This document shows positions 1 through 64,000 of a stretch of 64,000 nt of DNA, one piece after another. The notes below the pieces were generated by a model. That model ran no database searches. It saw only the letters and a program-made list of their open reading frames with translations, and was not told the DNA's origin. The DNA is from Telopea speciosissima. Taxonomy: Eukaryota > Streptophyta > Magnoliopsida > Proteales > Proteaceae. Every line of letters begins with the position of its first letter. The stretch's first letter is position 1. The stretch covers positions 21,339,568 to 21,403,567 of the forward strand of contig NC_057925.1 in assembly GCF_018873765.1 (NCBI RefSeq), written 5' to 3'. The translations under genes and the position numbers were made by a program.

Positions 1-835
1 ATATAAGCCAATTTAATTTAAAGAATCAGTAACATAAAAAATAAAAAAAAGGGAAAATGTTCTCCATGGGGTGGGGGTGCAGGCCACGCCCACATACAGT
101 GGGGGCCGCACTGACTGCTCCGCTCTCCATGAATAGCGGAATTAATCCCACCCCCAAGATGTCAGCGCATATGCTTTCATTGGCTTCCGGACATGCATGG
201 CCCCTGCGCTCCTCCACAGAGAATGCTCCCCCTAAAAAATTTAGCTAGAAATAGTGAGGAAGGTTGGAAACAAATAGTATGTTTGGAAAAGGAGATCTAA
301 ACAAAGGCTTTATGTTTGGTTGGCAAGAAATGGATAAAAAAAAAAAAACATAATAAGACAACAATTATGATGATACGATGATTGATTTATATGTCTCTCT
401 CTCAAAATTTGATTTTTTTCTCTTGTTTTTTTACCAATTTCTTGCCAACCAACCATAGCTTGAAAGTTGATAACTGTATACTCAAGAATAAAAAAGAAGA
501 AACTTGATAACTATTATTTGCCCCAAATTAAAGTCCGAATATTCCCCTAATCTATATGACTTCCATCGGTCCAAACTAGCTATGATAATCCCAGATTTTT
601 CTAGAACATGAAATGATGAAGTAGAAGTTTATACCCTACAAAAAAAATCACATCATTGGCAATCACATGATATGCGATAACAAAGATACGACATTGTCAA
701 TAATGGGATGGGCACAATGTCGTTGTCAATTTAAAATAAAAAAATTAATAATATCCTTTTATTTTCTATGGTTCCTACAAAAACCCAGTAAGTCATTAGG
801 GGTGACCGGGTGAGGGCCGGTGAGGAATCGTTGTC
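1..835. other. Intergenic, no gene seen
   Basis: AT-rich DNA with scattered homopolymer runs. The short open frames at 26-248 are opposite-strand overlaps without recognisable motifs. I see no coding, RNA or clearly bounded mobile feature. Confidence 0.6.
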
Positions 836-990
836 CCCTCCAATTTGCTGTTTTCTTCAATTCCTCCAATTCTTCACATGGGGTGGAAATAATCACCTTA
901 CCCCCTGTCCGAAAACACTGCCCAAGGTGGAGTCCACTCTCCCCTATTAGAGGAAGTGGAGGAATTGGAGGTGCTCTCAAATTGAAGGTG
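836..990 (-). repeat. Foldback (MITE-like) repeat, copy 1
   Basis: Imperfect inverted repeat: a CAATTCCTCCAATT-type left arm is mirrored by GAGGAATTGGAGG on the right, around a GC-richer centre. The reverse complement aligns with the repeat at 35644-35796, including the central CCGGGCAGTG/TTGGGCAGTG and GGGGGTAGGGTGAT/GGGGGTAAGGTGAT blocks. Two related foldbacks 35 kb apart imply a small dispersed family. No target duplication was resolved. Confidence 0.6.
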
Positions 991-1250
991 ATAGTTATTC
1001 GCCGGTGACAGCCCACGAGGGCGCTCACACTACTACAATATAGTGGGGGACAAGGTGAGGAACAAAAGGCTTGAAACCGAGACCTCTTAGTAGCTTGTGC
1101 TCTACTATAACAGGCTCAATCCAACTTCACTGGCAGATGTCCTTGATTAAGCCTTAATTTGGCAACTAACCAACAAGTGTATTTATGAATTGGGAAAGTG
1201 TTTCCTATAAGGGAGCCTGGCCCCTGTGTGTGCATGGTGACCAATGGGAG

Positions 1251-1791
1251 CACATGCACATGCGCGGAAGCATCAAGTGGGACGGTTATATCATATTTCA
1301 TGGGGAGTAGGACAGTTATTTTACCTCCTCCTATGTCCTAGTGCAAGTGCCACATTCCCTCACAAAAACCATTCTCCTTTGTGAATTTATCTCCCTCCTT
1401 TCCCTTCACTTTTATTTTTTATTTTAATAAGAGAAACTCTTAAGTTGTTTCTAATATAAGTAGCCAAATCAATCATTGCATCATCTAATCTTTTCTTTTT
1501 GTGGCATCCAAACATAGCCTAAAGAGGTGATAGTGGAAAGCCCCCAATATCATGGAAGAAAACCATCCCAATATCACCCATAACCATGAAATATGTATTT
1601 GGATTCTAAATTGAACAAATAATTTCCAAACTTTGAAGTGCAATACTCCTGCAAGCTGTACTTCCCAATGGAAGGCCAATAGGCATTGTGTATTTCTCTC
1701 GCCTCAAATTTTTATTTTTTTTTTAATTTATTTCTTTTATTGCCTTCCAAAATAGTTGTAAACACACAGTCATACACCATAGTTTTTTTAG
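1251..1791. repeat. Segmental duplication copy A, LINE 3' flank
   Basis: This stretch matches 23455-24003 nearly base for base, starting at CACATGCACATGCGCGGAAG and running into the LINE poly(A) tract. It lies beyond the 3' end of the LINE. Both LINE copies therefore carry the same flank and come from duplication of one insertion rather than two insertions. Confidence 0.85.
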
Positions 1792-3019
1792 TTTTTTTTT
1801 TTTTGGTGCAAAGAAAATTTAATGAATAAAGCCTCTAGAGAGGCAAATACAAGAAGCATCATAAAATAAGAAAGCAACAGAAAAAGGAGGAAAATCCCAA
1901 ATTGCTAAGCCAGACAAATTCACACCAGCCGTTGCTAATGCATCAGCCAAAAAATTTCCTTCACGAAGCGTATGAGCGAATTTAACTTGTTGAATACAAG
2001 ACACAAGGAGGCAGTCAGACAATAAATGCTGAAGGCGCCAAGGTATGGAGTGATTCTTACTTAAAAGAGTATTGATAACCAGGAGGTTATCACTCTCTAA
2101 AATAATCCTTTGATAGCCTCTCAACACCGCCATGATCAGAGCTTGTCTAACAACCAAAATTTCAGCAATCATTGAGTGAGCACACCTATACCAACCGAGA
2201 AACCAAAGATGAAGTTTCCAAGGTTGTATCTTCCATACCACCAATACTTGTCGGACCAGGATTGCCTTGACTAGCTCCATCATCATTAATCTTGATGAAA
2301 CCCATTGGAGGAGGTGACCAGCAAATGTTCATTTGTGATGAATCCAATGAAAAATCATTTCTTAGATTAAGGAAACCTTGAGCAAAGGATATGGCTTTAA
2401 AGGCAATTGAGGAAATTACTTTGAAGATCATCTCCGTAGGCATGACCCATATACGAAGTCCAAATATGCCAAAGGAGGCTTGCAATTGAAGCCAAAGTGT
2501 GAGTCTCTTTAGGTTTAGATGCAGAATGAATAGCTTGTATCACTCCCTCCCTTATATCAACTGATAGAGCAAAATCTTGTAGATTGATTCTTCCCCACAA
2601 GGAGTTTGCCCGAGAGCATCGGAGGAAGAGGTGGTTTGGATTTAAAATCCCAGATGTACAAACTGAGCATGTCTGAGGTAAATTTAAACCCCAAGTACAA
2701 AGGAGATCTACCGTCGGAAGGCGGCCCAAAAGCAGTTTCCAAAGGAAAATTTTCACCTTGGGAGCAGTTGGTATATGCCATAGCTTTAACCAAATTGAAT
2801 TCATTGGTTTTAAATCCTTTTGTAATGCTAGCCGATATGCTGATGCAACTGTGAAAATACCATTAGTTGTAGGAAGCCAGATGAATCTGTCTGTCGTAGG
2901 CATCTAAGGGATAGGTATGGCCAAAATCTGCAACGCAAAATCCAAAGGCCACCAGTAAAAGATCAGCTCTTATTTCCACATCGTTGTAGTATCATTTATA
3001 AGCTGAGACACTTTTGTTG
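1792..3019 (-). pseudogene. LINE (L1-type) fragment, copy A, 3' part
   Basis: 3' portion of a plant L1-type non-LTR retrotransposon ORF2, read on the minus strand. From 5' to 3' it holds a reverse-transcriptase zinc-binding domain (2397-2903: FLWKLLLGRLPTVDLL, then CSVC and HLFLRCSRA spacing) and an RNase H-type domain (1819-2485: FIKINDDGASQGNPGP, later IILESDNLLVINTL and FLADALA). The two parts lie in different frames, so at least one frameshift separates them. The 3' end is a poly(A) tract, seen as a T run at 1792-1804. The 5' continuation is at 20101-21160, displaced by the gypsy insertion. It is a transposon remnant, not a host gene. Confidence 0.9.
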
Positions 3020-3024
3020 GGGTG

Positions 3025-4110
3025 TGTAGACACTGAAATTGTGCCACAACCTTTGGCGTGATGACAACAGGACACGGATGGAATACATCGCACCCTTACC
3101 CCCTGAGAAGCCCAAAGTAAGCCCAAACCAGCCCAAGATGGCCCACAGAACATGGCGCTATGGTAATTCACCACGGCGCCGTGGTAATTTACCACCGCAC
3201 CCCGAAAAAGGACAAACATCACCAAAGTGACATCATCCACGGTGCAGTGGAAAAATTTTCTACGGTGCCGTGATCTGTGGGGCACCCCTATAAATAGGAG
3301 GGCCCCCATCTCTATTTTCATGGAGAAATAGGCAAGGAAGACCCTCCAAATCGATTTCTCAGCTATTTTCCCTCTTTTGGCCACTTTGAGTGATTATGAC
3401 CAGTTTCTCCCGAAGAATGGATAGATCCTTCGATTATCCCATTTGAGTGATGAATGCTTCCTTCCTAACCCAGTCGTTACTCCGTCCGCATACGGGTAAC
3501 AAGAATCTTCTTTCATAGCCGTTATTCCGTTCGTATACGGATAACAAGAAATACCCCCAGTAAGCCGTGACTCTGTCCGAAGAACCGGTGACGATATGTC
3601 CATCCGTCTCCACCTGATCCAAGGGACCACTGATAGTCACGGAATTCCTGCGCGAAGGTATAATCATTACATTTTCATCGTTACAATGTAGTCTTTTGTG
3701 TTTTCCCAACCCTGTTTTAGTGTATATAGTATAAATACAATACATTCTGTACAGTCAATTTAAACATACTTTATGAGGAAAGAATATTCGACATTCAGCA
3801 TCTAGAATAGAAAGACCAATTCAATTGGACAAGATGAGTGCCTAACACCTTCCCATCCTTATAACCTGACCCCTTGCCCGATCTCTGACCAGGCCATATG
3901 GAATCTCGTAGCCCATTTCCACTCAAACTGGATAGGGCTACCCCCATTGGGTCCTAGGCCCTAATCCTAGGTGGCAACTCCATTCTTATGAAGCATGATC
4001 CCCATCCCCATGATAATATGTCCCAATGACATACTGTCAACATCCAAAGACTTATCCCTGTCACCATAAGGCTGGGTGGAACCTCGTCCCCAAGGACCGC
4101 GTTACTTACA
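3025..4110 (+). repeat. 5' LTR of the Tat element
   Basis: 1086 bp, TG...CA, direct repeat of 18997-20095. It contains palindromic CACGGYRCCGTG boxes around 3150-3265 including a perfect CCACGGCGCCGTGG at 3171-3184, TATAAATA at 3289-3296, two hairpins at 3476-3500 and 3521-3545, the shared box GAGTGCCTAACACCTTCCC at 3836-3854, and a CCTAATCCTAGGTGGC block near 3964. It should drive transcription of the genomic RNA. Confidence 0.95.
3289..3296 (+). promoter_or_regulatory. TATA box of the 5' LTR
   Basis: TATAAATA directly downstream of the palindromic U3 boxes. A start site would be expected about 25-35 bp further on. In the 3' LTR the same position reads TACAAATA near 19261, so only the 5' LTR keeps the canonical box. 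Confidence 0.75.
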
Positions 4111-4111
4111 G

Positions 4112-4129
4112 TGACGACTCCACTGGGGA
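4112..4129 (+). promoter_or_regulatory. Primer-binding site of the Tat element
   Basis: TGACGACTCCACTGGGGA starts one base after the LTR end, where a tRNA primer-binding site is expected. The matching tRNA was not assigned from memory. A related GGTGGCAACTCCATT string also lies inside the LTR near 3971. Confidence 0.65.
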
Positions 4130-5248
4130 TATGATGAAGGATAAAAATGTCCATCTGTGGTCAAGCTTTCCAAAATAGATGCAACCAATAAATGCAAGAA
4201 TATTCTCTCCGGATCTGTGTGAAAACATGTATGGCTAACGTCTGAATTATACTAACTGCATCATGCATAGTGTTTGAAGTGAAATCAAATGACGAGAGTA
4301 CTCCCTATCATACCTCTACCCCCGGGGAGGTGAGGTACGCCATACTAAGTATTCTGAGAACGGATGATAGCCGCTTCCTACACCAATTTCATGCACACAC
4401 ACACACACACACACACACATAGCATAGGAACACATTTAGCCATGTAGTTAGTTGTTGAACCCCATGTGTAGTCATGGGTATTTCACGGTGAAGCTACAGC
4501 TCATGACACTTACTTTACGGGATTAGTAATTACCGGCGAGGATAACTACTAGTGTGATGTGGGGTGCTTCAGCCACTCAAAAAAGGCATTAGCATGGTTA
4601 TTCTAGGATTGTGTGACCTATTCCCCAGGTATATTAAAAGAATCACGTGCCCATGACTCGCGTAAGCAATAGGTATATTGATTCTGTCAAGAGTGACCTT
4701 TTCTGTCCTGTAAGCCTATCTATGTCATGCATCATGAAGGAAAATAAACCAGATATGTTAGGGGTACAACATAAACTAACTTCCGATTAGCATGTTTGAG
4801 GCCCAATTTAAGAGTCATCAATGATTGACCTTGTTTTAATACGAGATGCCGACCAGAGTAGGAATGCCGTGGTCCCACAATAGTCCCTTAAGAAATTTAA
4901 AAAAAATGGGAAATGTGTACCCACACATCGGAATCCTACTTGTCCCTCAAAGAATGAGCATCTTGTGTTATCTCAGGAGATATCAAGTAGAATCTTGGAT
5001 TGGGCTTCCTTTCTGTGTCTGCCCGACGAATTTGTTCTTGGCTTGAGAAACATCAGGCAATGATGGAATTCGAGGCCTGTTATCCGATCCTTCCTAAAAA
5101 GGGGAAGTTTCCTGAATACTAATGTTAAGGACCACGATCACATCCTCGATTACCTAAGTATAAGCTGATCAAAAGCCAAGAACGACGGTCTGGTAAAAAT
5201 TAACTGTTTGTTTGTTCCATCGAAAATCGTTTCTTCTCTTCTAAACAT
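4130..5248 (+). other. Leader of the Tat element with CA microsatellite
   Basis: Untranslated leader between the primer-binding site and gag. It includes an (AC)n microsatellite at about 4395-4419. An open frame of 66 codons at 4846-5046 shows no motif I recognise and is not called as a gene. Confidence 0.6.
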
Positions 5249-6702
5249 ATGAATAGGATTCTTTCTTCTTTCTTATGTAGAGGCACGATTCCCTATCCAA
5301 GAAAGTTTTCCTTACCTGTGTGGACCAGAAATGATGGGAGATTAACTCGGACCAACCAGTCACTCCTTTCAAACATTCTATCACCCTCTTCCTCTTCTAA
5401 TTCTTTGGCCAAAGTATCACTTGGAAGCAGCATGGACCCTATCAACGATTATCACTCTAAAAGTCATTTGGAGCAGCAAGTAGAGCAATTGCAAGTAGAT
5501 GTGGCAGAAATGAGACAGGTCATGACCCAAGTGTTGCAAGCAGTCCAGTTGACCTCCAAAGGGGATTCAACACCAGTGTCTATTGAGCAAGAAGTGAGAA
5601 AGGCTACTCCAATAATTCCCACGGCATCAGTTACAATAATAGTAGAAGAAGGAGAAGATGTTATGGCAAGCCTATCATCTGACCCTCCCAAAACTGAGAG
5701 GGAGAAGAAGATGAGAGAAAAGGTTGAGAAACTAGAAGTTGCAGTCAAGGACAATGGCAAAGAGAAAGTTGAAGAAGAGCTGGTTTTCTTTCCTAAATGA
5801 AGAATACCCGATAACTTTAAATGGAAACTAGATAAGTTTGATGGTGCAGGAGATCCTAAAGCCCATCTTAAGATCTTCGCTATGGTGGCCAAATCTTGGG
5901 ATCTTACGAAAAACCAGATGGGATAGGCCTTTCTTTACTCTCTGGCTAGATCGGCTCTGAGATGGTTAACTCAGTTAGACCAAACTCAGACTCAAAAATG
6001 GTCCTCTGTGATGAAAGCTTTTACTAAATAGTATCCTTACAATATTGAGATGGACATTACTAGGAGAGAACTGGAAACCTTGAGGTAAGAGTCAAGTGAG
6101 GAATTCCCAAATTTCATTGCAAGGTTTCGAGAAAAAGCTGCAAAGATGTGGCACCGTCCTACGAAAAAGAACAGGTGGAGATTTTGTTTGAAAATTTGTA
6201 CAGGGAGTATCAGGATAAGTTGTATTACCAGCACATCAATACTTTCGATGCCCTCATGACCATCAGAAAGAAGATTGAAGACAAGATCTTCAAAGAAAGG
6301 CAAGTACAAGGAGTAACCAACGAGACGACTAGGACTTACTCTGGGAGAAAGGTTTCAAAACCAAAAGGAATGAACACAACTGGATCCAGTCGCCAAGCAG
6401 TAGAAGTACAAATGGTCTTTGTAATCGCCCCGCCACTTGTAATCCAGGCAAAACCAGAACCTCCTAAAAGAGTTTTCAATTTTGGGGGGATGACACTGAC
6501 TGTGCTATTCACCAAGCTCAAGAGGGAAGGAATGATCAACACCGTCCCACCTCGACATGTGGATATGGCCAATCTACTGACATGGTATAAGCCTAATCTG
6601 TATTGTCACTATCATGACCAAAAGGGACATCAGACGGACAAGTGTATACATCTCAAGCATGCTATCCAAGACATGATAGATGTTGGGAAGATCGAGCTTT
6701 AG
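5249..6702 (+). pseudogene. gag: gag of the Tat element (broken)
   Basis: Capsid/nucleocapsid polyprotein that would form virus-like particles. The frame from 5249 holds a coiled-coil-like segment (HLEQQVEQLQVDVAEMRQV) and a charged KEK-rich stretch, and stops at 5798-5800. The gag core continues beyond it (KLDKFDGAGDPKAHLKIF, then EFPNFIARFREKAAKM) through several in-frame stops between 5800 and 6100. The frame at 6148-6702 has a C-terminal knuckle-like motif, CHYHDQKGHQTDKC, of the Tat-lineage type. The native start is uncertain; ATG at 5432 (MDPINDYHSK) is an alternative. It is a decayed copy and would not give a full gag. Confidence 0.8.
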
Positions 6703-9456
6703 ACAAGACAATAGCCGAACATGACTGCAACTCCGTTATCGGCTCATGGGGTGAATATGTTAAAGGAGGATTCGGGATCCGAGGATCCCACTCCCCTAAT
6801 CAGGCTTGTTGGAAGGAGAAGAAAGCTGATGGATGCACACATACAGAGCCCTTCTTACATCAAAGAAAGGGAAGAAAGAGCATCAGATTGGGTGAGAAGT
6901 CTTTCAAGAGGTGAACCGACCTGACTCCCCCTTATATCACCCAAGGTCTCCAGACAATAGGCAAGTAGAGTCTCTTCTTCCACTAAAGAAAGTACCACAA
7001 CCTCTAATGAAGGGATCTTAATCTCCGGAATCATCCACGTGGTCGGTAAACATGATTTGAGAAGAGGAATTTCTATTGGATCCCATCACTTTAATTCACC
7101 CCCAGGAAAGAGAGAAGCATTTCCAAGAAGAAGAATGGTATTTATCAAAAAGTAAGAAGGCTTGAAAGAAAAGGGCCCAGCGGATGCAAGTATGTGCTCG
7201 TTGTGCCAGAACAAACTGTGATGGTAACATCCGGGAAGGAGGACAAGTATGTGGTTAGGGAAAGGGCATGACATCTAATAGGAGGCTTCAGAAGTTACAT
7301 TTCCTAGAAAAGGGTCTGGATAGCCTCGAGCCAGGTGTACCTTTGAAAAAGTATGGATTCACAGCTCATGAAGTTGATTATTTGGCACCAAAGTAGGAAT
7401 CTTCTGACAACAGTGAGGAAGGTGAGGAGGCTATAAAGAAAGTGACACCTAACCTACTTAAGGCCGTGTCAGCACTTGCCATTGGACAATCCTTATCTGA
7501 AGAAGTCTCTCTCATTCAAATTGGAGGAGACACAGAGGATACTGCAGAGGAGAGAGAAGAAATTGAGTGCACCAAGGTATATAATAAATGGATGAATTTT
7601 ACTGAAAAGGAGGTTTGCTTGGAATCTTCTCAGGATGAGTTCTCCATAGAGGCAGCTGGATGGATAAACAGCATTGGGGCCGATGATGACCATATTGATC
7701 CCACCGATCTCATCCACCCATTTCTCTCGAAAAGCGACAGCGAAGAAGGAAATGATGAAGAAATAGGATCCCCAGAAAACCCTAGAATAAATTGGTCTTT
7801 GTCTGGAAGGGATTTTGATCGATGGAGCATGAGTGTCTATTATCAAGTAGCAGACATAGTGGATGTTACCACCAACACCCAAGAAATCCTATACAAGGCC
7901 ACTTCCCGGTTCCCAGATCTGATCTGTAGTAATTTTGTGGCATGATGTGAACAGTTAGAAATGCCAAATGAAGATGATCTACTCCTCCGGACTTTGTACG
8001 AACTAAGGAATATGACTTAGCTCGCCAACGCTTTGGCACAAGATATATTTGGAGCACCTCCTAAAGACCTCATGTTATATTCAGATTCCCAAGCATACCC
8101 GAGCCCTCCCGGAAGAGAAGAATGGTAAATGTGGGTCAACAACATCAACACGGGGATCCCTTTTTTGACCCCACAAATGATATCCGACCCATGGAGGTGG
8201 ATGACGAGGAAAGATCAAGTGAAGAAGACTCATTTGAAGAAGATGAGAGTGAGGAGAATTTGGGCCAAGGGATTCCGATGATGAAGAAGCAGAACAAGGA
8301 GAGGGCAATTCATCTGAAGAGGACGAGGAATCTATAGAGGAAAGCCAAGAGGAAGAGGAAGAAGAATCCGATCGGCCAGTGACCCCTTTTGACAAATATA
8401 GAAATATTTGTGGACCAGAACCCTGGGATCTACCATTCCAAATAAGCAAGGTCCACAAGGATATTAATAAGATCCAAGAAATGCTCACGAAGATTGTGGT
8501 TTCAGATGACAAGTATCAAGAGGAACTTCAACAATTGGAACCAATCAGGGAACAGTGGGTTCGACCGCAAGCTATATGTTACTTGAAAATTTTGATGAAA
8601 TCGACATTCGCCTTGACACAAGATTTGTGTGGAACTCCCCCCTTCTTCCCCTGATCGCGGCAGTGAAGAGTATCATGAATGGGCACAAGCACATGATTAC
8701 TTCCTCCTCAATAATGTGAATGAAGAAGACCATTTTGATGATCCCATGGGAAACATCTATCTAGTTGCCTCTAATCTAGAGGAATGTTCAAAATTTAGCT
8801 CCAAAAGCCTCAGTTCCCAAGGTAAGGGAGTTGGCCACTTCTACAAGTCTTTGGCAGAAGCGAAAGAAATGCATCTAGCAACCCTAGAAACCTTCCACCA
8901 GTTACATCAGATGATCCCTAGGAACCCAAGCGACCCTGACCTTTGTCATTTAATGCAATAAATCACTGAAAGCAAGAATCCTTAGCAAAAATCTTGAGTC
9001 AGGTTTGGGAGTCCATCTCTGTTATGGAAGTCAAGGTCGAGAAGCAAGTGGTAAAGTAGAGGAGTCCTACTATAGGAACCATCATTATCATAGACAGTGA
9101 TATAGAAGAAGAAGATGTTTCCCCAGTTGAGTTAATCATCAAAAGAGAAGAATCAGAGGTAATGGAGACTAGAAGTGGAAAGGATTTCAAGAATAAGGGT
9201 TTGACGGTAGAGATGCATCAATCTAATCACCCGAAGCTAAATAATGAACCCGAGAATCCAGTATTGAATCAGTTGAAGAAGGCCCAGGCAAATATCTCAT
9301 TCTGGGGATTGTTGATGGCCTCACCAACTCACCGAGAAGCGGTACTGAAATCTCTTGCCAAAGTTCAAGTGCCCATTGAAATGGCACCAGAGGAACTATC
9401 CCACATAGTAGGAGCCACTTATGCAATTCAGTCGCTAATCTTCTCCAGATGAGGAT
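6703..9456 (+). pseudogene. Acidic gag-protease spacer region, unassigned
   Basis: Broken sense open frames (7442-7945, 8122-8337, 8379-8654, 8629-8961, 9162-9452) between the gag knuckle and the protease. The peptides are strongly acidic (for example SDSEEGNDEEIG, DEERSSEEDSFEEDESEE). They show no catalytic motif I recognise. The position, orientation and composition suggest one long spacer coding region interrupted by stops and frameshifts. It is longer than expected for a simple gypsy polyprotein but compatible with the large Tat elements. Confidence 0.5.
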
Positions 9457-9815
9457 TTGCCACCTGGAGGGAAAGGACATAACAGAGCACTCTACATTAC
9501 TATGGAATGCAACAAAAACCAAGTTCCTCAAGTATTGATTGATAATGGCTCTACCCTCAATGCCATGCCATTGAAAGCCACAAAGTGCATGGGTTTGCCT
9601 TTTGACAAGATGAAGCCTTCAAGCCAAACCACAGGGAATATGACAACACTAGGCGAGAAGTGATCAAAATCCTCACCACGGATATCAAGGTAGGGCCGGC
9701 CTAGTTCACCATTGACTTTTAGGTTATTGATATCCAGGCCTCTTTCAACATGCTACTAGGGAGGCCATGGTACATTGTATAGGCGTTCTTACATCCAGCC
9801 TTCACCAAAAGTTGA
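9457..9815 (+). pseudogene. Aspartic protease of the Tat element (broken)
   Basis: Retroviral-type aspartic protease that would process the polyprotein. The catalytic motif reads VLIDNGSTLNAMP (DNGS in place of the commoner DSGA, usual in this lineage) around 9532-9570. The frame stops at 9661-9663. The C-terminal flap and hydrophobic region (VIDIQASFNMLLGRPWYI) continue in another frame to about 9815, with stops. Frame change plus stops make it non-functional. Confidence 0.8.
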
Positions 9816-10021
9816 GATTTATTTATGAGCAAAAGGTGATCACCATTTTCAGAGACTTAGAAATGGTTTACACATTTGCAAATAGAGAAGTGGAAGGTTC
9901 TACTCCATCAGAAATATAGTTAGGAGGGTTTGAAATTGGAAATATTTGTGTAACCCCTTCCAAAGAAAAAGAACCCATCCCGGCTAAATTCCCCATCAAG
10001 TGGAGCACGGCTTTGTTGAGG

Positions 10022-10396
10022 ATGATGAGGAAGATGAAGTACTTCCCAGGCTTGGGATTGGGAAAGAACTAGCAAGGAATACCAAAGTTCCCCGAGATAC
10101 TAGCCAACACCAATCGCCACGGCTTAGGTTTCACCCCAATGAAAAGAAAAGCCTCTACAGGAGGGAGGAGCAACATCAAAGGATTGAAGAATCAGAAGAT
10201 TGAGATCACCCCTTACTTCAGAACTTTGAATGGTTACTTTGTGAAAGAAGGGGAGAGTTTCCCATATTGTGGAAACATTGAACCTTGGTTCAATCAAGAG
10301 ATAGACAGCTTCCAGCCTGGGTTTAAGATATTCTTCAAAGATGAAGTAGACTGGGTAACCATGGAGTTGGAACAAGCCAAGATGAACAAAGAATAG
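10022..10396 (+). pseudogene. G-patch-like segment of the Tat polyprotein
   Basis: The frame starting at 10022 reads MMRKMKYFPGLGLGKN, a stop, then QGIPKFPE and RHGLGFTP. The glycine and aromatic spacing resembles a G-patch, a short RNA-binding or helicase-stimulating motif also found near some retroviral proteases. It is in frame with the open stretch at 10139-10396. It sits between protease and RT, where a linker is normally expected. One stop (TAG) lies inside the motif. Function here is inference from the motif only. Confidence 0.55.
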
Positions 10397-10417
10397 GATA
10401 ATCAAGGGATTGATGAG

Positions 10418-12310
10418 TTGTTCGAGATAGCAATGATCACTGAAAGCAAGGAAGGGCCAATACCTCAACTCCTGATACAGCCTCTTCAAGGATCCATAGG
10501 AAACTGGGCAAGGGTTGCAGAAGATTTCTATGTCATAAAGTCTGAAGTTGTAGCCAGCTCTAGTGTAATCCAATCTGAGTCTAAGTCTGCATATGCTTTC
10601 CAAAGGGAAGTTAGTAACTTCCAGTTTGTCGAGTCCATTTGTACTCCTTTTATCATGAATGAAATCGTTAATTCCAAGTATGTTTCTTCTTCTTCTTCCT
10701 CTTATTCTTCCGATGATGATGATGTTATCAAGCATCAAGATCTTTTAGAAAAATTAGAGCAAAGAAGGGCCCAGCCCATCCGAGAGGACAAATTTTTCAT
10801 AAATTTAGGAACTGACCAATGCCCTCGAATGACCAAAATTGGTTCATCTCTCAATAACGAAGAGATCCACCAAATGACCTCTCTCCTCAAGGAATTCGAG
10901 GAAGTCTTTGCATGGTCTTATGAGGATATGCCTGGTATCGACCCAGAAATCGAACAACATTGACTACCAACGTATCTGAATGCTCGCCAGCAGAAGCCAA
11001 GACGAATGCGACCAGAGTGGAGTGAAAAGATCAGAGAAGAAGTCATTAAGCAATGCGATGCAGGGTTCCTTCAAGTAACCCAATACTCTCAATGGTTGTC
11101 CAATATTGTTCCAGTTCCTAAGAAGGATGGGAAAGTCCGGATGTGTGTAGATTTTTGCGATCTGAACAAGGTTAGCCCCAAGGATGACTTCCCACTGCCC
11201 CACATCAACATACTAGTCGACAACACTGTCGGGCACACGCTGCTATCATTGATGGATGGATTCTCTGGCTACAATCAGATTAGTATGTGTCCCAAAGACC
11301 GGGAGAAGACTGCCTTTACCACACCATGGGGGACATTTTGTTATAAGGTGATGCCTTTTAGGTTGAAGAATGCATGTGCAACGTATCAGAAAGCAGCCAC
11401 AGACATATTACATGACATGATACACAAGGAGGTCGAGGTATACGTCGATGACATGATAGTTAAATCAATGGATCATCAATGGCATTTTGTAGCATTGAAG
11501 AAATTCTTTGAAAGAATAAAGGAATACAACCTCAGGTTGAATCCACAGAAATGTGTATTTGGGGCAACGACAAGTAAATTGCTAGGTTTTCTCATTAGCG
11601 AGAGAGGGGTGGAAATAGATCCTGAAAAGATAAAGGCCATCACAGAAATGCCAACACCAAGGATGGAGAAAGAGGTCTACGGATTCCTGGGTCGCATTCA
11701 ATATATAATTAGGTTCATATCTCGATTAACCATAATATGTGAACCTATTTTCAAGCTCTTGAAGAAGGAAGAACCAAAGGAGTGGAATGGTAAATGCCAA
11801 GGCGCATGCATGAAAATCAAAGAGTATCTGGTACATCCACCTGTCCTTATTTTGCCAGTTTTGGGCGAACCCTTGTTGCTGTACTTATCAGTGGAAGAAA
11901 TATCCATGGGATCAATGATAGCACAACTCGACCAGAAGAATGGGGAAGAACATGCGATTTATTCCTTAAGCAGGAAGTTGCTAGGGTATGAAACTCACTA
12001 TACTCCCTTGGAAAAGACCTGCACATCTTTAGTCTGGGTAACTAAAAGATTAAGGCACTACATGATCTCACACCCAATTCGGCTCGTCTCCAAAATGGAC
12101 CCGATCAAGTACCTCTTTGAGAAGCCAGTCCTGACTGGAAGAATGGCCAGATGGTTGTTGTTGTTATCAGAGTTTAACATAACCTATGTTAATCAAAAAT
12201 CCATAAAGGGGCGAGAGATATCTGATCACTTAGCTACACATCCCACGGTGTCAAATTCACAGCCAGTGGAAGATTCATTTCCAGATGAAGAGTTGTGTCT
12301 CGTTAAAGAA
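10418..12310 (+). pseudogene. Reverse transcriptase and first RNase H of the Tat element
   Basis: Core of pol. The frame at 10418-10963 holds a serine-rich linker and the RT lead-in (EFEEVFAWSYEDMPGIDP) and ends in a TGA. The frame at 11006-12409 then covers RT: VPKKDGKVRMCVDF, LMDGFSGYNQI, and the catalytic YVDDMIVKS around 11441. The MPFGLKNAGATYQ-type motif reads MPFRLKNACATYQ, with two glycines replaced. The gypsy RNase H follows (LLLYLSVEEISMGSMIAQL; THYTPLEKTCTSLVWVTKRL; TYVNQKSIKGREISDHLA). Its first catalytic aspartate is not evident: YLSVEE stands where the family usually has a YLAVSD-type motif. Confidence 0.9.
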
Positions 12311-12933
12311 GGTCAAGAAGAAGGATGGCAGTTATACTTTGACGGAGCTGCAAACAAGAAAGGATATGGAGCAGGTGTATTGCTAGTAACCCCTGATGGG
12401 TTTTTTTAACCCATGTCATTCCGTCTAGAGTTCAGCTGTACCAATAATATTACAGAATACGAAGCATGCACCATTGGCTTGGAAATGGCCCCATCTATGG
12501 CTGTAGAAAAAATCAAAGTATTCAGAGACTCTTCAGTGGTGATTTGCCAGACTCAGGGAAAATGAAAAACAAGAGATGAAAAATTGAAACCCTATCAAGA
12601 GTATCTAGAACAAATGATCAAGTGTTTTAAGGAAATCTCTTTTGAATATCTGTCAAGGGACAATAATAGATTTGCAGATGCTCTGGCTATTTTGGCCTCC
12701 ATGGTAAAATATGATTCCCAAGCCAAAATTCGACCCTTTTTGGTTGAAAGAAGGGCTAGTCCAGCATACGGAGAACCCATAAACTTATTGACAGTAGACA
12801 GAAGGGTTTGGTTCGCACTTGTGGTTGATTATATCAGAGAAAGGAAATATCCAGAATATTTCACAACAGGGGAGAAGAAACGATTGAGGAAGTATGGCAC
12901 ACATTTCATTCTTCAAGAGAATCTGCTATATTA
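12311..12933 (+). pseudogene. Second (archaeal-type) RNase H of the Tat element
   Basis: A second RNase H domain follows the first, the diagnostic feature of Tat elements. The four catalytic acidic residues can still be placed: D in WQLYFDGAANKKGYGAG, E in NITEYEACTIGLEMA, D in KVFRDSSVVI, and D in NNRFADALAILASM. Two in-frame stops (TAA after PDGFF at about 12406, TGA at about 12563) break it. The downstream part (frame 12584-12934) runs toward the integrase zinc-binding region. Confidence 0.85.
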
Positions 12934-12934
12934 G

Positions 12935-14057
12935 AGATCTATGATGGAATACAATTATTATACGTAGATGAGGAGCAAGTTCAAGCCATCATAGAAGAAA
13001 TCCATCAAGGGATCTGTGGACCATATATGAATGCAAGAATGCTCGCCAAAAAGATACTCAGGTTAGGGTACTATTGGGCAACCATGGAAGCATACTGTAT
13101 TACCTTTGTCAAGAAATGTCACAGATGCCAAATATTTACCAATGTCATACATATTCCTCCCATGGAGTTGCATTCGTTAAATGCTCCTTGGGCATTCTCA
13201 ACTTGGGGATAGACGTAATTGGGAAAATAACTCCGAAGGCTTCTAATGGCCATGAATTCATTTTGGCCACCATAGACTATTTCACCAAATGGGTGGAGGC
13301 TCAGTCTTATGCAGTCTTGACTGCCGCCAAGGTGGAAAAATTCATCAAAGAGAACATCATTTGCAGGTATGGTGTGCCTTATGAGCTAATTTCAAACCCT
13401 TATGAGCTAATTTCAAACCAAGGGAAGGTAGAGGAGCTTTGTACCAAATTTGGTGTAAAAAGTCACCGGTTTACAACATATAGACCACAAACTAATGGAG
13501 CAGTAGAGGCAGCCAATAAGAATATAAAAGTCATATTGTAAAAAATGGCTGACACACACAAGGATTGAGCAGATAAGCTTCCATTAGCTTTATAGGCTTA
13601 TCGAACCTCTATCCGGACTTCAACCGGGGCAACCCCATATTCTCTAGTCTATGGAGTAGAGGCGGTTTTACCTATAGAAATACAAGTGCCTTCTCTCCGA
13701 ATACTTTTCAACAGTCAACTTACTGAAGGAGAATGGATGAGAGCCAGGTATGAAGAAATTAACCTCTTGGATGAGAGGAGGATGAAAGCCATGGATAATC
13801 TCAAGAAATATCAGCAAAGGATGGCCAGAGCATTTAGTAAAGAGGTGCGACCTCGGAGCATTGAGGTAGGAGATTTAGTGCTAAGGGAGCAAAGGGCTCC
13901 GATTCATGACCCTCAAGGAAAGTTCCGACCCAATTGGAGCGGCCCATACAAGGTGAAGGCGATCTTACTAGGTAGCACAGTTCGTCTCATGGATATAAAC
14001 AGAGAAAACCTCTGGGGATTGGTCAATATGGATCAATTGAAGAAATACTTCGTCTGA
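12935..14057 (+). pseudogene. Integrase of the Tat element (broken)
   Basis: Integrase that would insert the cDNA. The zinc-binding HHCC region reads around FVKKCHRCQIF (about 13107). The core begins GIDVIGKI with the first aspartate kept. The second aspartate is lost: the usual ISDxG motif reads LISNQGK. The glutamate is kept in PQTNGAVEAANKNIK. A 21-bp direct duplication at about 13379-13420 repeats PYELISN just before the mutated site. The C-terminal GPY/F module is visible at 13686-14057 (KFRPNWSGPYKVKAIL). The frame is split at least three times. Confidence 0.88.
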
Positions 14058-14349
14058 ACCTTTGATCAACTTGAACTGCGTTCGACCTGATTCCACCCAA
14101 GGGGTACGTAGGCAACTTGGCATGTCCAAGTGCGGTCTCATCAAAAAACAAAAAAAAAAAGAGAATAAAGGGCATGATGTTAGTCCATTCCATAATTTTG
14201 CCAACCGGCATTTCCCCTATGAAAACGTTGAATTCCACCAAATTGGCCTTCAAAGTCCTTCCCGGTGTATTCGACCTAGGGTGTATTTGAGGTTACTAAG
14301 AGCTGGTTATTAACTAAGAGACTGACCCTTGTCGAAGTTACTAATGAGA

Positions 14350-15030
14350 TCTTCGATGCAGGTATCATGAGGGAGTCGAAGAAAAAAGGGTTAAAAGAAC
14401 AGTTGCGTCAGTGGACTCTCCGTATGCATATGGATGGCCCTACATTGCTAGAAGATGTTAAGTTACCCATCCCAGGCAGAATCAGGTGTTTCAAACTTCA
14501 TCATGACTTAATTCCAAAAGCATGAAGATGTTGGAACCCTCAGTTACATGTTTTTCATTTTGGAAGAGTCAAGATAGCCCCAACCATTGAAGAATCCCGA
14601 GCTTGCATGCTATCACATCCACAGGGAAGCTTGTTTCACCCAACAGTGCAAAAGACCAATCCCACAAAGAGTTAGAAAGCTTCTTCAAACTAAGCAAGAA
14701 GGAAATTAAGTAAATTTTCCACTATGACAAGGTGGATGCAGTAAAAGTGATTAAGATCTTTGCCAACAATAGGTCGGAAGAAGAATCTCGAGGCCAAAGC
14801 AGGAAAAGGGCTTATCTCTTTTGCATGATCGGAAGATATCTTTTGAGGTCTCCAGGGAAAGGCATGCTTCCCATGATAACAAAGGTGGTAGAATAGATTG
14901 AAGAAGAATGCGACATTGTTCCTACAGTTTTGGCAGAAACTTTCAAGGATTTGGACTCCATGTGTCATTCTCAGAAATATGGGAAATATTTCTTTTATGG
15001 GTCTCTAGTAGCGTTCCCGATGTGGTAAGC
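14350..15030 (+). pseudogene. Sense DUF7745-like extra ORF remnant
   Basis: Downstream of integrase, sense-strand peptides in two frames carry RCWNPQLHVFHFGRVKIAPT followed by IEESRACML, then SRKRAYLFCMIGRYLL and CDIVPTVLAETFKDLDSM. The pattern of an aromatic-x-P...H-x-F-x-FG...PT-x-EE block followed by a helical region with ALxxLFP-like segments resembles uncharacterised plant DUF7745 proteins. Published surveys report extra ORFs after pol in the Tat lineage. Several stops and at least one frameshift are present. The family name is my best match from memory and needs a profile search. Confidence 0.5.
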
Positions 15031-15323
15031 AAATGATGTCGGTTTAATATTTGGTCCATTTGCTCCCCTTTTCCATGTAGTCAAAAATTTTAGGAGAAAG
15101 AATGTATTGGTTTTGGGAATTGTGCCTCTACAAAGGAAGAAGGAAGTTCTAATTACATCCATGTGTGTTTGCCTAACAATATAAAAAAAATAAAAAGAAG
15201 AAAGAATGTACATATAAACATGAAGTACAAAAAAAATGAACAATTTGTTTTTTTTTACAAGATAATAAACAGGGGGAGGGGAAAGAAGTCAGATGTCCAG
15301 ATCATCAACTGGGAGACTGCCAT

Positions 15324-18284
15324 CTACTCGACCACTCCTAGATTCACCCCCTGCAACCGGAGGGTCTCTATCTCCAATCTGGCCTCCACCAGGTCAGCTT
15401 GATACCTCTTAGACTGGGCCCGATATCTCTCAGCCTCCCCCTGATAGAAGGCGGACTGTCCCCTCTGTGAAAGAAAAGGAAACATGCAAGAGAGTGAGCA
15501 AAAAAAATAATATAATCATCAACAGGAAAAGATATGAAAAAAATTCATTAGGAGCCTTACCCAACACTGGGTCATCTCGACCCTCGAGATGATGGCCTCA
15601 TCCATGCTGCACATTATACGCCGCATGTTGGCATATCTCGCAGCCCTAACCTGAAACCTCAGTAAATTAGTCTCTAACCTGGAAAAAGAGAGAAAGAGAA
15701 GAGCAGAGAGTAAGGATTCTTACCCCATTATAGGGGAGAGGAAGACTGAGATCACCATCGGGAGTCTGGGGAGGATGTAGTATCATATCAGGCCTCCGAG
15801 CTCCATCAACTGGATAGTCCACAGGCGGTAACCCTTGATATGGCCATCCATAACGGCTATCCGACATCCAGGCTCCCCCCTGAAGTCCCAGCCTCTGAAT
15901 GACCAACAGCAGTCCTGGAAGCATGAGATGATTGCCCGCCACCAAAGCTCCCTAGGAAGAGTGTATGGCTAGGGTATTGCAAAAGAGAAATCAAATTAAT
16001 AATAATAATAAAAAGGGAGAGGAAAGAGAGAAAGAATAAGTTTTTTTGCTTTACCTGAGGACCTCTTGTGGAAAGAGAAACGCAAATGGTCTCCCTGACA
16101 AGGAAGGCACCGTAATCACCCTCATCAAGGGTCAGGTGGGCCACCTCCTCCCCCAGCCTCCAATGCATAATCTCCTCAGGTGGAAGAATCTCGGGATTAT
16201 GCATTCGAGCTGGAGGAAGGCAGGGAACATGCCTCACCTCAGACCATTGGAGCGACACTCCCTCCTCCAAGTAGAAGGAGTACCCCTAGGGCCCCTGGAA
16301 CAAAATCTGTCATGAGTAGAGAGCGACAGCCCTGTCATACATCCCAGGCTCGGAGTCTTACTCTGGGAGGTAGGGCTGAAAGGCAACCTGCAAGGAAAAT
16401 ATTGAAGGTTAATAAAATCAAAATAAAAGAAAGAAAGGAGGGGAGTAAGGATTGTCGTTTTGAAACTTAAATCCTCGAACCTCAACTCGTTCAAAAGGAT
16501 CCGCACCTAGGGCAGGTCCTTGTGTCGACCGCTCTTGGGGTAGATTCCCTTGACCCAACTGGCTGCTCGGGGAAAGGAAGGGCCAGGATCATCGCCAGAC
16601 TGGAAAGAAGGAATCCAAAATCGGAGGACCTCATAGCTCCATGTCTATAAAAAAATATACATATATATATATATATATACAAAACAAAGCAAAAGTCGAA
16701 GATATGTGTTGGTATACTTACCCAAAGGACATAGGCGCAACCGATGAGGTTCGGGGACCCCACGACCAAGAAGTCCATCATGCACAGGAAGTGTGCGTAT
16801 GCGAAGCTTCCCCAGTCGTACTTTGTCGCTTGATCAAAGTCCTCGAAGAAGCGACAGTAGGCGAGATCAGAGATCAGCTTGATCATATCACTAAACACGA
16901 CCTCTGTCAACAAGTAGAGCAGGAAGCACCTAGCCAGCTGATCCTACTTCTGGGGAGACGACACATCGGTCACCACCCTCTCCCTCCAATTCAATTGTAG
17001 GGTATTGGTGGACATCCCCCGTTCGGTCACGGGGATCCCCAACATGTTGTGGAAGTAGTCAAGGCCGTCAAAAGTCTCGAGTTGGTCCGCTGCCATCAGT
17101 GTAACGGGCTCCCCTCCAAAAGACAGCCCAGTAATCATATAAAAATCGAGAAGTTTGATGGTCACGTCTCCTACTAGAAGGTGGAAGGAGTGGGTGCTCA
17201 GCCACAACCTCTCCACGAGCACGTGAGCAGTCGCGCTGTCCAGATCTCGAGAGCTATGAGCAGCTATGTACCCTAAGCCTGTCCGTTGCACTCTCGATCA
17301 GACCTAGGGACAGATCTCCTTGTACCAGTAGATCACCTTATCGGTGCAACAGTACTTCTTGAGGTCAGAAAGTAGCCTCTTCTACAAAAAAAAAAGAAGT
17401 GAGAGAGCAAAAGAATCATGGTTAGTACCCAAATAAAGAAGAATATAAAAGGAAATAATCAATTAAGTTGTTAAAATAAGCCTCGCCTCATTTTATGCGC
17501 CAAAAGCTTCCTAGGTTGGTGTTAGAGGTCTCACCTTGTTTTACGTGTCAAAAGGTGCCTAGGTTGGTGTCTAGAGGTCTTGCCTCATTTTGCATGCTAA
17601 AAGGTGCCTAGGTTGATGTCTGGAGGTCTCACCTCATTTTACGTGCCAAAAGGTGCCTTGGTTGGTGTCTGGAGGTCTTGCTTCATTTTATGTACCAAAA
17701 GATGCCTATGTTGGTGTCTGGAGGTCTCGCCTCATTTTGCATGCCAAAAAAGTGCCTAGGTTGGTGGCTAGAGGTCTCACCTCATTTTACATGCTAAAAG
17801 GTACCGAGGTTGGTGTCTGGAGATCTCACCTCGTTTTACATGCCAAAGGGTGCCTAGGTTGGTGTCTGGAGGTCTTGCCTCGTTTTGCATGCCAAAGGGT
17901 GCCTAGGTTGGTGTCTGAAGGTCTCGCCTCGTTTTGCTTGCCAAAGGGTACCTAGGGTGGTATCTATGGTCTTGTCTCGTTTTACACGCCAAAAGATGCC
18001 TAAGGTGGTATGTATTGGCCCCATTTTATTTTTATGCTAAAGGGTATCTAATCCAAAAATAATTGCATAAATTTAAAAAATAATAAATAAATTACGGTCA
18101 CAAGAATAAAATAAACATTAAATAAATGTACCAGTGGAGACTGTCCCCATATGTGGCCACAGATATGGCGACTGGTATCCCTCAGTGTATCACCAGTCAT
18201 GTACCATCCGGCCCATACGTCCTCGCTGGTCACACCCAACAGAGGTCCATCAGTGGAGTGTCGGGCACGTCTACAAAGAGCCAT
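15324..18284 (-). pseudogene. Antisense plant-mobile-domain (PMD) gene, seven exons, seven stops
   Basis: Minus-strand gene inside the Tat element. My exon model: 18284-18132 (starts MALCRRARHS), 17381-16722, 16644-16468, 16387-16055, 15951-15724, 15650-15561, 15464-15324 (ends LGVVE, TAG). All six introns are phase 0 and five have GT...AG ends; the donor after exon 3 is eroded. The product would be about 593 residues. Exon 2 holds the PMD (aminotransferase-like) core: LVERLWLSTHSFHL, GDVTIKLLDFYMITGL, then CFLLYLLTEVVFSDMI and KYDWGSFAYAHFL. Exon 4 has ILFQGP and YLEEGVSLQ; exon 7 is coiled-coil-like. In-frame stops: three in exon 2, one in exon 3, three in exon 4. Host PMD proteins (MAIN/MAIL1) act in genome stability and silencing; the role here is unknown. 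Introns can persist because the genomic RNA carries the gene antisense. Confidence 0.8.
17480..18045. repeat. 49-bp minisatellite, about 11 copies
   Basis: Tandem repeats of a 49-bp unit containing GAGGTCTCACCTC, ATTTTACGTGCC and GGTGCCTAGGTTGGTG. The array lies wholly inside the first intron of the antisense PMD gene (18131-17382). Units differ by point changes; the edges are more diverged. Confidence 0.88.
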
Positions 18285-18370
18285 CAGAGAATGAGAATCT
18301 AAGATGAGAAGGAGGAGAGGCAGAACTTTGCTAAGGAGGAAAGAGGTAGAAAGGGTTGAAAATGACCCTT

Positions 18371-18378
18371 TATTTATA
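18371..18378 (-). promoter_or_regulatory. TATA box of the antisense PMD gene
   Basis: TATAAATA on the minus strand, 87 bp upstream of the ATG at 18284. This matches the octamer in the 5' LTR (3289-3296) and the solo LTR (25074-25067). Confidence 0.7.
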
Positions 18379-18394
18379 GATTTAGCTGATCGTG

Positions 18395-18545
18395 ACAGCG
18401 TCGTGAAGGCGGTCATGGCGCTATGGAAAGCTTTCTACGTTGTCGTGGACACTTATCGACGGCGCCGTGTCTTTGACCACGGCGCCATGATAAGGTCCTA
18501 CCGCCATTTCACGGTGCCGTGAACATCCCCACGACACCGTGATCC
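18395..18545 (-). promoter_or_regulatory. Palindromic CACGGYRCCGTG boxes upstream of antisense TATA
   Basis: Several copies of a 12-14 bp near-palindrome, including ACGGCGCCGTG near 18470, ACGGCGCC near 18479 and TCACGGTGCCGTGA near 18509. They lie immediately upstream (minus sense) of the antisense TATA box. The same boxes fill the U3 of the LTRs at 3150-3265, 19135-19250 and 25113-25245. Confidence 0.65.
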
Positions 18546-18587
18546 AAAAAAAAAAAGGAGAAAAGGAAGGATTTTTTCAGGTGGGAC

Positions 18588-18830
18588 TCTCCGGTGCCAC
18601 ATCACCCTCAATTGTTTGATTTCCAATCGAGTGGTGCCACATCACCCTCAATTTTCTAACTTTCAATTAAGTGGTGCCAAATCACCCTCAATTGTCTGAT
18701 TTTCGGTCAGGTGGTGCTGTATCACCCTCAATTGTCTGATTCCCGGTCGAGTGGTGCCGCATCACCCTCACATGTTAAACATCTGGTTGAGGAGTACCAT
18801 ATTACCCTCGAATGATTTGGTTTCGTCCGA
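18588..18830. repeat. 40-bp tandem repeat, about 6 copies
   Basis: Repeats of about 40 bp with the core GTGGTGCCACATCACCCTCA and an ATTGTCTGATT spacer, in the 3' untranslated region just before the PPT. Copies decay toward the right. Confidence 0.85.
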
Positions 18831-18981
18831 GTTTTCTTTTAAAGTTTATCTAAAGATTTAATCATGATTAATCACTTACAACTCTGCCGCCTTTGAGCAA
18901 AGGGTCAACAGTACATGCTTTTGGTGATAAAATCAGTCGTTCTTTTGTGTTTTCCCTATGGCTATTGGCACAGGCCTCAGC

Positions 18982-18996
18982 CAAAGAAGGGCAAAC
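18982..18996 (+). promoter_or_regulatory. Polypurine tract of the Tat element
   Basis: Purine-rich AAAGAAGGGCAAA-type tract directly before the 3' LTR start TGTAGACACT, the expected plus-strand priming site. Confidence 0.6.
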
Positions 18997-20095
18997 TGTA
19001 GACACTAAAATTTTGCCACCACTCTTGGTGATGATGACAACAGGACACTGATGGAAGACGTCGCACCCTTACCCCCTGAGAAGCCCAAAGTAAGTCCAAA
19101 CCAGCCCAGGAAGGCCCACAGAACATGGCACTATGGTAATTCACCACGGCACCGCAGAAAAGGATAAATGTCACTAAAGTGACATCATCCATGGTGCCAT
19201 GGAAAAATCTTCTACGGCACCGTGGATGACCACCACGGCACCGTGATCTATGGGGCACCCCTACAAATAGGAGGGCCCCCTACCTCTATTTTCATGGAGA
19301 AATAGGCAAGGGAGACCCTCCAAATCGATTTCTTAGCTATTTTCCCTCTTTTGGGCCACTTTGAGTGATTATGAGCAGTTTCTCTCGAAGAATGGATAGA
19401 TCCTTCGATTATCCCACTTGAGCGATGAGTGCTTCCCTCCTAACCCAACCATTACTCCATCCGCATATGGGTAACAAGAATCTTCTTTTATAGCCGTTAT
19501 TCTATTCGTATACGGATAACAAGAAATACCCCCAGTAAGCTGTGACTTTGTCCAAAGAACCGGTGACGATACGCCCATCTGTCTCCACCTGAGCTAGGAG
19601 ACCACTGATAGTCAAGGAATTCCTGCACGAAGGTATAATCATTACATTTTCATCATTACAATATAGTCTTTTGTGTTTTCCCACCCCTGTTTTAGTGTAT
19701 ATAGTATAAATATAATGCATTCTGTACAGTCAATTTAAACATACTTTATGAGGAGAGAATATTCGACATTCAACATCTAGAATAGAAAGACCGATTCAAT
19801 CAGACAAGATGGGTGCCTTACACCTTCCCATACTTGTAACCTGACCCATTGCCCGTTCTCTGACCAGACCATATGGAATCTCGCAGCCCATTTCCACTCA
19901 CACTGGATAGGGCAACCCCCATTGGGTCCTAGGCCCTAATCCTAGGTGGCGACTCCATTATTATGAAGCATGATCCCCATCCCCATGATAATATGTCATT
20001 GTATGTCCCAATGACATACCATCAACATCCAAAGACTTATGCCTGTCGCCCTAAGGCCGGGTAGAACCTCGTCCCCGAGGACCACGGTACTTACA
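18997..20095 (+). repeat. 3' LTR of the Tat element
   Basis: 1099 bp direct repeat of 3025-4110 with many substitutions and small indels. It has an extra palindromic box near 19225-19245 relative to the 5' LTR, and its TATA box is mutated to TACAAATA. It ends TTACA at 20095, followed by the GGGTG duplication. Confidence 0.95.
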
Positions 20096-20100
20096 GGGTG

Positions 20101-21160
20101 GCATAATGATGCATCAGAAGGCGGCCAATTAGGAATCCAATAATCTTGCCATGGGTTAATGGAGGAACCATTACCCATTTGATAGAATAAGACTTTTTTG
20201 AGAAGCAGAATAACTCTAACAATGGATTTCCACTAGGGCTGCAACAGGGTCGGGTTGGGTTGGGCCTTTTAAAACCCTAGCCCAACCCTGGGTACCCTTA
20301 GTTGAGCCCAGGCCCAACCCGGCCCTGACTCTGGGCCAGAAAAATCCAACCCTGACCCGCCCTCAGGGTCAGGCCGAGCTGACCCTGATTGGCCCTGATC
20401 ATGGTGGAAAGGGAGATATGCATGGGCTGGCCAAGCTGGGAAAGGGAGATGCATGGGCTGGCCAGGCTGGGATAGGAGCTGCATGGGCTGGCTAGGCTGG
20501 GAAGAAAAAGAAGAAGGAGAGGAAGAGGAAGAACAAGAACAAAAAATTAAAAAGAAGAAAGAACAAGAAAAAGACTGGGTCGGGTTGGGCCGGGCTGGGC
20601 TTAGCCCGAGGCCTCAACCCTAACCCGGCCCAACCCTAACTCAAGGTCAAAAAATCCCAACTTTGCCCTTCCCTCAGGGTCAAGGTATCTCAACCCAGGC
20701 CCTGTTCGGGTTCTGGGCCGGCTCGGGCCGTCAGGGCCAAACTTGCACCCCTAATTTCCATGCCCATGATGAGGTAGATGCCGCAGTTGCATTAAGAAAA
20801 TAATGCGAAGAAAAGTAAGCTTGTTTCATTAGTCTCCCCCATATAGACATCGAAGGATTAAGAAGGTCCCACACATTCTTTGCTAGAAGGGTGTGATTCA
20901 TGGCATTCAAGCGCTTGATATTGAGACCCCCTTTACTCTTAGGCTGGTAGATGATATCCCAACTCAAGGTGGGGACAAGAGAACTATCCCCTTTGCTCCA
21001 AAAGAATTTACAGCATAAAGAATCTAGTTCCTTATGAGTCAAAGCCGGCAGCTGAAAGAAAGGCATATAGTATTGCAGAATTGTTGATAAGGTAGATTGG
21101 GTCAATGTATGCTTACCCGCAGCGCTCATATTCAAATATTGCATATTCTCACATGTCATG
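20101..21160 (-). pseudogene. LINE copy A, 5' continuation (RT C-terminal region)
   Basis: Continuation of the LINE interrupted at 3019, in two blocks, 20101-20225 and 20762-21160, split by a MITE. The minus-strand peptide STLSTILQYYMPFFQLP, then CCKFFWSKGDSSL and KSKGGLNIKRLNAMNHTLLA, is typical of the region just after the RT fingers/palm in plant L1 ORF2. The adjacent sequence at 20101-20170 aligns with 26690-26755 of copy B. Confidence 0.85.
20234..20753. mobile_element. hAT-type MITE, 520 bp
   Basis: Ends TAGGGCTGCAA and TTGCACCCCTA form short terminal inverted repeats. The flanks ATTTCCAC (20226-20233) and ATTTCCAT (20754-20761) are an 8-bp target duplication with one mismatch, as expected for hAT. 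The inside is rich in GGGTCGGGTTGGG/CCCAACCC strings. It has no transposase frame and sits in the LINE. Confidence 0.85.
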
Positions 21161-21742
21161 CATATTTAACTTTAGTTTTCATATACGCTCTTACGTTCTT
21201 TACTCTCTTCATGCCATGCGTGTAGAATAGGTTGTCTCCTTTATTTTCATACATCCATAATTCTATCATGCTCAAATTAGTTAGAATCAATCATGCTTAG
21301 GTCCAATAGGTTGATTCCTTTATTTTACATTCTTGTATACTAACCCTTGCCCTGCAGCTGAACATCCAGGTATGTGCTTCTCCCCCCTCCAACTTTGTAT
21401 TCTACTTTCTTACAATTCTTCTTATATTTTACATTCTCTCTTAAAGCATGTTATGACCCAGCCCGATTGTTCCTAGCAATAGAAACACCGACAAGTCCTG
21501 GTGGAATGAAGCGCCTAATACCTTCCCTGAACAGTAACTTGACCAGTACCCAGACCAACGGACCATTTGTCCCCAAAAGGGCGTTTCATGAGAGTCATTA
21601 CATTACAATGTTGGGTCCTAGACCCTCCTCTAGGTGGCGACTGTAAACATTCATTTCGTCTCTCCCTTCTCTTACCCACCAAAGAGGTGAAGAGGAGGAG
21701 GACACGTTGCGATCCCCCGTCATTTGTTATTTTATCCTTACA
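21161..21742 (+). repeat. Tat-type LTR fragment, 5'-truncated
   Basis: Matches the 3' third of the solo LTR at 27692-29523: TATACTAACCCTTGCC, the box GCGCCTAATACCTTCCC at 21511-21527, ACCAACGGACCATTTGTCCC, and CCTCTAGGTGGCGACT. It ends CCTTACA at 21742. The left part is missing where it meets the LINE. Confidence 0.8.
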
Positions 21743-22469
21743 CTACCATCCAAGACACTGCTAACATCCAGAGATAGACCCGCATAGTTGAAACAACAAC
21801 CATCTCCATGGAACCATTCCCACCAACGCAGTGCTTCTGCCTCACACAGAGTTCAACAAACTCAATCAACAACTCCAAGAGATCTAGGAGGCCTTGCGAG
21901 GTCAGGCCTAGCCAAGCACCCGCTAGGACTCCAGTACCTGGATACAAGGGGGTAGAGTTCGTCTATAATGCTTATTGTATCATCCTCTCCAGGCTGCAGT
22001 GACCACTTATAAGAGTAGAATAATGAACGAGGTCGACTACCACCCTCATCTTGTTGTGCACTCGATATACTACTAAATGGCCATGACCAGACCTAATTAA
22101 TTGAGGAGGAATTTTGGTATGCTAACTTGTCAACTATACTTGTAAAGTTTATTGACTTGTGTATGTTGTGTATATAATATATAGTACCTCATTGGGTACA
22201 AGCTCACCCCATTTAAGTTGATGTTTTTACAAATGATAAGATTATAGATGAGGTTTACTGGGTAGATGGTTATGAAGGCGGAGGGCTTTGATGATGATAT
22301 GGATTTTGGAAAGATGTATATTGAGTTCAGTAGTCTTTTGTGTACTTGATGTTTCAATAGTTGGTGGATAGCCTAATATAGATAGGTTTATGTTTCCAGG
22401 TACAGTTTGTATATAAGTTTCTGAATCATGTAAGAAATGTTTGGATGTATAAATGTAGTTAGCCACCAG
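21743..22469. other. Unassigned repeat-like DNA, no gene
   Basis: No domain or full terminal structure was recognised. A sense peptide near 21830-21900 (HTEFNKLNQQLQEI) could be a degraded gag-like coiled coil after the neighbouring LTR, but this is weak. The right half is AT-rich. Confidence 0.4.
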
Positions 22470-23454
22470 TTATGAGGACATTGACATGGGGATCGCCATG
22501 TGTCCCCCACCTCATCCCTCTTTGGGAAGAAGAGAGAGGTGAATTGAATGTTGGAGTCGCCACCTAGAAGGGGGTCTGGGATCCATAATGTAAAGTTGAC
22601 TCTCTTGTGATGCTCTTGGGGGATTGATCGATCCATTAGTCTGGGTACGGGTCAAGTTACGATCCGGGGAAGGTATTAGGCACCCCAATCCGCCCAGTCA
22701 AGCTGGCCTTCCTATTACTTGGTTAGACAATGGTATAACATGCTCGAAAATAAAATACAAAAAAGAGTAAAATACAAAAATAAAGGAAAGAGTTTAATGC
22801 ACTTACTAAGGGGGTCTTGGCTACAAGGCAATGGTTAGTATACAGGGAAAGTAAAACAAAATGGGAGTAAAGAAAAACATACCTAAAATGTTTGATTGCA
22901 TGATTAGTATACATAATGTAAACAAATAATATACAAAATAGGAATGAACAATGCATGAGGAAGCAAATCTTAAATATGCAAGCCCTAGACTAGGATGCAT
23001 GAATGAAAGGTAAACCAAAGGGAAATCCTGAGAATGCAAAGATGTATATAATGCATGGCTAAAACCCTAAGCAATGTAGCTAAATGATGACAATATGCAT
23101 GCGAACCGTATGCAAAGCAAATCAATGAAAAATCTTAAATATGAAAGCCCTAGACTAGTATACATGAATGAAATGTAAACCAAAGGGAAACCATGAGAAT
23201 GCAAAGATGCATATAATGCATGGCTAAAACCCTAAGCAACGTAGCTAAATGATGATAATATGCATGAGAATCCATATGCAGAGCAAATTAGTGAAAAATA
23301 TGAAAACACCTCTAAGGCTAATGCAAACCTAGAAAAAACCTAAAAAATCCCATGAAGTAATTGAAAATAGGGAAAACACTTGGAAAGCAAGACAATGGTA
23401 AAAACATTATTAAAACATAAAAAAACATTAATGAAAGCATGAAGCAAAATTGAA
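22470..23454 (-). repeat. Tat-type LTR fragment with 165-bp direct duplication
   Basis: Minus-orientation LTR fragment. The shared box is present reversed as GGGGAAGGTATTAGGCACC at 22666-22684, and GGAGTCGCCACCTAG lies near 22553. Two direct copies of a 165-bp segment start at 22965 and 23130 (both AAATCTTAAATATG, then AAGCCCTAGACTAG). The outer start is not resolved; it abuts duplication copy B at 23455. Confidence 0.7.
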
Positions 23455-24003
23455 GCACATGCACATGCGCGGAAGCATCAAGTGGGGTGTTTATTTTGTA
23501 TTTCATGGGGGCAGAGCGAATATTTTACCACCTCCTATGTCTTAGTGCAAGTGCCACGTTCTCACACAATAACCATTCTCCCTTGTGAATTTATTTCTCC
23601 CTCCCCCGCCACTTTTATTTTTTCTGTTAACACGAGAAACTCTTAAATTGTTTCTAATATAAGGAGCCAAATCAATTATTGCATCATCTATTTCTTTCTT
23701 TCCTTGGCATCCAAACATAGCTTGAAGAGGTGATAATTTTAGCTCATTATAAGATATGGGAAAGCCCCCAATATCATGGAAGAAAGCCATCCCAATATCC
23801 CCCATAACCATGAAATATGTATTGAATTCTGAATTGAACAAGTAATTTCCAAAATTTGAAGTGCAACACTCCTACAAGTTGTACTTTCCAATGGAAGGCC
23901 AATAGGCGCTGTGTGTTTTTCTCTCCTCAATTTTAATTTTTTTAAATTTTTTTCTTTTATTGCCTTCCAAAATAGCTGTAAACATACATTCCTACATCAT
24001 AGG
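23455..24003. repeat. Segmental duplication copy B, LINE 3' flank
   Basis: Second copy of 1251-1791 in the same orientation, about 22 kb away. It ends at the LINE poly(A) tract (T run from about 24004). Confidence 0.85.
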
Positions 24004-26756
24004 TTTTTTTTTTTTTGGGTGCAAAGAAAATTTATTGAATAAAGCCTCTAGGGAGGCAAATACAAGAAGCATCATAAAATAAGAAAGCAACAGAAAAGGA
24101 GGAGAATCCCAAATTGCTAAGCCAGACAAATTCACACTAGCCATTTGTAAGTACCGTGGTCCTCGGGACGAGGGTTCCTCAGTCTTATGGCGACAAGGAT
24201 TGGCTTCGATGAATAACAGCGTATCATTCCGATATATCATCATGGGGATTGGGATCATGCTTTATAAAGGAATGGAGTCGCCACCTAGGATTAGGGCCTA
24301 GGACCCAATGGGTGTAGCTCCATCCGGGGTTAGCGGAAAGGGCTACGTGATTCCACATGGTCTGGTCAGAGATTCAGGGTAAGTAGTCAGGTTACGAGGG
24401 TGGAAATGTGTTAGGCACCCACCTCGCCCGGATAAACCGATCTTTCTACTAGATGCTGGTTTTTGAATATTCTCCCTTGATGATATATCTTATACTAACA
24501 TGTAAGACTAAGTTATGATACACTAATCTTGACAAAGGAAGAGAAAATCATTTATTATGTACACTAAACGAGTTGCTTTAATTGTCTACATTATGCTAAA
24601 AATAATGAAAGGGAAAGAGACAGATACCTGTCTAGAAATACAAGAAATAAATGAAAGTGCACCAAGGGCGAAATATGTGATGTCCCACGGCTCAGGTGGA
24701 GACGGACGATCGACTTGTCTCTCTCTTGTCGGACAGAATGAGGCTATACGAGATGAATTTTGTTACTCAGACTTCGGGCAGAGTAACGGCTATATAAGAG
24801 ATTCTCGTTATCTGTATACAGACAGAATAACGGCTGTCAGGGGGGTTTTCCGTTATCCGTACACTGATGGGATAACAATACCCAAGAGCAGAATCGCTCA
24901 ATGCTTGGATGGGTAATCGAAGGATCTACCCAAGTCGAAGAACTGCACTCACTCACATACTCAAGAGGGAAAGATGGAGGAAAAAAGGGTGAAAAGGGGG
25001 CAAAACGAGCCCTAGAGGGTCTCCTTACCCGAGAAAAGCTTGTCTTTTGGGGTAGGGGGACTCTCCTATTTATAGGGAGGGGTCCCCTCTCTCTCCTGGC
25101 CAGATAAGTCCTCCACGGTGCCGTGGGGGACTTTTCCACGGCGCCGTAGGTGACATCAGCAAGCTGATGTCACACCCCCTCATGGTGCCATAGAAATCCG
25201 GTACACATCCCCACGGTGCCGTGGGAAGGAGTCCACGGAGCCGTGGGGGCGCAGTGTCATTTTTCCTTATTTTTTGAGTTTTTGGCTCCCTTCTGACTCT
25301 TCAAAAAATTTTCTGTCGGGGGGCTCCGCCCCCCTACACCCCCCGCAGGGGGGTTGCCTGCCCCCCTAGACCCCCACGGCCTGCTAATCGGCTAGCGGGA
25401 CCGCCGTAGTGGGGGAGGGTGAGCAGTACCTCCTTCAGCATTTGGTAAAAGGGTCTTATAAGTCATTTTAGGGATGTTAGGGTGATTTGGTTTAGATGTA
25501 GGGACAAGAGTCCTTCTTGAGAGAGATACCGATGTCTGTCCGTGTCCTGTTGTCATCATCGTCGGGGGGTGACAAAATTCAGTGTCTGTAGCATTGCTAA
25601 TGCATCAGCCACAAAATTTCCTTCATGAAGCATATGAGCGAATTTAACTTGTTGAATACAAGACGCAAGGAGGCAATCAGAAAATAAATGTTGAAGGCGC
25701 CAAGGTATTGAGTGATTCTTCCTTAAAAGAGTATTGCTAACCAGGAGGTCATCACTCTCTAAAATAATCCTTTGGTAGCCTCTCAACACCGCCATGATCA
25801 GAGCTTGTCTAATAGCCAACATTTCAGCAATCATCGAGTGAGCACACCTATACCAACCGAAAAACCAAAGATGAAGTTTCCAAGGTGGTCTCTTCCCACA
25901 CTACCAATACCAGCTGGACTAGGGTTGCCTTGACTAGCTCCATCAACATTAATCTTGATGAAACCCATAGGAGGAGGTGACTAGCGGATTTTCATTTGTG
26001 ATGACTCCAATGAAATATCATTTCCTAGATCAAGGAAACCTTGAGCAAAGGATATGGCTTTAAAGGCAATTGAGGGAATTACTTTGAGGATCATCTCCGT
26101 GGGCATGACCCATATACGAAGTCCAAATATGCCAAAGGAGGCTTGCAATCCAAGCCAAAGTGTGAGAGTCTTTAGGTTTAGATGCAAAATGAATAGCTTG
26201 TATCACTCCCTCCCTTATATCAACTGATAGAGCAAAATCTCGTAGATTGATTCTTCCCCACAAGGAGTTCGCCCGAGAGCATCGGAGGAAGAGGTGGTAT
26301 GGATTTAAAATCCTAGATGTACAAACTGAGCATGTCTGAGGTAAATTTAAACCCCAACTGCAAAGGAGATCTGTCATAGGAAGGCGGTCCAAAAGCAGTT
26401 TCCAAAGGAAAATTTTCACCTTGGGAACAGTTGGTATATGCCATAGCTTTAGCCAAATTGAATTCACTGGTTTTAAATTCTTTTATAATTCCAGCCGATA
26501 TGCTGATGCTACTTTGAAAATACCATTAATTGTAGGAAGCCAGATGAATCTGTCCATCGTAGGCATCTAAAAGGGATAGGTATGGCCAAAATCTACAACA
26601 CAAAATCCAAAGGCCACTAGTAAAAGATCAGCTCTTATTTCCACATCTTTGTAGTATCATTTATAAGTTGACACACTTTTGTTGGGGCGGCATAATGATG
26701 CATCAGAAGGTGTCCAATTGGGAATCCAATAATCTTGCCATGGATTAATGGAAGAA
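24004..26756 (-). pseudogene. LINE copy B, interrupted by a solo LTR
   Basis: Duplicate of LINE copy A, in two blocks, 24004-24140 and 25596-26756. The zinc-binding region (26060-26467: FLWKLLLDRLPMTDLL) and the RNase H-like region (25556-25834: IILESDDLLVSNTL) are recognisable but frame-shifted. The uninterrupted site near 26690 (TTTTGTTGGGGCGGCATAATG) shows the pre-insertion state for the gypsy insertion in copy A. The 5' side ends where copia LTR sequence begins. Confidence 0.85.
24146..25590 (-). mobile_element. Solo LTR of the same Tat superfamily, 1445 bp
   Basis: Minus orientation; on the plus strand it runs TGTAAGTACC...GTGTCTGTA, matching the Tat LTR ends reversed (one end mutated from TACA to TGTA). 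It is flanked by CCATT (24141-24145) and GCATT (25591-25595), a 5-bp duplication with one mismatch, inside LINE copy B. TATAAATA lies at 25074-25067, palindromic CACGG(T/C)GCCGTGG boxes at 25113-25245, three hairpins at 24762-24786, 24806-24832 and 24851-24875, and the reversed shared box near 24400-24420. No internal region remains, so it arose by LTR-LTR recombination. Confidence 0.88.
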
Positions 26757-26927
26757 CCATCAGTCAATTAGTTGTATATCTTTCCATCCATGGACATTCC
26801 TTCCTTAGACGATAGATTAGGATGACAGCCTTGTAAAGATTAGATCGTTAGCTGCATTTTTTGTATTTAATCTCTTACTTTCTCAATAGACCAAGCTACT
26901 GCAAATTGCAGTCATACACGTTTAATA
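26757..26927 (+). repeat. Copia 5' LTR, 5'-truncated
   Basis: Matches the last two thirds of the 3' LTR (TCAATTAGTTGTATATCTTT and TTGCAGTCATACAC) and ends TTTAATA where the 3' LTR has TTTAACA. About 80 bp of its start are absent. Confidence 0.8.
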
Positions 26928-26964
26928 TGGTATCAGTTTAGGAGTTTTTCTTGGGATTTCGGTC

Positions 26965-29780
26965 ATGCCTAACGATCCCCCTGCAATTGATTCTTCCAGC
27001 AATCCGCCTCTGGTGGTTTCTTCACCTTATTATCTTCATCCATCAGCTCAACCAGGTGCCGCTCTTATCACTCCTACGCTTAATGGTGACAATTACCCCA
27101 CATGGCATCGTTCTATGTTGATGGCTCTTGAGGCCAAAAATAAAATTGTTTTTGTTAATGGCACCCTCACCAAGCCTACATCAACATCCCCTAATTTACC
27201 ATACTGGATCAGATGCAATAGCATGCTTCAGTCATGGTTGGTTCACTCAACTATTCCATCAATCTCCCCCAGTCTTCTTTGGATTGAAACTGCTCGTGAT
27301 ATATGGCTGGACCTCCATGATCGTTTCTCACAGCACAATGCACCTCACATTTTTGAAATCCGAAGGGCCATCTCCACCCACGTTCAAGGAATAGACTCTC
27401 TTTCAGCCTATTATAACACACTGAACGGTTATCATGATGAACTATCTTTCCTATCGCACCTTGCCGTCATGTACATGTTGTGCTGTGGAAACCTTTGCTG
27501 AACTCTTCACGGATGACCATCTCATGGACTTTCTTCAAGGCCTCAATGAGTCCTATGTTGCAGTGCAAAGTCAAATATTACTTATGGACCCACTCCCATC
27601 GGTTTCCAAGGCTTATTCTTTATTATTGCAGGAGGAAAGGCAATGCTCTTTGCACATATCTCAGACTCCGACCCTCAATCAGGCAGCCATGTGTAGATAC
27701 CTAAGTTTGTCTTTCCCCCCGGAGGTTTTTCATAACGATGCTGAGTACCCTACAAGGCCTAGAATCGGTGTGTCTGTGGATGTACCGTCGGTGTGCGCTG
27801 CCTAGATCCATCTATCGATTTTCCATTCCCCTTGTCAAAGCCCAATTTAGAGCCACCAAGCCCTCCAAGAACCCCCGAAAAGGCTAGCCCTGACCCAGAC
27901 CCCTTGGAACCAGTCTGGCCCAGCCCAAACCATGCCTGTCGACACTGGAACCCAGATCGACACTCAAAGGCCCCGAGTCAACACTAAACCCACCTTCCAT
28001 CAACATTGAGCCATGTCCTTTCACTGTTAGACAAAACATCTCTACTTTCTATCCTACTTAAACATTCAGACAATGAAATTCAACAGCCAAACACCAACCC
28101 TCAATGTCGAGTCCTGTTCATCGACTCAGTCTATGTCAATCCCACCTCATTTCGATGGCTTCCTTAGGCCCCCAAGAAACCTTCCCTAAGGCAATAAAAC
28201 ACATGCCACCCATCCATTGGCCCTTACCTTGACTTTACATCCACTTTCGATGCAAAGACCCCCTATATGGATGATTCGGATCAACCCAGCTATACCTACA
28301 CAAATTTGGGACTGCACACACCCCTCTACATTTATAAATACACCCCCTCTCATATTAAGGAGGATTACATGAACCTTACACGCACCTTCTATGAGCTTTG
28401 CCTAGTCCCCAATTTAGAGACAGTGCTCCCTTACACCTATACTTAATAGACATTCAAGAGCTTTGAAGCCTATCACTAACATACCACTCCCTTCACCTCT
28501 TGAGGACTACAATCCTACTTGAGACTTCAAGATCAAGGCTTGGAGGCACCAATCTGGTAATCTCTGTTTGATAACGAAGTGTTCGCTTACAAAGAGACAA
28601 GAGAAGCCTTCCTACAAGCGGCGATACTTGCTCTACATACAAATCTTATGAGTTACGAAAGGGAAACCTCCACACCATTGGTTTCATTTAACTAGGTAAG
28701 TCCCCCTTGGCCTCTTAATTCTATTTAATACGTGTCATTTTCCGCTTAACTTCTGTCTTGCATCTCCCAAGGAAGTGTGATCCCATCTTTCAAGATGGTG
28801 ATCACACCTCTTTTCTTTCTTTATCTTTATTTTTTCTTATATTGTACCTCATCTTTTAGCATGCATGCATCTTTTCACATGATCCCCATCCCTCATATTA
28901 TAAGACTCCTCCATGCATTCGTTCTCACTAGTTCCTTCACATGCCATGCACGTATGTTTTTATATTTTATTTTCAATTTCTATGCTTCACCATGCACATG
29001 TATTGAGTCACCATTTTCACATACGTGTATCCAGTGTACTACCATGCTTAGCCTAGTGTCAATCATGTTTAGGTTTATTTAGGATTTGAGTCTCTCATTA
29101 TTTCCTTTTTACATTCCTGTATACTAACCCTTGCCTTGCAGCCGAACCTTCGGGTATGTCATTCTTTCTCATTGTTATACTTTATTTCTTTATGATTCTC
29201 GTACTCTGCATTCTCTCCAAAAGCATGTTAAATCATTACCTATGCCTAGCAATAGAAAGACCGACAAGTTCGGACGAACTGGGGTGCCTAACACCTTCCC
29301 TGGACCGTAACTTGATCCGTACCCAGACCAACGGACCATTTGTCCCCAATGGGCATCGCATGAGAGTCATTACATTACAATTTTGGGTCCTAAACCCTCC
29401 TCTAGGTGGTGACTCGCCTACATATGTTTCACCTCTGTCTCCCATCTCTCTCTTCCCCCCAACAAGAGGGATGAGGTGGAGGACAAGTGGCGAACCCTCG
29501 CCAACGCGGCCATTGTCCTCACACCATGGCTTCATTGGCTCCTGTGCACCAATCCAATTCTTCACGCAGCAACAATTCTTCTTTTAAGCCGACATATCAT
29601 TGCACTTATTGTGATAAGGCTGGACATTCCGAGTCACGTTGCTATGAAAAACATGGTTTTCTTAAGGGATGGTCAGCCCAAGGCAAAGGCAAAAATTCAA
29701 GTCAAGTTTCATCGGTCCCTACACCATCCGTTGCAGCCACCGCTCTTAGTTCTTCTCCCACTCTCAGTGCTGACTAGATT
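26965..29780 (+). pseudogene. gag: Copia gag, split by a solo LTR
   Basis: Gag starts MPNDPPAIDSSSNPP and contains LNGDNYPTWHRSMLMALEAK, the usual copia gag N-terminal motif. A frameshift lies near 27450-27490. Gag resumes in ETFAELFTDDHLMDFLQGL and reaches TLNQAAM at 27691. After the solo LTR it resumes at 29529 (ASLAPVHQSNSS) and ends with the zinc knuckle CTYCDKAGHSESRC. Removing the LTR and one target-duplication copy restores the register across the insertion. Confidence 0.88.
27692..29523 (+). mobile_element. Solo LTR (Tat-type gypsy), 1832 bp, in copia gag
   Basis: Begins TGTAGATACC and ends TCCTCACA. The 5-bp duplication CCATG flanks it at 27687-27691 and 29524-29528. It carries the shared box GGGGTGCCTAACACCTTCCC at 29281-29300 and CCTCTAGGTGGTGACTC near 29399. 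No PBS, PPT or internal genes are present. Short open frames in it are not called. Confidence 0.92.
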
Positions 29781-32116
29781 CAGCAGCTACTAGCATTAAT
29801 CGCTCCTGGTAATCACCCATCGGCCAACCTTGCAGGTATATCTCATTGTCTCAATTTTTCTTCTCCCACTACTTGGATCATTGACTCTGACGCCACCGAC
29901 CACATACCTTGATATATATTGTTTTCCACTCATATACACCCCAACCCACCTTTTCCACTTACATTCCACTTACATTACCCAATGGTACTCACATTGCTAT
30001 TGAAATTATTGGCACCGTTCCTCTTTTTTCCACTCTCATGCTTGACAATGTCCTCTATGTGCCTTCTTTTAAATACAATCTCTTATCCATTAGTAAGCTC
30101 ACTTTTACATCCCTTTGTATTGTCACATTCACATCTGATTCTTGTGTATTTCAGGACCCTCAAATAATGAAGAGTTTTGCGATGGGTAAGAGGCATGGTA
30201 GTCTCTACTTCTTGGGGTCGCCGCATCCTTACACCTTTGTTTCAAACACCACCTTTGGTTCTCATTTTGACTTATGGCACTGGCGCTTAGGCCATCCTGG
30301 TCCTAGTTTATCTTCTAAATTGCATTTTTTGGACTCTAAGATTTCAATATCAAATAAATGAACTGTACCGTATGTCCATTGGCAAAGCACATGCGTTTAT
30401 CGACCCCAACGGATGCGACAACCTCCATGTTATCTCAAAGACTACCAATGTTCTCTTACTCCATCCCAAATGTCTTCATCGAATGATGGTTCAGGTACAT
30501 CTGATCCCATGGCAAATTTTCTTTCTTATAATCAGTTCTCACCATCTCATCTTTCTTTTTTGACTTCTATTTCCATTGAAGTTGAGCCTACTACCTTTTC
30601 TAAGGCCATAAAATCAAAGAACTGGCGCGATGCAATGCAGGTTGAGATCGTAGCCCTCTCTACAAATAACACATGGTCTCTTATCCCATAGTCACCGGGC
30701 AAGCACCCGATTGGGTCCAAATGGGTCTACCACATCAAGCAAAAATCTGATGGAACGATTGAACGGTGTAAGGCCCGGCTTGTCGCCAAAGGGTACACTC
30801 AAATCCAAGGAATTGATTACCGCGATACATTAGCACCCATGGCCAAGCTGGTCACAGTACATGTCACTTGCTATAGCAGTGGCCCGTGGCTAGTCCTTAC
30901 ATCAAATGGACGTCGCCAATGCCTTCCTCCATGGTGATCTCGATGAGGAAGTTTACGTGACTCCTCCCCTCGGTTATTGGCGTAAGGGGGAGAACATGGT
31001 CTGCCAACTCCATAAATCCTTGTATGGACTCAAACAGGCATCACGACAGTGGTTTGCCAAATTTTCTCAGGCCTTACTTGACTTCGGTTTCACACATTCT
31101 CAGGCCGATCATTCGTTGTTTATTCTCCACTGTCGGAATGATTCGGTTTATGTTCTTTTATATGTGGACGACATTGTTCTCATTGGTTATAATAATTCAC
31201 TTATATCCAATGTTAAGGATTTCTTGCATCAACGGTTTCACATCAAAGACCTTGGGCCATTAAAATATTTTATGGGCATAGAAGTGGCACGGTCCAACAA
31301 AGTTCTTTACTTATGTCAACGTAAGTATGTGTTGGACATTCTTGCGAATTATGGACTCATTGGTTCACGCCCTGCCGACACCTATGAGACAGAACATTCG
31401 ATTCACTGGTTCGATGGGTGCTATATTGACTGATCCATCTTCTTAGAGCAATCTGGTGGGTCGTCTCATATATCTCACAGTCACTCGATCGGATATTATG
31501 CACACAGTCAATATCCTTAGCCAGTTCATGCATCAATTGCACTAGCCTCACCTTGATGTCGTTCATCGCCTTTTTACGTTTCCTCAAGGCTACTCCCGGT
31601 CAAGGTCTATTTTTTTCCTCTTATTCTACATTAGAGCCTCATGCATATTGTGATTCTGACTGGGCAAGTTGTCCCATAACACGGCGGTCCACGACTGGCT
31701 ATTGCGCTCTTCTTGGTTCTAGTCCCATCTCTTGAAAAACAAAGAAGCAGCATATTGTGTCCCGTTCTTCGGCAGAGGCCGAATATCGTGCAATGGTTGT
31801 CGCCACTTGTGAACTCACATGGATGTCTTATTTAATGCGTGATATTGGGCTTCCTTTCACCAAGGCAGTGCCTCTTCATTGTGACAATCAAGCAGCCCTC
31901 CACATTGCGGCAAACCCAGTTTTTCATGAACGAACCAAACACATCGAAATTGATTGTTATATCATTCAGGAAAAACAACAGCAGGATTTTATTTGCCCCA
32001 CCAATATCTCAAGTGCTCTTCAACTAGCAGACATCTTCACTAAATCTCTTGGCCGAGAGCAGTTTCAATACTTAACATCTAAGATGGGCATTCAAAATAT
32101 TCACGCACCATCTTGA
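29781..32116 (+). pseudogene. Copia pol (protease, RT, RNase H; integrase core deleted)
   Basis: Protease: TTWIIDSDATDHIP (D-S-D in place of D-S-G), then a stop. The pre-integrase motif LWHWRLGHPG is near 30271 and the first zinc-knuckle cysteines follow (CTVCPLAKHMRLS). The sequence then jumps at about 30400 directly to the region just before RT (RMRQPPCYLKDYQC), so the DDE core is missing. RT is in two frames: NWRDAMQVE and [20 protein letters not shown], then [31 protein letters not shown] and catalytic YVDDIVLIG (about 31161). RNase [41 protein letters not shown]. Stops and frameshifts make it dead. Confidence 0.9.
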
Positions 32117-32122
32117 GGGGGA

Positions 32123-32373
32123 GACTTAAACGTGATAATTCACGCCAATCACTCATCCTTACGATATCCAACCACTTCCTAAATGAGTTGTAATTGATTG
32201 ATTCTTCAATCAATCAATTAGTTGTATATCTTTCCATCCATGTACATTCCTTCCTTAGACAATAGATTAGGCAGACAGCCTTGTAAAGATTAGATCGTTG
32301 CATTTTGTATTTAATCTCTTACGTTCTCAATGAAAACCAAACTGCTGCCAATTGCAGTCATACACATTTAACA
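32123..32373 (+). repeat. Copia 3' LTR
   Basis: Follows the PPT and ends TTTAACA. The start (ACTTAAACG) is probably a mutated TGTTAAA, which would mirror the end. It is about 250 bp, short as usual for copia. Confidence 0.8.
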
Positions 32374-33131
32374 CGTGTCATGGTGATTTTTTTTTTTAAA
32401 TAATAAATTTAAGGGAAAGAGAACGCTACCTGGATGCGTGCGGTATACTGCCCCTATGCCCAGACATAAGTGCGGGTGAAATCATCGCCGCACTCTCAAG
32501 AAATTCCACCTTTCTATGAAAGCATGGTGATCATTTTTCGATCATTTTTTCTCCCTAAATTTAAACCATAGCAGAAGCCAAAAATCATAATTTTTTTTTT
32601 TTTTTTGGTAAGAAGCCAAAAATCATAATGACATCAACTAACTAGGGAGAGGTAGGAAGTAATTACCCATCATTTCCCCCAAATGTATTCATTTCTCTTT
32701 TGTTGTTGAGAAGTAGGGGTTACGAAAGAGAAATGGTTCAATACTCACATTAATTTAATTTTTTTTTTCTAAAACTACATAAAATTGGTCAATTACGTCC
32801 AACTAGAATCAAACACCTCCTTCACGGTTGGGTCTTGCTTTGATTTCCCAAATTGGTTTTTCAAACCTTACAAGAGAAGTGGTAGATAACGGTTGTATTT
32901 CCAAAACAAACACTTTGTATTTAAAGGTCACAGGTTGGACTCTCTTTACCCACAAAAAAAAAAATGTTCACCTTTAACTCTCATTTGGGCGGTTAGACAA
33001 GATTAAAGATTAAAAATTAAAAATCAAAGAAAGCATTAAATGAGAGAAATTATATTTAAAGGGTTCATAACTACCTTTTCCACATAAAATTAATTTCCCA
33101 GGATTTTCTTCCATTGTTACTTTTCGGTTAC
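32374..33131. other. Intergenic, no gene seen
   Basis: AT-rich DNA with poly(A)/poly(T) runs near 32388, 32590 and 32958. No coding or bounded mobile feature was recognised. Confidence 0.6.
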
Positions 33132-33379
33132 CATGGTTTTAAGAATCGATATTGGATCGATCGATTCATATCGGGATCAGTGGAGCTCAATACCGATTTG
33201 TATCGGGATTGGTGGAGATTGATATCGATTTTTAGTCGAGTTCGTCTCGGTGAATCAGTACGAACAAAGATAAAAATATAAAAAAAAATCCAATTCTTTC
33301 GAAAAAAAATAGGGATAAACCGGACTGATACAAATTGATCAAAGCAAAGACCAATATTGAAATCAATTACTAAAACATG
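33132..33379. mobile_element. MITE, CATGGTTTTA family, copy 1
   Basis: Starts CATGGTTTTAAGAATCGAT and ends TACTAAAACATG, imperfect terminal inverted repeats. The inside is rich in ATCGAT/GATCGAT words, as in the copies at 40161-40409 and 41771-42110. No coding capacity. Confidence 0.65.
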
Positions 33380-33879
33380 TCTAGGAGCTTGGCCATGTGT
33401 TGGAAACGCGTGGGAGCATCATTAGGATCAACATTTCCGTATTTTATGAGGGTGGGGTGATCATTTTGCTCATTTCTGTGTCTAGGTGTAACCCACACCG
33501 TTTGGGAATTTTTTCTCAAAACAGAAAAAAAAAAATTACATAAGTAAAATTACAATTTACATGATTACCCCTTATATTTCCTTCAGTTCACACCATTTGA
33601 TATGATAAGCTAGTGAGCTCAGCGGCTCGTGATGTGATCAGAGCTATTCTTGGGAATCTGGAGTCTGGATTCAGACCAGGTTTTTTCCCCTTTAAGTTAT
33701 TAAAAGTCTTTCAGTCTTATCACTTATCTCATCTCACCCAAATGGAGTAAACGAAAATCCCAAAATTAAAACCGAAATAAAAGGGCGGGGAAAGAGCGAA
33801 GCTTCCTGGAAGCTCACTATGGCACTCTCAACACACCCATTTAACAACCGCTCCATCCCCCCTCTTTCCTCTCAGAAAT

Positions 33880-33912
33880 TTCTTCTTCTTCTTCTTCTTC
33901 TTCTTCTTCTTC
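33880..33912 (+). repeat. (TTC)n microsatellite in the CML 5' leader
   Basis: About eleven TTC units, 68 bp before the ATG of the host gene. CT/TTC-rich leaders are common in plant genes and may influence expression, though nothing here proves it. Confidence 0.85.
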
Positions 33913-33979
33913 GTTGTGTCCCTTGCTTCTCCTTCGTTTCCGCTCTCTTCTTCTTCTTCTTCACATTCTGGCTTCCGCC

Positions 33980-34666
33980 ATGAAATTCATCCCAAAAAGC
34001 CTCTTCCGGTCCGTGTCCAAGAAGAGCCGATCGATATCCCGGTCGGACCCTCTATCGTTCAACTCAGGCATCTCGTCTTCTTCTACTTCTTCGTCAGATT
34101 CATCCTCATCGACCCACCTCAAAGAAGGCGGTGGTGGTGGTGGTGGTGGTGGTGGTCCAGGTACACCAACTAGTGTTCTTCCTTCTCACACACAACAACA
34201 TGTATCGGGAGATTGGTCCGATTTACCGGTCGATACGACCGTTGAGCTGGTTCAGTCCTTTAAGCTCGTCGACAGAGACGGTGACGGAAAGATAACAAAG
34301 CATGACCTGGAGGCGCTGCTGGTTCGGCTCGGCATGGCGCCGGAGAGCGAGGAGGAGCTGTCAATGATGTTGATGGACATCGATCGGGATGGGGATGGTT
34401 GTATTTCCTTGGAAGAGTTCGGCGCCATCAGCTCGGTTTTCGGCCCAGCTTGTGGCTCCGAGCTGCACGATGCTTTCAACTTCTTTGACGCTGACCGTGA
34501 CGGAAAGATCTCGGCGGAGGAGCTGTTGAAGGGATTCCTGGCTATTGGGGACGACCGGTGCACGTTAGAGGATTGCAGGCGTATGATCGATGGTGTTGAT
34601 ACCAATGGAGATGGTTTTGTGTGTTTCGACGATTTCTCGCGGATGATGGAACAGCAGAGATGTTGA
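33980..34666 (+). CDS. CML36-like: Calmodulin-like calcium-binding protein (CML35/CML36 type)
   Basis: Intact, intron-less frame of 228 residues, the only convincing host gene here. It would act as a calcium sensor that binds targets on Ca2+ elevation. The N-terminal region (1-80) is basic then serine-rich (KSLFRSVSKKSRSISRSD) with ten glycines in a row at about 50-59. Four EF-hand loops follow: 98-109 (DRDGDGKITKHD), 135-146 (DRDGDGCISLEE), 170-181 (DADRDGKISAEE), 207-218 (DTNGDGFVCFDD). Loops 1 and 4 end in Asp at position 12 instead of Glu, which may alter ion preference. ATG at 33980 has a good context (CCGCCATGA); the frame is open upstream but has no earlier ATG. The MKFIPKSLF-like start with SRSDP resembles Arabidopsis CML35/36. 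It lies between decayed transposons and MITEs. Confidence 0.95.
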   Translation: MKFIPKSLFRSVSKKSRSISRSDPLSFNSGISSSSTSSSDSSSSTHLKEGGGGGGGGGGPGTPTSVLPSHTQQHVSGDWSDLPVDTTVELVQSFKLVDRDGDGKITKHDLEALLVRLGMAPESEEELSMMLMDIDRDGDGCISLEEFGAISSVFGPACGSELHDAFNFFDADRDGKISAEELLKGFLAIGDDRCTLEDCRRMIDGVDTNGDGFVCFDDFSRMMEQQRC

Positions 34667-35470
34667 TGATGATGATGAAGACGAGGAATCGAATCCCGTT
34701 ATCGTCGAATTTCTTTTTGTTCCCCTTTTGTTTTTGTGGTGATTTGGTTGTTATGTTAATAGGTTGGGTTTGGGTGTACACAGTATAAGATCTTTTAAAT
34801 GAACGATCGCAGTTGGCCGTTCGATTGGTTTCGATCCGATCGTTCAGTAGGATTTTGCCGAAAAAGGCCTGTGTATGTTCTCTACCTTCCTTCCATGACT
34901 TCCTTGCCGTATATATACATATATGAGTTATCATTTTAATTAAACAAATTATCAATGGAAGTATGGGATTCTCTCTCTCTTTCTCTCTCCAACCTAAGAT
35001 TGTTTATTCTTCCATGTTCGGTGAAGGTGGACCATGGGTAGCTAGCAATCGTAAACTGTTTACCGAAATCGAATCAAACCATTTAAATCATTTATATTGT
35101 AACCGATAAATCTTTTACTAATTGGTTTGATTTTGATTTTTAAAAAGAAAATTATTTGTTAAACTAATCGTTTCGATTTTAAATTGATTAACCAGTGGCT
35201 TTGAACCGATTAAAATGGAATATAACTTGTATATTTTGTAGCTATTATACTTAGTTAACGAATTAAAAAACTGATTACTCCTAGCATTCTATATATGATT
35301 TGGAAAAAAGAACGCTGCCAGGTCGTGTTGATGACGTGTTTTTGCAACCATATACGGAATGCAAAAAGACTGTCAGCCCCCCAGTAAAACTGAAAATCCC
35401 TCTCAAACCAATGTCTTTGTTTGCATTCTTATTGGTCTTCGCACTGGTGCAAGGGTTACACGATTGATTT
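34667..35470. other. CML 3' flank and intergenic DNA
   Basis: Holds the likely 3' UTR (T-rich, GTTAATAG near 34755, AATTAAAC near 34938) and a CT-rich microsatellite at 34971-34990. No further gene is recognised. Confidence 0.5.
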
Positions 35471-35477
35471 GCATTCT

Positions 35478-35612
35478 ATCGCCCATATGATTTTTAGTGT
35501 TTTGTAATGGATTTACATCATGTAAATTAATTTAAGGGTTAGCATTTTCTTGCCCATATGAATTTTAGCGTTTTGTAGTGGATTTACATCATATAAATTA
35601 ATTTAAGGGAAA
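35478..35612. repeat. Direct duplication, about 70-bp unit, two copies
   Basis: Two adjacent near-identical segments share CGCCCATATGA/TGCCCATATGA, TTTTAG(T/C)GTTTTGTA and ACATCAT(G/A)TAAATTAATT, ending AAGGG. The spacing is about 70 bp. Confidence 0.85.
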
Positions 35613-35643
35613 GAGAATGCTATCTGGTTGCAGAAAAATATCA

Positions 35644-35796
35644 CCTCAATTTGTCTGTCCGTCAATTTCCTCAATTCCCTCTAATAGAGGGAGATGGACC
35701 CCACCCCGGGCAGTGTATTTGGGCAGGGGGTAGGGTGATCATTTTCACCCCATATTAGAGGGAATTGAGGAAATTGAGGGGCAGGCAAATTGAGAG
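35644..35796 (+). repeat. Foldback (MITE-like) repeat, copy 2
   Basis: Inverted arms at 35644-35686 and 35753-35796 with a perfect 25-bp core (35662-35686 against 35753-35777) around a 66-bp loop. It is related to 836-990. It lies in DNA that starts AAAGAGAATGCTATCTGG, a phrase echoed near 32415 and 35313. Confidence 0.8.
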
Positions 35797-36189
35797 GATA
35801 AAGATCCATCTAGTCGCATACAATGCATGGATCATGTGCCCAAACATAGAACTGTTTGAAATGATCATCGTACACTTAGGTATTTCTGCCTTTCCATGAG
35901 GGCACGACAGTCATTTTACGTGGCCCTATGTCTAGGCACGGAGGCCGTGCTCAATGCGCTTCCAATTGAGTCCAAAATTACTAACGTGGATCGACAACAA
36001 AATCGAAACTAAAACCGATAAAATCATTTAATTGAAAACATTTTTAAACTATTTAACCGAAAAAATTTATTAAATGATTTGAATTTGAGAAATTGAAACT
36101 ATTTATGAAATGGTGTGATTCTAATTTCTACTATGAATTGAAATCAAATCAATTAACTAAAACCGAACCGATTAACACCCCTTTGTGGG

Positions 36190-36194
<5 letters not shown>

Positions 36195-36239
<45 letters not shown>

Positions 36240-36240
36240 T
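36195..36240 (+). repeat. (CT)n microsatellite
   Basis: Uninterrupted CT dinucleotides over about 38 bp, then CACTCTCTCACTT. Confidence 0.9.
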
Positions 36241-36882
36241 CACTTGGAAGTGCGCACATAGGTTGAATAAATGGTGAAAGTGTGCCCACAGTGTTTGTAA
36301 TTTTCCACGAGCGTGTGGGATTAGCACGTCTGAATATTGTTTTGTTGTTTCCTTTTATTAATCATCAAAAGATAATGTTCCAGTCATTATACGCCACTAT
36401 AAGCGTAATATAATATGTGTGGAATCTTGTGTTATTTTTATAATATTATGTCTTTTATTTATTTTTTTTGGTAAAGTGTCTTTTATTGTTTTAAGTAGCC
36501 TAGAGATACGAGAATGTAGAATGAGTATTAAAAAACCAGGAAAACACAGGAATGTAATACTAGAATGTTACCCAAAAAAAATGTCCAAGGAAATTTGGGC
36601 ATTTTGTGGAAAAATGAGACCTTCAGTTTACTGGGTACCCTCTTTTGCTTCACATAAAATGAGTTTTCTATCTCCTATATTATTATTATTGAAAAAACAC
36701 AATGTATGATTGCGTGGCTCCTACATCCAACCCCTTCTCAAATATAAAAAAAAAAAAACCCTCATTCAGATTGGTGTCCTTGCATGTGTTCTCATTGACC
36801 CTCATGTTTATACAACGATTACATGACCAAGCTTCGATCTCATGCCCTATTTTTATTTATATGAATGATCATGAATATCTTC

Positions 36883-37900
36883 TTTTTTTTTTGGGTAAAA
36901 AAGAAGGCTATTCATTCATGCGCGTCCAACGCCAAACAAAGGAAAATAAAATACATAAGACAGATAGAGAGCATGATAAACACAAGGTATGGATATACAG
37001 TATCCAAAACCAGGAAATTAATCCAGTCTCACATGCCACTGACTGGTTCATCCAGACTAGGGGATGGTGTACAACCACTTCCCTAGAGAAAAACTGTAGA
37101 TACAGCTAAAAGTAAGCGCATGTACATATGTGCCAAAAGAGAGGGGCCCATATGTGCCGAGCAAACCAACACTAAACTGTCCATGCATGCCGATACACTG
37201 CCACAACCTACTTTTAAACAGACTTGTTGGATCGACGGGTGGAGATTCGATCGACAGCAAAAGGGCCACCAGAAACGCTATCACAACGAACTTTCGAACA
37301 GAACTGCAAGGATTTGTTGGATCGGCGAGTGGAGCTTCGTCTGGCGACAGGAAAGGTAAGGTGAAGGTTGAACAACGGTTGGAGCATCGGAGCCGACGAT
37401 AATCACGGTGTAAGCCGTACCCGAAACGCCAACACCTGCGAAAATACAAACCAAGAGAAGGAAAAAACCTCTCTTATTTGGAAGCCCCTCGATACGGTGG
37501 CTAAAAACCACAACTAGCCACAGAACCGAGACTGGATAAGGTAGAATGGGGAGCTTCAGAGATGGTGAGGCAGGTTGGAAGGCGGGGCGGTGATGATCTG
37601 TGAAAGGGGGGTGGGATTGTCGTCATCGTCGTTGGCATCGCTATTGGTAGTTCCAAGGATCATGGTGGACAGAGCAGAGGAGAGAAGAAGTATTACATGC
37701 ACAACGGCAGAGAAATAACACGCACAACCGGCAGAGAAGGGGTTTCGTTCAAGAAAACCAAGAGAAACCAGATGAAGCAGACTAAGCTCAGGCGCGAGAG
37801 AGATGAGGCAGCCGCTTCAGTCGCCACTAAATATTTTACCCATCTTATGCCAGTAGTACTCAATCGGCGGTGATGGGAGAGGGCAAGATGGAAGGAGAGA
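36883..37900 (-). repeat. Retroposed fragment with 3' poly(A), minus strand
   Basis: A T run at 36883-36892 reads as a poly(A) tail on the minus strand, preceded by GAATGAATAGCCTTCTTTTT, the same tail layout as the LINEs in this window. Upstream are GC-richer open stretches (37057-37449, 37281-37511) without a domain I recognise. It is probably a truncated LINE or retroposed transcript. The far edge is uncertain. Confidence 0.45.
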
Positions 37901-38210
37901 AAGGTTCTGAAATGTTACCTCCTTAGGGCAAACGTTGGTGACAACAAGTTGCACCCTTAAACAAGAATGTAATGGACATCATGAATATCTAAATAGGCTA
38001 TACATTAAGAGAATTGCAGCAACTGAGTTAGATGTTGCTTCCCTATTTTAACTCAAAAAAATTGATCTTTCACGCACTCCCAATTGCCCTAAGTGTGTAG
38101 AGGTCACGTTCCCCTACAAAGAACTCTTTCCTTTATTTATTTGGGAGAGGGTTTCCTACAAGGGCAATATAAGAAGGAATCTGCACACATCAACCAATGG
38201 GGATTTTCAT

Positions 38211-38361
38211 CTTCTCAAGTGTGGTGCACTAGGCAATACAGCACACTTAAGAATCCAATCGTAAAAACATGGGCAGTGGCATCTTTTTATTCTCTCAAAT
38301 ATTGGGTAGATAGTTGGATTCTTAAGTGTGGTGCACTGGGCAATGCACCGCACTTGAGAGG
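38211..38361. repeat. Foldback, 48-bp arms
   Basis: Arms at about 38211-38258 and 38314-38361 are inverted copies (CTCAAGTGTGGTGCACT...CTTAAGAATCCAA against TTGGATTCTTAAG...GCACTTGAGAG) around a 55-bp loop. Each arm is itself close to a palindrome. Confidence 0.8.
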
Positions 38362-38863
38362 ATAAATTTTCAACCAGTAGAGGGTTGGAAAATAATGTCA
38401 TTTATATGAGGCTTACATGGACCCACATGGTCAAAATAAGAGAGAGGTTCCACTATTTATTATGTGAGGAGGGTATAAAGTAATTTGCACAAGGGCAATG
38501 TAGCAATCTTTTTTTTTTTCTTAAAAAAGAAAAAATATGTGATCCAATTTTTTTTCTTTTTTGATATCATGGAAATCAAGTAGACATAGTCAGGTTTTAA
38601 AAAAGTGTAGTTGGGGATGGAATGGTTTAGAGCAGATTTCGATCTGAATTGACCTGAATCGGTCCGATCCAACTAGTTCTAAATTATTTTGTGGTGAAAA
38701 TAGAATCAACTCAGAAATTGAGAATCGGCCCATGAATCGGTTTGATTCAAGATGGATTACAAAGAAAAAAAAATGGATTGGTGTTAATTGATTCCAATCT
38801 GAATAATCAGATTGTTGAATCCGATTATCGATTATTAAAACCCTAGTCATAGGCCCCATATAG

Positions 38864-39608
38864 CAAGGGTGTCAATTGGTCTGATTTTGGGCTATCAATT
38901 TGGTTCCTTAACGATTCTGGTCCTAAGGGGTCAAGACTAGAATAGACCAATAAGCTAATTGCTTCCAAACCTGAGATCTAGGACCATTAACTAATGGGTG
39001 AGCCGGTTCTACTTCCTAAACGGTTCCAAGCAACCCAAAATAAATTAAAAAAAATTCTCTAACACATGCTACAAATATTCAATAATATCATAATAAGATA
39101 CTAATTTCATTCACATGAGATATGCAATCCATTCTAATTTTTTTTTCCCCTCAAATCACAAAACTAGTCCATATTACCTCTTCTTTTGTATTCAATTAAT
39201 AAGTAGGAACACCATCACCCTCATAAGTTAAGATTATTTTAAGGTATGTTCTTGTGTTAGCATTCTCAAATAGACCTTTAAATTAATAGTCAAATCTTAT
39301 GTAAAATAGTATATGATACAAGTGTACCGGTGAAAATGAAAGACTAAAGGGTTTGACCTTAGCTCTAATGACCTTTAGTCTTAAGAATTATATAATATAT
39401 AGGGTTATAATATGAATTTGTTCTAATTCCATCGGTTCCTAATTGATCTATCGGTTATGGAACCGTTAATTAGGAGATCCATAACTTAATTGATAGATCC
39501 GAAACCAAACCAATAACTAATGGATAGATCTAGAACCAGACCAATAAGCTATTTGGGTGAATCGATTTTGATCAAATTCCCGGTTTTAGTCCAAAATTGA
39601 CACGCTTA
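38864..39608. mobile_element. hAT-type MITE, 745 bp
   Basis: Starts CAAGGGTGTCAATT and ends AATTGACACGCTTA, terminal inverted repeats of the GGGTGTCAA type. It is flanked by CATATAG at 38857-38863 and 39609-39615 (7 bp exact; an eighth base would mismatch). No transposase frame. Confidence 0.85.
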
Positions 39609-40160
39609 CATATAGTAAGACCTAGCATGGATCAGGAAAGACCAAGGCCTATGAAAATCATGGTGTACCTTGCGTAGGTGCCCCAGGGTGAAAGAAGAGT
39701 CGAAATCAAGACTTCTGCCTCCTGAGATGTGAGATGTGGTTCCTTACCCACAGAGTTACTTTCAGATTTGGGGGCAACAACCATGGACTTTTCCACCCTC
39801 GGCAAGGGGGCATCGTGAAGGTCGATTCTTTGATTTAGACTCAATCTAGAATATTCCTTCTAGTACTGTTTGGATGATCGATTATGACTTATGAACCTAA
39901 ACAACAAAAAGCATCAAATTATGGATATTCATCAAAACTTAGCCGGGCAAAAGGCCTAAACAGTAACCGGGTCAACCAATTTGAATTCAAATGTGGACCC
40001 CATGTCGTCCACCAAATAACCAAACCTGGAAAAAATCAGACCAGGTTTAATTATTTTTGGGTAAAAAGAATGTTGCCTGGTCCCTTGTAACCTGCACTCA
40101 GAAAGTCCCCTAGAAATGACTGCCCTACCCCTTACAAAATGAAAAACTCCGTCTGTCGAT

Positions 40161-40409
40161 CATGGTTTGAGGTATCGATATCGTATCGCTCGTATCGAAC
40201 GATACATATCCATTTTACAAGCGAGTGATCCCGATATTGTATCGATGACAAAGTACAGACAAGGGGTAAAACAATAAAAAATTCTATATTTTTATAAGGA
40301 ATTCAGGGACAGATTTGTTTGATATGGTTGATCCATGCCTATCGCATTGGTATTGTATCGGTTTTGTAGGTGACTGATACTTGATCCAATATTGTGCACT
40401 AAAACCATG
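40161..40409. mobile_element. MITE, CATGGTTT family, copy 2
   Basis: Starts CATGGTTTGAGGTATCGATA and ends GTGCACTAAAACCATG; the outer bases form imperfect terminal inverted repeats. The inside has many ATCG words and aligns with copies 1 and 3. Confidence 0.75.
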
Positions 40410-40485
40410 TGCAAACCATGTTGTTAATGTCTTGTGCATCCTCTCATTGGCCCTTGCATTGGTGCAGGAGCCACGTGACCAGACA

Positions 40486-40763
40486 ACATTCTTCTTCCCT
40501 TTATCAAGTGGCATACTGGAGTGCACCTCATAGATAAAAATAAAAAATGGTATCACACATGAGAGGGTAACGAGGTCATTTCATAAATCACACACCAATC
40601 CTAAAAGGTTAATCGACTTTTAGGACCGTGGAATGACGGATATACACAACACACCAATTGGCAATATTCTTATTCCCTTTATCAAATGGCATAGAGGAGT
40701 GGACCTCATAGATAAAAAATGGTATCACACATGAGAGGGCAACAAGGTCATTTCATATAAAGA
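40486..40763. repeat. Direct duplication, about 95-bp copies
   Basis: Segments at about 40486-40583 and 40669-40763 share CCCTTTATCAA(G/A)TGGCATA, ACCTCATAGATAAAAA and GGTATCACACATGAGAGGG, separated by about 85 bp of unique DNA. Confidence 0.85.
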
Positions 40764-41770
40764 GAAGAGAGTTGGGCCGGTTAGAGAACCGTTTCCCATT
40801 TTATTATGAACACCTAGAATTGAGCTATAGGTTAGCAGCTAGAGGGATCACATGCAGTGATAATGTTTCATAATCTTGTTTCAATTAAATTAATCACAAA
40901 AGCTATAGAATGAGTTGGGGTTGGTTGAGAGCCTTAAAAGAAATCAAGAAAATGGAGGGTTTGGACTTTAGAGTGGAGTGTGGACTGTGAAGCTGAGAGG
41001 TGTTGTTTGGTGGCATGCACGATCCACCCTACATGTGTGCAACAATCTAACTACACACGTTCTTGTTTGGACTTTGGTGAGAATACTTTTAACCAGAGCA
41101 TTTGTAACTGGAAAGGGGACCTCACACTATCCAACCACACACTCTCTCCTACTTTCTATGGAGAGAGTAAAGACTGGGTGGGGGGGGGGGGGATTGACGT
41201 TTATTCCAAGGTCTTCTGTTGCTGCTGCGTATAGAGAGAGTTGGAGACTATGGAGTTGTGGAATTTCTACTCAGCGCGCAGCAGATGAGCTGTGATCCGT
41301 TTTCTTCCACTCCCTTAACTTTCTTTGAAACTTTCTTTGGAGCTTCCTTAATTCAGTGTTTAATATGGAAGGCTAGACTTTTTAGTGGCCGTGACAGGGA
41401 CACCTTTAGTTTCGTGTGGCCTTTACTCTGTCCTTTGAGAAAGGTCTCTCTCTCTCTCTGTCGTTTCTACGGATCTTCACATGTGGTTTCTTCTTGGCAT
41501 TGATCACCATTATTGAATGAACCCGGGCAGACGGGCAGCATCAGAAAGGCTACCTGGTTCCTGGGTCCTGGGTCCTGGGTCCTGGGTCCTGGGCCTTGGG
41601 CCTGGCTGTAAAGTGTAAAGGACTGCCATTATGCCATGGCTGTGGAAACATATCAAACTGATCCGGACTTCGGACACTTTTAATGGTACGATATGATTTG
41701 ACCCGCAATGGTAATCGGTGGGCACATAGTTGGAAAACCAGGTTTATTGACTAGTTTCGTGGCTTTCATC
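40764..41770. other. Intergenic with 7-bp tandem repeat
   Basis: No gene. Open frames at 40978-41503 overlap one another and have no motif. A 13-G run is near 41181 and about five copies of CCTGGGT lie at 41560-41593. Confidence 0.6.
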
Positions 41771-42110
41771 CATAGTTTGAGGTATCGGATACAACGATAT
41801 AATACCGATACCAATACTTATACTTGGTTGATACCATATTGGTGAAACGTTATGGACAAGTGGCAAACTAGTAAAAAAACTTGTCCAATACAAACCCCAA
41901 GGGGTCAGCTCAGTTGGCAAAAGGCAAAAGACCAACTCCTCAAATAAGAGATCATGAGTTCAAACCACCTTCATCCCCTATCCCCCTCCCCCCTATTAAA
42001 ACTCTCCAATTCCAAAAAAAAACTTGTCTATTACGATTAAGTCGGGCCAATAACATATCAGTTTTGAAGGTGACCGATACCCAATCCAATACCATGCACT
42101 AAAACCATAG
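41771..42110. mobile_element. MITE, CATGGTTT family, copy 3
   Basis: Starts CATAGTTTGAGGTATCGGAT and ends ATGCACTAAAACCATAG. Longer than the other copies because a SINE is inserted at 41890-42021. Without the SINE it would be about 200 bp. Confidence 0.75.
41890..42021 (+). mobile_element. tRNA-derived SINE nested in a MITE
   Basis: 132 bp with a Pol III box A-like GGGTCAGCTCAGTTGG at 41902-41917 and box B-like GAGTTCAAACC at 41956-41966, ending in an A-rich tail. Flanks ACTTGTCCAAT (41879-41889) and ACTTGTCTATT (42022-42032) form an 11-bp target duplication with two mismatches, typical of LINE-driven retroposition. Confidence 0.85.
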
Positions 42111-44069
42111 TCTTATCTTTTAGAAAACTTGGTGACTCAGCCCAATCAAATCTAGTCAAGGAAAGTCATGTTTTTTTTTTTTTTTTTTTTAAATACAATA
42201 AATATGTATAAATTAGTTAAAAATAAAAAATATATAGGAAAAATATGAAATCATCAGGAAGATACAGAAAAAATATCAATTAATTTGTTGTTCTTCATTG
42301 AAAAATTTAATAAAAATTTTTTGAAGCTTCTTTTGTATATATTACAAATTCATTGTTCCTCAAGTTTTTTTTGTTTATAAGTGTATAGTGATGCATCAAT
42401 GGGAACACTAGAATGAAATTCTCCTCCCCTCCCCCCCCCCCCCTCTCTCTCTCTCTCTCTCACCCCAAAAAAGGGGTGAGATTCATTCATGAGGATCAAT
42501 GTGATTGATTAAATAGACATTTGTAGACCATTTAGTTTAGGGATAATTTGATAATCAAATGTAAAGACTCATGATTGTTAGCCATCGACAAGTTGTAGAG
42601 GGACTTAGGGTTTCATTTATCCTCAACCAACTATCAAATATGAATATTAGACTTGTCGAATTTGTTGTGACTCAGATGAAAAGACCGAGTCTCATTTGAC
42701 TAAGTTGTGATTGACTCTTGTCATTCATTATCTCGGCCCAATCTACATGGCTCTTGACCAAATTTTCAAAATATTTGACACAATTTGGACAATTGGCCAA
42801 TCAACCCAAATTTCCACCTATGTGACATTGGAAAATAACAATGTCTTTGAGCATTATTTTCTATATAATTGGAATTAGACCCCATAAATCACCCGATTTT
42901 ACTCGGAATCAATCGATTCACATCTTCATTCTATCTTACGCTGGTGTTTCCTTGTTCTCCATCTCTTTACTTCTCATGAAATGTCATCTTTGCCCCCCCC
43001 CTTATTTGGAGAGGAGAGAGATAGAGCTAGGGGGCACTAGCATAGGCCACACTCCTAGACAGAAAACCCTACCCTATAAAAATAATAGAAAATAAATGAA
43101 ACATACCTTTTTATAGTTAAATATTCAAATTTAATAATTAAAAAACTTCAAAATTCATTGAAGAATAAATCTTCTTCTTCTTCTTGATTCAATTTTTTAT
43201 AGGGTTCATGTTCTCTGTGCCCCAACGTAGACTGCCCCTAGACACATGGATCTACCACTCAGAGGGCAGGATAGTCATTACAATCACTCCCATGTGTTGG
43301 GCGTAGCATGCGCCCCGGCACAAAAAACATTCTCCGTTTTTTATAAGTTCCAGTCGATTCTAACAGATTCCGAAACCATATCTTCGTACACATTGGTAAA
43401 ATTAGAAGAGCAATGCTAGGGGACCCCAATGCACTTGCATTATTATATCCCCTATTTTACCTACATTTCCCAAAGGGGAATGATACAGCAGTCATTGAGC
43501 GATGTCAGTTAGGCTTACTTTTATTTAATTATAAAAGACTATATATAATCCTTGACTTCATGAAAATATAAAAATAAATTTGAAAATTACAAGATCCCCA
43601 ATCCCCACATCCTCACTGACATTTTTTATTTGTTAAAAAAGATTAAAAGATTCCTTACATATGATCGAACATATCCTTTATTTAATTCAAAAACCGCGGT
43701 CAAAGGATTCCCCCTTCGCCGTGATTTAAGAAAAACTCGGTCCAAAAATAAAAAAATGGAAACCACATAAGAATATGAGAATTGAGAACATCTCAAGTGA
43801 GGGTTGGAACATTGTACCAAGACAGTTCAATGCTCCAAGGACAAGTGGACAACTAGAGTATGACTCATCTCTATCTATATAGTTATGGGAGCCACGCACC
43901 CTCATTCCTAATGTCAAACAACTCAAACCTATCTGCCCAATAAGCATCTAGGCAGCATTATAATCTGCCCTTCTCACATATTGCATGAGTCTTGTTTTTC
44001 TTATTTTAGAATCAATAAAAGTAAAGCAATTGGGGGAAGGTTGGACACACCGCAAGAGTCCATAGAATG
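42111..44069. other. Intergenic, low complexity, possible small MITE
   Basis: No gene. Contains poly(T) near 42171-42190 and a C run followed by (CT)n at about 42428-42461. A possible short MITE at 43206-43337 has ATGTTCTCTGTGCC mirrored by GGCACAAAAAACATTCTC. Confidence 0.5.
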
Positions 44070-44576
44070 TACGGGTGTCAATGGGCCAGGCTTGGCCTTA
44101 ACCCTAGTCCAACCCTAGGAGCTTTAACCTAAACCCAAGTCCAGCCCGACCCTGGTAGGGCATAGTATATTCTCAACCCAACCGATCCTGACAGGATTTT
44201 CCCAAGTCTGGCCCGACCTTGATTGGCTTTGATGGTCCATTAAATAGTGAAATTAACAAAGCCTATCATGGCATACCAACCCACTGGATATATATTAATG
44301 TATATCGAAACCCACTTGACGAAGCCCTAGGCCCTCAACCCATTTTTTGATGTTTTATATAATATATTAATATATCGGTTGACTTTGACCAAAAAAATTT
44401 ATAAGGTTGGTTGGCCTTGCCAGGGCCGAGGCCTCAACCCAGGCTCGGCCTTGCTAAGGCCTAGCAATTGTGAAACCCAACTTGAACCTTACTTATCCCC
44501 AAGTCCAACCAACCTTATCCTGGCTCAGGACGGATTAAGGCCGGATCAGAATGACCGGGTTTATTTGACACTCTTA
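44070..44576. mobile_element. hAT-like MITE, degenerate
   Basis: Starts TACGGGTGTCAATGGGCC and ends TTTGACACTCTTA, resembling the terminal repeats of 38864-39608 and 20234-20753. Its inside is similarly rich in GGCCTTG/CCAACCC words. No matching target duplication was found, so the edges are approximate. Confidence 0.5.
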
Positions 44577-45981
44577 AATTTAGTACACCCTCTAGAAAGG
44601 TGGAAAGGACCGGGAAAGCATTGGGTTACTCATAAGGATGTGTCATCCTCATATTAAACTGAGAAACCCATTGGTTTACTCATAAGAAATTGTCAACCAA
44701 TTTCATTTTCCATTACATATACGATCTAATATTATAGTACCTAACACCACCCCCTGGAAAGATTAAAAAAAAAATAGAGGGATCGTTACGAATTGTTATC
44801 TTTTTTTGTTACAGTACGGTGCTGTAACGTATTATGCGGCGTTGCAGAGACCATGTGGCATAGCAGACCCCATATGGTATACATGACCTTTGCAACCACC
44901 GCATGATGCGATACATCACCGTGCTGTAACAAGGGAGGATAAAAATTGGATCGTTACCATGTCATAGTACTTCACCATTACCACTGCTGGGAGTATGATG
45001 AGACGTAGAACTGTGGAAGATGACATATAACCCATTATAATCAATGTTGGATTAAAGAGGTGCGGTGCAGGTTTGATGTCGAGGAAAGAAAATGATTGCT
45101 TTAAATGCTTTCCCCACTCAATATCTCTATTGGACGAAATGTCCCACTTTCTTGTCTTGCAATTCTCCCTTCCGGAAAGAACAAAGTCATGATGGTTATC
45201 TCTCATCTCAATTGGCTCAAAAGCTAGCCAAAGTTTTTACCAAAAAAAAAAAAAGCTAGCCAAAGTGATTTTCCTACCTACAATACCATACCACTACTAT
45301 TAAATATAAGAAAATAAAAGTCCATCTCTCACCTTTCGGAATTACTTTATTATTTTCTATATCTTACTTTTAATATATGGGATCCTATATTCCTATATGA
45401 ATGATATCTTTTTAAAGACACCTATTATGGTGTGGACAGATTCCATATTAATTATACTAACAACATGGGGAACCCTCTCCTCCTTGCATTTTAATTGTAT
45501 GGACTGTTTCATTAGGTATAAATTAAAGGTGATGGTTCCTTAAAGATGCTAGTGTGGGGAGAAATTCACAAGCCATAATAATAGTTGTCTTGAAAATGGT
45601 ATCATCCATACGAGATCTGTAGACATCTTGTTATTTCGTTACCTCATAACATGCTAGGTGATGATGATTAAGGTGTTCTAAAAATGTTGTGGGAGTCATT
45701 ATATATAGTTCTGAAAGTCCTCGTGCACCCAACAAATGTTCCAAATCCGTAGGATTAAAAATGAAGAAAAATAAGTTTTTAATAATTATTATAGGTGAGC
45801 CCTTGCCCAAACCCAAAAACTAGGTCTGGCCTTGGTTCAAGGTCATTCTTGAATTAGGCCTAACATTGGTTCAAGATTATTCTTGAACAAAGCCTAAACC
45901 CCTATGGTCAGCCTAAATCAGCCAAGTTCACTCGCTTTGGGCCGTCATGTAATGAGAATCCATTGGTGTCGTTGATTGGTT
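44577..45981. other. Intergenic, no gene seen
   Basis: AT-rich DNA with short unmatched open frames. Nothing bounded was recognised. Confidence 0.55.
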
Positions 45982-45986
45982 GGTTG

Positions 45987-46631
45987 TGTTGCGCCAAAAA
46001 ATTATCCGGTGGTTCTTTCGAGTGCCGTAACCTGCAAAAGGACCTGGGTGACAAAGGAGAACCGGTGTGGTTCAGGCCTAGGATTCTCCGATGCCTAAGT
46101 TAGATCTCTCTGAGCAAACAGATGAATGATAGAATTCAAGATGGGTTGATGGGGTAGAGTACCTTCTCATTTATAGTAGAGTGTGGCGGTGTGGAGAGTC
46201 CCAGTTGATGACAAGTAACCCTCGTAGTAGATAGAGTTCTTAGGTACTAGGATTCTTCTCTTGGTTGGTTGTTCCCCTATGGGAGATAGAGTCCCGGTAG
46301 GGTAGATGTTCCTGGTGGATAGACATTTAAACGTCTTAGTGTGTTGGATAAGATCTTTGGTGCTTGAGTCCATCTGGGACTATGTTGCTGGTAGGCGGTG
46401 CCCTGTACCCATGAGATGATGTATATCTTGTTGTTGGCGGTAGTAGCCCGTAGTACCTGGACTTCCTTGTTGATGGTAGTAGCCAGTAGTACCTGGACTT
46501 AGTCCTTGATGGTAGTAGCCCGTACAGGCCAATCGAGTGAAATGTAAGGTAGCCGGCTTTGGGATGGTCTTCCTACTTGGGTCGGGACACATGGCAGCCT
46601 CTGATTGGTTGGTGTGATTTTAGATTTATCA
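45987..46631 (-). repeat. 3' LTR of the rearranged element
   Basis: 645 bp. Reading minus, it starts TGATAAATC right after the PPT and ends GCAACA. TATAAATG lies at 46176-46169. A short run of near-identical GGTAGTAGCC/CCTGGACTT units lies at 46437-46530. Confidence 0.88.
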
Positions 46632-46648
46632 TTTGCCCCCCACTCTCT
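46632..46648 (-). promoter_or_regulatory. Polypurine tract of the rearranged element
   Basis: On the minus strand AGAGTGGGGGGCAAA precedes the LTR start TGATAAA. The same junction occurs at 48943-48960 in unit B. Confidence 0.75.
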
Positions 46649-46904
46649 TGGATCAAAATGTCTAAGAGAGTAGACTTTGCATTTTTTCTTTGAAGCTTTG
46701 TCTCCCTTGCTCTCCTCTAGTCTCTTCCTTTATTGGCTATTGGCCCTTGGCCTTCCTAATGGCTTGCCTAGCCTTGGCCTACTTAGTGTCGCTTCCTACT
46801 TTTGATGTTTACAGTTGAATTCTTGCTTCCCTTCTGAGTGTTGTTGTTCCTCGTCCTTCGTATGTGGCAGATAGGCCTTGGTAGTCGTTCAACCTTAGTG
46901 GCCT

Positions 46905-47450
46905 TGAGCCTTGGTGGTCTACGGACCTTGGTGGCATTGTGCCTTGGTGGTCTACGGACCTTGGTGGCATTGCGCCTTGGTGGTCTACGGACCTTGGTGG
47001 CATTGTGCCTTGGGGGTCTGTGGACCTTGGTGGCCTTACGCCTCGGTGGTCCGTGGACCTTGGAGGCCTTATGCCTTTATGGTTCCTGGACCTTGGTGGT
47101 CTGCGGACCTTGGTGGCATTGCGCCTTGGTGGTCAACGGACCTTTGTGGCATTGAGCCTTGGTGGTCTATGGACCTTAGTGGCATTGAGCCTTGGTGGTC
47201 TACGGACCTTGGTGGCATTGAGCTTTGGTGGTCTACGGACCTTGGTGACATTGCGCCTTGGTGGTCTACGGACCTTGGTGACATTGTGCCTTGGTGGTCT
47301 ACGGACCTTGGTGGCATTGTGCCTTGGTGGTCTACGGACCTTGGTGGCATTGCGCCTTGGTTTTCTACGGACCTTGGTGGCATTGCGCCTTGTTGGTCTA
47401 CGGACCTTGATGGCATTGTGCCTTGGTGGTCTACGGACCTTGGTGCTTGA
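46905..47450. repeat. 33-bp minisatellite array A, about 16 copies
   Basis: Tandem 33-bp units built from GGTCTACGGACCTTGGTGGC followed by ATTGTGCCTTGGT. Because 33 is a multiple of three, several frames stay open on both strands, giving long 11-residue-repeat peptides. These are not evidence of protein coding. Location is between integrase and PPT. Confidence 0.93.
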
Positions 47451-47599
47451 AAGTGCTAAAGTAGACGGCAAAAGTAGACGGATGTAGCCCCGAATAAACT
47501 ATTTACTTCAAACTCCCAAAAAATTTCAAATCATTCTAGAAAATAGAATGTGATACTAGCTGAAAGTCGACTACTGCTACTCTACTGGTAGTATTTCTT

Positions 47600-48288
47600 C
47601 AGATGCTCTGAGTTCCAGGCACGGTCTACCTTCTTGCCCCCCGTAGTTTTCAAGCAGTAAGTCCCTGGACATATTTGCTTGAAAATTATGTAGGGTCCTT
47701 CCTAGTTGGTCGTCAGCTTGCCCTCCTTACTTGGTTGTGATGCTCTAGCCCTCCTTAACTCTTTCTAGCAGTGTTCTATTTATCACCTCCACCTGACCAT
47801 TGGCCTGTGGGTAGGCAACTGATGTAGGCCGATTGCCAATGTTATAGAGTTGGCAAAAAGCCTTGAACTTTGGATGTCAATTTGGTGGTCGGTAGATGGG
47901 ATACTAGGGCGAACAATTGACATTGCTCTCAAGTCTTGGCATACTCTATGGCTTCTTCTTGCATCCGTGGCCAGTAGAACCCCTGGCGGAGGACTTTGTA
48001 GGCTAGTGCTCGCCCTCCCATGTGGCTTCCACATATCCCCTCATGGACCTCTGCCAGGGCGTACTTGGCTCCCTTGGGTCCTAGGCACCTAAGTAGTGGT
48101 GCAGTGACCCCCCTCTTGTATAGTACCCCGTCCATGATCGTGTACCTTGCAGCTCTCATCCTTATCTTCCTTGCCTCGACCTTGTCCCCTTGTGGGACGT
48201 CAATCTGTAGATAGTTGATTATAGGATCCATCCAGCTTGGCCCTTCCTCAATCTCGACCCTTGGTATTTGAACTATCTCGAACTCCAT
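47600..48288 (-). pseudogene. Integrase remnant A of the rearranged element
   Basis: Zinc-binding part: ARYTIMDGVLYKRGVTAPLL, EVHEGICGSHMGGRALA and KVLRQGFYWPRMQEEAIEYA (48288-47930). The frame then joins the core's far end: KFKAFCQLYNIGNRPTSVAY, PQANGQVEVINRTLLERVK (about 47877-47740). The intervening part with the first two catalytic aspartates is deleted. Stops follow. The family is Tat by sequence style. Confidence 0.85.
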
Positions 48289-48359
48289 GAACTTCTCAGA
48301 CTCTGCCTCTAAACCTCAAACTCGCGTCAAATATGACGTCACGTACTTCCCCCTTTTTT

Positions 48360-48840
48360 TTTTTTTTTTGATATTGACTCGAATTGGTCTTTGGCCACAG
48401 ACACATCTTTGCTCGAACCTCGGACCTTGGCCTTGAACCTCGAACCTCGTCCATGCCCATGGCCTGTCGCCTACGGCACTTAGCCATGGCCCTTTTTTTC
48501 TTTTTTCCTTTTTTTTTTTGTTTGTGACTCTATTTAATCTTTGGCCACAGACACATCTTTGCTCGAACCTTAACCTCAAACCCTTGCGAACTTCAACCTC
48601 AGACCTCAGACCTCGAACCTCGAACCTCGTCCCTACCCATGGCCTGTCGCCTATGGGCCTTAGCCATGGCCCCTTTTTTTTTGTGACTCGATTTGATCTT
48701 TGGCCACGGACACATCTTTGCTCAAACCTTGACCGCGAACTCTCGTGAACTCCGACCTCGGACCTCGAACCTCGAACCTCATCCATACCCATGGCCTGTC
48801 GCCTCGGCCCTTAGCCTCGTCCATGCCCATGGCTTGTTTC
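48360..48840. repeat. 150-160 bp tandem repeat, about 3 copies
   Basis: Three diverged copies each contain GGCCACAGACACATCTTTGC, GAACCTCGAACCTCGTCC, CCCATGGCCTGTCGCC and a poly(T) tract. One copy of the same unit is present in unit B near 50770-50930. Confidence 0.8.
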
Positions 48841-48843
48841 CTG

Positions 48844-48942
48844 TCGAGTGAAATGTAAGGTAGCCGGCTTTGGGATGGTCTTCCTACTTAGGCCGGGACA
48901 CGTGGTGGCCTCTGATTGGTTGGTGTGATTTTGGTTTTATCA
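48844..48942 (-). repeat. LTR fragment (first 99 bp) between units
   Basis: Starts TGATAAAACC after its own PPT and breaks off after the GCTACCTTACATTTCACTCG motif. It marks the junction between the two tandem internal units. Confidence 0.8.
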
Positions 48943-49159
48943 TTTGCCCCCCACTCTCTTGGATCAGAATATCCAAGAGAGTAGACATTGCAGTTTTTAC
49001 TTTGAAGCTTTGTCTCCCTTGCTCTCCTCTAGTCTCTTCCTTTCTTGGCTCTTGGCCCTTGGACTTCCCGATGGCTTGCCTAGCCTTGGCCTACTTAGTG
49101 TCATTTTCTACTTTTGATGTTTACGGTTGAATTCTTGCTTCCCTTCTAGGTGTTATGTG

Positions 49160-49890
49160 GCAAATAGACCTTGGTAGTCATTCAACCTTAGTGGCCTTGA
49201 GCCTTGATGGTCATCGAACCTTGGTGGCCTTGAGTCTTGGGGGTCTGTGTACCTTGGTTGCCTTACGCCTCGGTGGTCCGTGGACCTTGGGGGTTTTGTA
49301 CCTTGATGGTTCCTAGACCTTGGTGGTCTGTGGACCTTGGTGGCTTTGTACCTTGGTGATCTACGGACCTTGGTGTCATTGCACCTTGGTGGTCTATGGA
49401 CCTTGGTGGCATTGTGCCTTAGTGGTCTATGGACCTTGGTGGTCTACGGATAGTGGTGGCATTGAGCCTTGGTGGTCTACGAACCTTGGTGGCATTGAGC
49501 CTTGGTGGTCTACGGACCTTGGTGGCATTGCACCTTGGTGGTCTATGAACCTTAATGGCATAGAGCCTTGGTGGTCTACAGACCTTGGTGGCATTGCGCC
49601 TTGGTGGTCAACGGACCTTGATGGCATTGAACCTTGGTGGTCTACGGACCTTGGTGGCATTGAGCCTTGGTGGTCTACGGACCTTGGTGGCATTGCGCCT
49701 TGGTGGTCTACGGACCTTGGTGGCATTGTGCCTTGGTGGTCTACGGACCTTGGTGGCATTGCGCCTTGGTGGTCTACGGACCTTGGTGGCATTGTGCCTT
49801 GGTGGTCTACGGACCTTGGTGGCATTGTGCCTTGGTGGTCTACGGACCTTGATGGCATTGTGCCTTGGTGGTCTACAGACCTTGGTGCTT
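49160..49890. repeat. 33-bp minisatellite array B, about 20 copies
   Basis: Same 33-bp unit as array A. The best-ordered part is 49440-49885; the left edge is more degenerate. It sits in the equivalent place in the second internal unit, so the arrays have expanded or changed since duplication. Confidence 0.9.
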
Positions 49891-49999
49891 GAAAGTGCTG
49901 AAGTAGACAACAAAAGTAGACGGATGTAGCCCCGAACAAACTATTTACTTCAAACTCCCAAAAAAAAGTCGACTACTACTACTCTACTGGTAGTATTTC

Positions 50000-50633
50000 T
50001 TCAGATGCTCTGAGTTCCAGGCACGGCCTACCTTCTTACCCCCCAAAGTTTTCAAGCGGTAAGTCCCTGGACATATTTGCTTAAAAATTATGTAGGGTCC
50101 TTCCTAGTTGGTCATCAGCTTGCCCTCCTTCCTTGGCTGTGATGCTCTAGCCCTCCTTAACTCTTTCTAGCAGTGTTCTGTTTGTCACCTCCACCTGACC
50201 ATTGGCCTGTGGGCAGACTACTGATACATGCCGATAGTTAATGTTGTAGAGTTGGCAAAAAGCCTTGAACTTTGGATGTCAATTTGGTGGTCGGTAGATG
50301 GGATACTGGGGCGAGCAATTGACATTGTTTGTAACTCTTGGCATACTGTATGGCTTCTTCTTGCATCCGTGTCCAGTAGAACCCCTGGTGGAGGATTTTG
50401 TAGGGTAGCGCTCGCCCTCCCATGTGGCTTTCGCATATCCCCTCATGGACCTCTGCCAGGGCGTATTTGGCTCCCTTGGGTCCTAGGCACCTGAGTAGTG
50501 GTGCAGTGATCCCTCTCTTGTATAGTACCCAGTCCATGATCGTGTACCTTGTAGCTCTCATCCTTATCTTCCTTGCCTCGACCTTGTCCCCTTGTGGGAC
50601 GTCGTTCCATAGGTAGTTGAGTATAGGGTCCAT
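50000..50633 (-). pseudogene. Integrase remnant B of the rearranged element
   Basis: Second copy of the integrase remnant: ATRYTIMDWVLYKRGITAPL and EVHEGICESHMGGRALPYKI, then YKQCQ and SHLPTTKLTSKVQGF. It has the same internal deletion of the catalytic core as remnant A. Confidence 0.85.
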
Positions 50634-50964
50634 CCAGCTTGGCCCTTCCTCAATCTCGACCCTTGGTATTCGAACCTTGGTATTCGAACTATCTCGAACT
50701 CCATGAACTTCTCAGACTCTGCCTCTAAACCTCGAACTCGCATTAAATATGACGTCTTGTAGTTCCCCTTTTTTGTTTTTTGTGACTCGATTTGATCTTT
50801 GGCCATGGACACATCTTTGCTTGAACTTTGACCTCGAACCCTCGTGAACTTTGGCCTTGGACCTCGGACCTCGACCTCGAACCTCGTCCATGCCCATGGC
50901 CTGTCGCCTACGGCCCTTAGCCATGGCCCTTTTTTTCTCGGTTGGCCACCTTACTTCGCGTCAA

Positions 50965-51498
50965 ACCCGGCTACCTTACATTTCACTCGATTGGCCCATA
51001 TGGGCTACTACCATCAAGGACCAAGTCCAGGTACTATGGGCTACTACCATCAACAAGGAAGTCTAGGTATTACGGGCTACTACCGCCAACAACAAGATAT
51101 ACATCATCTCATGGGTACAGAGCACCTCCTACCAGCAACATAGTCCCAAATGGACTTAAGCACCAAGGATCTTATCCAACACACTAAGATGTTTAAATGT
51201 CTGTCCACCAGGAACATCTACCCTACCGGAACTCTCTCTCCCGTAGGGGAACAACCAACCAAGAGAAGAATCCTAGTACCTAGGAACTCTATCTACTATG
51301 AGGGTTACTCATCATCAACTGGGACTCTCCACACCGCCACACTCTACTATAAATGAGAAGGTACTCTACCCCGTCAACCCATCTTGAATTCTATCATTCA
51401 TCTGTTTGCTCAGAGAGATCTAACTTAGGCATCGGAGAGTCCTAGGCCGGAACCACACCGGTTCTCCTTTGTCACCTAGGTCCTTTGGCAGGTTATGG
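50965..51498 (+). repeat. Inverted LTR fragment
   Basis: Plus-oriented, 5'-truncated LTR of the same family, including the ACTATAAATGAG TATA region near 51345. It directly faces the minus-strand 5' LTR, giving an inverted repeat of about 500 bp per arm centred near 51530. Confidence 0.88.
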
Positions 51499-51515
51499 CC
51501 CATAGACGGCACCAA
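51499..51515 (-). promoter_or_regulatory. Primer-binding site of the rearranged element
   Basis: Minus-strand TTGGTGCCGTCTATGGG lies two bases after the LTR end GCAACA, a classic position and TGG start. Confidence 0.75.
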
Positions 51516-51517
51516 TC

Positions 51518-52478
51518 TGTTGCATCAGGAAATCGTACAGGGGTCCCTCGCATGCCATAACTTGCAAAAGGACCAGAGTGACAAAGGAGAACCGGTGTGG
51601 TTCCGGCCTAGGACTCTCCGATGCCTAAGTTAGATCTCTCTGAGCAAACAGATGAATGATAGAATTCAAGATGGGTTGATGGGGTAGAGTACCTTCTCAT
51701 TTATAGTAGAGTGTGGTGGTGTGGAGAGTCCCAGTTGATGACGAGTAACCCTCATAGTAGATAGAGTTCCTAGGTACTAGGATTCTTCTCTTGGTTGGTT
51801 GTTCCCCTACAGGAGATAGAGTCCCGTTAGGGTAGATGTTCCTGGTGGATAGACATTTAAACGTCTTAGTGTGTTGGAATAGATCCTTGGTGCTTAAGTC
51901 CATCTGGGACTATGTTGCTGGTAGGCGGTGTCTTGTACCCATGAGATGATGTATATCTTGTTGTTGGCGGTAGTAGCCCGTAGTACCTGGACTTGGTCCT
52001 TGATGGTAGTAGCCCGTACAGGCCAATCGAGTGAAATGTAAGGTAGCCGGTTTTGGGATGGTCTTCCTACTTGGGCCGGGACACATGGCTTGGTACTAGG
52101 ATTCTTCTCTTGGTTGGTTGCCCCTATGGGAGATAGAGTCCTAGTAGGGTAGATGTTCCTGGTGGACAAACATTTAAACGTCTTAGTGTGTTGGATAAGA
52201 TCCTTGGTGCTTGAGTCCATCTAGGACTATGTTGCTGGTAGGCGGTGCCCTGTACCCATGAGATGATGTATATCTTGTTGTTGACGGTAGTAGCCCGTAG
52301 TACCTGGACTTCCTTGTTGATGGTAGTAGCCCGTAGTACCTGGACTTGGTCCTTGATGGTAGTAGCCCATAAGGGCCAATCGAGTGACATGTAAGATAGC
52401 CAGCTTTGGGATGGTCTTCCTACTTGGGCCTGGACACGTGGCGGCCTCTGGTTGGTTGGTGTGATTTTGGGTTTATCA
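51518..52478 (-). repeat. 5' LTR of the rearranged element
   Basis: 961 bp, longer than the 3' LTR because about 320 bp are duplicated internally (GGTACTAGGATTCTTCTCTT at 51773 and 52093). TATAAATG lies near 51705-51698. Confidence 0.85.
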
Positions 52479-52483
52479 GGTTG

Positions 52484-53582
52484 ACTAGGTGTCGATGTCG
52501 TTTATAGTTCATTACAAGTTGGATATTCTATTGCGACACCGAACTCTAGGTGTTGCAAAATATTGGACTTTTAAGTCCGAACCAACTTGTGCATTGGCCT
52601 TATCTCACTATTGCCAACCAAGAGACTTACCTAGACCTTGCTAATGACTATAGAGTATGTGATGGAAACCACTAATGGAATTGACATCCACCACATCCTT
52701 AATCTTGATTGCATGCATTGGTGGAGTTTACTTACTTCCATTTTAGTCATTATCTAACCTAATTCTCGTAAGATGAAGGAGATCTCTAAGAGTTTGGATG
52801 ATGAAACATTGTCTTGGATGTGGTGGGTAACACCCTAGGCTATAAATAAGAAATCCCTCAGAGTTTTATAAGATCTTAAAAATACTCTCATCCCTATTAA
52901 GAGTTCCTAAGAGAGAAAGAGAGAAACTCTTCCTTGTTCGGTAAATCCCTCATTGTTGTGTAGACATGAGCTCCGCCAAACTTGAGTCTAGCCTGCTCTA
53001 ATACAATTTAAAAAAAAGAATTAGAGGTGCATTGATTGCGTTCATTTCAATTGTAGGACCAACCCATTCCAGCCAACCCAAATATAAGACAAGCAGGATC
53101 AAGTTAGCTAGGGATGGCATTTGAAGAAAATTTGACCCTTCTTTCTAGTTTCCTTGTGATATTGTCTATGAATTATGGTATTCCATGACATGCATAGGAG
53201 TTGGAGGCCTGGGCTCTCTTTTAAAGACTTCGAGACGTCAAGAATCAAGGATGGGAAGAAGTAGAAATCTGGATTAACTACAAGATTATGATTTCTTGGT
53301 TCCAAGGGGGGAAGGGCAGTCAAATTAACCTTATGATTTTTTTGTTGTTTTGTATGATATCTATCAGTTTTTGTTAACATTTAAATAAGTGGTGTCTATG
53401 AAAAAGGAAAGGAGGGTCATTTCAGTTGCTGATAGGATTGCTAAGCTCAGCTAGAGAAAGAGTGTGTTTGTTAATACTAATGTAAACTCAATATCTACTT
53501 AATTAAAGCTTTTTTGTTGGTTATCAAAAAAAAAAAAAAAGTTGAGCCATCTATGTATTTATATAGATGCACACATATTTTA
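52484..53582. other. Intergenic, no gene seen
   Basis: No recognisable gene or repeat structure. A poly(A) run at 53525-53540 may be the tail of an unidentified retroposon. Confidence 0.5.
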
Positions 53583-55490
53583 CATTTTTTTTTTTAAAAC
53601 CCGAATATTGCCTAGGACCCGGGGCAGTCCCTAAGATTTTATTAAAATGAAACACTAATAAAGATGAATACAGTGGGAAGGACATTCCCGCCTAACCCCA
53701 AACCCAATCACGAACAAAAGATAACAAGACAAAACACTCGATCACTCAAAGAAAGAGCTCCCAACCAGACCCAACCAAATATAAAGTTACAATCTTAACA
53801 CAGGAAGACCACTAGCATCCTCGCGAGAAATCCGCAAAAGATTCTGAGGTAAATTAATCTCTCCAAAAAACAACGAATCAGACGCCGATTCAAAAGCTAA
53901 ATTTGCTAGGTAATCTGCTGCCCTATTGCTTTCCGGTATGTAAAATAAATCATAGGCTTAAGAGCTTCAATCAAGTCCAAAACTTCCTAAAACCAGTACC
54001 ATCCTTTCCAAAAACCACATTTCCTTTTTGAAATGCAACGAATTGTAGCCACAGAATCCGAGCTGACATGGAACTCCCTAAACCCCATACTCGAACAGAG
54101 CTTCAACCTATCTCCCAACGCCTTAAGCTCAACGATGGAATTGGTACACTCACCATGGTATATTGCAAAGGCAGCTATAACACCTCCATCATTATTCCTA
54201 ATGATGCCCCCACCCCCACCTTCTCCAGGGTTGCCTTTGCAAGCTCCATCCACATTGAGCTTGACTGAGGAAAAAGGAGGACACCAGAATACTGGAATCG
54301 ACATTTTATAGGCTTTAGTGGGGTGAGCAATACCAAAGAATTGCAGAACAAGATTTTCCCTGAAAGAAGGGAACTTCACAAACGAAGAATAAAAGGGAAT
54401 CTCTTGCACCCAATTTCTAATTACCTCCACCAGGCAACTGGCTGCACGAGCCTTCTCCCCATGTCTACGATTATTTCTTTCTTTCTATAGTTCCCAAATT
54501 ATGAAAGAATGCAGCAATCCAATAATCACTCCACACAAGCTATCATCCTTGGCATGACTATGCAAAAATAATATTCTGCTCTGCACATCCTGCGATGGGA
54601 GAATCTCCACTTCACAAAGTTTAGAGAAGAAACTCCAAACCTTGGATGTCGTACCTCCTTCCACCAGACAATGATTCGTCGATTCACACTTGGGGTGACC
54701 ACAACATAGACATTTCGAAGCTAATGGTACCCCCATCCTCATGAAGGCGTGAGGCATCATCCATGGGGACTCCTCCACTCAAGACCTGCCAAGAGAAGAA
54801 CCCAATCTTGGTGGGGATCATACGATTCCACAACCATTTAGCAACTGGCTTTTCATCTGAAACAGTTTTGATTTCATTCCACAAGGATTTAGTGGAATAT
54901 TTACCATCCCTCGTTGGAGTACAAACAAGGGTATCCTCCTTGTCAGATAGAAAAAACTTACCATTCATCAGACTATCACGCACATTAACTGCATCAATTT
55001 AAAGAAGAACCTCTTTATTCTAAGTTCTATCCACACTAACAACATCTTTGACACGAATGGATAAGACAATTTGAAGGGCCCCATCTACATAATCTACCAA
55101 AGTCCCCCATTCCAACCAATTATCAAGCCAAAAGTTAATTTCTCCTTTTCCAATGAGCCACCGTGTTTTTGAGATCAAGAACTCTTTAAGCAGAAGAGCT
55201 CTTTTCCAAGAAAGCGACCCACCAGCCCGCAGACCTGCCAAAATTATATGCTCATTTTTCATAGAGTAATATCTCAACGATGTTTCCCACGTAGCAGAAA
55301 TGATCTGGTTGCTGTACGCATCGATTTGCACTAACTCGAATGATCTTCGTCTTTTATCTTCGAATATCTTGTCAGGTTTCTTCACAAAGAAGAACTACAT
55401 ACCACAAATCCCTAAGAATGGATGGAATCCCACAGAGAATACGATAGTGACTTGGAAAGCAATATTGAGAGTGAGGGAGACTAAATTCTA
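53583..55490 (-). pseudogene. LINE (L1-type), 5'-truncated, third element
   Basis: Distinct from copies A/B. From 5' to 3' on the minus strand: a pre-zinc-finger region (55385-55020: WETSLRYYSMKNEH, ISKTRWLIGKGEINFWLDNW), the zinc-binding domain (54983-54485: WLWNRMIPTKIGFFSWQVL, CLCCGHPKCESTNHCL), and RNase H (54430-53987: VKLNVDGACKGNPGEGGGGG, FHVSSDSVATI). A T run near 53587-53598 is the poly(A) end. Frames are broken twice. Truncation at 55490 is typical of incomplete LINE reverse transcription. Confidence 0.88.
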
Positions 55491-57088
55491 ACCACCAAAA
55501 TTAGGGCTGAGAATAGATAGGTATATATAATCAGCCCCTCCCCCTATAGATTCACACTCTAATTAGAAATCCTAGGAGGGGAGAGAAACAAATAGGAGGG
55601 CCACCCTTAAGTGGCTGAACTACCCATGGCAGGTCGCGGTTCCCGCGCGGCTGCCCATTGGTGGGCGCCAATCCGAACCGGGTCAAGGCCCAAGTTTGGT
55701 TAACACTAATGATACTAAATTACTACTAAATTATTACTATAGAACTTACACACACCAATGCCGATAAAGTTTATTTACTATTGTATAGAAAAATAATGAA
55801 ATTATTATTGTTTTGAGGTTTGTGTTGGATTATGATATACCAATGCGAGATTAGGAAACCCGCCCAAGCCCATACAACTTGAGAAAACCTGAGCCTTGTT
55901 GCGGCCTTAGAAAATTTTGATTGTGTTGGGCTCAGCCTTAGCAATCTCAAAGCCAAGTTTGAGCTGGGCTTGACTTCCTAGAGCTCAAGCTGGGCCAGGC
56001 CACACCTTTAGCCTGCTCAACCCGGCTAATGCTTACCCTGAATTCTTTCTTTTTGGAGTTGTGTGTGTCCATCAAACCCAGTTCATTCTAGTTCAATCCG
56101 ATTTTACTTTGTATTGAACTTTTATACATTTTGGTTTAATATTATCACATGCGATATAAACTTTTTGAGCATAATGTGTCCGTAAGTTTTACTTAAAATG
56201 GTAGTCACGACTAAGGTTTGGGCTGGGCACCCTTATCATATGGTGGTCGCATTGGGTATCCCTAGACATGTGATGTCAGGGTACGAATGCGAGTACTCAC
56301 ATGTTTGATGTGTGTATTGGCGAAGAATCTACTTTGCCGATTCCCTCATGTATTACTGCCAGATGTAGGAAGGGATAGACATGTGTCACCAACACCCTTT
56401 GGCTGAGGGAACCTTGTCATTGCAAAATGTGATTGCATTCTTTGGTTCATCAATGATTGAGACTCAAGCGAGTCAAAGCCGGTGTTCTGGGAATGCGTGA
56501 ACACTTTGTGAGTGAGGGAGTTACTCAACATGGTCACCGTTGCCCGATTGGGGAACACCAAGATTGAGATTGTCTGTGTATGGTCGAATTAGAATCTGGA
56601 TCCAGTGCCGTTTTGGAAATGGTTTTTGTAAAATCTATTTTACATAAAATAATAGATTATATATGATTATTTGAACAAAGTGTTTTATCGAGTTTTACGG
56701 GACCCGATCAGATGCACAGACACTCTTATATGGACATGTACTATGAAATGGGGTTTGGCAGTACATGTGTACATGCCATAGATTCCATAATGATGGTGTT
56801 GATTAGTGGGGGGTTGTACATGATAATTTGTTATCATGTAGGGAGTTATTTAGAATTTGCTATATTAATTAGTTCTTTATTTAATTAATGGATATTGTGC
56901 TAATTGTAAGTATCCATAAATTTAAATAAAGTAACTAATTAAATCATTCCCTATTAGATTCTGCTTCTTTACCTTTTAGAAGCACTTTGAGTTTAAACAG
57001 AACTGTCAAACAAAGAGAGAGAGAGAGTCAGACTCTCACAGGGATTTATTTAAATCCATCTAGGGATTATATTAAATCCCATCATTAT
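55491..57088. other. Intergenic, possible degraded hAT-like repeat
   Basis: No gene. At 55850-56035 the GGGCTCAGCC/GCCCAAGCCC-rich sequence resembles the MITE interiors seen elsewhere, without clear ends. The rest is AT-rich. Confidence 0.45.
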
Positions 57089-60000
57089 TGTCACACCCGA
57101 AACCACCCCCTAGGAGGATTGGGTAGGTGACCCGAATTGCAAAACGACAATCCGCCAAATCCCACAGATCTAGAAGCTGTGCTCACGATCATGGAACCAC
57201 ATTCATCTCAATACCATAAGTAAGATTAGAGTGCAGCAGAAAACTACAATTTCAATAAAGAAAGGAAGCATAGCGATACGAGAAAATGGTGATAATATAT
57301 ACATAAGATAGTTTGTACATTTTCCTCCACCCACAAATAAAGAAATCAAACTGATAAATTCAGAACTACATACATAGACATATACAGGGTGAGCATGCTC
57401 AACCCCAAAAAGCAGTAAAAAGAACTACAACTGTTCCATAGTCAGAATGGGGAAAACTCCTAGCAAAACAAAAAGGAGTTCCCACAACAAAACATTAGAA
57501 GCACTCCTCAACGATCTTCATCAATGACCACCGAGAAAGTATGCAGGATCGGTATGGCCTCTGTCGGGGTCCACACCAACATCATCGTAACAACCTAGAT
57601 TCTCCTCCTCGAGATAAGCCTCCATGCCACACTAGCATCGATCTGCAAAATCATCTAAGAAAAACATTGTATAATAGAGTGTGAGCCCCATCGAGCTCGT
57701 GAGCAAATAACATCAATCATGCATTCACATGCAATCACAATTCACAGTTCATATGATCCTACATGATGTGCAAGTCCAGATTATTTATTAGCCATCTAAC
57801 AATACAACTAAGTCAGGTTAGTGCTACTACAATCCCCAATACATGTATCCCTGGTGTGGGTTTCTAATCCCTTCCCGTGATACACCCATTGAGTTGTCGG
57901 AGAGGACCAGTCAGCTCCCGCATCAGTCACCAAGGTCAGCCCGAACAGCCCTCTGTGATTAACCCGTGGGATAATCCATTTCTTTTTCTCTTTTCTTTTC
58001 TTTTCTGGATTATAGCCCGACACATAGCTCAATATCACCATTCTGGTGTTCTTTCATTCATTTTTCTCTTTTCTCATTTTTTGATGGTCGCCCCCACAGG
58101 CATCCAACACCTAAACCCCTGTTGGCAAGGGTGCGTAGCATGGGTGATGAAACTCTAACCCCATGTCTTTATGACATCGTATGAGTCGGGTGGTGTCAAC
58201 CACATCCATTCTACGGCTACCACAAGCCTCATTTCCAAGCCGACTACGGCATCTAGTCTAACAATCGCATTCATCAGATATTTTCATAGTGTTGATCAAC
58301 AGACAATCAATGTGTAACATGTTTGTACAATTTTACAGAATTTAAATAACACAGCAATTACATGTTAAATTAAATAGCCGGCATAGCATCATAATTACAC
58401 ATGCACATATGACCATGTTATTCACTCACCTGGGTTGGGTTCTAGATACTCGTTAGCAAACTCAGTTCCAACAGTAGTCTGATTGTTGTCCTCGAGCACG
58501 GGATCAATTCCTAGATGTAAATCAAAAGTTGTTATATTAGGGTTTCAGTCTATCGCTGGTACTCCTAGGGTTAACCTAAACTTACTGGGTTGACCCAGTA
58601 CTTGGTTGGTACTCATTTAGGATCACTGGGGCTTAGGCTCATGTCCCGGTGCCTCAACTAGTGTCAGTGGCATGAAGGGTAAAATAGTCATTTCAATGGT
58701 TGTACCTGGCCCTAGGTCAGATCAAGTCCATAGTGCTGTCCACAGCTTGCCTGTGCTATAGGACCAAGCACAGCAGGGTTTCTTTACCTGCGGGACCCAC
58801 TTGGGTTCGCAAGCATTCTCCAATTAAGGACAGATGTGGGGAAGGGCTTTTTGGTCATTTCCCAACCTCCCACAGTGTCCAAAGGCCATCGGGTGTGGTC
58901 CCCCAAGTCAGATCATAAATTTTGAAATTTTCCATTCACTGGGCGTTGGCTCTGGGCGATGTCTGCATCGCCCAGTGCATCGCCCAGAGGCTGCAAATCG
59001 GCAATGGGCTGAGATTCCAAGGCTGGGCTTTTTAGGTTATGCCCAATCCTGATCCTTTGCATGTTTGGGGGAGCAGGTAGCCCCTGGGGTGGCCTACCTC
59101 ATGATCCAAATGGATCATCCATCAGGTCCACCATCAGGCTGCTAGAGGCTGCCCAGACAGCCCAATGAATAGTGTCATAGGGTTTTCTCTAAACTTGAAA
59201 TTTGATTCCAGCCACATGCAGGGCTGGAAATGGATGCAAAACAGGGTTTCATGGCTATGATTACCTAGGGTTAGGTATATGCAACCCTAGCTTGCACCTA
59301 GGGTTCCAAATCATAGGGCAATAGAGCAAACTGGCAGTACAGCTGTGCACAGCCAGATTTTGGCCCAAGGAACAGCACAACAGCCCTATAAATTTATACA
59401 AAAATCACAGATCTTCCATGCATAAGGTCTGCATGGGAGATCTGGAGCAGATCTGGGCAAACCCTAGCTGTTCAGGGCTGCCCAGGGAGTAGAATCATAT
59501 CAAATACAGAGGAGAGATGGGGACAGCAGAGGTGCATAGGTATTTTTTTATACCTGAGCAGGTCTGATGGAAGCTCGAACCAGCCTTGGTTGGGGGTGGC
59601 AGTAGCTCCTCCTCCTTCTTTCCTTCCCCTTCTTCTTCTTCCTCTCTGCTTTTTCTCCTTCTTTTGTCCTTTTTTTCCTCTCTTCTCTCCCACAGATTTT
59701 GAATATGCCAAGGGCTCTAAATGAGCTCAGACCCCTCCTATTTATAGACCCCCCCCTTCATTGAGGCATGTTTGCCTGTGAAGGCCCTTTTTAAAAATCA
59801 GTTTTTAAACTGATTCTGACTGATTTTGGGCACACTGGTGGGATCCACAATGAACCAAGGGTATGAGGTGGTCCCTCAGACTTCCCTCTATCAATGGAGG
59901 GTACCCATGTCCATATTGGGTGGTACCCACAAATAAAATTCAATAAAATATTCAGAATCACACTGGGCGATGTCACTGGGCCATGCTGCATCGCTCAGTG

Positions 60001-60360
60001 CCATCATCCAGAGAATTCCAGCAAGCTGAAATTCAATGGGACTTGCACAGGAGTTTGACCCTTGGTCAGGTAATTGTCCCCACATGCCAAATAGGAGATT
60101 TTACACACTTTTCACATAGGTGGGTCCCACTATTAGGGAGGAGAGAGATTACCTGGGGTCCAAGCCATTTATCAGACAATGAGCTGTACATTTGCAAGGG
60201 TTTGCTTTCCACCTACTGACAGGCATGTAGGATGATCCACACAGAGTTTTTTCATCAATCCAAGTCACTGGGGTGATGCTCCATAGTGATCCTGGTTGCC
60301 TGATCAGGGGTTCCTGTTCTTCAATCAAAATTTCCAGTCAACCAGGGGCAGGGTTTGGCA
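57089..60360 (-). repeat. 3' LTR of the Tekay-type element
   Basis: Minus-sense start TGCCAAACCC at 60360 after the PPT; end GGTTTCGGGTGTGACA at 57089. TATAAATA lies at 59746-59739. A 10-bp perfect stem (CTGGGCGATG at 58952-58961 against CATCGCCCAG at 58966-58975) lies downstream of it, with a third CATCGCCCAG at 58978-58987. The other LTR is outside the window, so the length rests on motif ends. Confidence 0.75.
59739..59746 (-). promoter_or_regulatory. TATA box of the Tekay-type LTR
   Basis: Minus-strand TATAAATAGG, with GC-rich flanks, about 615 bp inside the LTR. Transcription would run toward lower coordinates. Confidence 0.65.
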
Positions 60361-60376
60361 TTTCTCCCCACCTTAC
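60361..60376 (-). promoter_or_regulatory. Polypurine tract of the Tekay-type element
   Basis: Minus-strand GTAAGGTGGGGAGAAA immediately before the LTR start TGCC. Confidence 0.7.
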
Positions 60377-60404
60377 AAAAATTTCGTCCTCAAAATTTGC
60401 TTAC

Positions 60405-61706
60405 CTTGCTCTTCGAAGAGTTGAGGATATTTTTCTTTCATCTCATCCTCACGTTCCCATGAAGCTTCCTCTATTGGATTGTTTTCCCATCAAACCTTTA
60501 CAAAAGCAACGGTGCGGTTATGGAGGTTATGCTCCTTTCTGTCCAATATCTCCGTGGGTTGTTCTTCATAGGTCATAGCCACATCCAACTGTTCAGGTTT
60601 AGTTAACAGTACATGTGTCGGGTTGTTAATATACTTCCTCAACATCGACACATGAAAAATATTATGGACGCCTGACAAAGATGGTGGTAACGCCAGTCGG
60701 TATGCTATGGGTCCCACTTTATTAAGAATTTCGTAAGGACCAATGAATCTTGGGCTCAATTTGCCTTTCTTGTTAAATCGTAGCAATCCTTTAGTTGGGG
60801 ATACTTGAAGGAATACTTTTTCTCCGACTTCAAACTCGATGTCCTTCCTTCTATTATCCGTATAACTTTTTTGTCTTGACTGGGCTGTCTTGATCTTTTC
60901 TCTTATAATATCCACCTTGTCGCAGGTCACTTGTATCATATCAGGTACGAGATATTTCTGCTTGCCAACTTCATCCCAGTATGGCGGAGTTCGACACTTT
61001 CGGCCATCAAGTGCTTCGAATGGTGCTATGCCAATGGTGGAGTGATAGCCATTATTGTATGCAAATTCCACCAGAGGTATGTGAGCATCCCAACTGTCAT
61101 TCATTTCCAAGACACAGGCTCGGAGTATGTCCTCCAGAGTCTGAATAGTTTTTTCTGATTGTCCGTCCATCTACGGATGGAAAGCTGTGCTAAGATTTAG
61201 TTGAGATCCCAATGCCTTTTATAAACTTCTCCAAAACCTTGAGGTGAACCGAGGATCTCTGTCAAACACAATACTAACAGGCACACCGTGTAAGCGGACT
61301 ATGTTTTCAATGTATAATTGGGCAAGCTTCTCCATTAGGTAACTTATCTTGATCGATATGAAGTGTGTCGCCTTTGTTAGTCCGTCTACAATCACCCAAA
61401 TTGCATTCATGCCTTTCCTGGTGTTGGGCAGATTTGTCACGAAATCCATAGTGATTCTTTCCCACTTCCACTCTGGTATGGGAAGTGGCTGCAATAATCC
61501 ATACGGTCGGTTCTTTCTGCCTTTATTTGTTGACAGGTGAGGCACTTGGACATGTATATTGCTATGGTCTCCTTCATTCCCATCCACCAGTAATACTTTT
61601 TCAAATCTTTGTACATCTTTGTACTTCCGGGGTGGACTGTGTAGGGTGAGTTGTGCGCCTCTTTAAGAATTCGGTCTTGGATGTCAAAATCATCAGGCAC
61701 GCACAA
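60405..61706 (-). pseudogene. Integrase with C-terminal chromodomain (Tekay)
   Basis: Zinc-binding [13 protein letters not shown] and [10 protein letters not shown] (61706-61530). Core: first aspartate region [25 protein letters not shown], second [13 protein letters not shown], glutamate DGQSEKTIQTLEDIL, all three acidic residues kept. C-terminal GPY/F: FIGPYEILNKVGPIAYRLAL. A chromodomain follows at about 60575-60405 (PTEILDRKEHNLHNRTVAFV, then WENNPIEEASWEREDEM), interrupted by one stop after VKV. Stops also occur before DGQSE and after FWRSL. Chromodomains of this group are thought to guide integration toward heterochromatin marks. Confidence 0.88.
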
Positions 61707-61712
61707 TCTATC

Positions 61713-63180
61713 TCAAAACTTCAATGCACCATCATGGGCCAAGGAAAAATCTGGGTCCTTATGGACACCTTGTTGAACTTCCCAAATTATTTTGGCCAGC
61801 TCGGGATCCAATGGTTGTTTCACAATTATTTCCTCTTGTATCGACAGCTGTAGGTTCATAGCTGCTAATTGTATAGCCATTCCTTCGATCACGAGTTCCA
61901 AATCAAATTTCCGAGCTTCCTCTATTAACTACTCACTTACGACCAAAGATGCAAGGGACGTAGTCTAAGATTTTTTGCTTAGTGCATCCGCAACAACATT
62001 GGCCTTACCAGAGTGGTACTGGATTTCACAATTGTAGTCTTTCACCAATTCCAACCATCGCCTCTGTCTCATATTCTGCTCCTTTTGGGTGAAGAAATAC
62101 TTCAAACTTTTGTGATCGTTAAAGATCTCGCTCTTTTCACCGTACAGGTAATGTTGCCAGATTTTTAACACGAAAACTACCGCCGCCAATTCCAAGTCAT
62201 GAGTGGGGTAGCTCTTCTCGTGTTCCTTCAACTACCTGGAGGCGTAGGCGACCACTTTACCTCTCTGCATTAGGATGCCACCTAAACCTGTTCTGGATGC
62301 ATCGGTGTATACTACCATTCCTTTGGTTCCGTCTGGAATGGTTAGAACTGGAGCTGTTACCAACCGGTTCTTCAATTCTTGAAAACTTTTCTCACATGCT
62401 TCATTCCATTCAAATTTGGCTCCCTTTCTTGTAAGTTTTGTCATTGGTGCCAAAATCCGTGAGAAATTTTCAATAAATCGTTAGTAATATCCAGCCAGTC
62501 CTAAGAAACTTCGAATCTCAGTAGCACTCTTTGGAGTTTCCCATTCAAGAACCGCTTTCACTTTGCCTGGGTCTACTTTGATGCCATCTTTGGTGACAAT
62601 GTGTCCCAGGAATCCAATTTGGTGAAGCCAAAATTCACATTTGCTGAATTTGGCGAAGACTTGGTGTTCCCGCAACCGCTGCAACACGAAAGTAAGGTGT
62701 CGCGCGTGTTCTTCCTCATTCTTAGAGTACACCAGGATGTCGTCAATGAATACTATGATGAACTTATCCAGCATGTCATGGAATACTCTATTCATCATAT
62801 CCATGAATGCTGCTGGGGCGTTAGTTAACCCGAATGATAAAACCAGGAATTCGTAATGCCTGTATCGAGTTCGAAACGCCGTCTTATGAATATCACCGCT
62901 CTTGATCTTCAATTGATGGTATCCCGACCTAAGATCGATTTTGGAGAAAACTCGTGCTCCTTGTAACTGATCAAATAGGTCACGATACGCAACAGCAGAT
63001 ATCGATTCTTGATGGTCAGCTTATTCAACTCGCGGTAGTCGATACACAGTCGTATACTACCATCTTTCTTCTTAACAAACAGCATGGGTGCTCCCCAAGG
63101 TGATACACTGGGTCGTATAAATCCATTCTTTAGTAGGTCTTGGAGTTGAACCTACAACTCTTTCAGCTCGACTGGCGCCA
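61713..63180 (-). pseudogene. Reverse transcriptase and RNase H (Tekay)
   Basis: RT read 5' to 3': [20 protein letters not shown], then a shift of frame near 62990, [34 protein letters not shown] and catalytic [17 protein letters not shown]. RNase [52 protein letters not shown]. Stops lie at 63152-63154, 62478-62480 and 62229-62231 (the last where a Gln codon is expected), plus several downstream in the connection region to 61713. Confidence 0.9.
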
Positions 63181-64000
63181 TCCGATATGGTGCCTTGGAT
63201 ACGGGTGCTGCACCAGGAATCAGATCAATCACAAATTCTATATCGCGATCAGGCGGTAGTTGCATCAGATCTTTTGGAAAAACATCAGGAAATTCTCTGA
63301 TGACTTTTAGTTCTTCCAGCGGTTTTATCTTTGCCTCTGTGTCTATTATAGTGGCCAAAAAGGCTTGGCATCCATCGTCAAACAACTTTTGCGCCTGGAG
63401 GGCTGACAGAGTTATTCTCCTGGATTTCTTCTTGGGTTCACTTTGATAGGAAAAAATTGACCCATCTTTCAAGTTGAACCTTATCTTCTTCTCTGCACAC
63501 AAGACGTTTGCACCATAGGCAGACAACCAGTCCATGCCCAGGATTACGTCAAAATCATTTATATCCATCTTAATCAATCGTGCAGTTAGTTTCTTCCCAC
63601 AAATTTCAATCTGACAAGAGTTGTAGACCTTCTTCAAGATCACGACATTTCCTATCAATGTGCTAAACACTAAGTCGTGCCTGATATCTCTTGGTTGATC
63701 TTTCATCTTACTAGCAAAAGTTGAGGAGAAGAAAGAGTGGGTCGCACCCGAGTCGAATAGTACTCGTGCGGGTATAGTCGAGACATTCAGGGTACCTAGG
63801 GTTTGTAGGTAGTTTAGGTTACATGAAGTAAGCCAATTAGTCCCTATAATTTAGTAGTGTTTAGCAACTTACCTGTCAATACATCAGGATTTGCCTCAGC
63901 TTCTTCATTCATCACCACAAACACCTTTCCTCGCATTCGATTGTCCCGTGGCTGGAAAGTCCAAGTATAGGGCTGATTCTGCGAGTTGTTGCTGTACCCA
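63181..64000 (-). pseudogene. gag end and aspartic protease (Tekay) with apparent 77-bp intron
   Basis: The gag tail reads PYTWTFQPRDNRMRGKVF and EEAEANPDVLTG, up to 63873. Protease follows from 63795 with TLNVSTIPARVLFDSGATHSF, containing the catalytic DSGATHSF; later DVILGMDWLSAYGANVL. Between them, 63872-63796 starts GTAAGT and ends CTAG; removing it joins ACAG to GTACC and restores the usual TG-TL reading without a stop. Left in, the frame meets stops. The gag N-terminus is outside the window. Confidence 0.8.

Follow-up and report, generated by a model that had tools for sequence, protein, structure and literature searches.

Retrotransposons do not normally retain introns, and a gene with six of them lying inside such an element raises the question of whether it belongs there and, if so, how it could be kept. 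The locus considered here lies in a 64-kb window of Telopea speciosissima (the window being the whole stretch of 64,000 nucleotides that was analysed), where a decayed seven-exon gene of the plant mobile domain (PMD) family (PF10536) occupies the minus strand of a Tat-type Ty3/gypsy element, between pol and the 3' LTR. It is regarded here as probable, with some reserve, that this is a decayed copy of an accessory gene belonging to the Tat element itself.

The element measures 17,071 bp (3025-20095) and is bounded by a GGGTG target duplication; a related unoccupied site near 26687 in the same window is identical to the joined element flanks in 366 of 397 columns. Its parts are as follows.

3020..3024, no strand: left target-site duplication GGGTG; the joined flanks match the related unoccupied site
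3025..4110, plus strand: 5' LTR, TG...CA, with the target duplication setting its end; contains dyads at 3151, 3172, 3238 and 3261 and a TATA at 3288-3296
10964..12406, plus strand: reverse transcriptase and RNase H, pol part (PF00078 82.3, PF17917 73.7, PF17919 59.3 bits)
12566..12931, plus strand: second RNase H, RVT_3 type, before the integrase (PF13456 25.3 bits, cut-off 21.6 bits, partial match)
12829..13209, plus strand: integrase zinc-binding domain (PF17921 29.6 bits)
18997..20095, plus strand: 3' LTR, dyads as in the 5' LTR
20096..20100, no strand: right target-site duplication GGGTG

Both LTRs have TG...CA ends and, together with the 5-bp target duplication, delimit a complete LTR retrotransposon. 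Directly after the 5' LTR stands TGACGACTCCACTGGGG, which we take to resemble an Ogre primer-binding site of the tRNA-Arg type; Rfam and tRNA scans of the 64-kb window gave no matches. Tat elements are defined by an additional RNase H, which in Ogre and Retand elements of angiosperms follows the first RNase H and precedes the integrase (PMC6317226). Since PF13456 lies between PF17917 and PF17921, the assignment to Tat made in a preliminary description of this DNA holds.

Joining the minus-strand segments 18284-18132, 17381-16722, 16644-16471, 16387-16055, 15951-15724, 15650-15561 and 15464-15324 gives 593 codons, natural stop included, with seven premature stops in the model as placed. All joins are in phase 0 (the frame of exon 5 is tentative) and five of the six introns have GT...AG ends, intron 3 beginning with TT in this copy. 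Five junctions come from the preliminary description, while the third (16471/16387) was set in this analysis by frame and reproduces the codon count given there. What that description had further stated, namely that the gene is antisense within the element, that a TATA box precedes its ATG, that intron 1 contains a minisatellite and that this copy has premature stops, is likewise borne out by the features listed here from the upstream side to the stop.

18593..18770, minus strand: 40-bp minisatellite upstream of the antisense promoter
18394..18541, minus strand: six dyads CACGGCGCCGTG, allowing up to 3 mismatches, forming three pairs with a 20-bp spacing
18371..18378, minus strand: TATAAATA of the antisense promoter, the TATA box ahead of the ATG at 18284
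18132..18284, minus strand: exon 1 with the start codon (P0002 score 51, highest of 300 shuffles 49)
17382..18131, minus strand: intron 1, 750 bp
17482..18009, minus strand: 49-bp minisatellite within intron 1, 10.8 copies
16722..17381, minus strand: exon 2, PMD core, 3 premature stops (PF10536 69.9 bits alone; 55-56% identity to P0001)
16645..16721, minus strand: intron 2, 77 bp, GC 0.21
16471..16644, minus strand: exon 3, 1 premature stop, 3' end placed by frame (PF10536 +12.5 bits, 69.9 to 82.4)
16388..16470, minus strand: intron 3, supported by the Pfam match; does not start with GT in this copy
16055..16387, minus strand: exon 4, 3 premature stops (PF10536 +13.6 bits in the chosen frame, 82.4 to 96.0)
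15952..16054, minus strand: intron 4, GT...AG, GC 0.30, acceptor tentative
15724..15951, minus strand: exon 5, frame tentative, alternative start 15968
15651..15723, minus strand: intron 5, GT...AG, acceptor tentative
15561..15650, minus strand: exon 6, open frame, composition weakly in favour, no homologue match
15465..15560, minus strand: intron 6, GT...AG, GC 0.30
15324..15464, minus strand: exon 7, with a coiled-coil-like end followed by the natural stop

A nested DNA transposon was considered and rejected: four inverted-repeat pairs (16-26 nt, 76-82%) occur in 14054-18996, and the gene lies within just one of them, of 21 nt and 76%.

With X at the stops, the joined frame matches PF10536 at 94.5 bits, above the whole-protein threshold of 34.9, and is thus a PMD protein, as had been proposed. 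Two relatives were found, the annotated Telopea proteins P0001 and P0002, both from one species; where they align, the broken frame and P0001 share 54% identity. One of the two skips most of exon 3 together with exons 4-6 and neither reads through the introns, two being a small number. Neither of the outcomes named in the preliminary description as refuting it, a lack of PMD matches and relatives with uninterrupted frames, was thus encountered. Protein searches restricted to candidates within a length range and with exact words in common returned one match at E<=1 and one match at E<=10; such a search at E<=10 that included words of the coiled-coil end gave none, these words having probably drawn unrelated candidates. 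Relatives were found neither in viral contigs nor in prokaryote genome contigs, a PDB sequence search returned two insignificant matches only (E 0.48 and 0.61), and the predicted fold of P0002 with P0001 has a mean pLDDT of 32.8.

The introns proposed in the preliminary description were confronted with these two proteins and with the PMD profile. Guided by P0002, the GT-AG pair of intron 1 ranks first of 525 in the scanned range, and that of intron 2 ranks first of 112 with either P0001 or P0002; the acceptor of exon 7 ranks first of 88 AG sites with P0001. Intron 3, whose pair ranks 519th of 735 by P0002 (score 465 vs 471 for the best), takes its support from the Pfam match. Exons 2-4 joined reach 96.0 bits against PF10536 vs 67.4 for the same stretch unspliced, and the value falls to 84.6 and 81.4 bits with exon 4 in its two other frames, which contribute 2.2 bits or none; the frame of exon 4 is thereby fixed. 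Exon 3 scores 50 with P0002 (maximum 43 in 300 shuffles) and exon 7 scores 74 (maximum 51 in 300 shuffles), while codon and base composition lend no support to the frame of exon 1. GC content is 0.21-0.41 in introns vs 0.52-0.57 in exons, and pyrimidine-rich acceptors make up 13 of 277 AG sites on the minus strand vs 1 of 380 on the plus. The donor sites do not stand out; three of the five with GT score no higher than a level attained by 34 of 212 GT sites. Exons 5 and 6 are indicated by open frame and splice signals, with weak composition in addition for exon 6. Codon usage, base composition and Pfam favour none of the frames of exon 5, and where introns 4 and 5 end, and in which phase they lie, is therefore tentative.

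It may be objected that the introns are gaps drawn to link an ordinary degenerate PMD ORF. The copy is decayed, exons 4, 5 and 6 (three of seven) show no match to P0001 or P0002 above shuffles, and neither exon 3 nor exon 4 is depleted of stops when taken singly (1 stop, with 219 of 500 shuffles as low, and 3 stops, with 181 of 500 as low, respectively). Chance of this kind is nevertheless most improbable given that the splice sites were ranked at the top by proteins of which the preliminary description had no knowledge, that splicing raises the Pfam score under frame controls, and that the model as a whole has 7 premature stops vs 25.2 +/- 4.5 (minimum 14) in 500 dinucleotide shuffles.

The gene and the element share a promoter layout, in which paired dyads CACGGCGCCGTG 20-23 bp apart are followed by a TATA box in the LTR promoters and in the antisense promoter alike. 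Four dyads with at most 2 mismatches occur in the antisense promoter, compared with a mean of 0.003 and a maximum of 1 in 1000 shuffles. The 64 kb contain 13 dyads at this stringency, every one of them in the antisense promoter, in either LTR of the element or in a related LTR-like insert; with at most 3 mismatches, 18 of 29 are in these four promoters and 11 elsewhere, eight of the latter in tandem repeats at 46.9-49.8 kb. The sequence CTATAAATA was found twice more, at 52840 and 59739, with no dyad adjoining. The core GGTGCC occurs five times in intron 1 (shuffle mean 0.30) and four times in the upstream array (0.14), counts in arrays being inflated by tandem duplication, and six times in the 3' LTR (0.43); its two occurrences in the 5' LTR and four in the LTR-like insert are not above shuffles (maxima 3 and 4, respectively).

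Promoter and location also bear on whether the gene belongs to the element. PMD is found as host genes and in MULEs as well (PMC5418596), and an intron-bearing host gene or a PMD DNA transposon might have inserted backwards in this copy alone, never entering the life cycle of the family. Such a single capture is unlikely, considering that the gene occupies the location of the Retand antisense ORFs (PMC11963269), that its promoter has dyads in common with the LTRs and that no convincing transposon ends flank it. Regulation by double-stranded RNA and antisense transcripts has been proposed for ORFs of this type (PMC7264820), and what matters might accordingly be the antisense transcript, convergent transcription giving double-stranded RNA that dampens the element, with the PMD frame as a passenger. 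This is rather unlikely, as a passenger would hardly have kept 54% identity to P0001 and a domain match across two introns.

The accessory-gene reading implies the following course of events. In intact copies, transcription by RNA polymerase II would begin next to the 3' LTR, at the antisense promoter, and run in the direction of pol. Removal of the six introns by the spliceosome would then yield a PMD protein of some 590 residues that ends in a coiled-coil-like stretch. The introns are reversed in the genomic RNA and would therefore not be spliced from it, surviving reverse transcription and passing to sibling copies. Because paired dyads and a TATA box are common to the antisense promoter and the LTR, one factor may drive both gene and genomic transcription. 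Transposable elements are silenced by the host proteins MAIN and MAIL1 (PMC5418596), and a counter-silencing role for element-encoded PMDs has been suggested in print (PMC8616336). The protein would most likely be a nuclear counter-silencing factor, perhaps one that captures the host MAIN/MAIL1-PP7L silencing complex or competes with it, and likely helped the element to escape silencing.

Several traits of the locus are already known from related elements. The antisense ORFs of Retand and Grande have the same location and orientation (PMC11963269, PMC7264820), that of Grande has its own upstream promoter (PMC7264820), and tandem repeats lie near such ORFs (PMC11963269); where their domain is known it is mostly Transposase_28 and they are described as ORFs, in contrast to the spliced PMD gene found here. 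The words intron, PMD and mobile domain are absent from the main text of PMC11963269. PF10536 does occur among the extra ORFs of Ogre, in 57% of elements (PMC6317226), and gypsy-encoded PMD-A1/A2 clades share the domain family with host MAIN/MAIL1 (PMC5418596); the host proteins silence transposable elements, whereas the antisense gene is borne by one.

A likeness in gene structure is offered by the anti-silencing protein VANC of the Arabidopsis VANDAL transposons, encoded by an element gene with introns, intronic and upstream tandem repeats, and short motifs in its noncoding parts (PMC5735166). Proteins of VANC type are further characterised by binding to their own repeated motif and by removal of methylation. 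VANC, however, belongs to a DNA transposon and carries DUF1985, a link that was tried for the antisense gene and rejected (14.5 bits at best with E 0.035, the cut-off being 35.1; no match at E<=10 in the 592-aa joined frame), so that the gene is not of VANC type by domain. That it might be a retrotransposon counterpart of VANC, its product recognising the paired dyads and lifting silencing from its own family with the GGTGCC-bearing tandem repeats of intron 1 and of the upstream array as further docking sites, is decidedly unlikely. If true, reverse-strand introns would permit repeat-rich regulatory sequence inside a gene while leaving the genomic RNA unharmed.

Plant LTR elements are generally without introns, Ogre and EVADE being notable exceptions (review of December 2025, PMC12786077). 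Like the gene proposed here, the Ogre gag-pol intron and EVADE make use of host splicing (PMC12786077, PMC6317226), but their introns are in sense orientation and spliced from part of the element transcripts, whereas antisense introns leave the genomic RNA intact. A multi-intron version of the antisense Tat/PMD gene was not found in the available portions of the literature on such elements. The survey that called Ogre PMD ORFs required 250 codons or more (PMC6317226), while the gene described here is split by six introns, and a survey of antisense ORFs counted those above 600 bp and, for one domain, shorter ones too (PMC11963269). Without splicing, an intact sibling would still present an open frame of about 296 codons in the region of exon 2, and some published Ogre PMD ORFs could thus be genes of this kind with their introns overlooked. 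Of similar genes, surveys of this kind would pick up the exon 2 core at most and miss the exons and introns. The dyads common to LTR and gene allow a direct test of whether element-borne PMDs counter the MAIN/MAIL1 silencing pathway, and an antisense accessory gene with six introns would represent a way round intron loss in a retrotransposon.

The antisense gene between pol and the 3' LTR of the Tat-type Ty3/gypsy element is composed of the following minus-strand exons:
Exon 1: 18284-18132, minus strand
Exon 2: 17381-16722, minus strand
Exon 3: 16644-16471, minus strand
Exon 4: 16387-16055, minus strand
Exon 5: 15951-15724, minus strand
Exon 6: 15650-15561, minus strand
Exon 7: 15464-15324, minus strand

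Joined, they amount to 593 codons including the stop, with seven premature stops, in agreement with the preliminary description, which had named five of the six junctions; the third was set from the reading frame in the follow-up analysis. The evidence for the model comes from a single decayed copy together with two annotated proteins from one plant species. Searched with the PMD (plant mobile domain) profile PF10536, exon 2 alone scored 69.9 bits, exons 2 and 3 scored 82.4 bits, and exons 2-4 joined reached 96.0 bits, extending the match so that it covers 7-294 of the 347 profile positions; the same genomic stretch without splicing gave 67.4 bits, and control readings of exon 4 in either alternative frame gave 84.6 and 81.4 bits. 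The gain on splicing and the frame controls speak for the second and third introns and for the chosen exon 4 frame, even though intron 3 begins without GT in this copy. The whole joined frame scored 94.5 bits, bearing out the PMD-type product proposed earlier, and since this compares with 96.0 bits for exons 2-4, exons 1 and 5-7 contribute nothing to the match.

Two Telopea speciosissima proteins annotated as "MAIN-LIKE 2-like", P0001 (279 aa) and P0002 (361 aa), were not available when the exons were first proposed and are thus independent of the model. All GT-AG pairs within the scanned ranges were scored: for intron 1, 21 donors combined with 25 acceptors, and for intron 2, 112 usable pairs. 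The originally proposed intron 1 ranked first of 525 against P0002, intron 2 first of 112 against P0001 and likewise against P0002, and the last acceptor (exon 7, 15464) first of 88 AG sites when joined to P0001. Against 300 shuffles, exon 7 scored 74 with P0001 (shuffle maximum 51), exon 3 scored 50 with P0002 (maximum 43) and exon 1 barely exceeded the maximum with P0002 (51 vs 49); exons 4, 5 and 6 showed no match to either protein above the shuffles, and P0002 does not place intron 3 by splice-site scoring. P0001 passes from the initial residues of exon 3 directly to exon 7, and is therefore a truncated or imperfectly predicted protein.

Introns have a GC content of 0.21-0.41 vs 0.52-0.57 in exons; five measure 73-103 bp and one 750 bp. 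By a simple consensus-based splice-signal score, 13 of 277 minus-strand AG sites qualify as pyrimidine-rich acceptors, compared with 1 of 380 plus-strand AG sites, a difference partly due to the T-rich minus strand. By the same score, 7 of 212 minus-strand donors reached at least 7 (3 of 289 for the plus strand); the donors of the model score 6 or 7, and 34 of 212 reach at least 6, so that donors by themselves are no proof. The seven premature stops compare with 25.2 ± 4.5 in 500 shuffled sequences (minimum 14), and exons 3 and 4 taken singly showed no stop depletion vs shuffles. Exon 5 may be read from the start first proposed, 15951, in phase 0 with no stop, or from 15968, in another frame with one stop. 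Third-position GC and codon usage lean toward the 15968 frame, the two halves of the exon differ in which frame their base composition prefers, and all three frames give 95.2 to 95.3 bits with PF10536. The frame of exon 1 received no backing from composition.

The gene is carried by a complete LTR retrotransposon (3025-20095) delimited by:
3025-4110: 5' LTR
18997-20095: 3' LTR

The LTRs are 87.5% identical (BLAST, gaps counted) and diverge by 8.3% over 1066 ungapped sites (transitions at 69 sites, transversions at 20; Kimura distance 0.090). The 5 bp GGGTG occur at either flank; a LINE-like sequence (PF13966 and PF13456 matches) forms the left flank, and its second copy, near 26687, is unoccupied at the insertion point, the joined flanks matching in 366 of 397 columns. 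Therefore, the 17,071 bp behave as a single inserted unit. In pol, reverse transcriptase and RNase H are followed by a partial second RNase H (RVT_3 type) and an integrase zinc finger, the order given for angiosperm Tat elements by PMC6317226, in line with the membership assigned earlier. The LINE-like copies (1243-3022, with zf-RVT and RVT_3 domains, and 23448-26687) are each interrupted by an LTR-type insertion, offering a natural unoccupied-site comparison.

Other features of the window include a decayed Ty1/copia element at 26965-31433 (copia-type gag, Pol_BBD and RVT_2 in Pfam), a 250-codon open frame with EF hands amid repeats at 33914-34666 with the look of a host gene, and a minus-strand gypsy-like remnant at 60490-63706 (RVP_2 and Tf2-1-like SH3 domains). 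A large block at 46011-52534 combines a 33-bp tandem array, which has a WWSTDLGGI-like reading, with direct and inverted repeats nested in one another; its inverted arms are 288-538 nt long (93-95%).

The promoter-type box claimed ahead of the N-terminal ATG was located, with TATAAATA at 18378-18371 (minus strand) upstream of the ATG at 18284. Upstream of this box lie dyads of the form CACGGCGCCGTG, which with up to 2 mismatches occur 13 times in the 64 kb vs 0.30 expected: three in the 5' LTR, two in the 3' LTR, four in the antisense promoter, four at 25114-25245 and none elsewhere in the window. Dyad-free at this level are, in particular, 14,173 bp within the element (4112-18284) and the 37,313 bp that follow 26688. 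The dyads at 25114-25245 sit within a 1,448-bp insert (24146-25593) matching the LTRs in reverse at both ends; a related family of Tat elements probably left it there as a solo LTR. This LTR-like, minus-strand insert interrupts the second LINE-like copy and has dyads and TATA in common with the LTRs of the element. With up to 3 mismatches dyads occur in pairs, spaced 20, 20 and 20 bp in the antisense promoter, 21 and 23 bp in the 5' LTR, 23 and 21 bp in the 3' LTR (plus one unpaired site) and 23 and 22 bp in the insert; at 3 mismatches, 11 of 29 fall outside the four promoters, 8 of these in tandem repeats. Every group is followed, in the direction of transcription, by a TATA box (CTATAAATA in three groups, CTACAAATA in the 3' LTR). 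The four dyads (up to 2 mismatches) of the 276-bp antisense promoter compare with a maximum of one in 1000 shuffles, and its local alignment scores with each LTR-type U3 were equalled by 3, 1 and 0 of 500 shuffles. Based on dyad distribution, pairing, TATA boxes and U3 alignment, the antisense promoter resembles an LTR promoter, which suggests shared control or shared descent. Between it and the 3' LTR, a 40-bp tandem repeat (18593-18770) has a GGTGCC core, 40 bp being twice the dyad spacing.

Within genomic RNA the antisense introns would be invisible to the spliceosome and would therefore be retained through reverse transcription, and the antisense transcript would be spliced and then translated, a scheme that follows from established retrotransposon biology. 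According to PMC5418596, the PMD proteins MAIN and MAIL1 silence transposable elements and gypsy elements have PMD clades of their own. Counter-silencing is tentatively proposed as the likeliest role of the antisense protein. VANC, the anti-silencing protein of Arabidopsis VANDAL transposons, is encoded by an intron-bearing gene with motif-rich tandem repeats in introns and upstream regions (PMC5735166), and in repeat placement and introns the antisense gene resembles it. For DUF1985, the VANC domain, the best score of the antisense gene was 14.5 bits (cut-off 35.1); the likeness is thus one of arrangement only, not membership.

PMC7264820 and PMC11963269 already describe ORFs in antisense orientation in the interval from pol to the 3' LTR, as well as own promoters and tandem repeats there, and the former, a review, urges that antisense and spliced transcripts be taken into account. 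That PMD-like extra ORFs of Tat elements are on record, as stated in the preliminary description, agrees with reports of PMD in 57% of Ogre elements (PMC6317226) and, in a gypsy survey, in ten plant species, or 40 when one filter is omitted (PMC9289625). Among the matches listed, a small share of the matching literature, and in the papers cited here, no plant LTR retrotransposon was described as carrying an antisense gene split by several introns, and it is this multi-intron antisense version that, relative to those sources, appears new. The PMD tree of PMC5418596, for which a gene predictor was applied to surrounding sequence, could contain spliced models. In an intact sibling, the open frame that includes exon 2 would run to about 296 codons even if unspliced, so that a published PMD ORF of at least 250 codons could be the core of a spliced gene.
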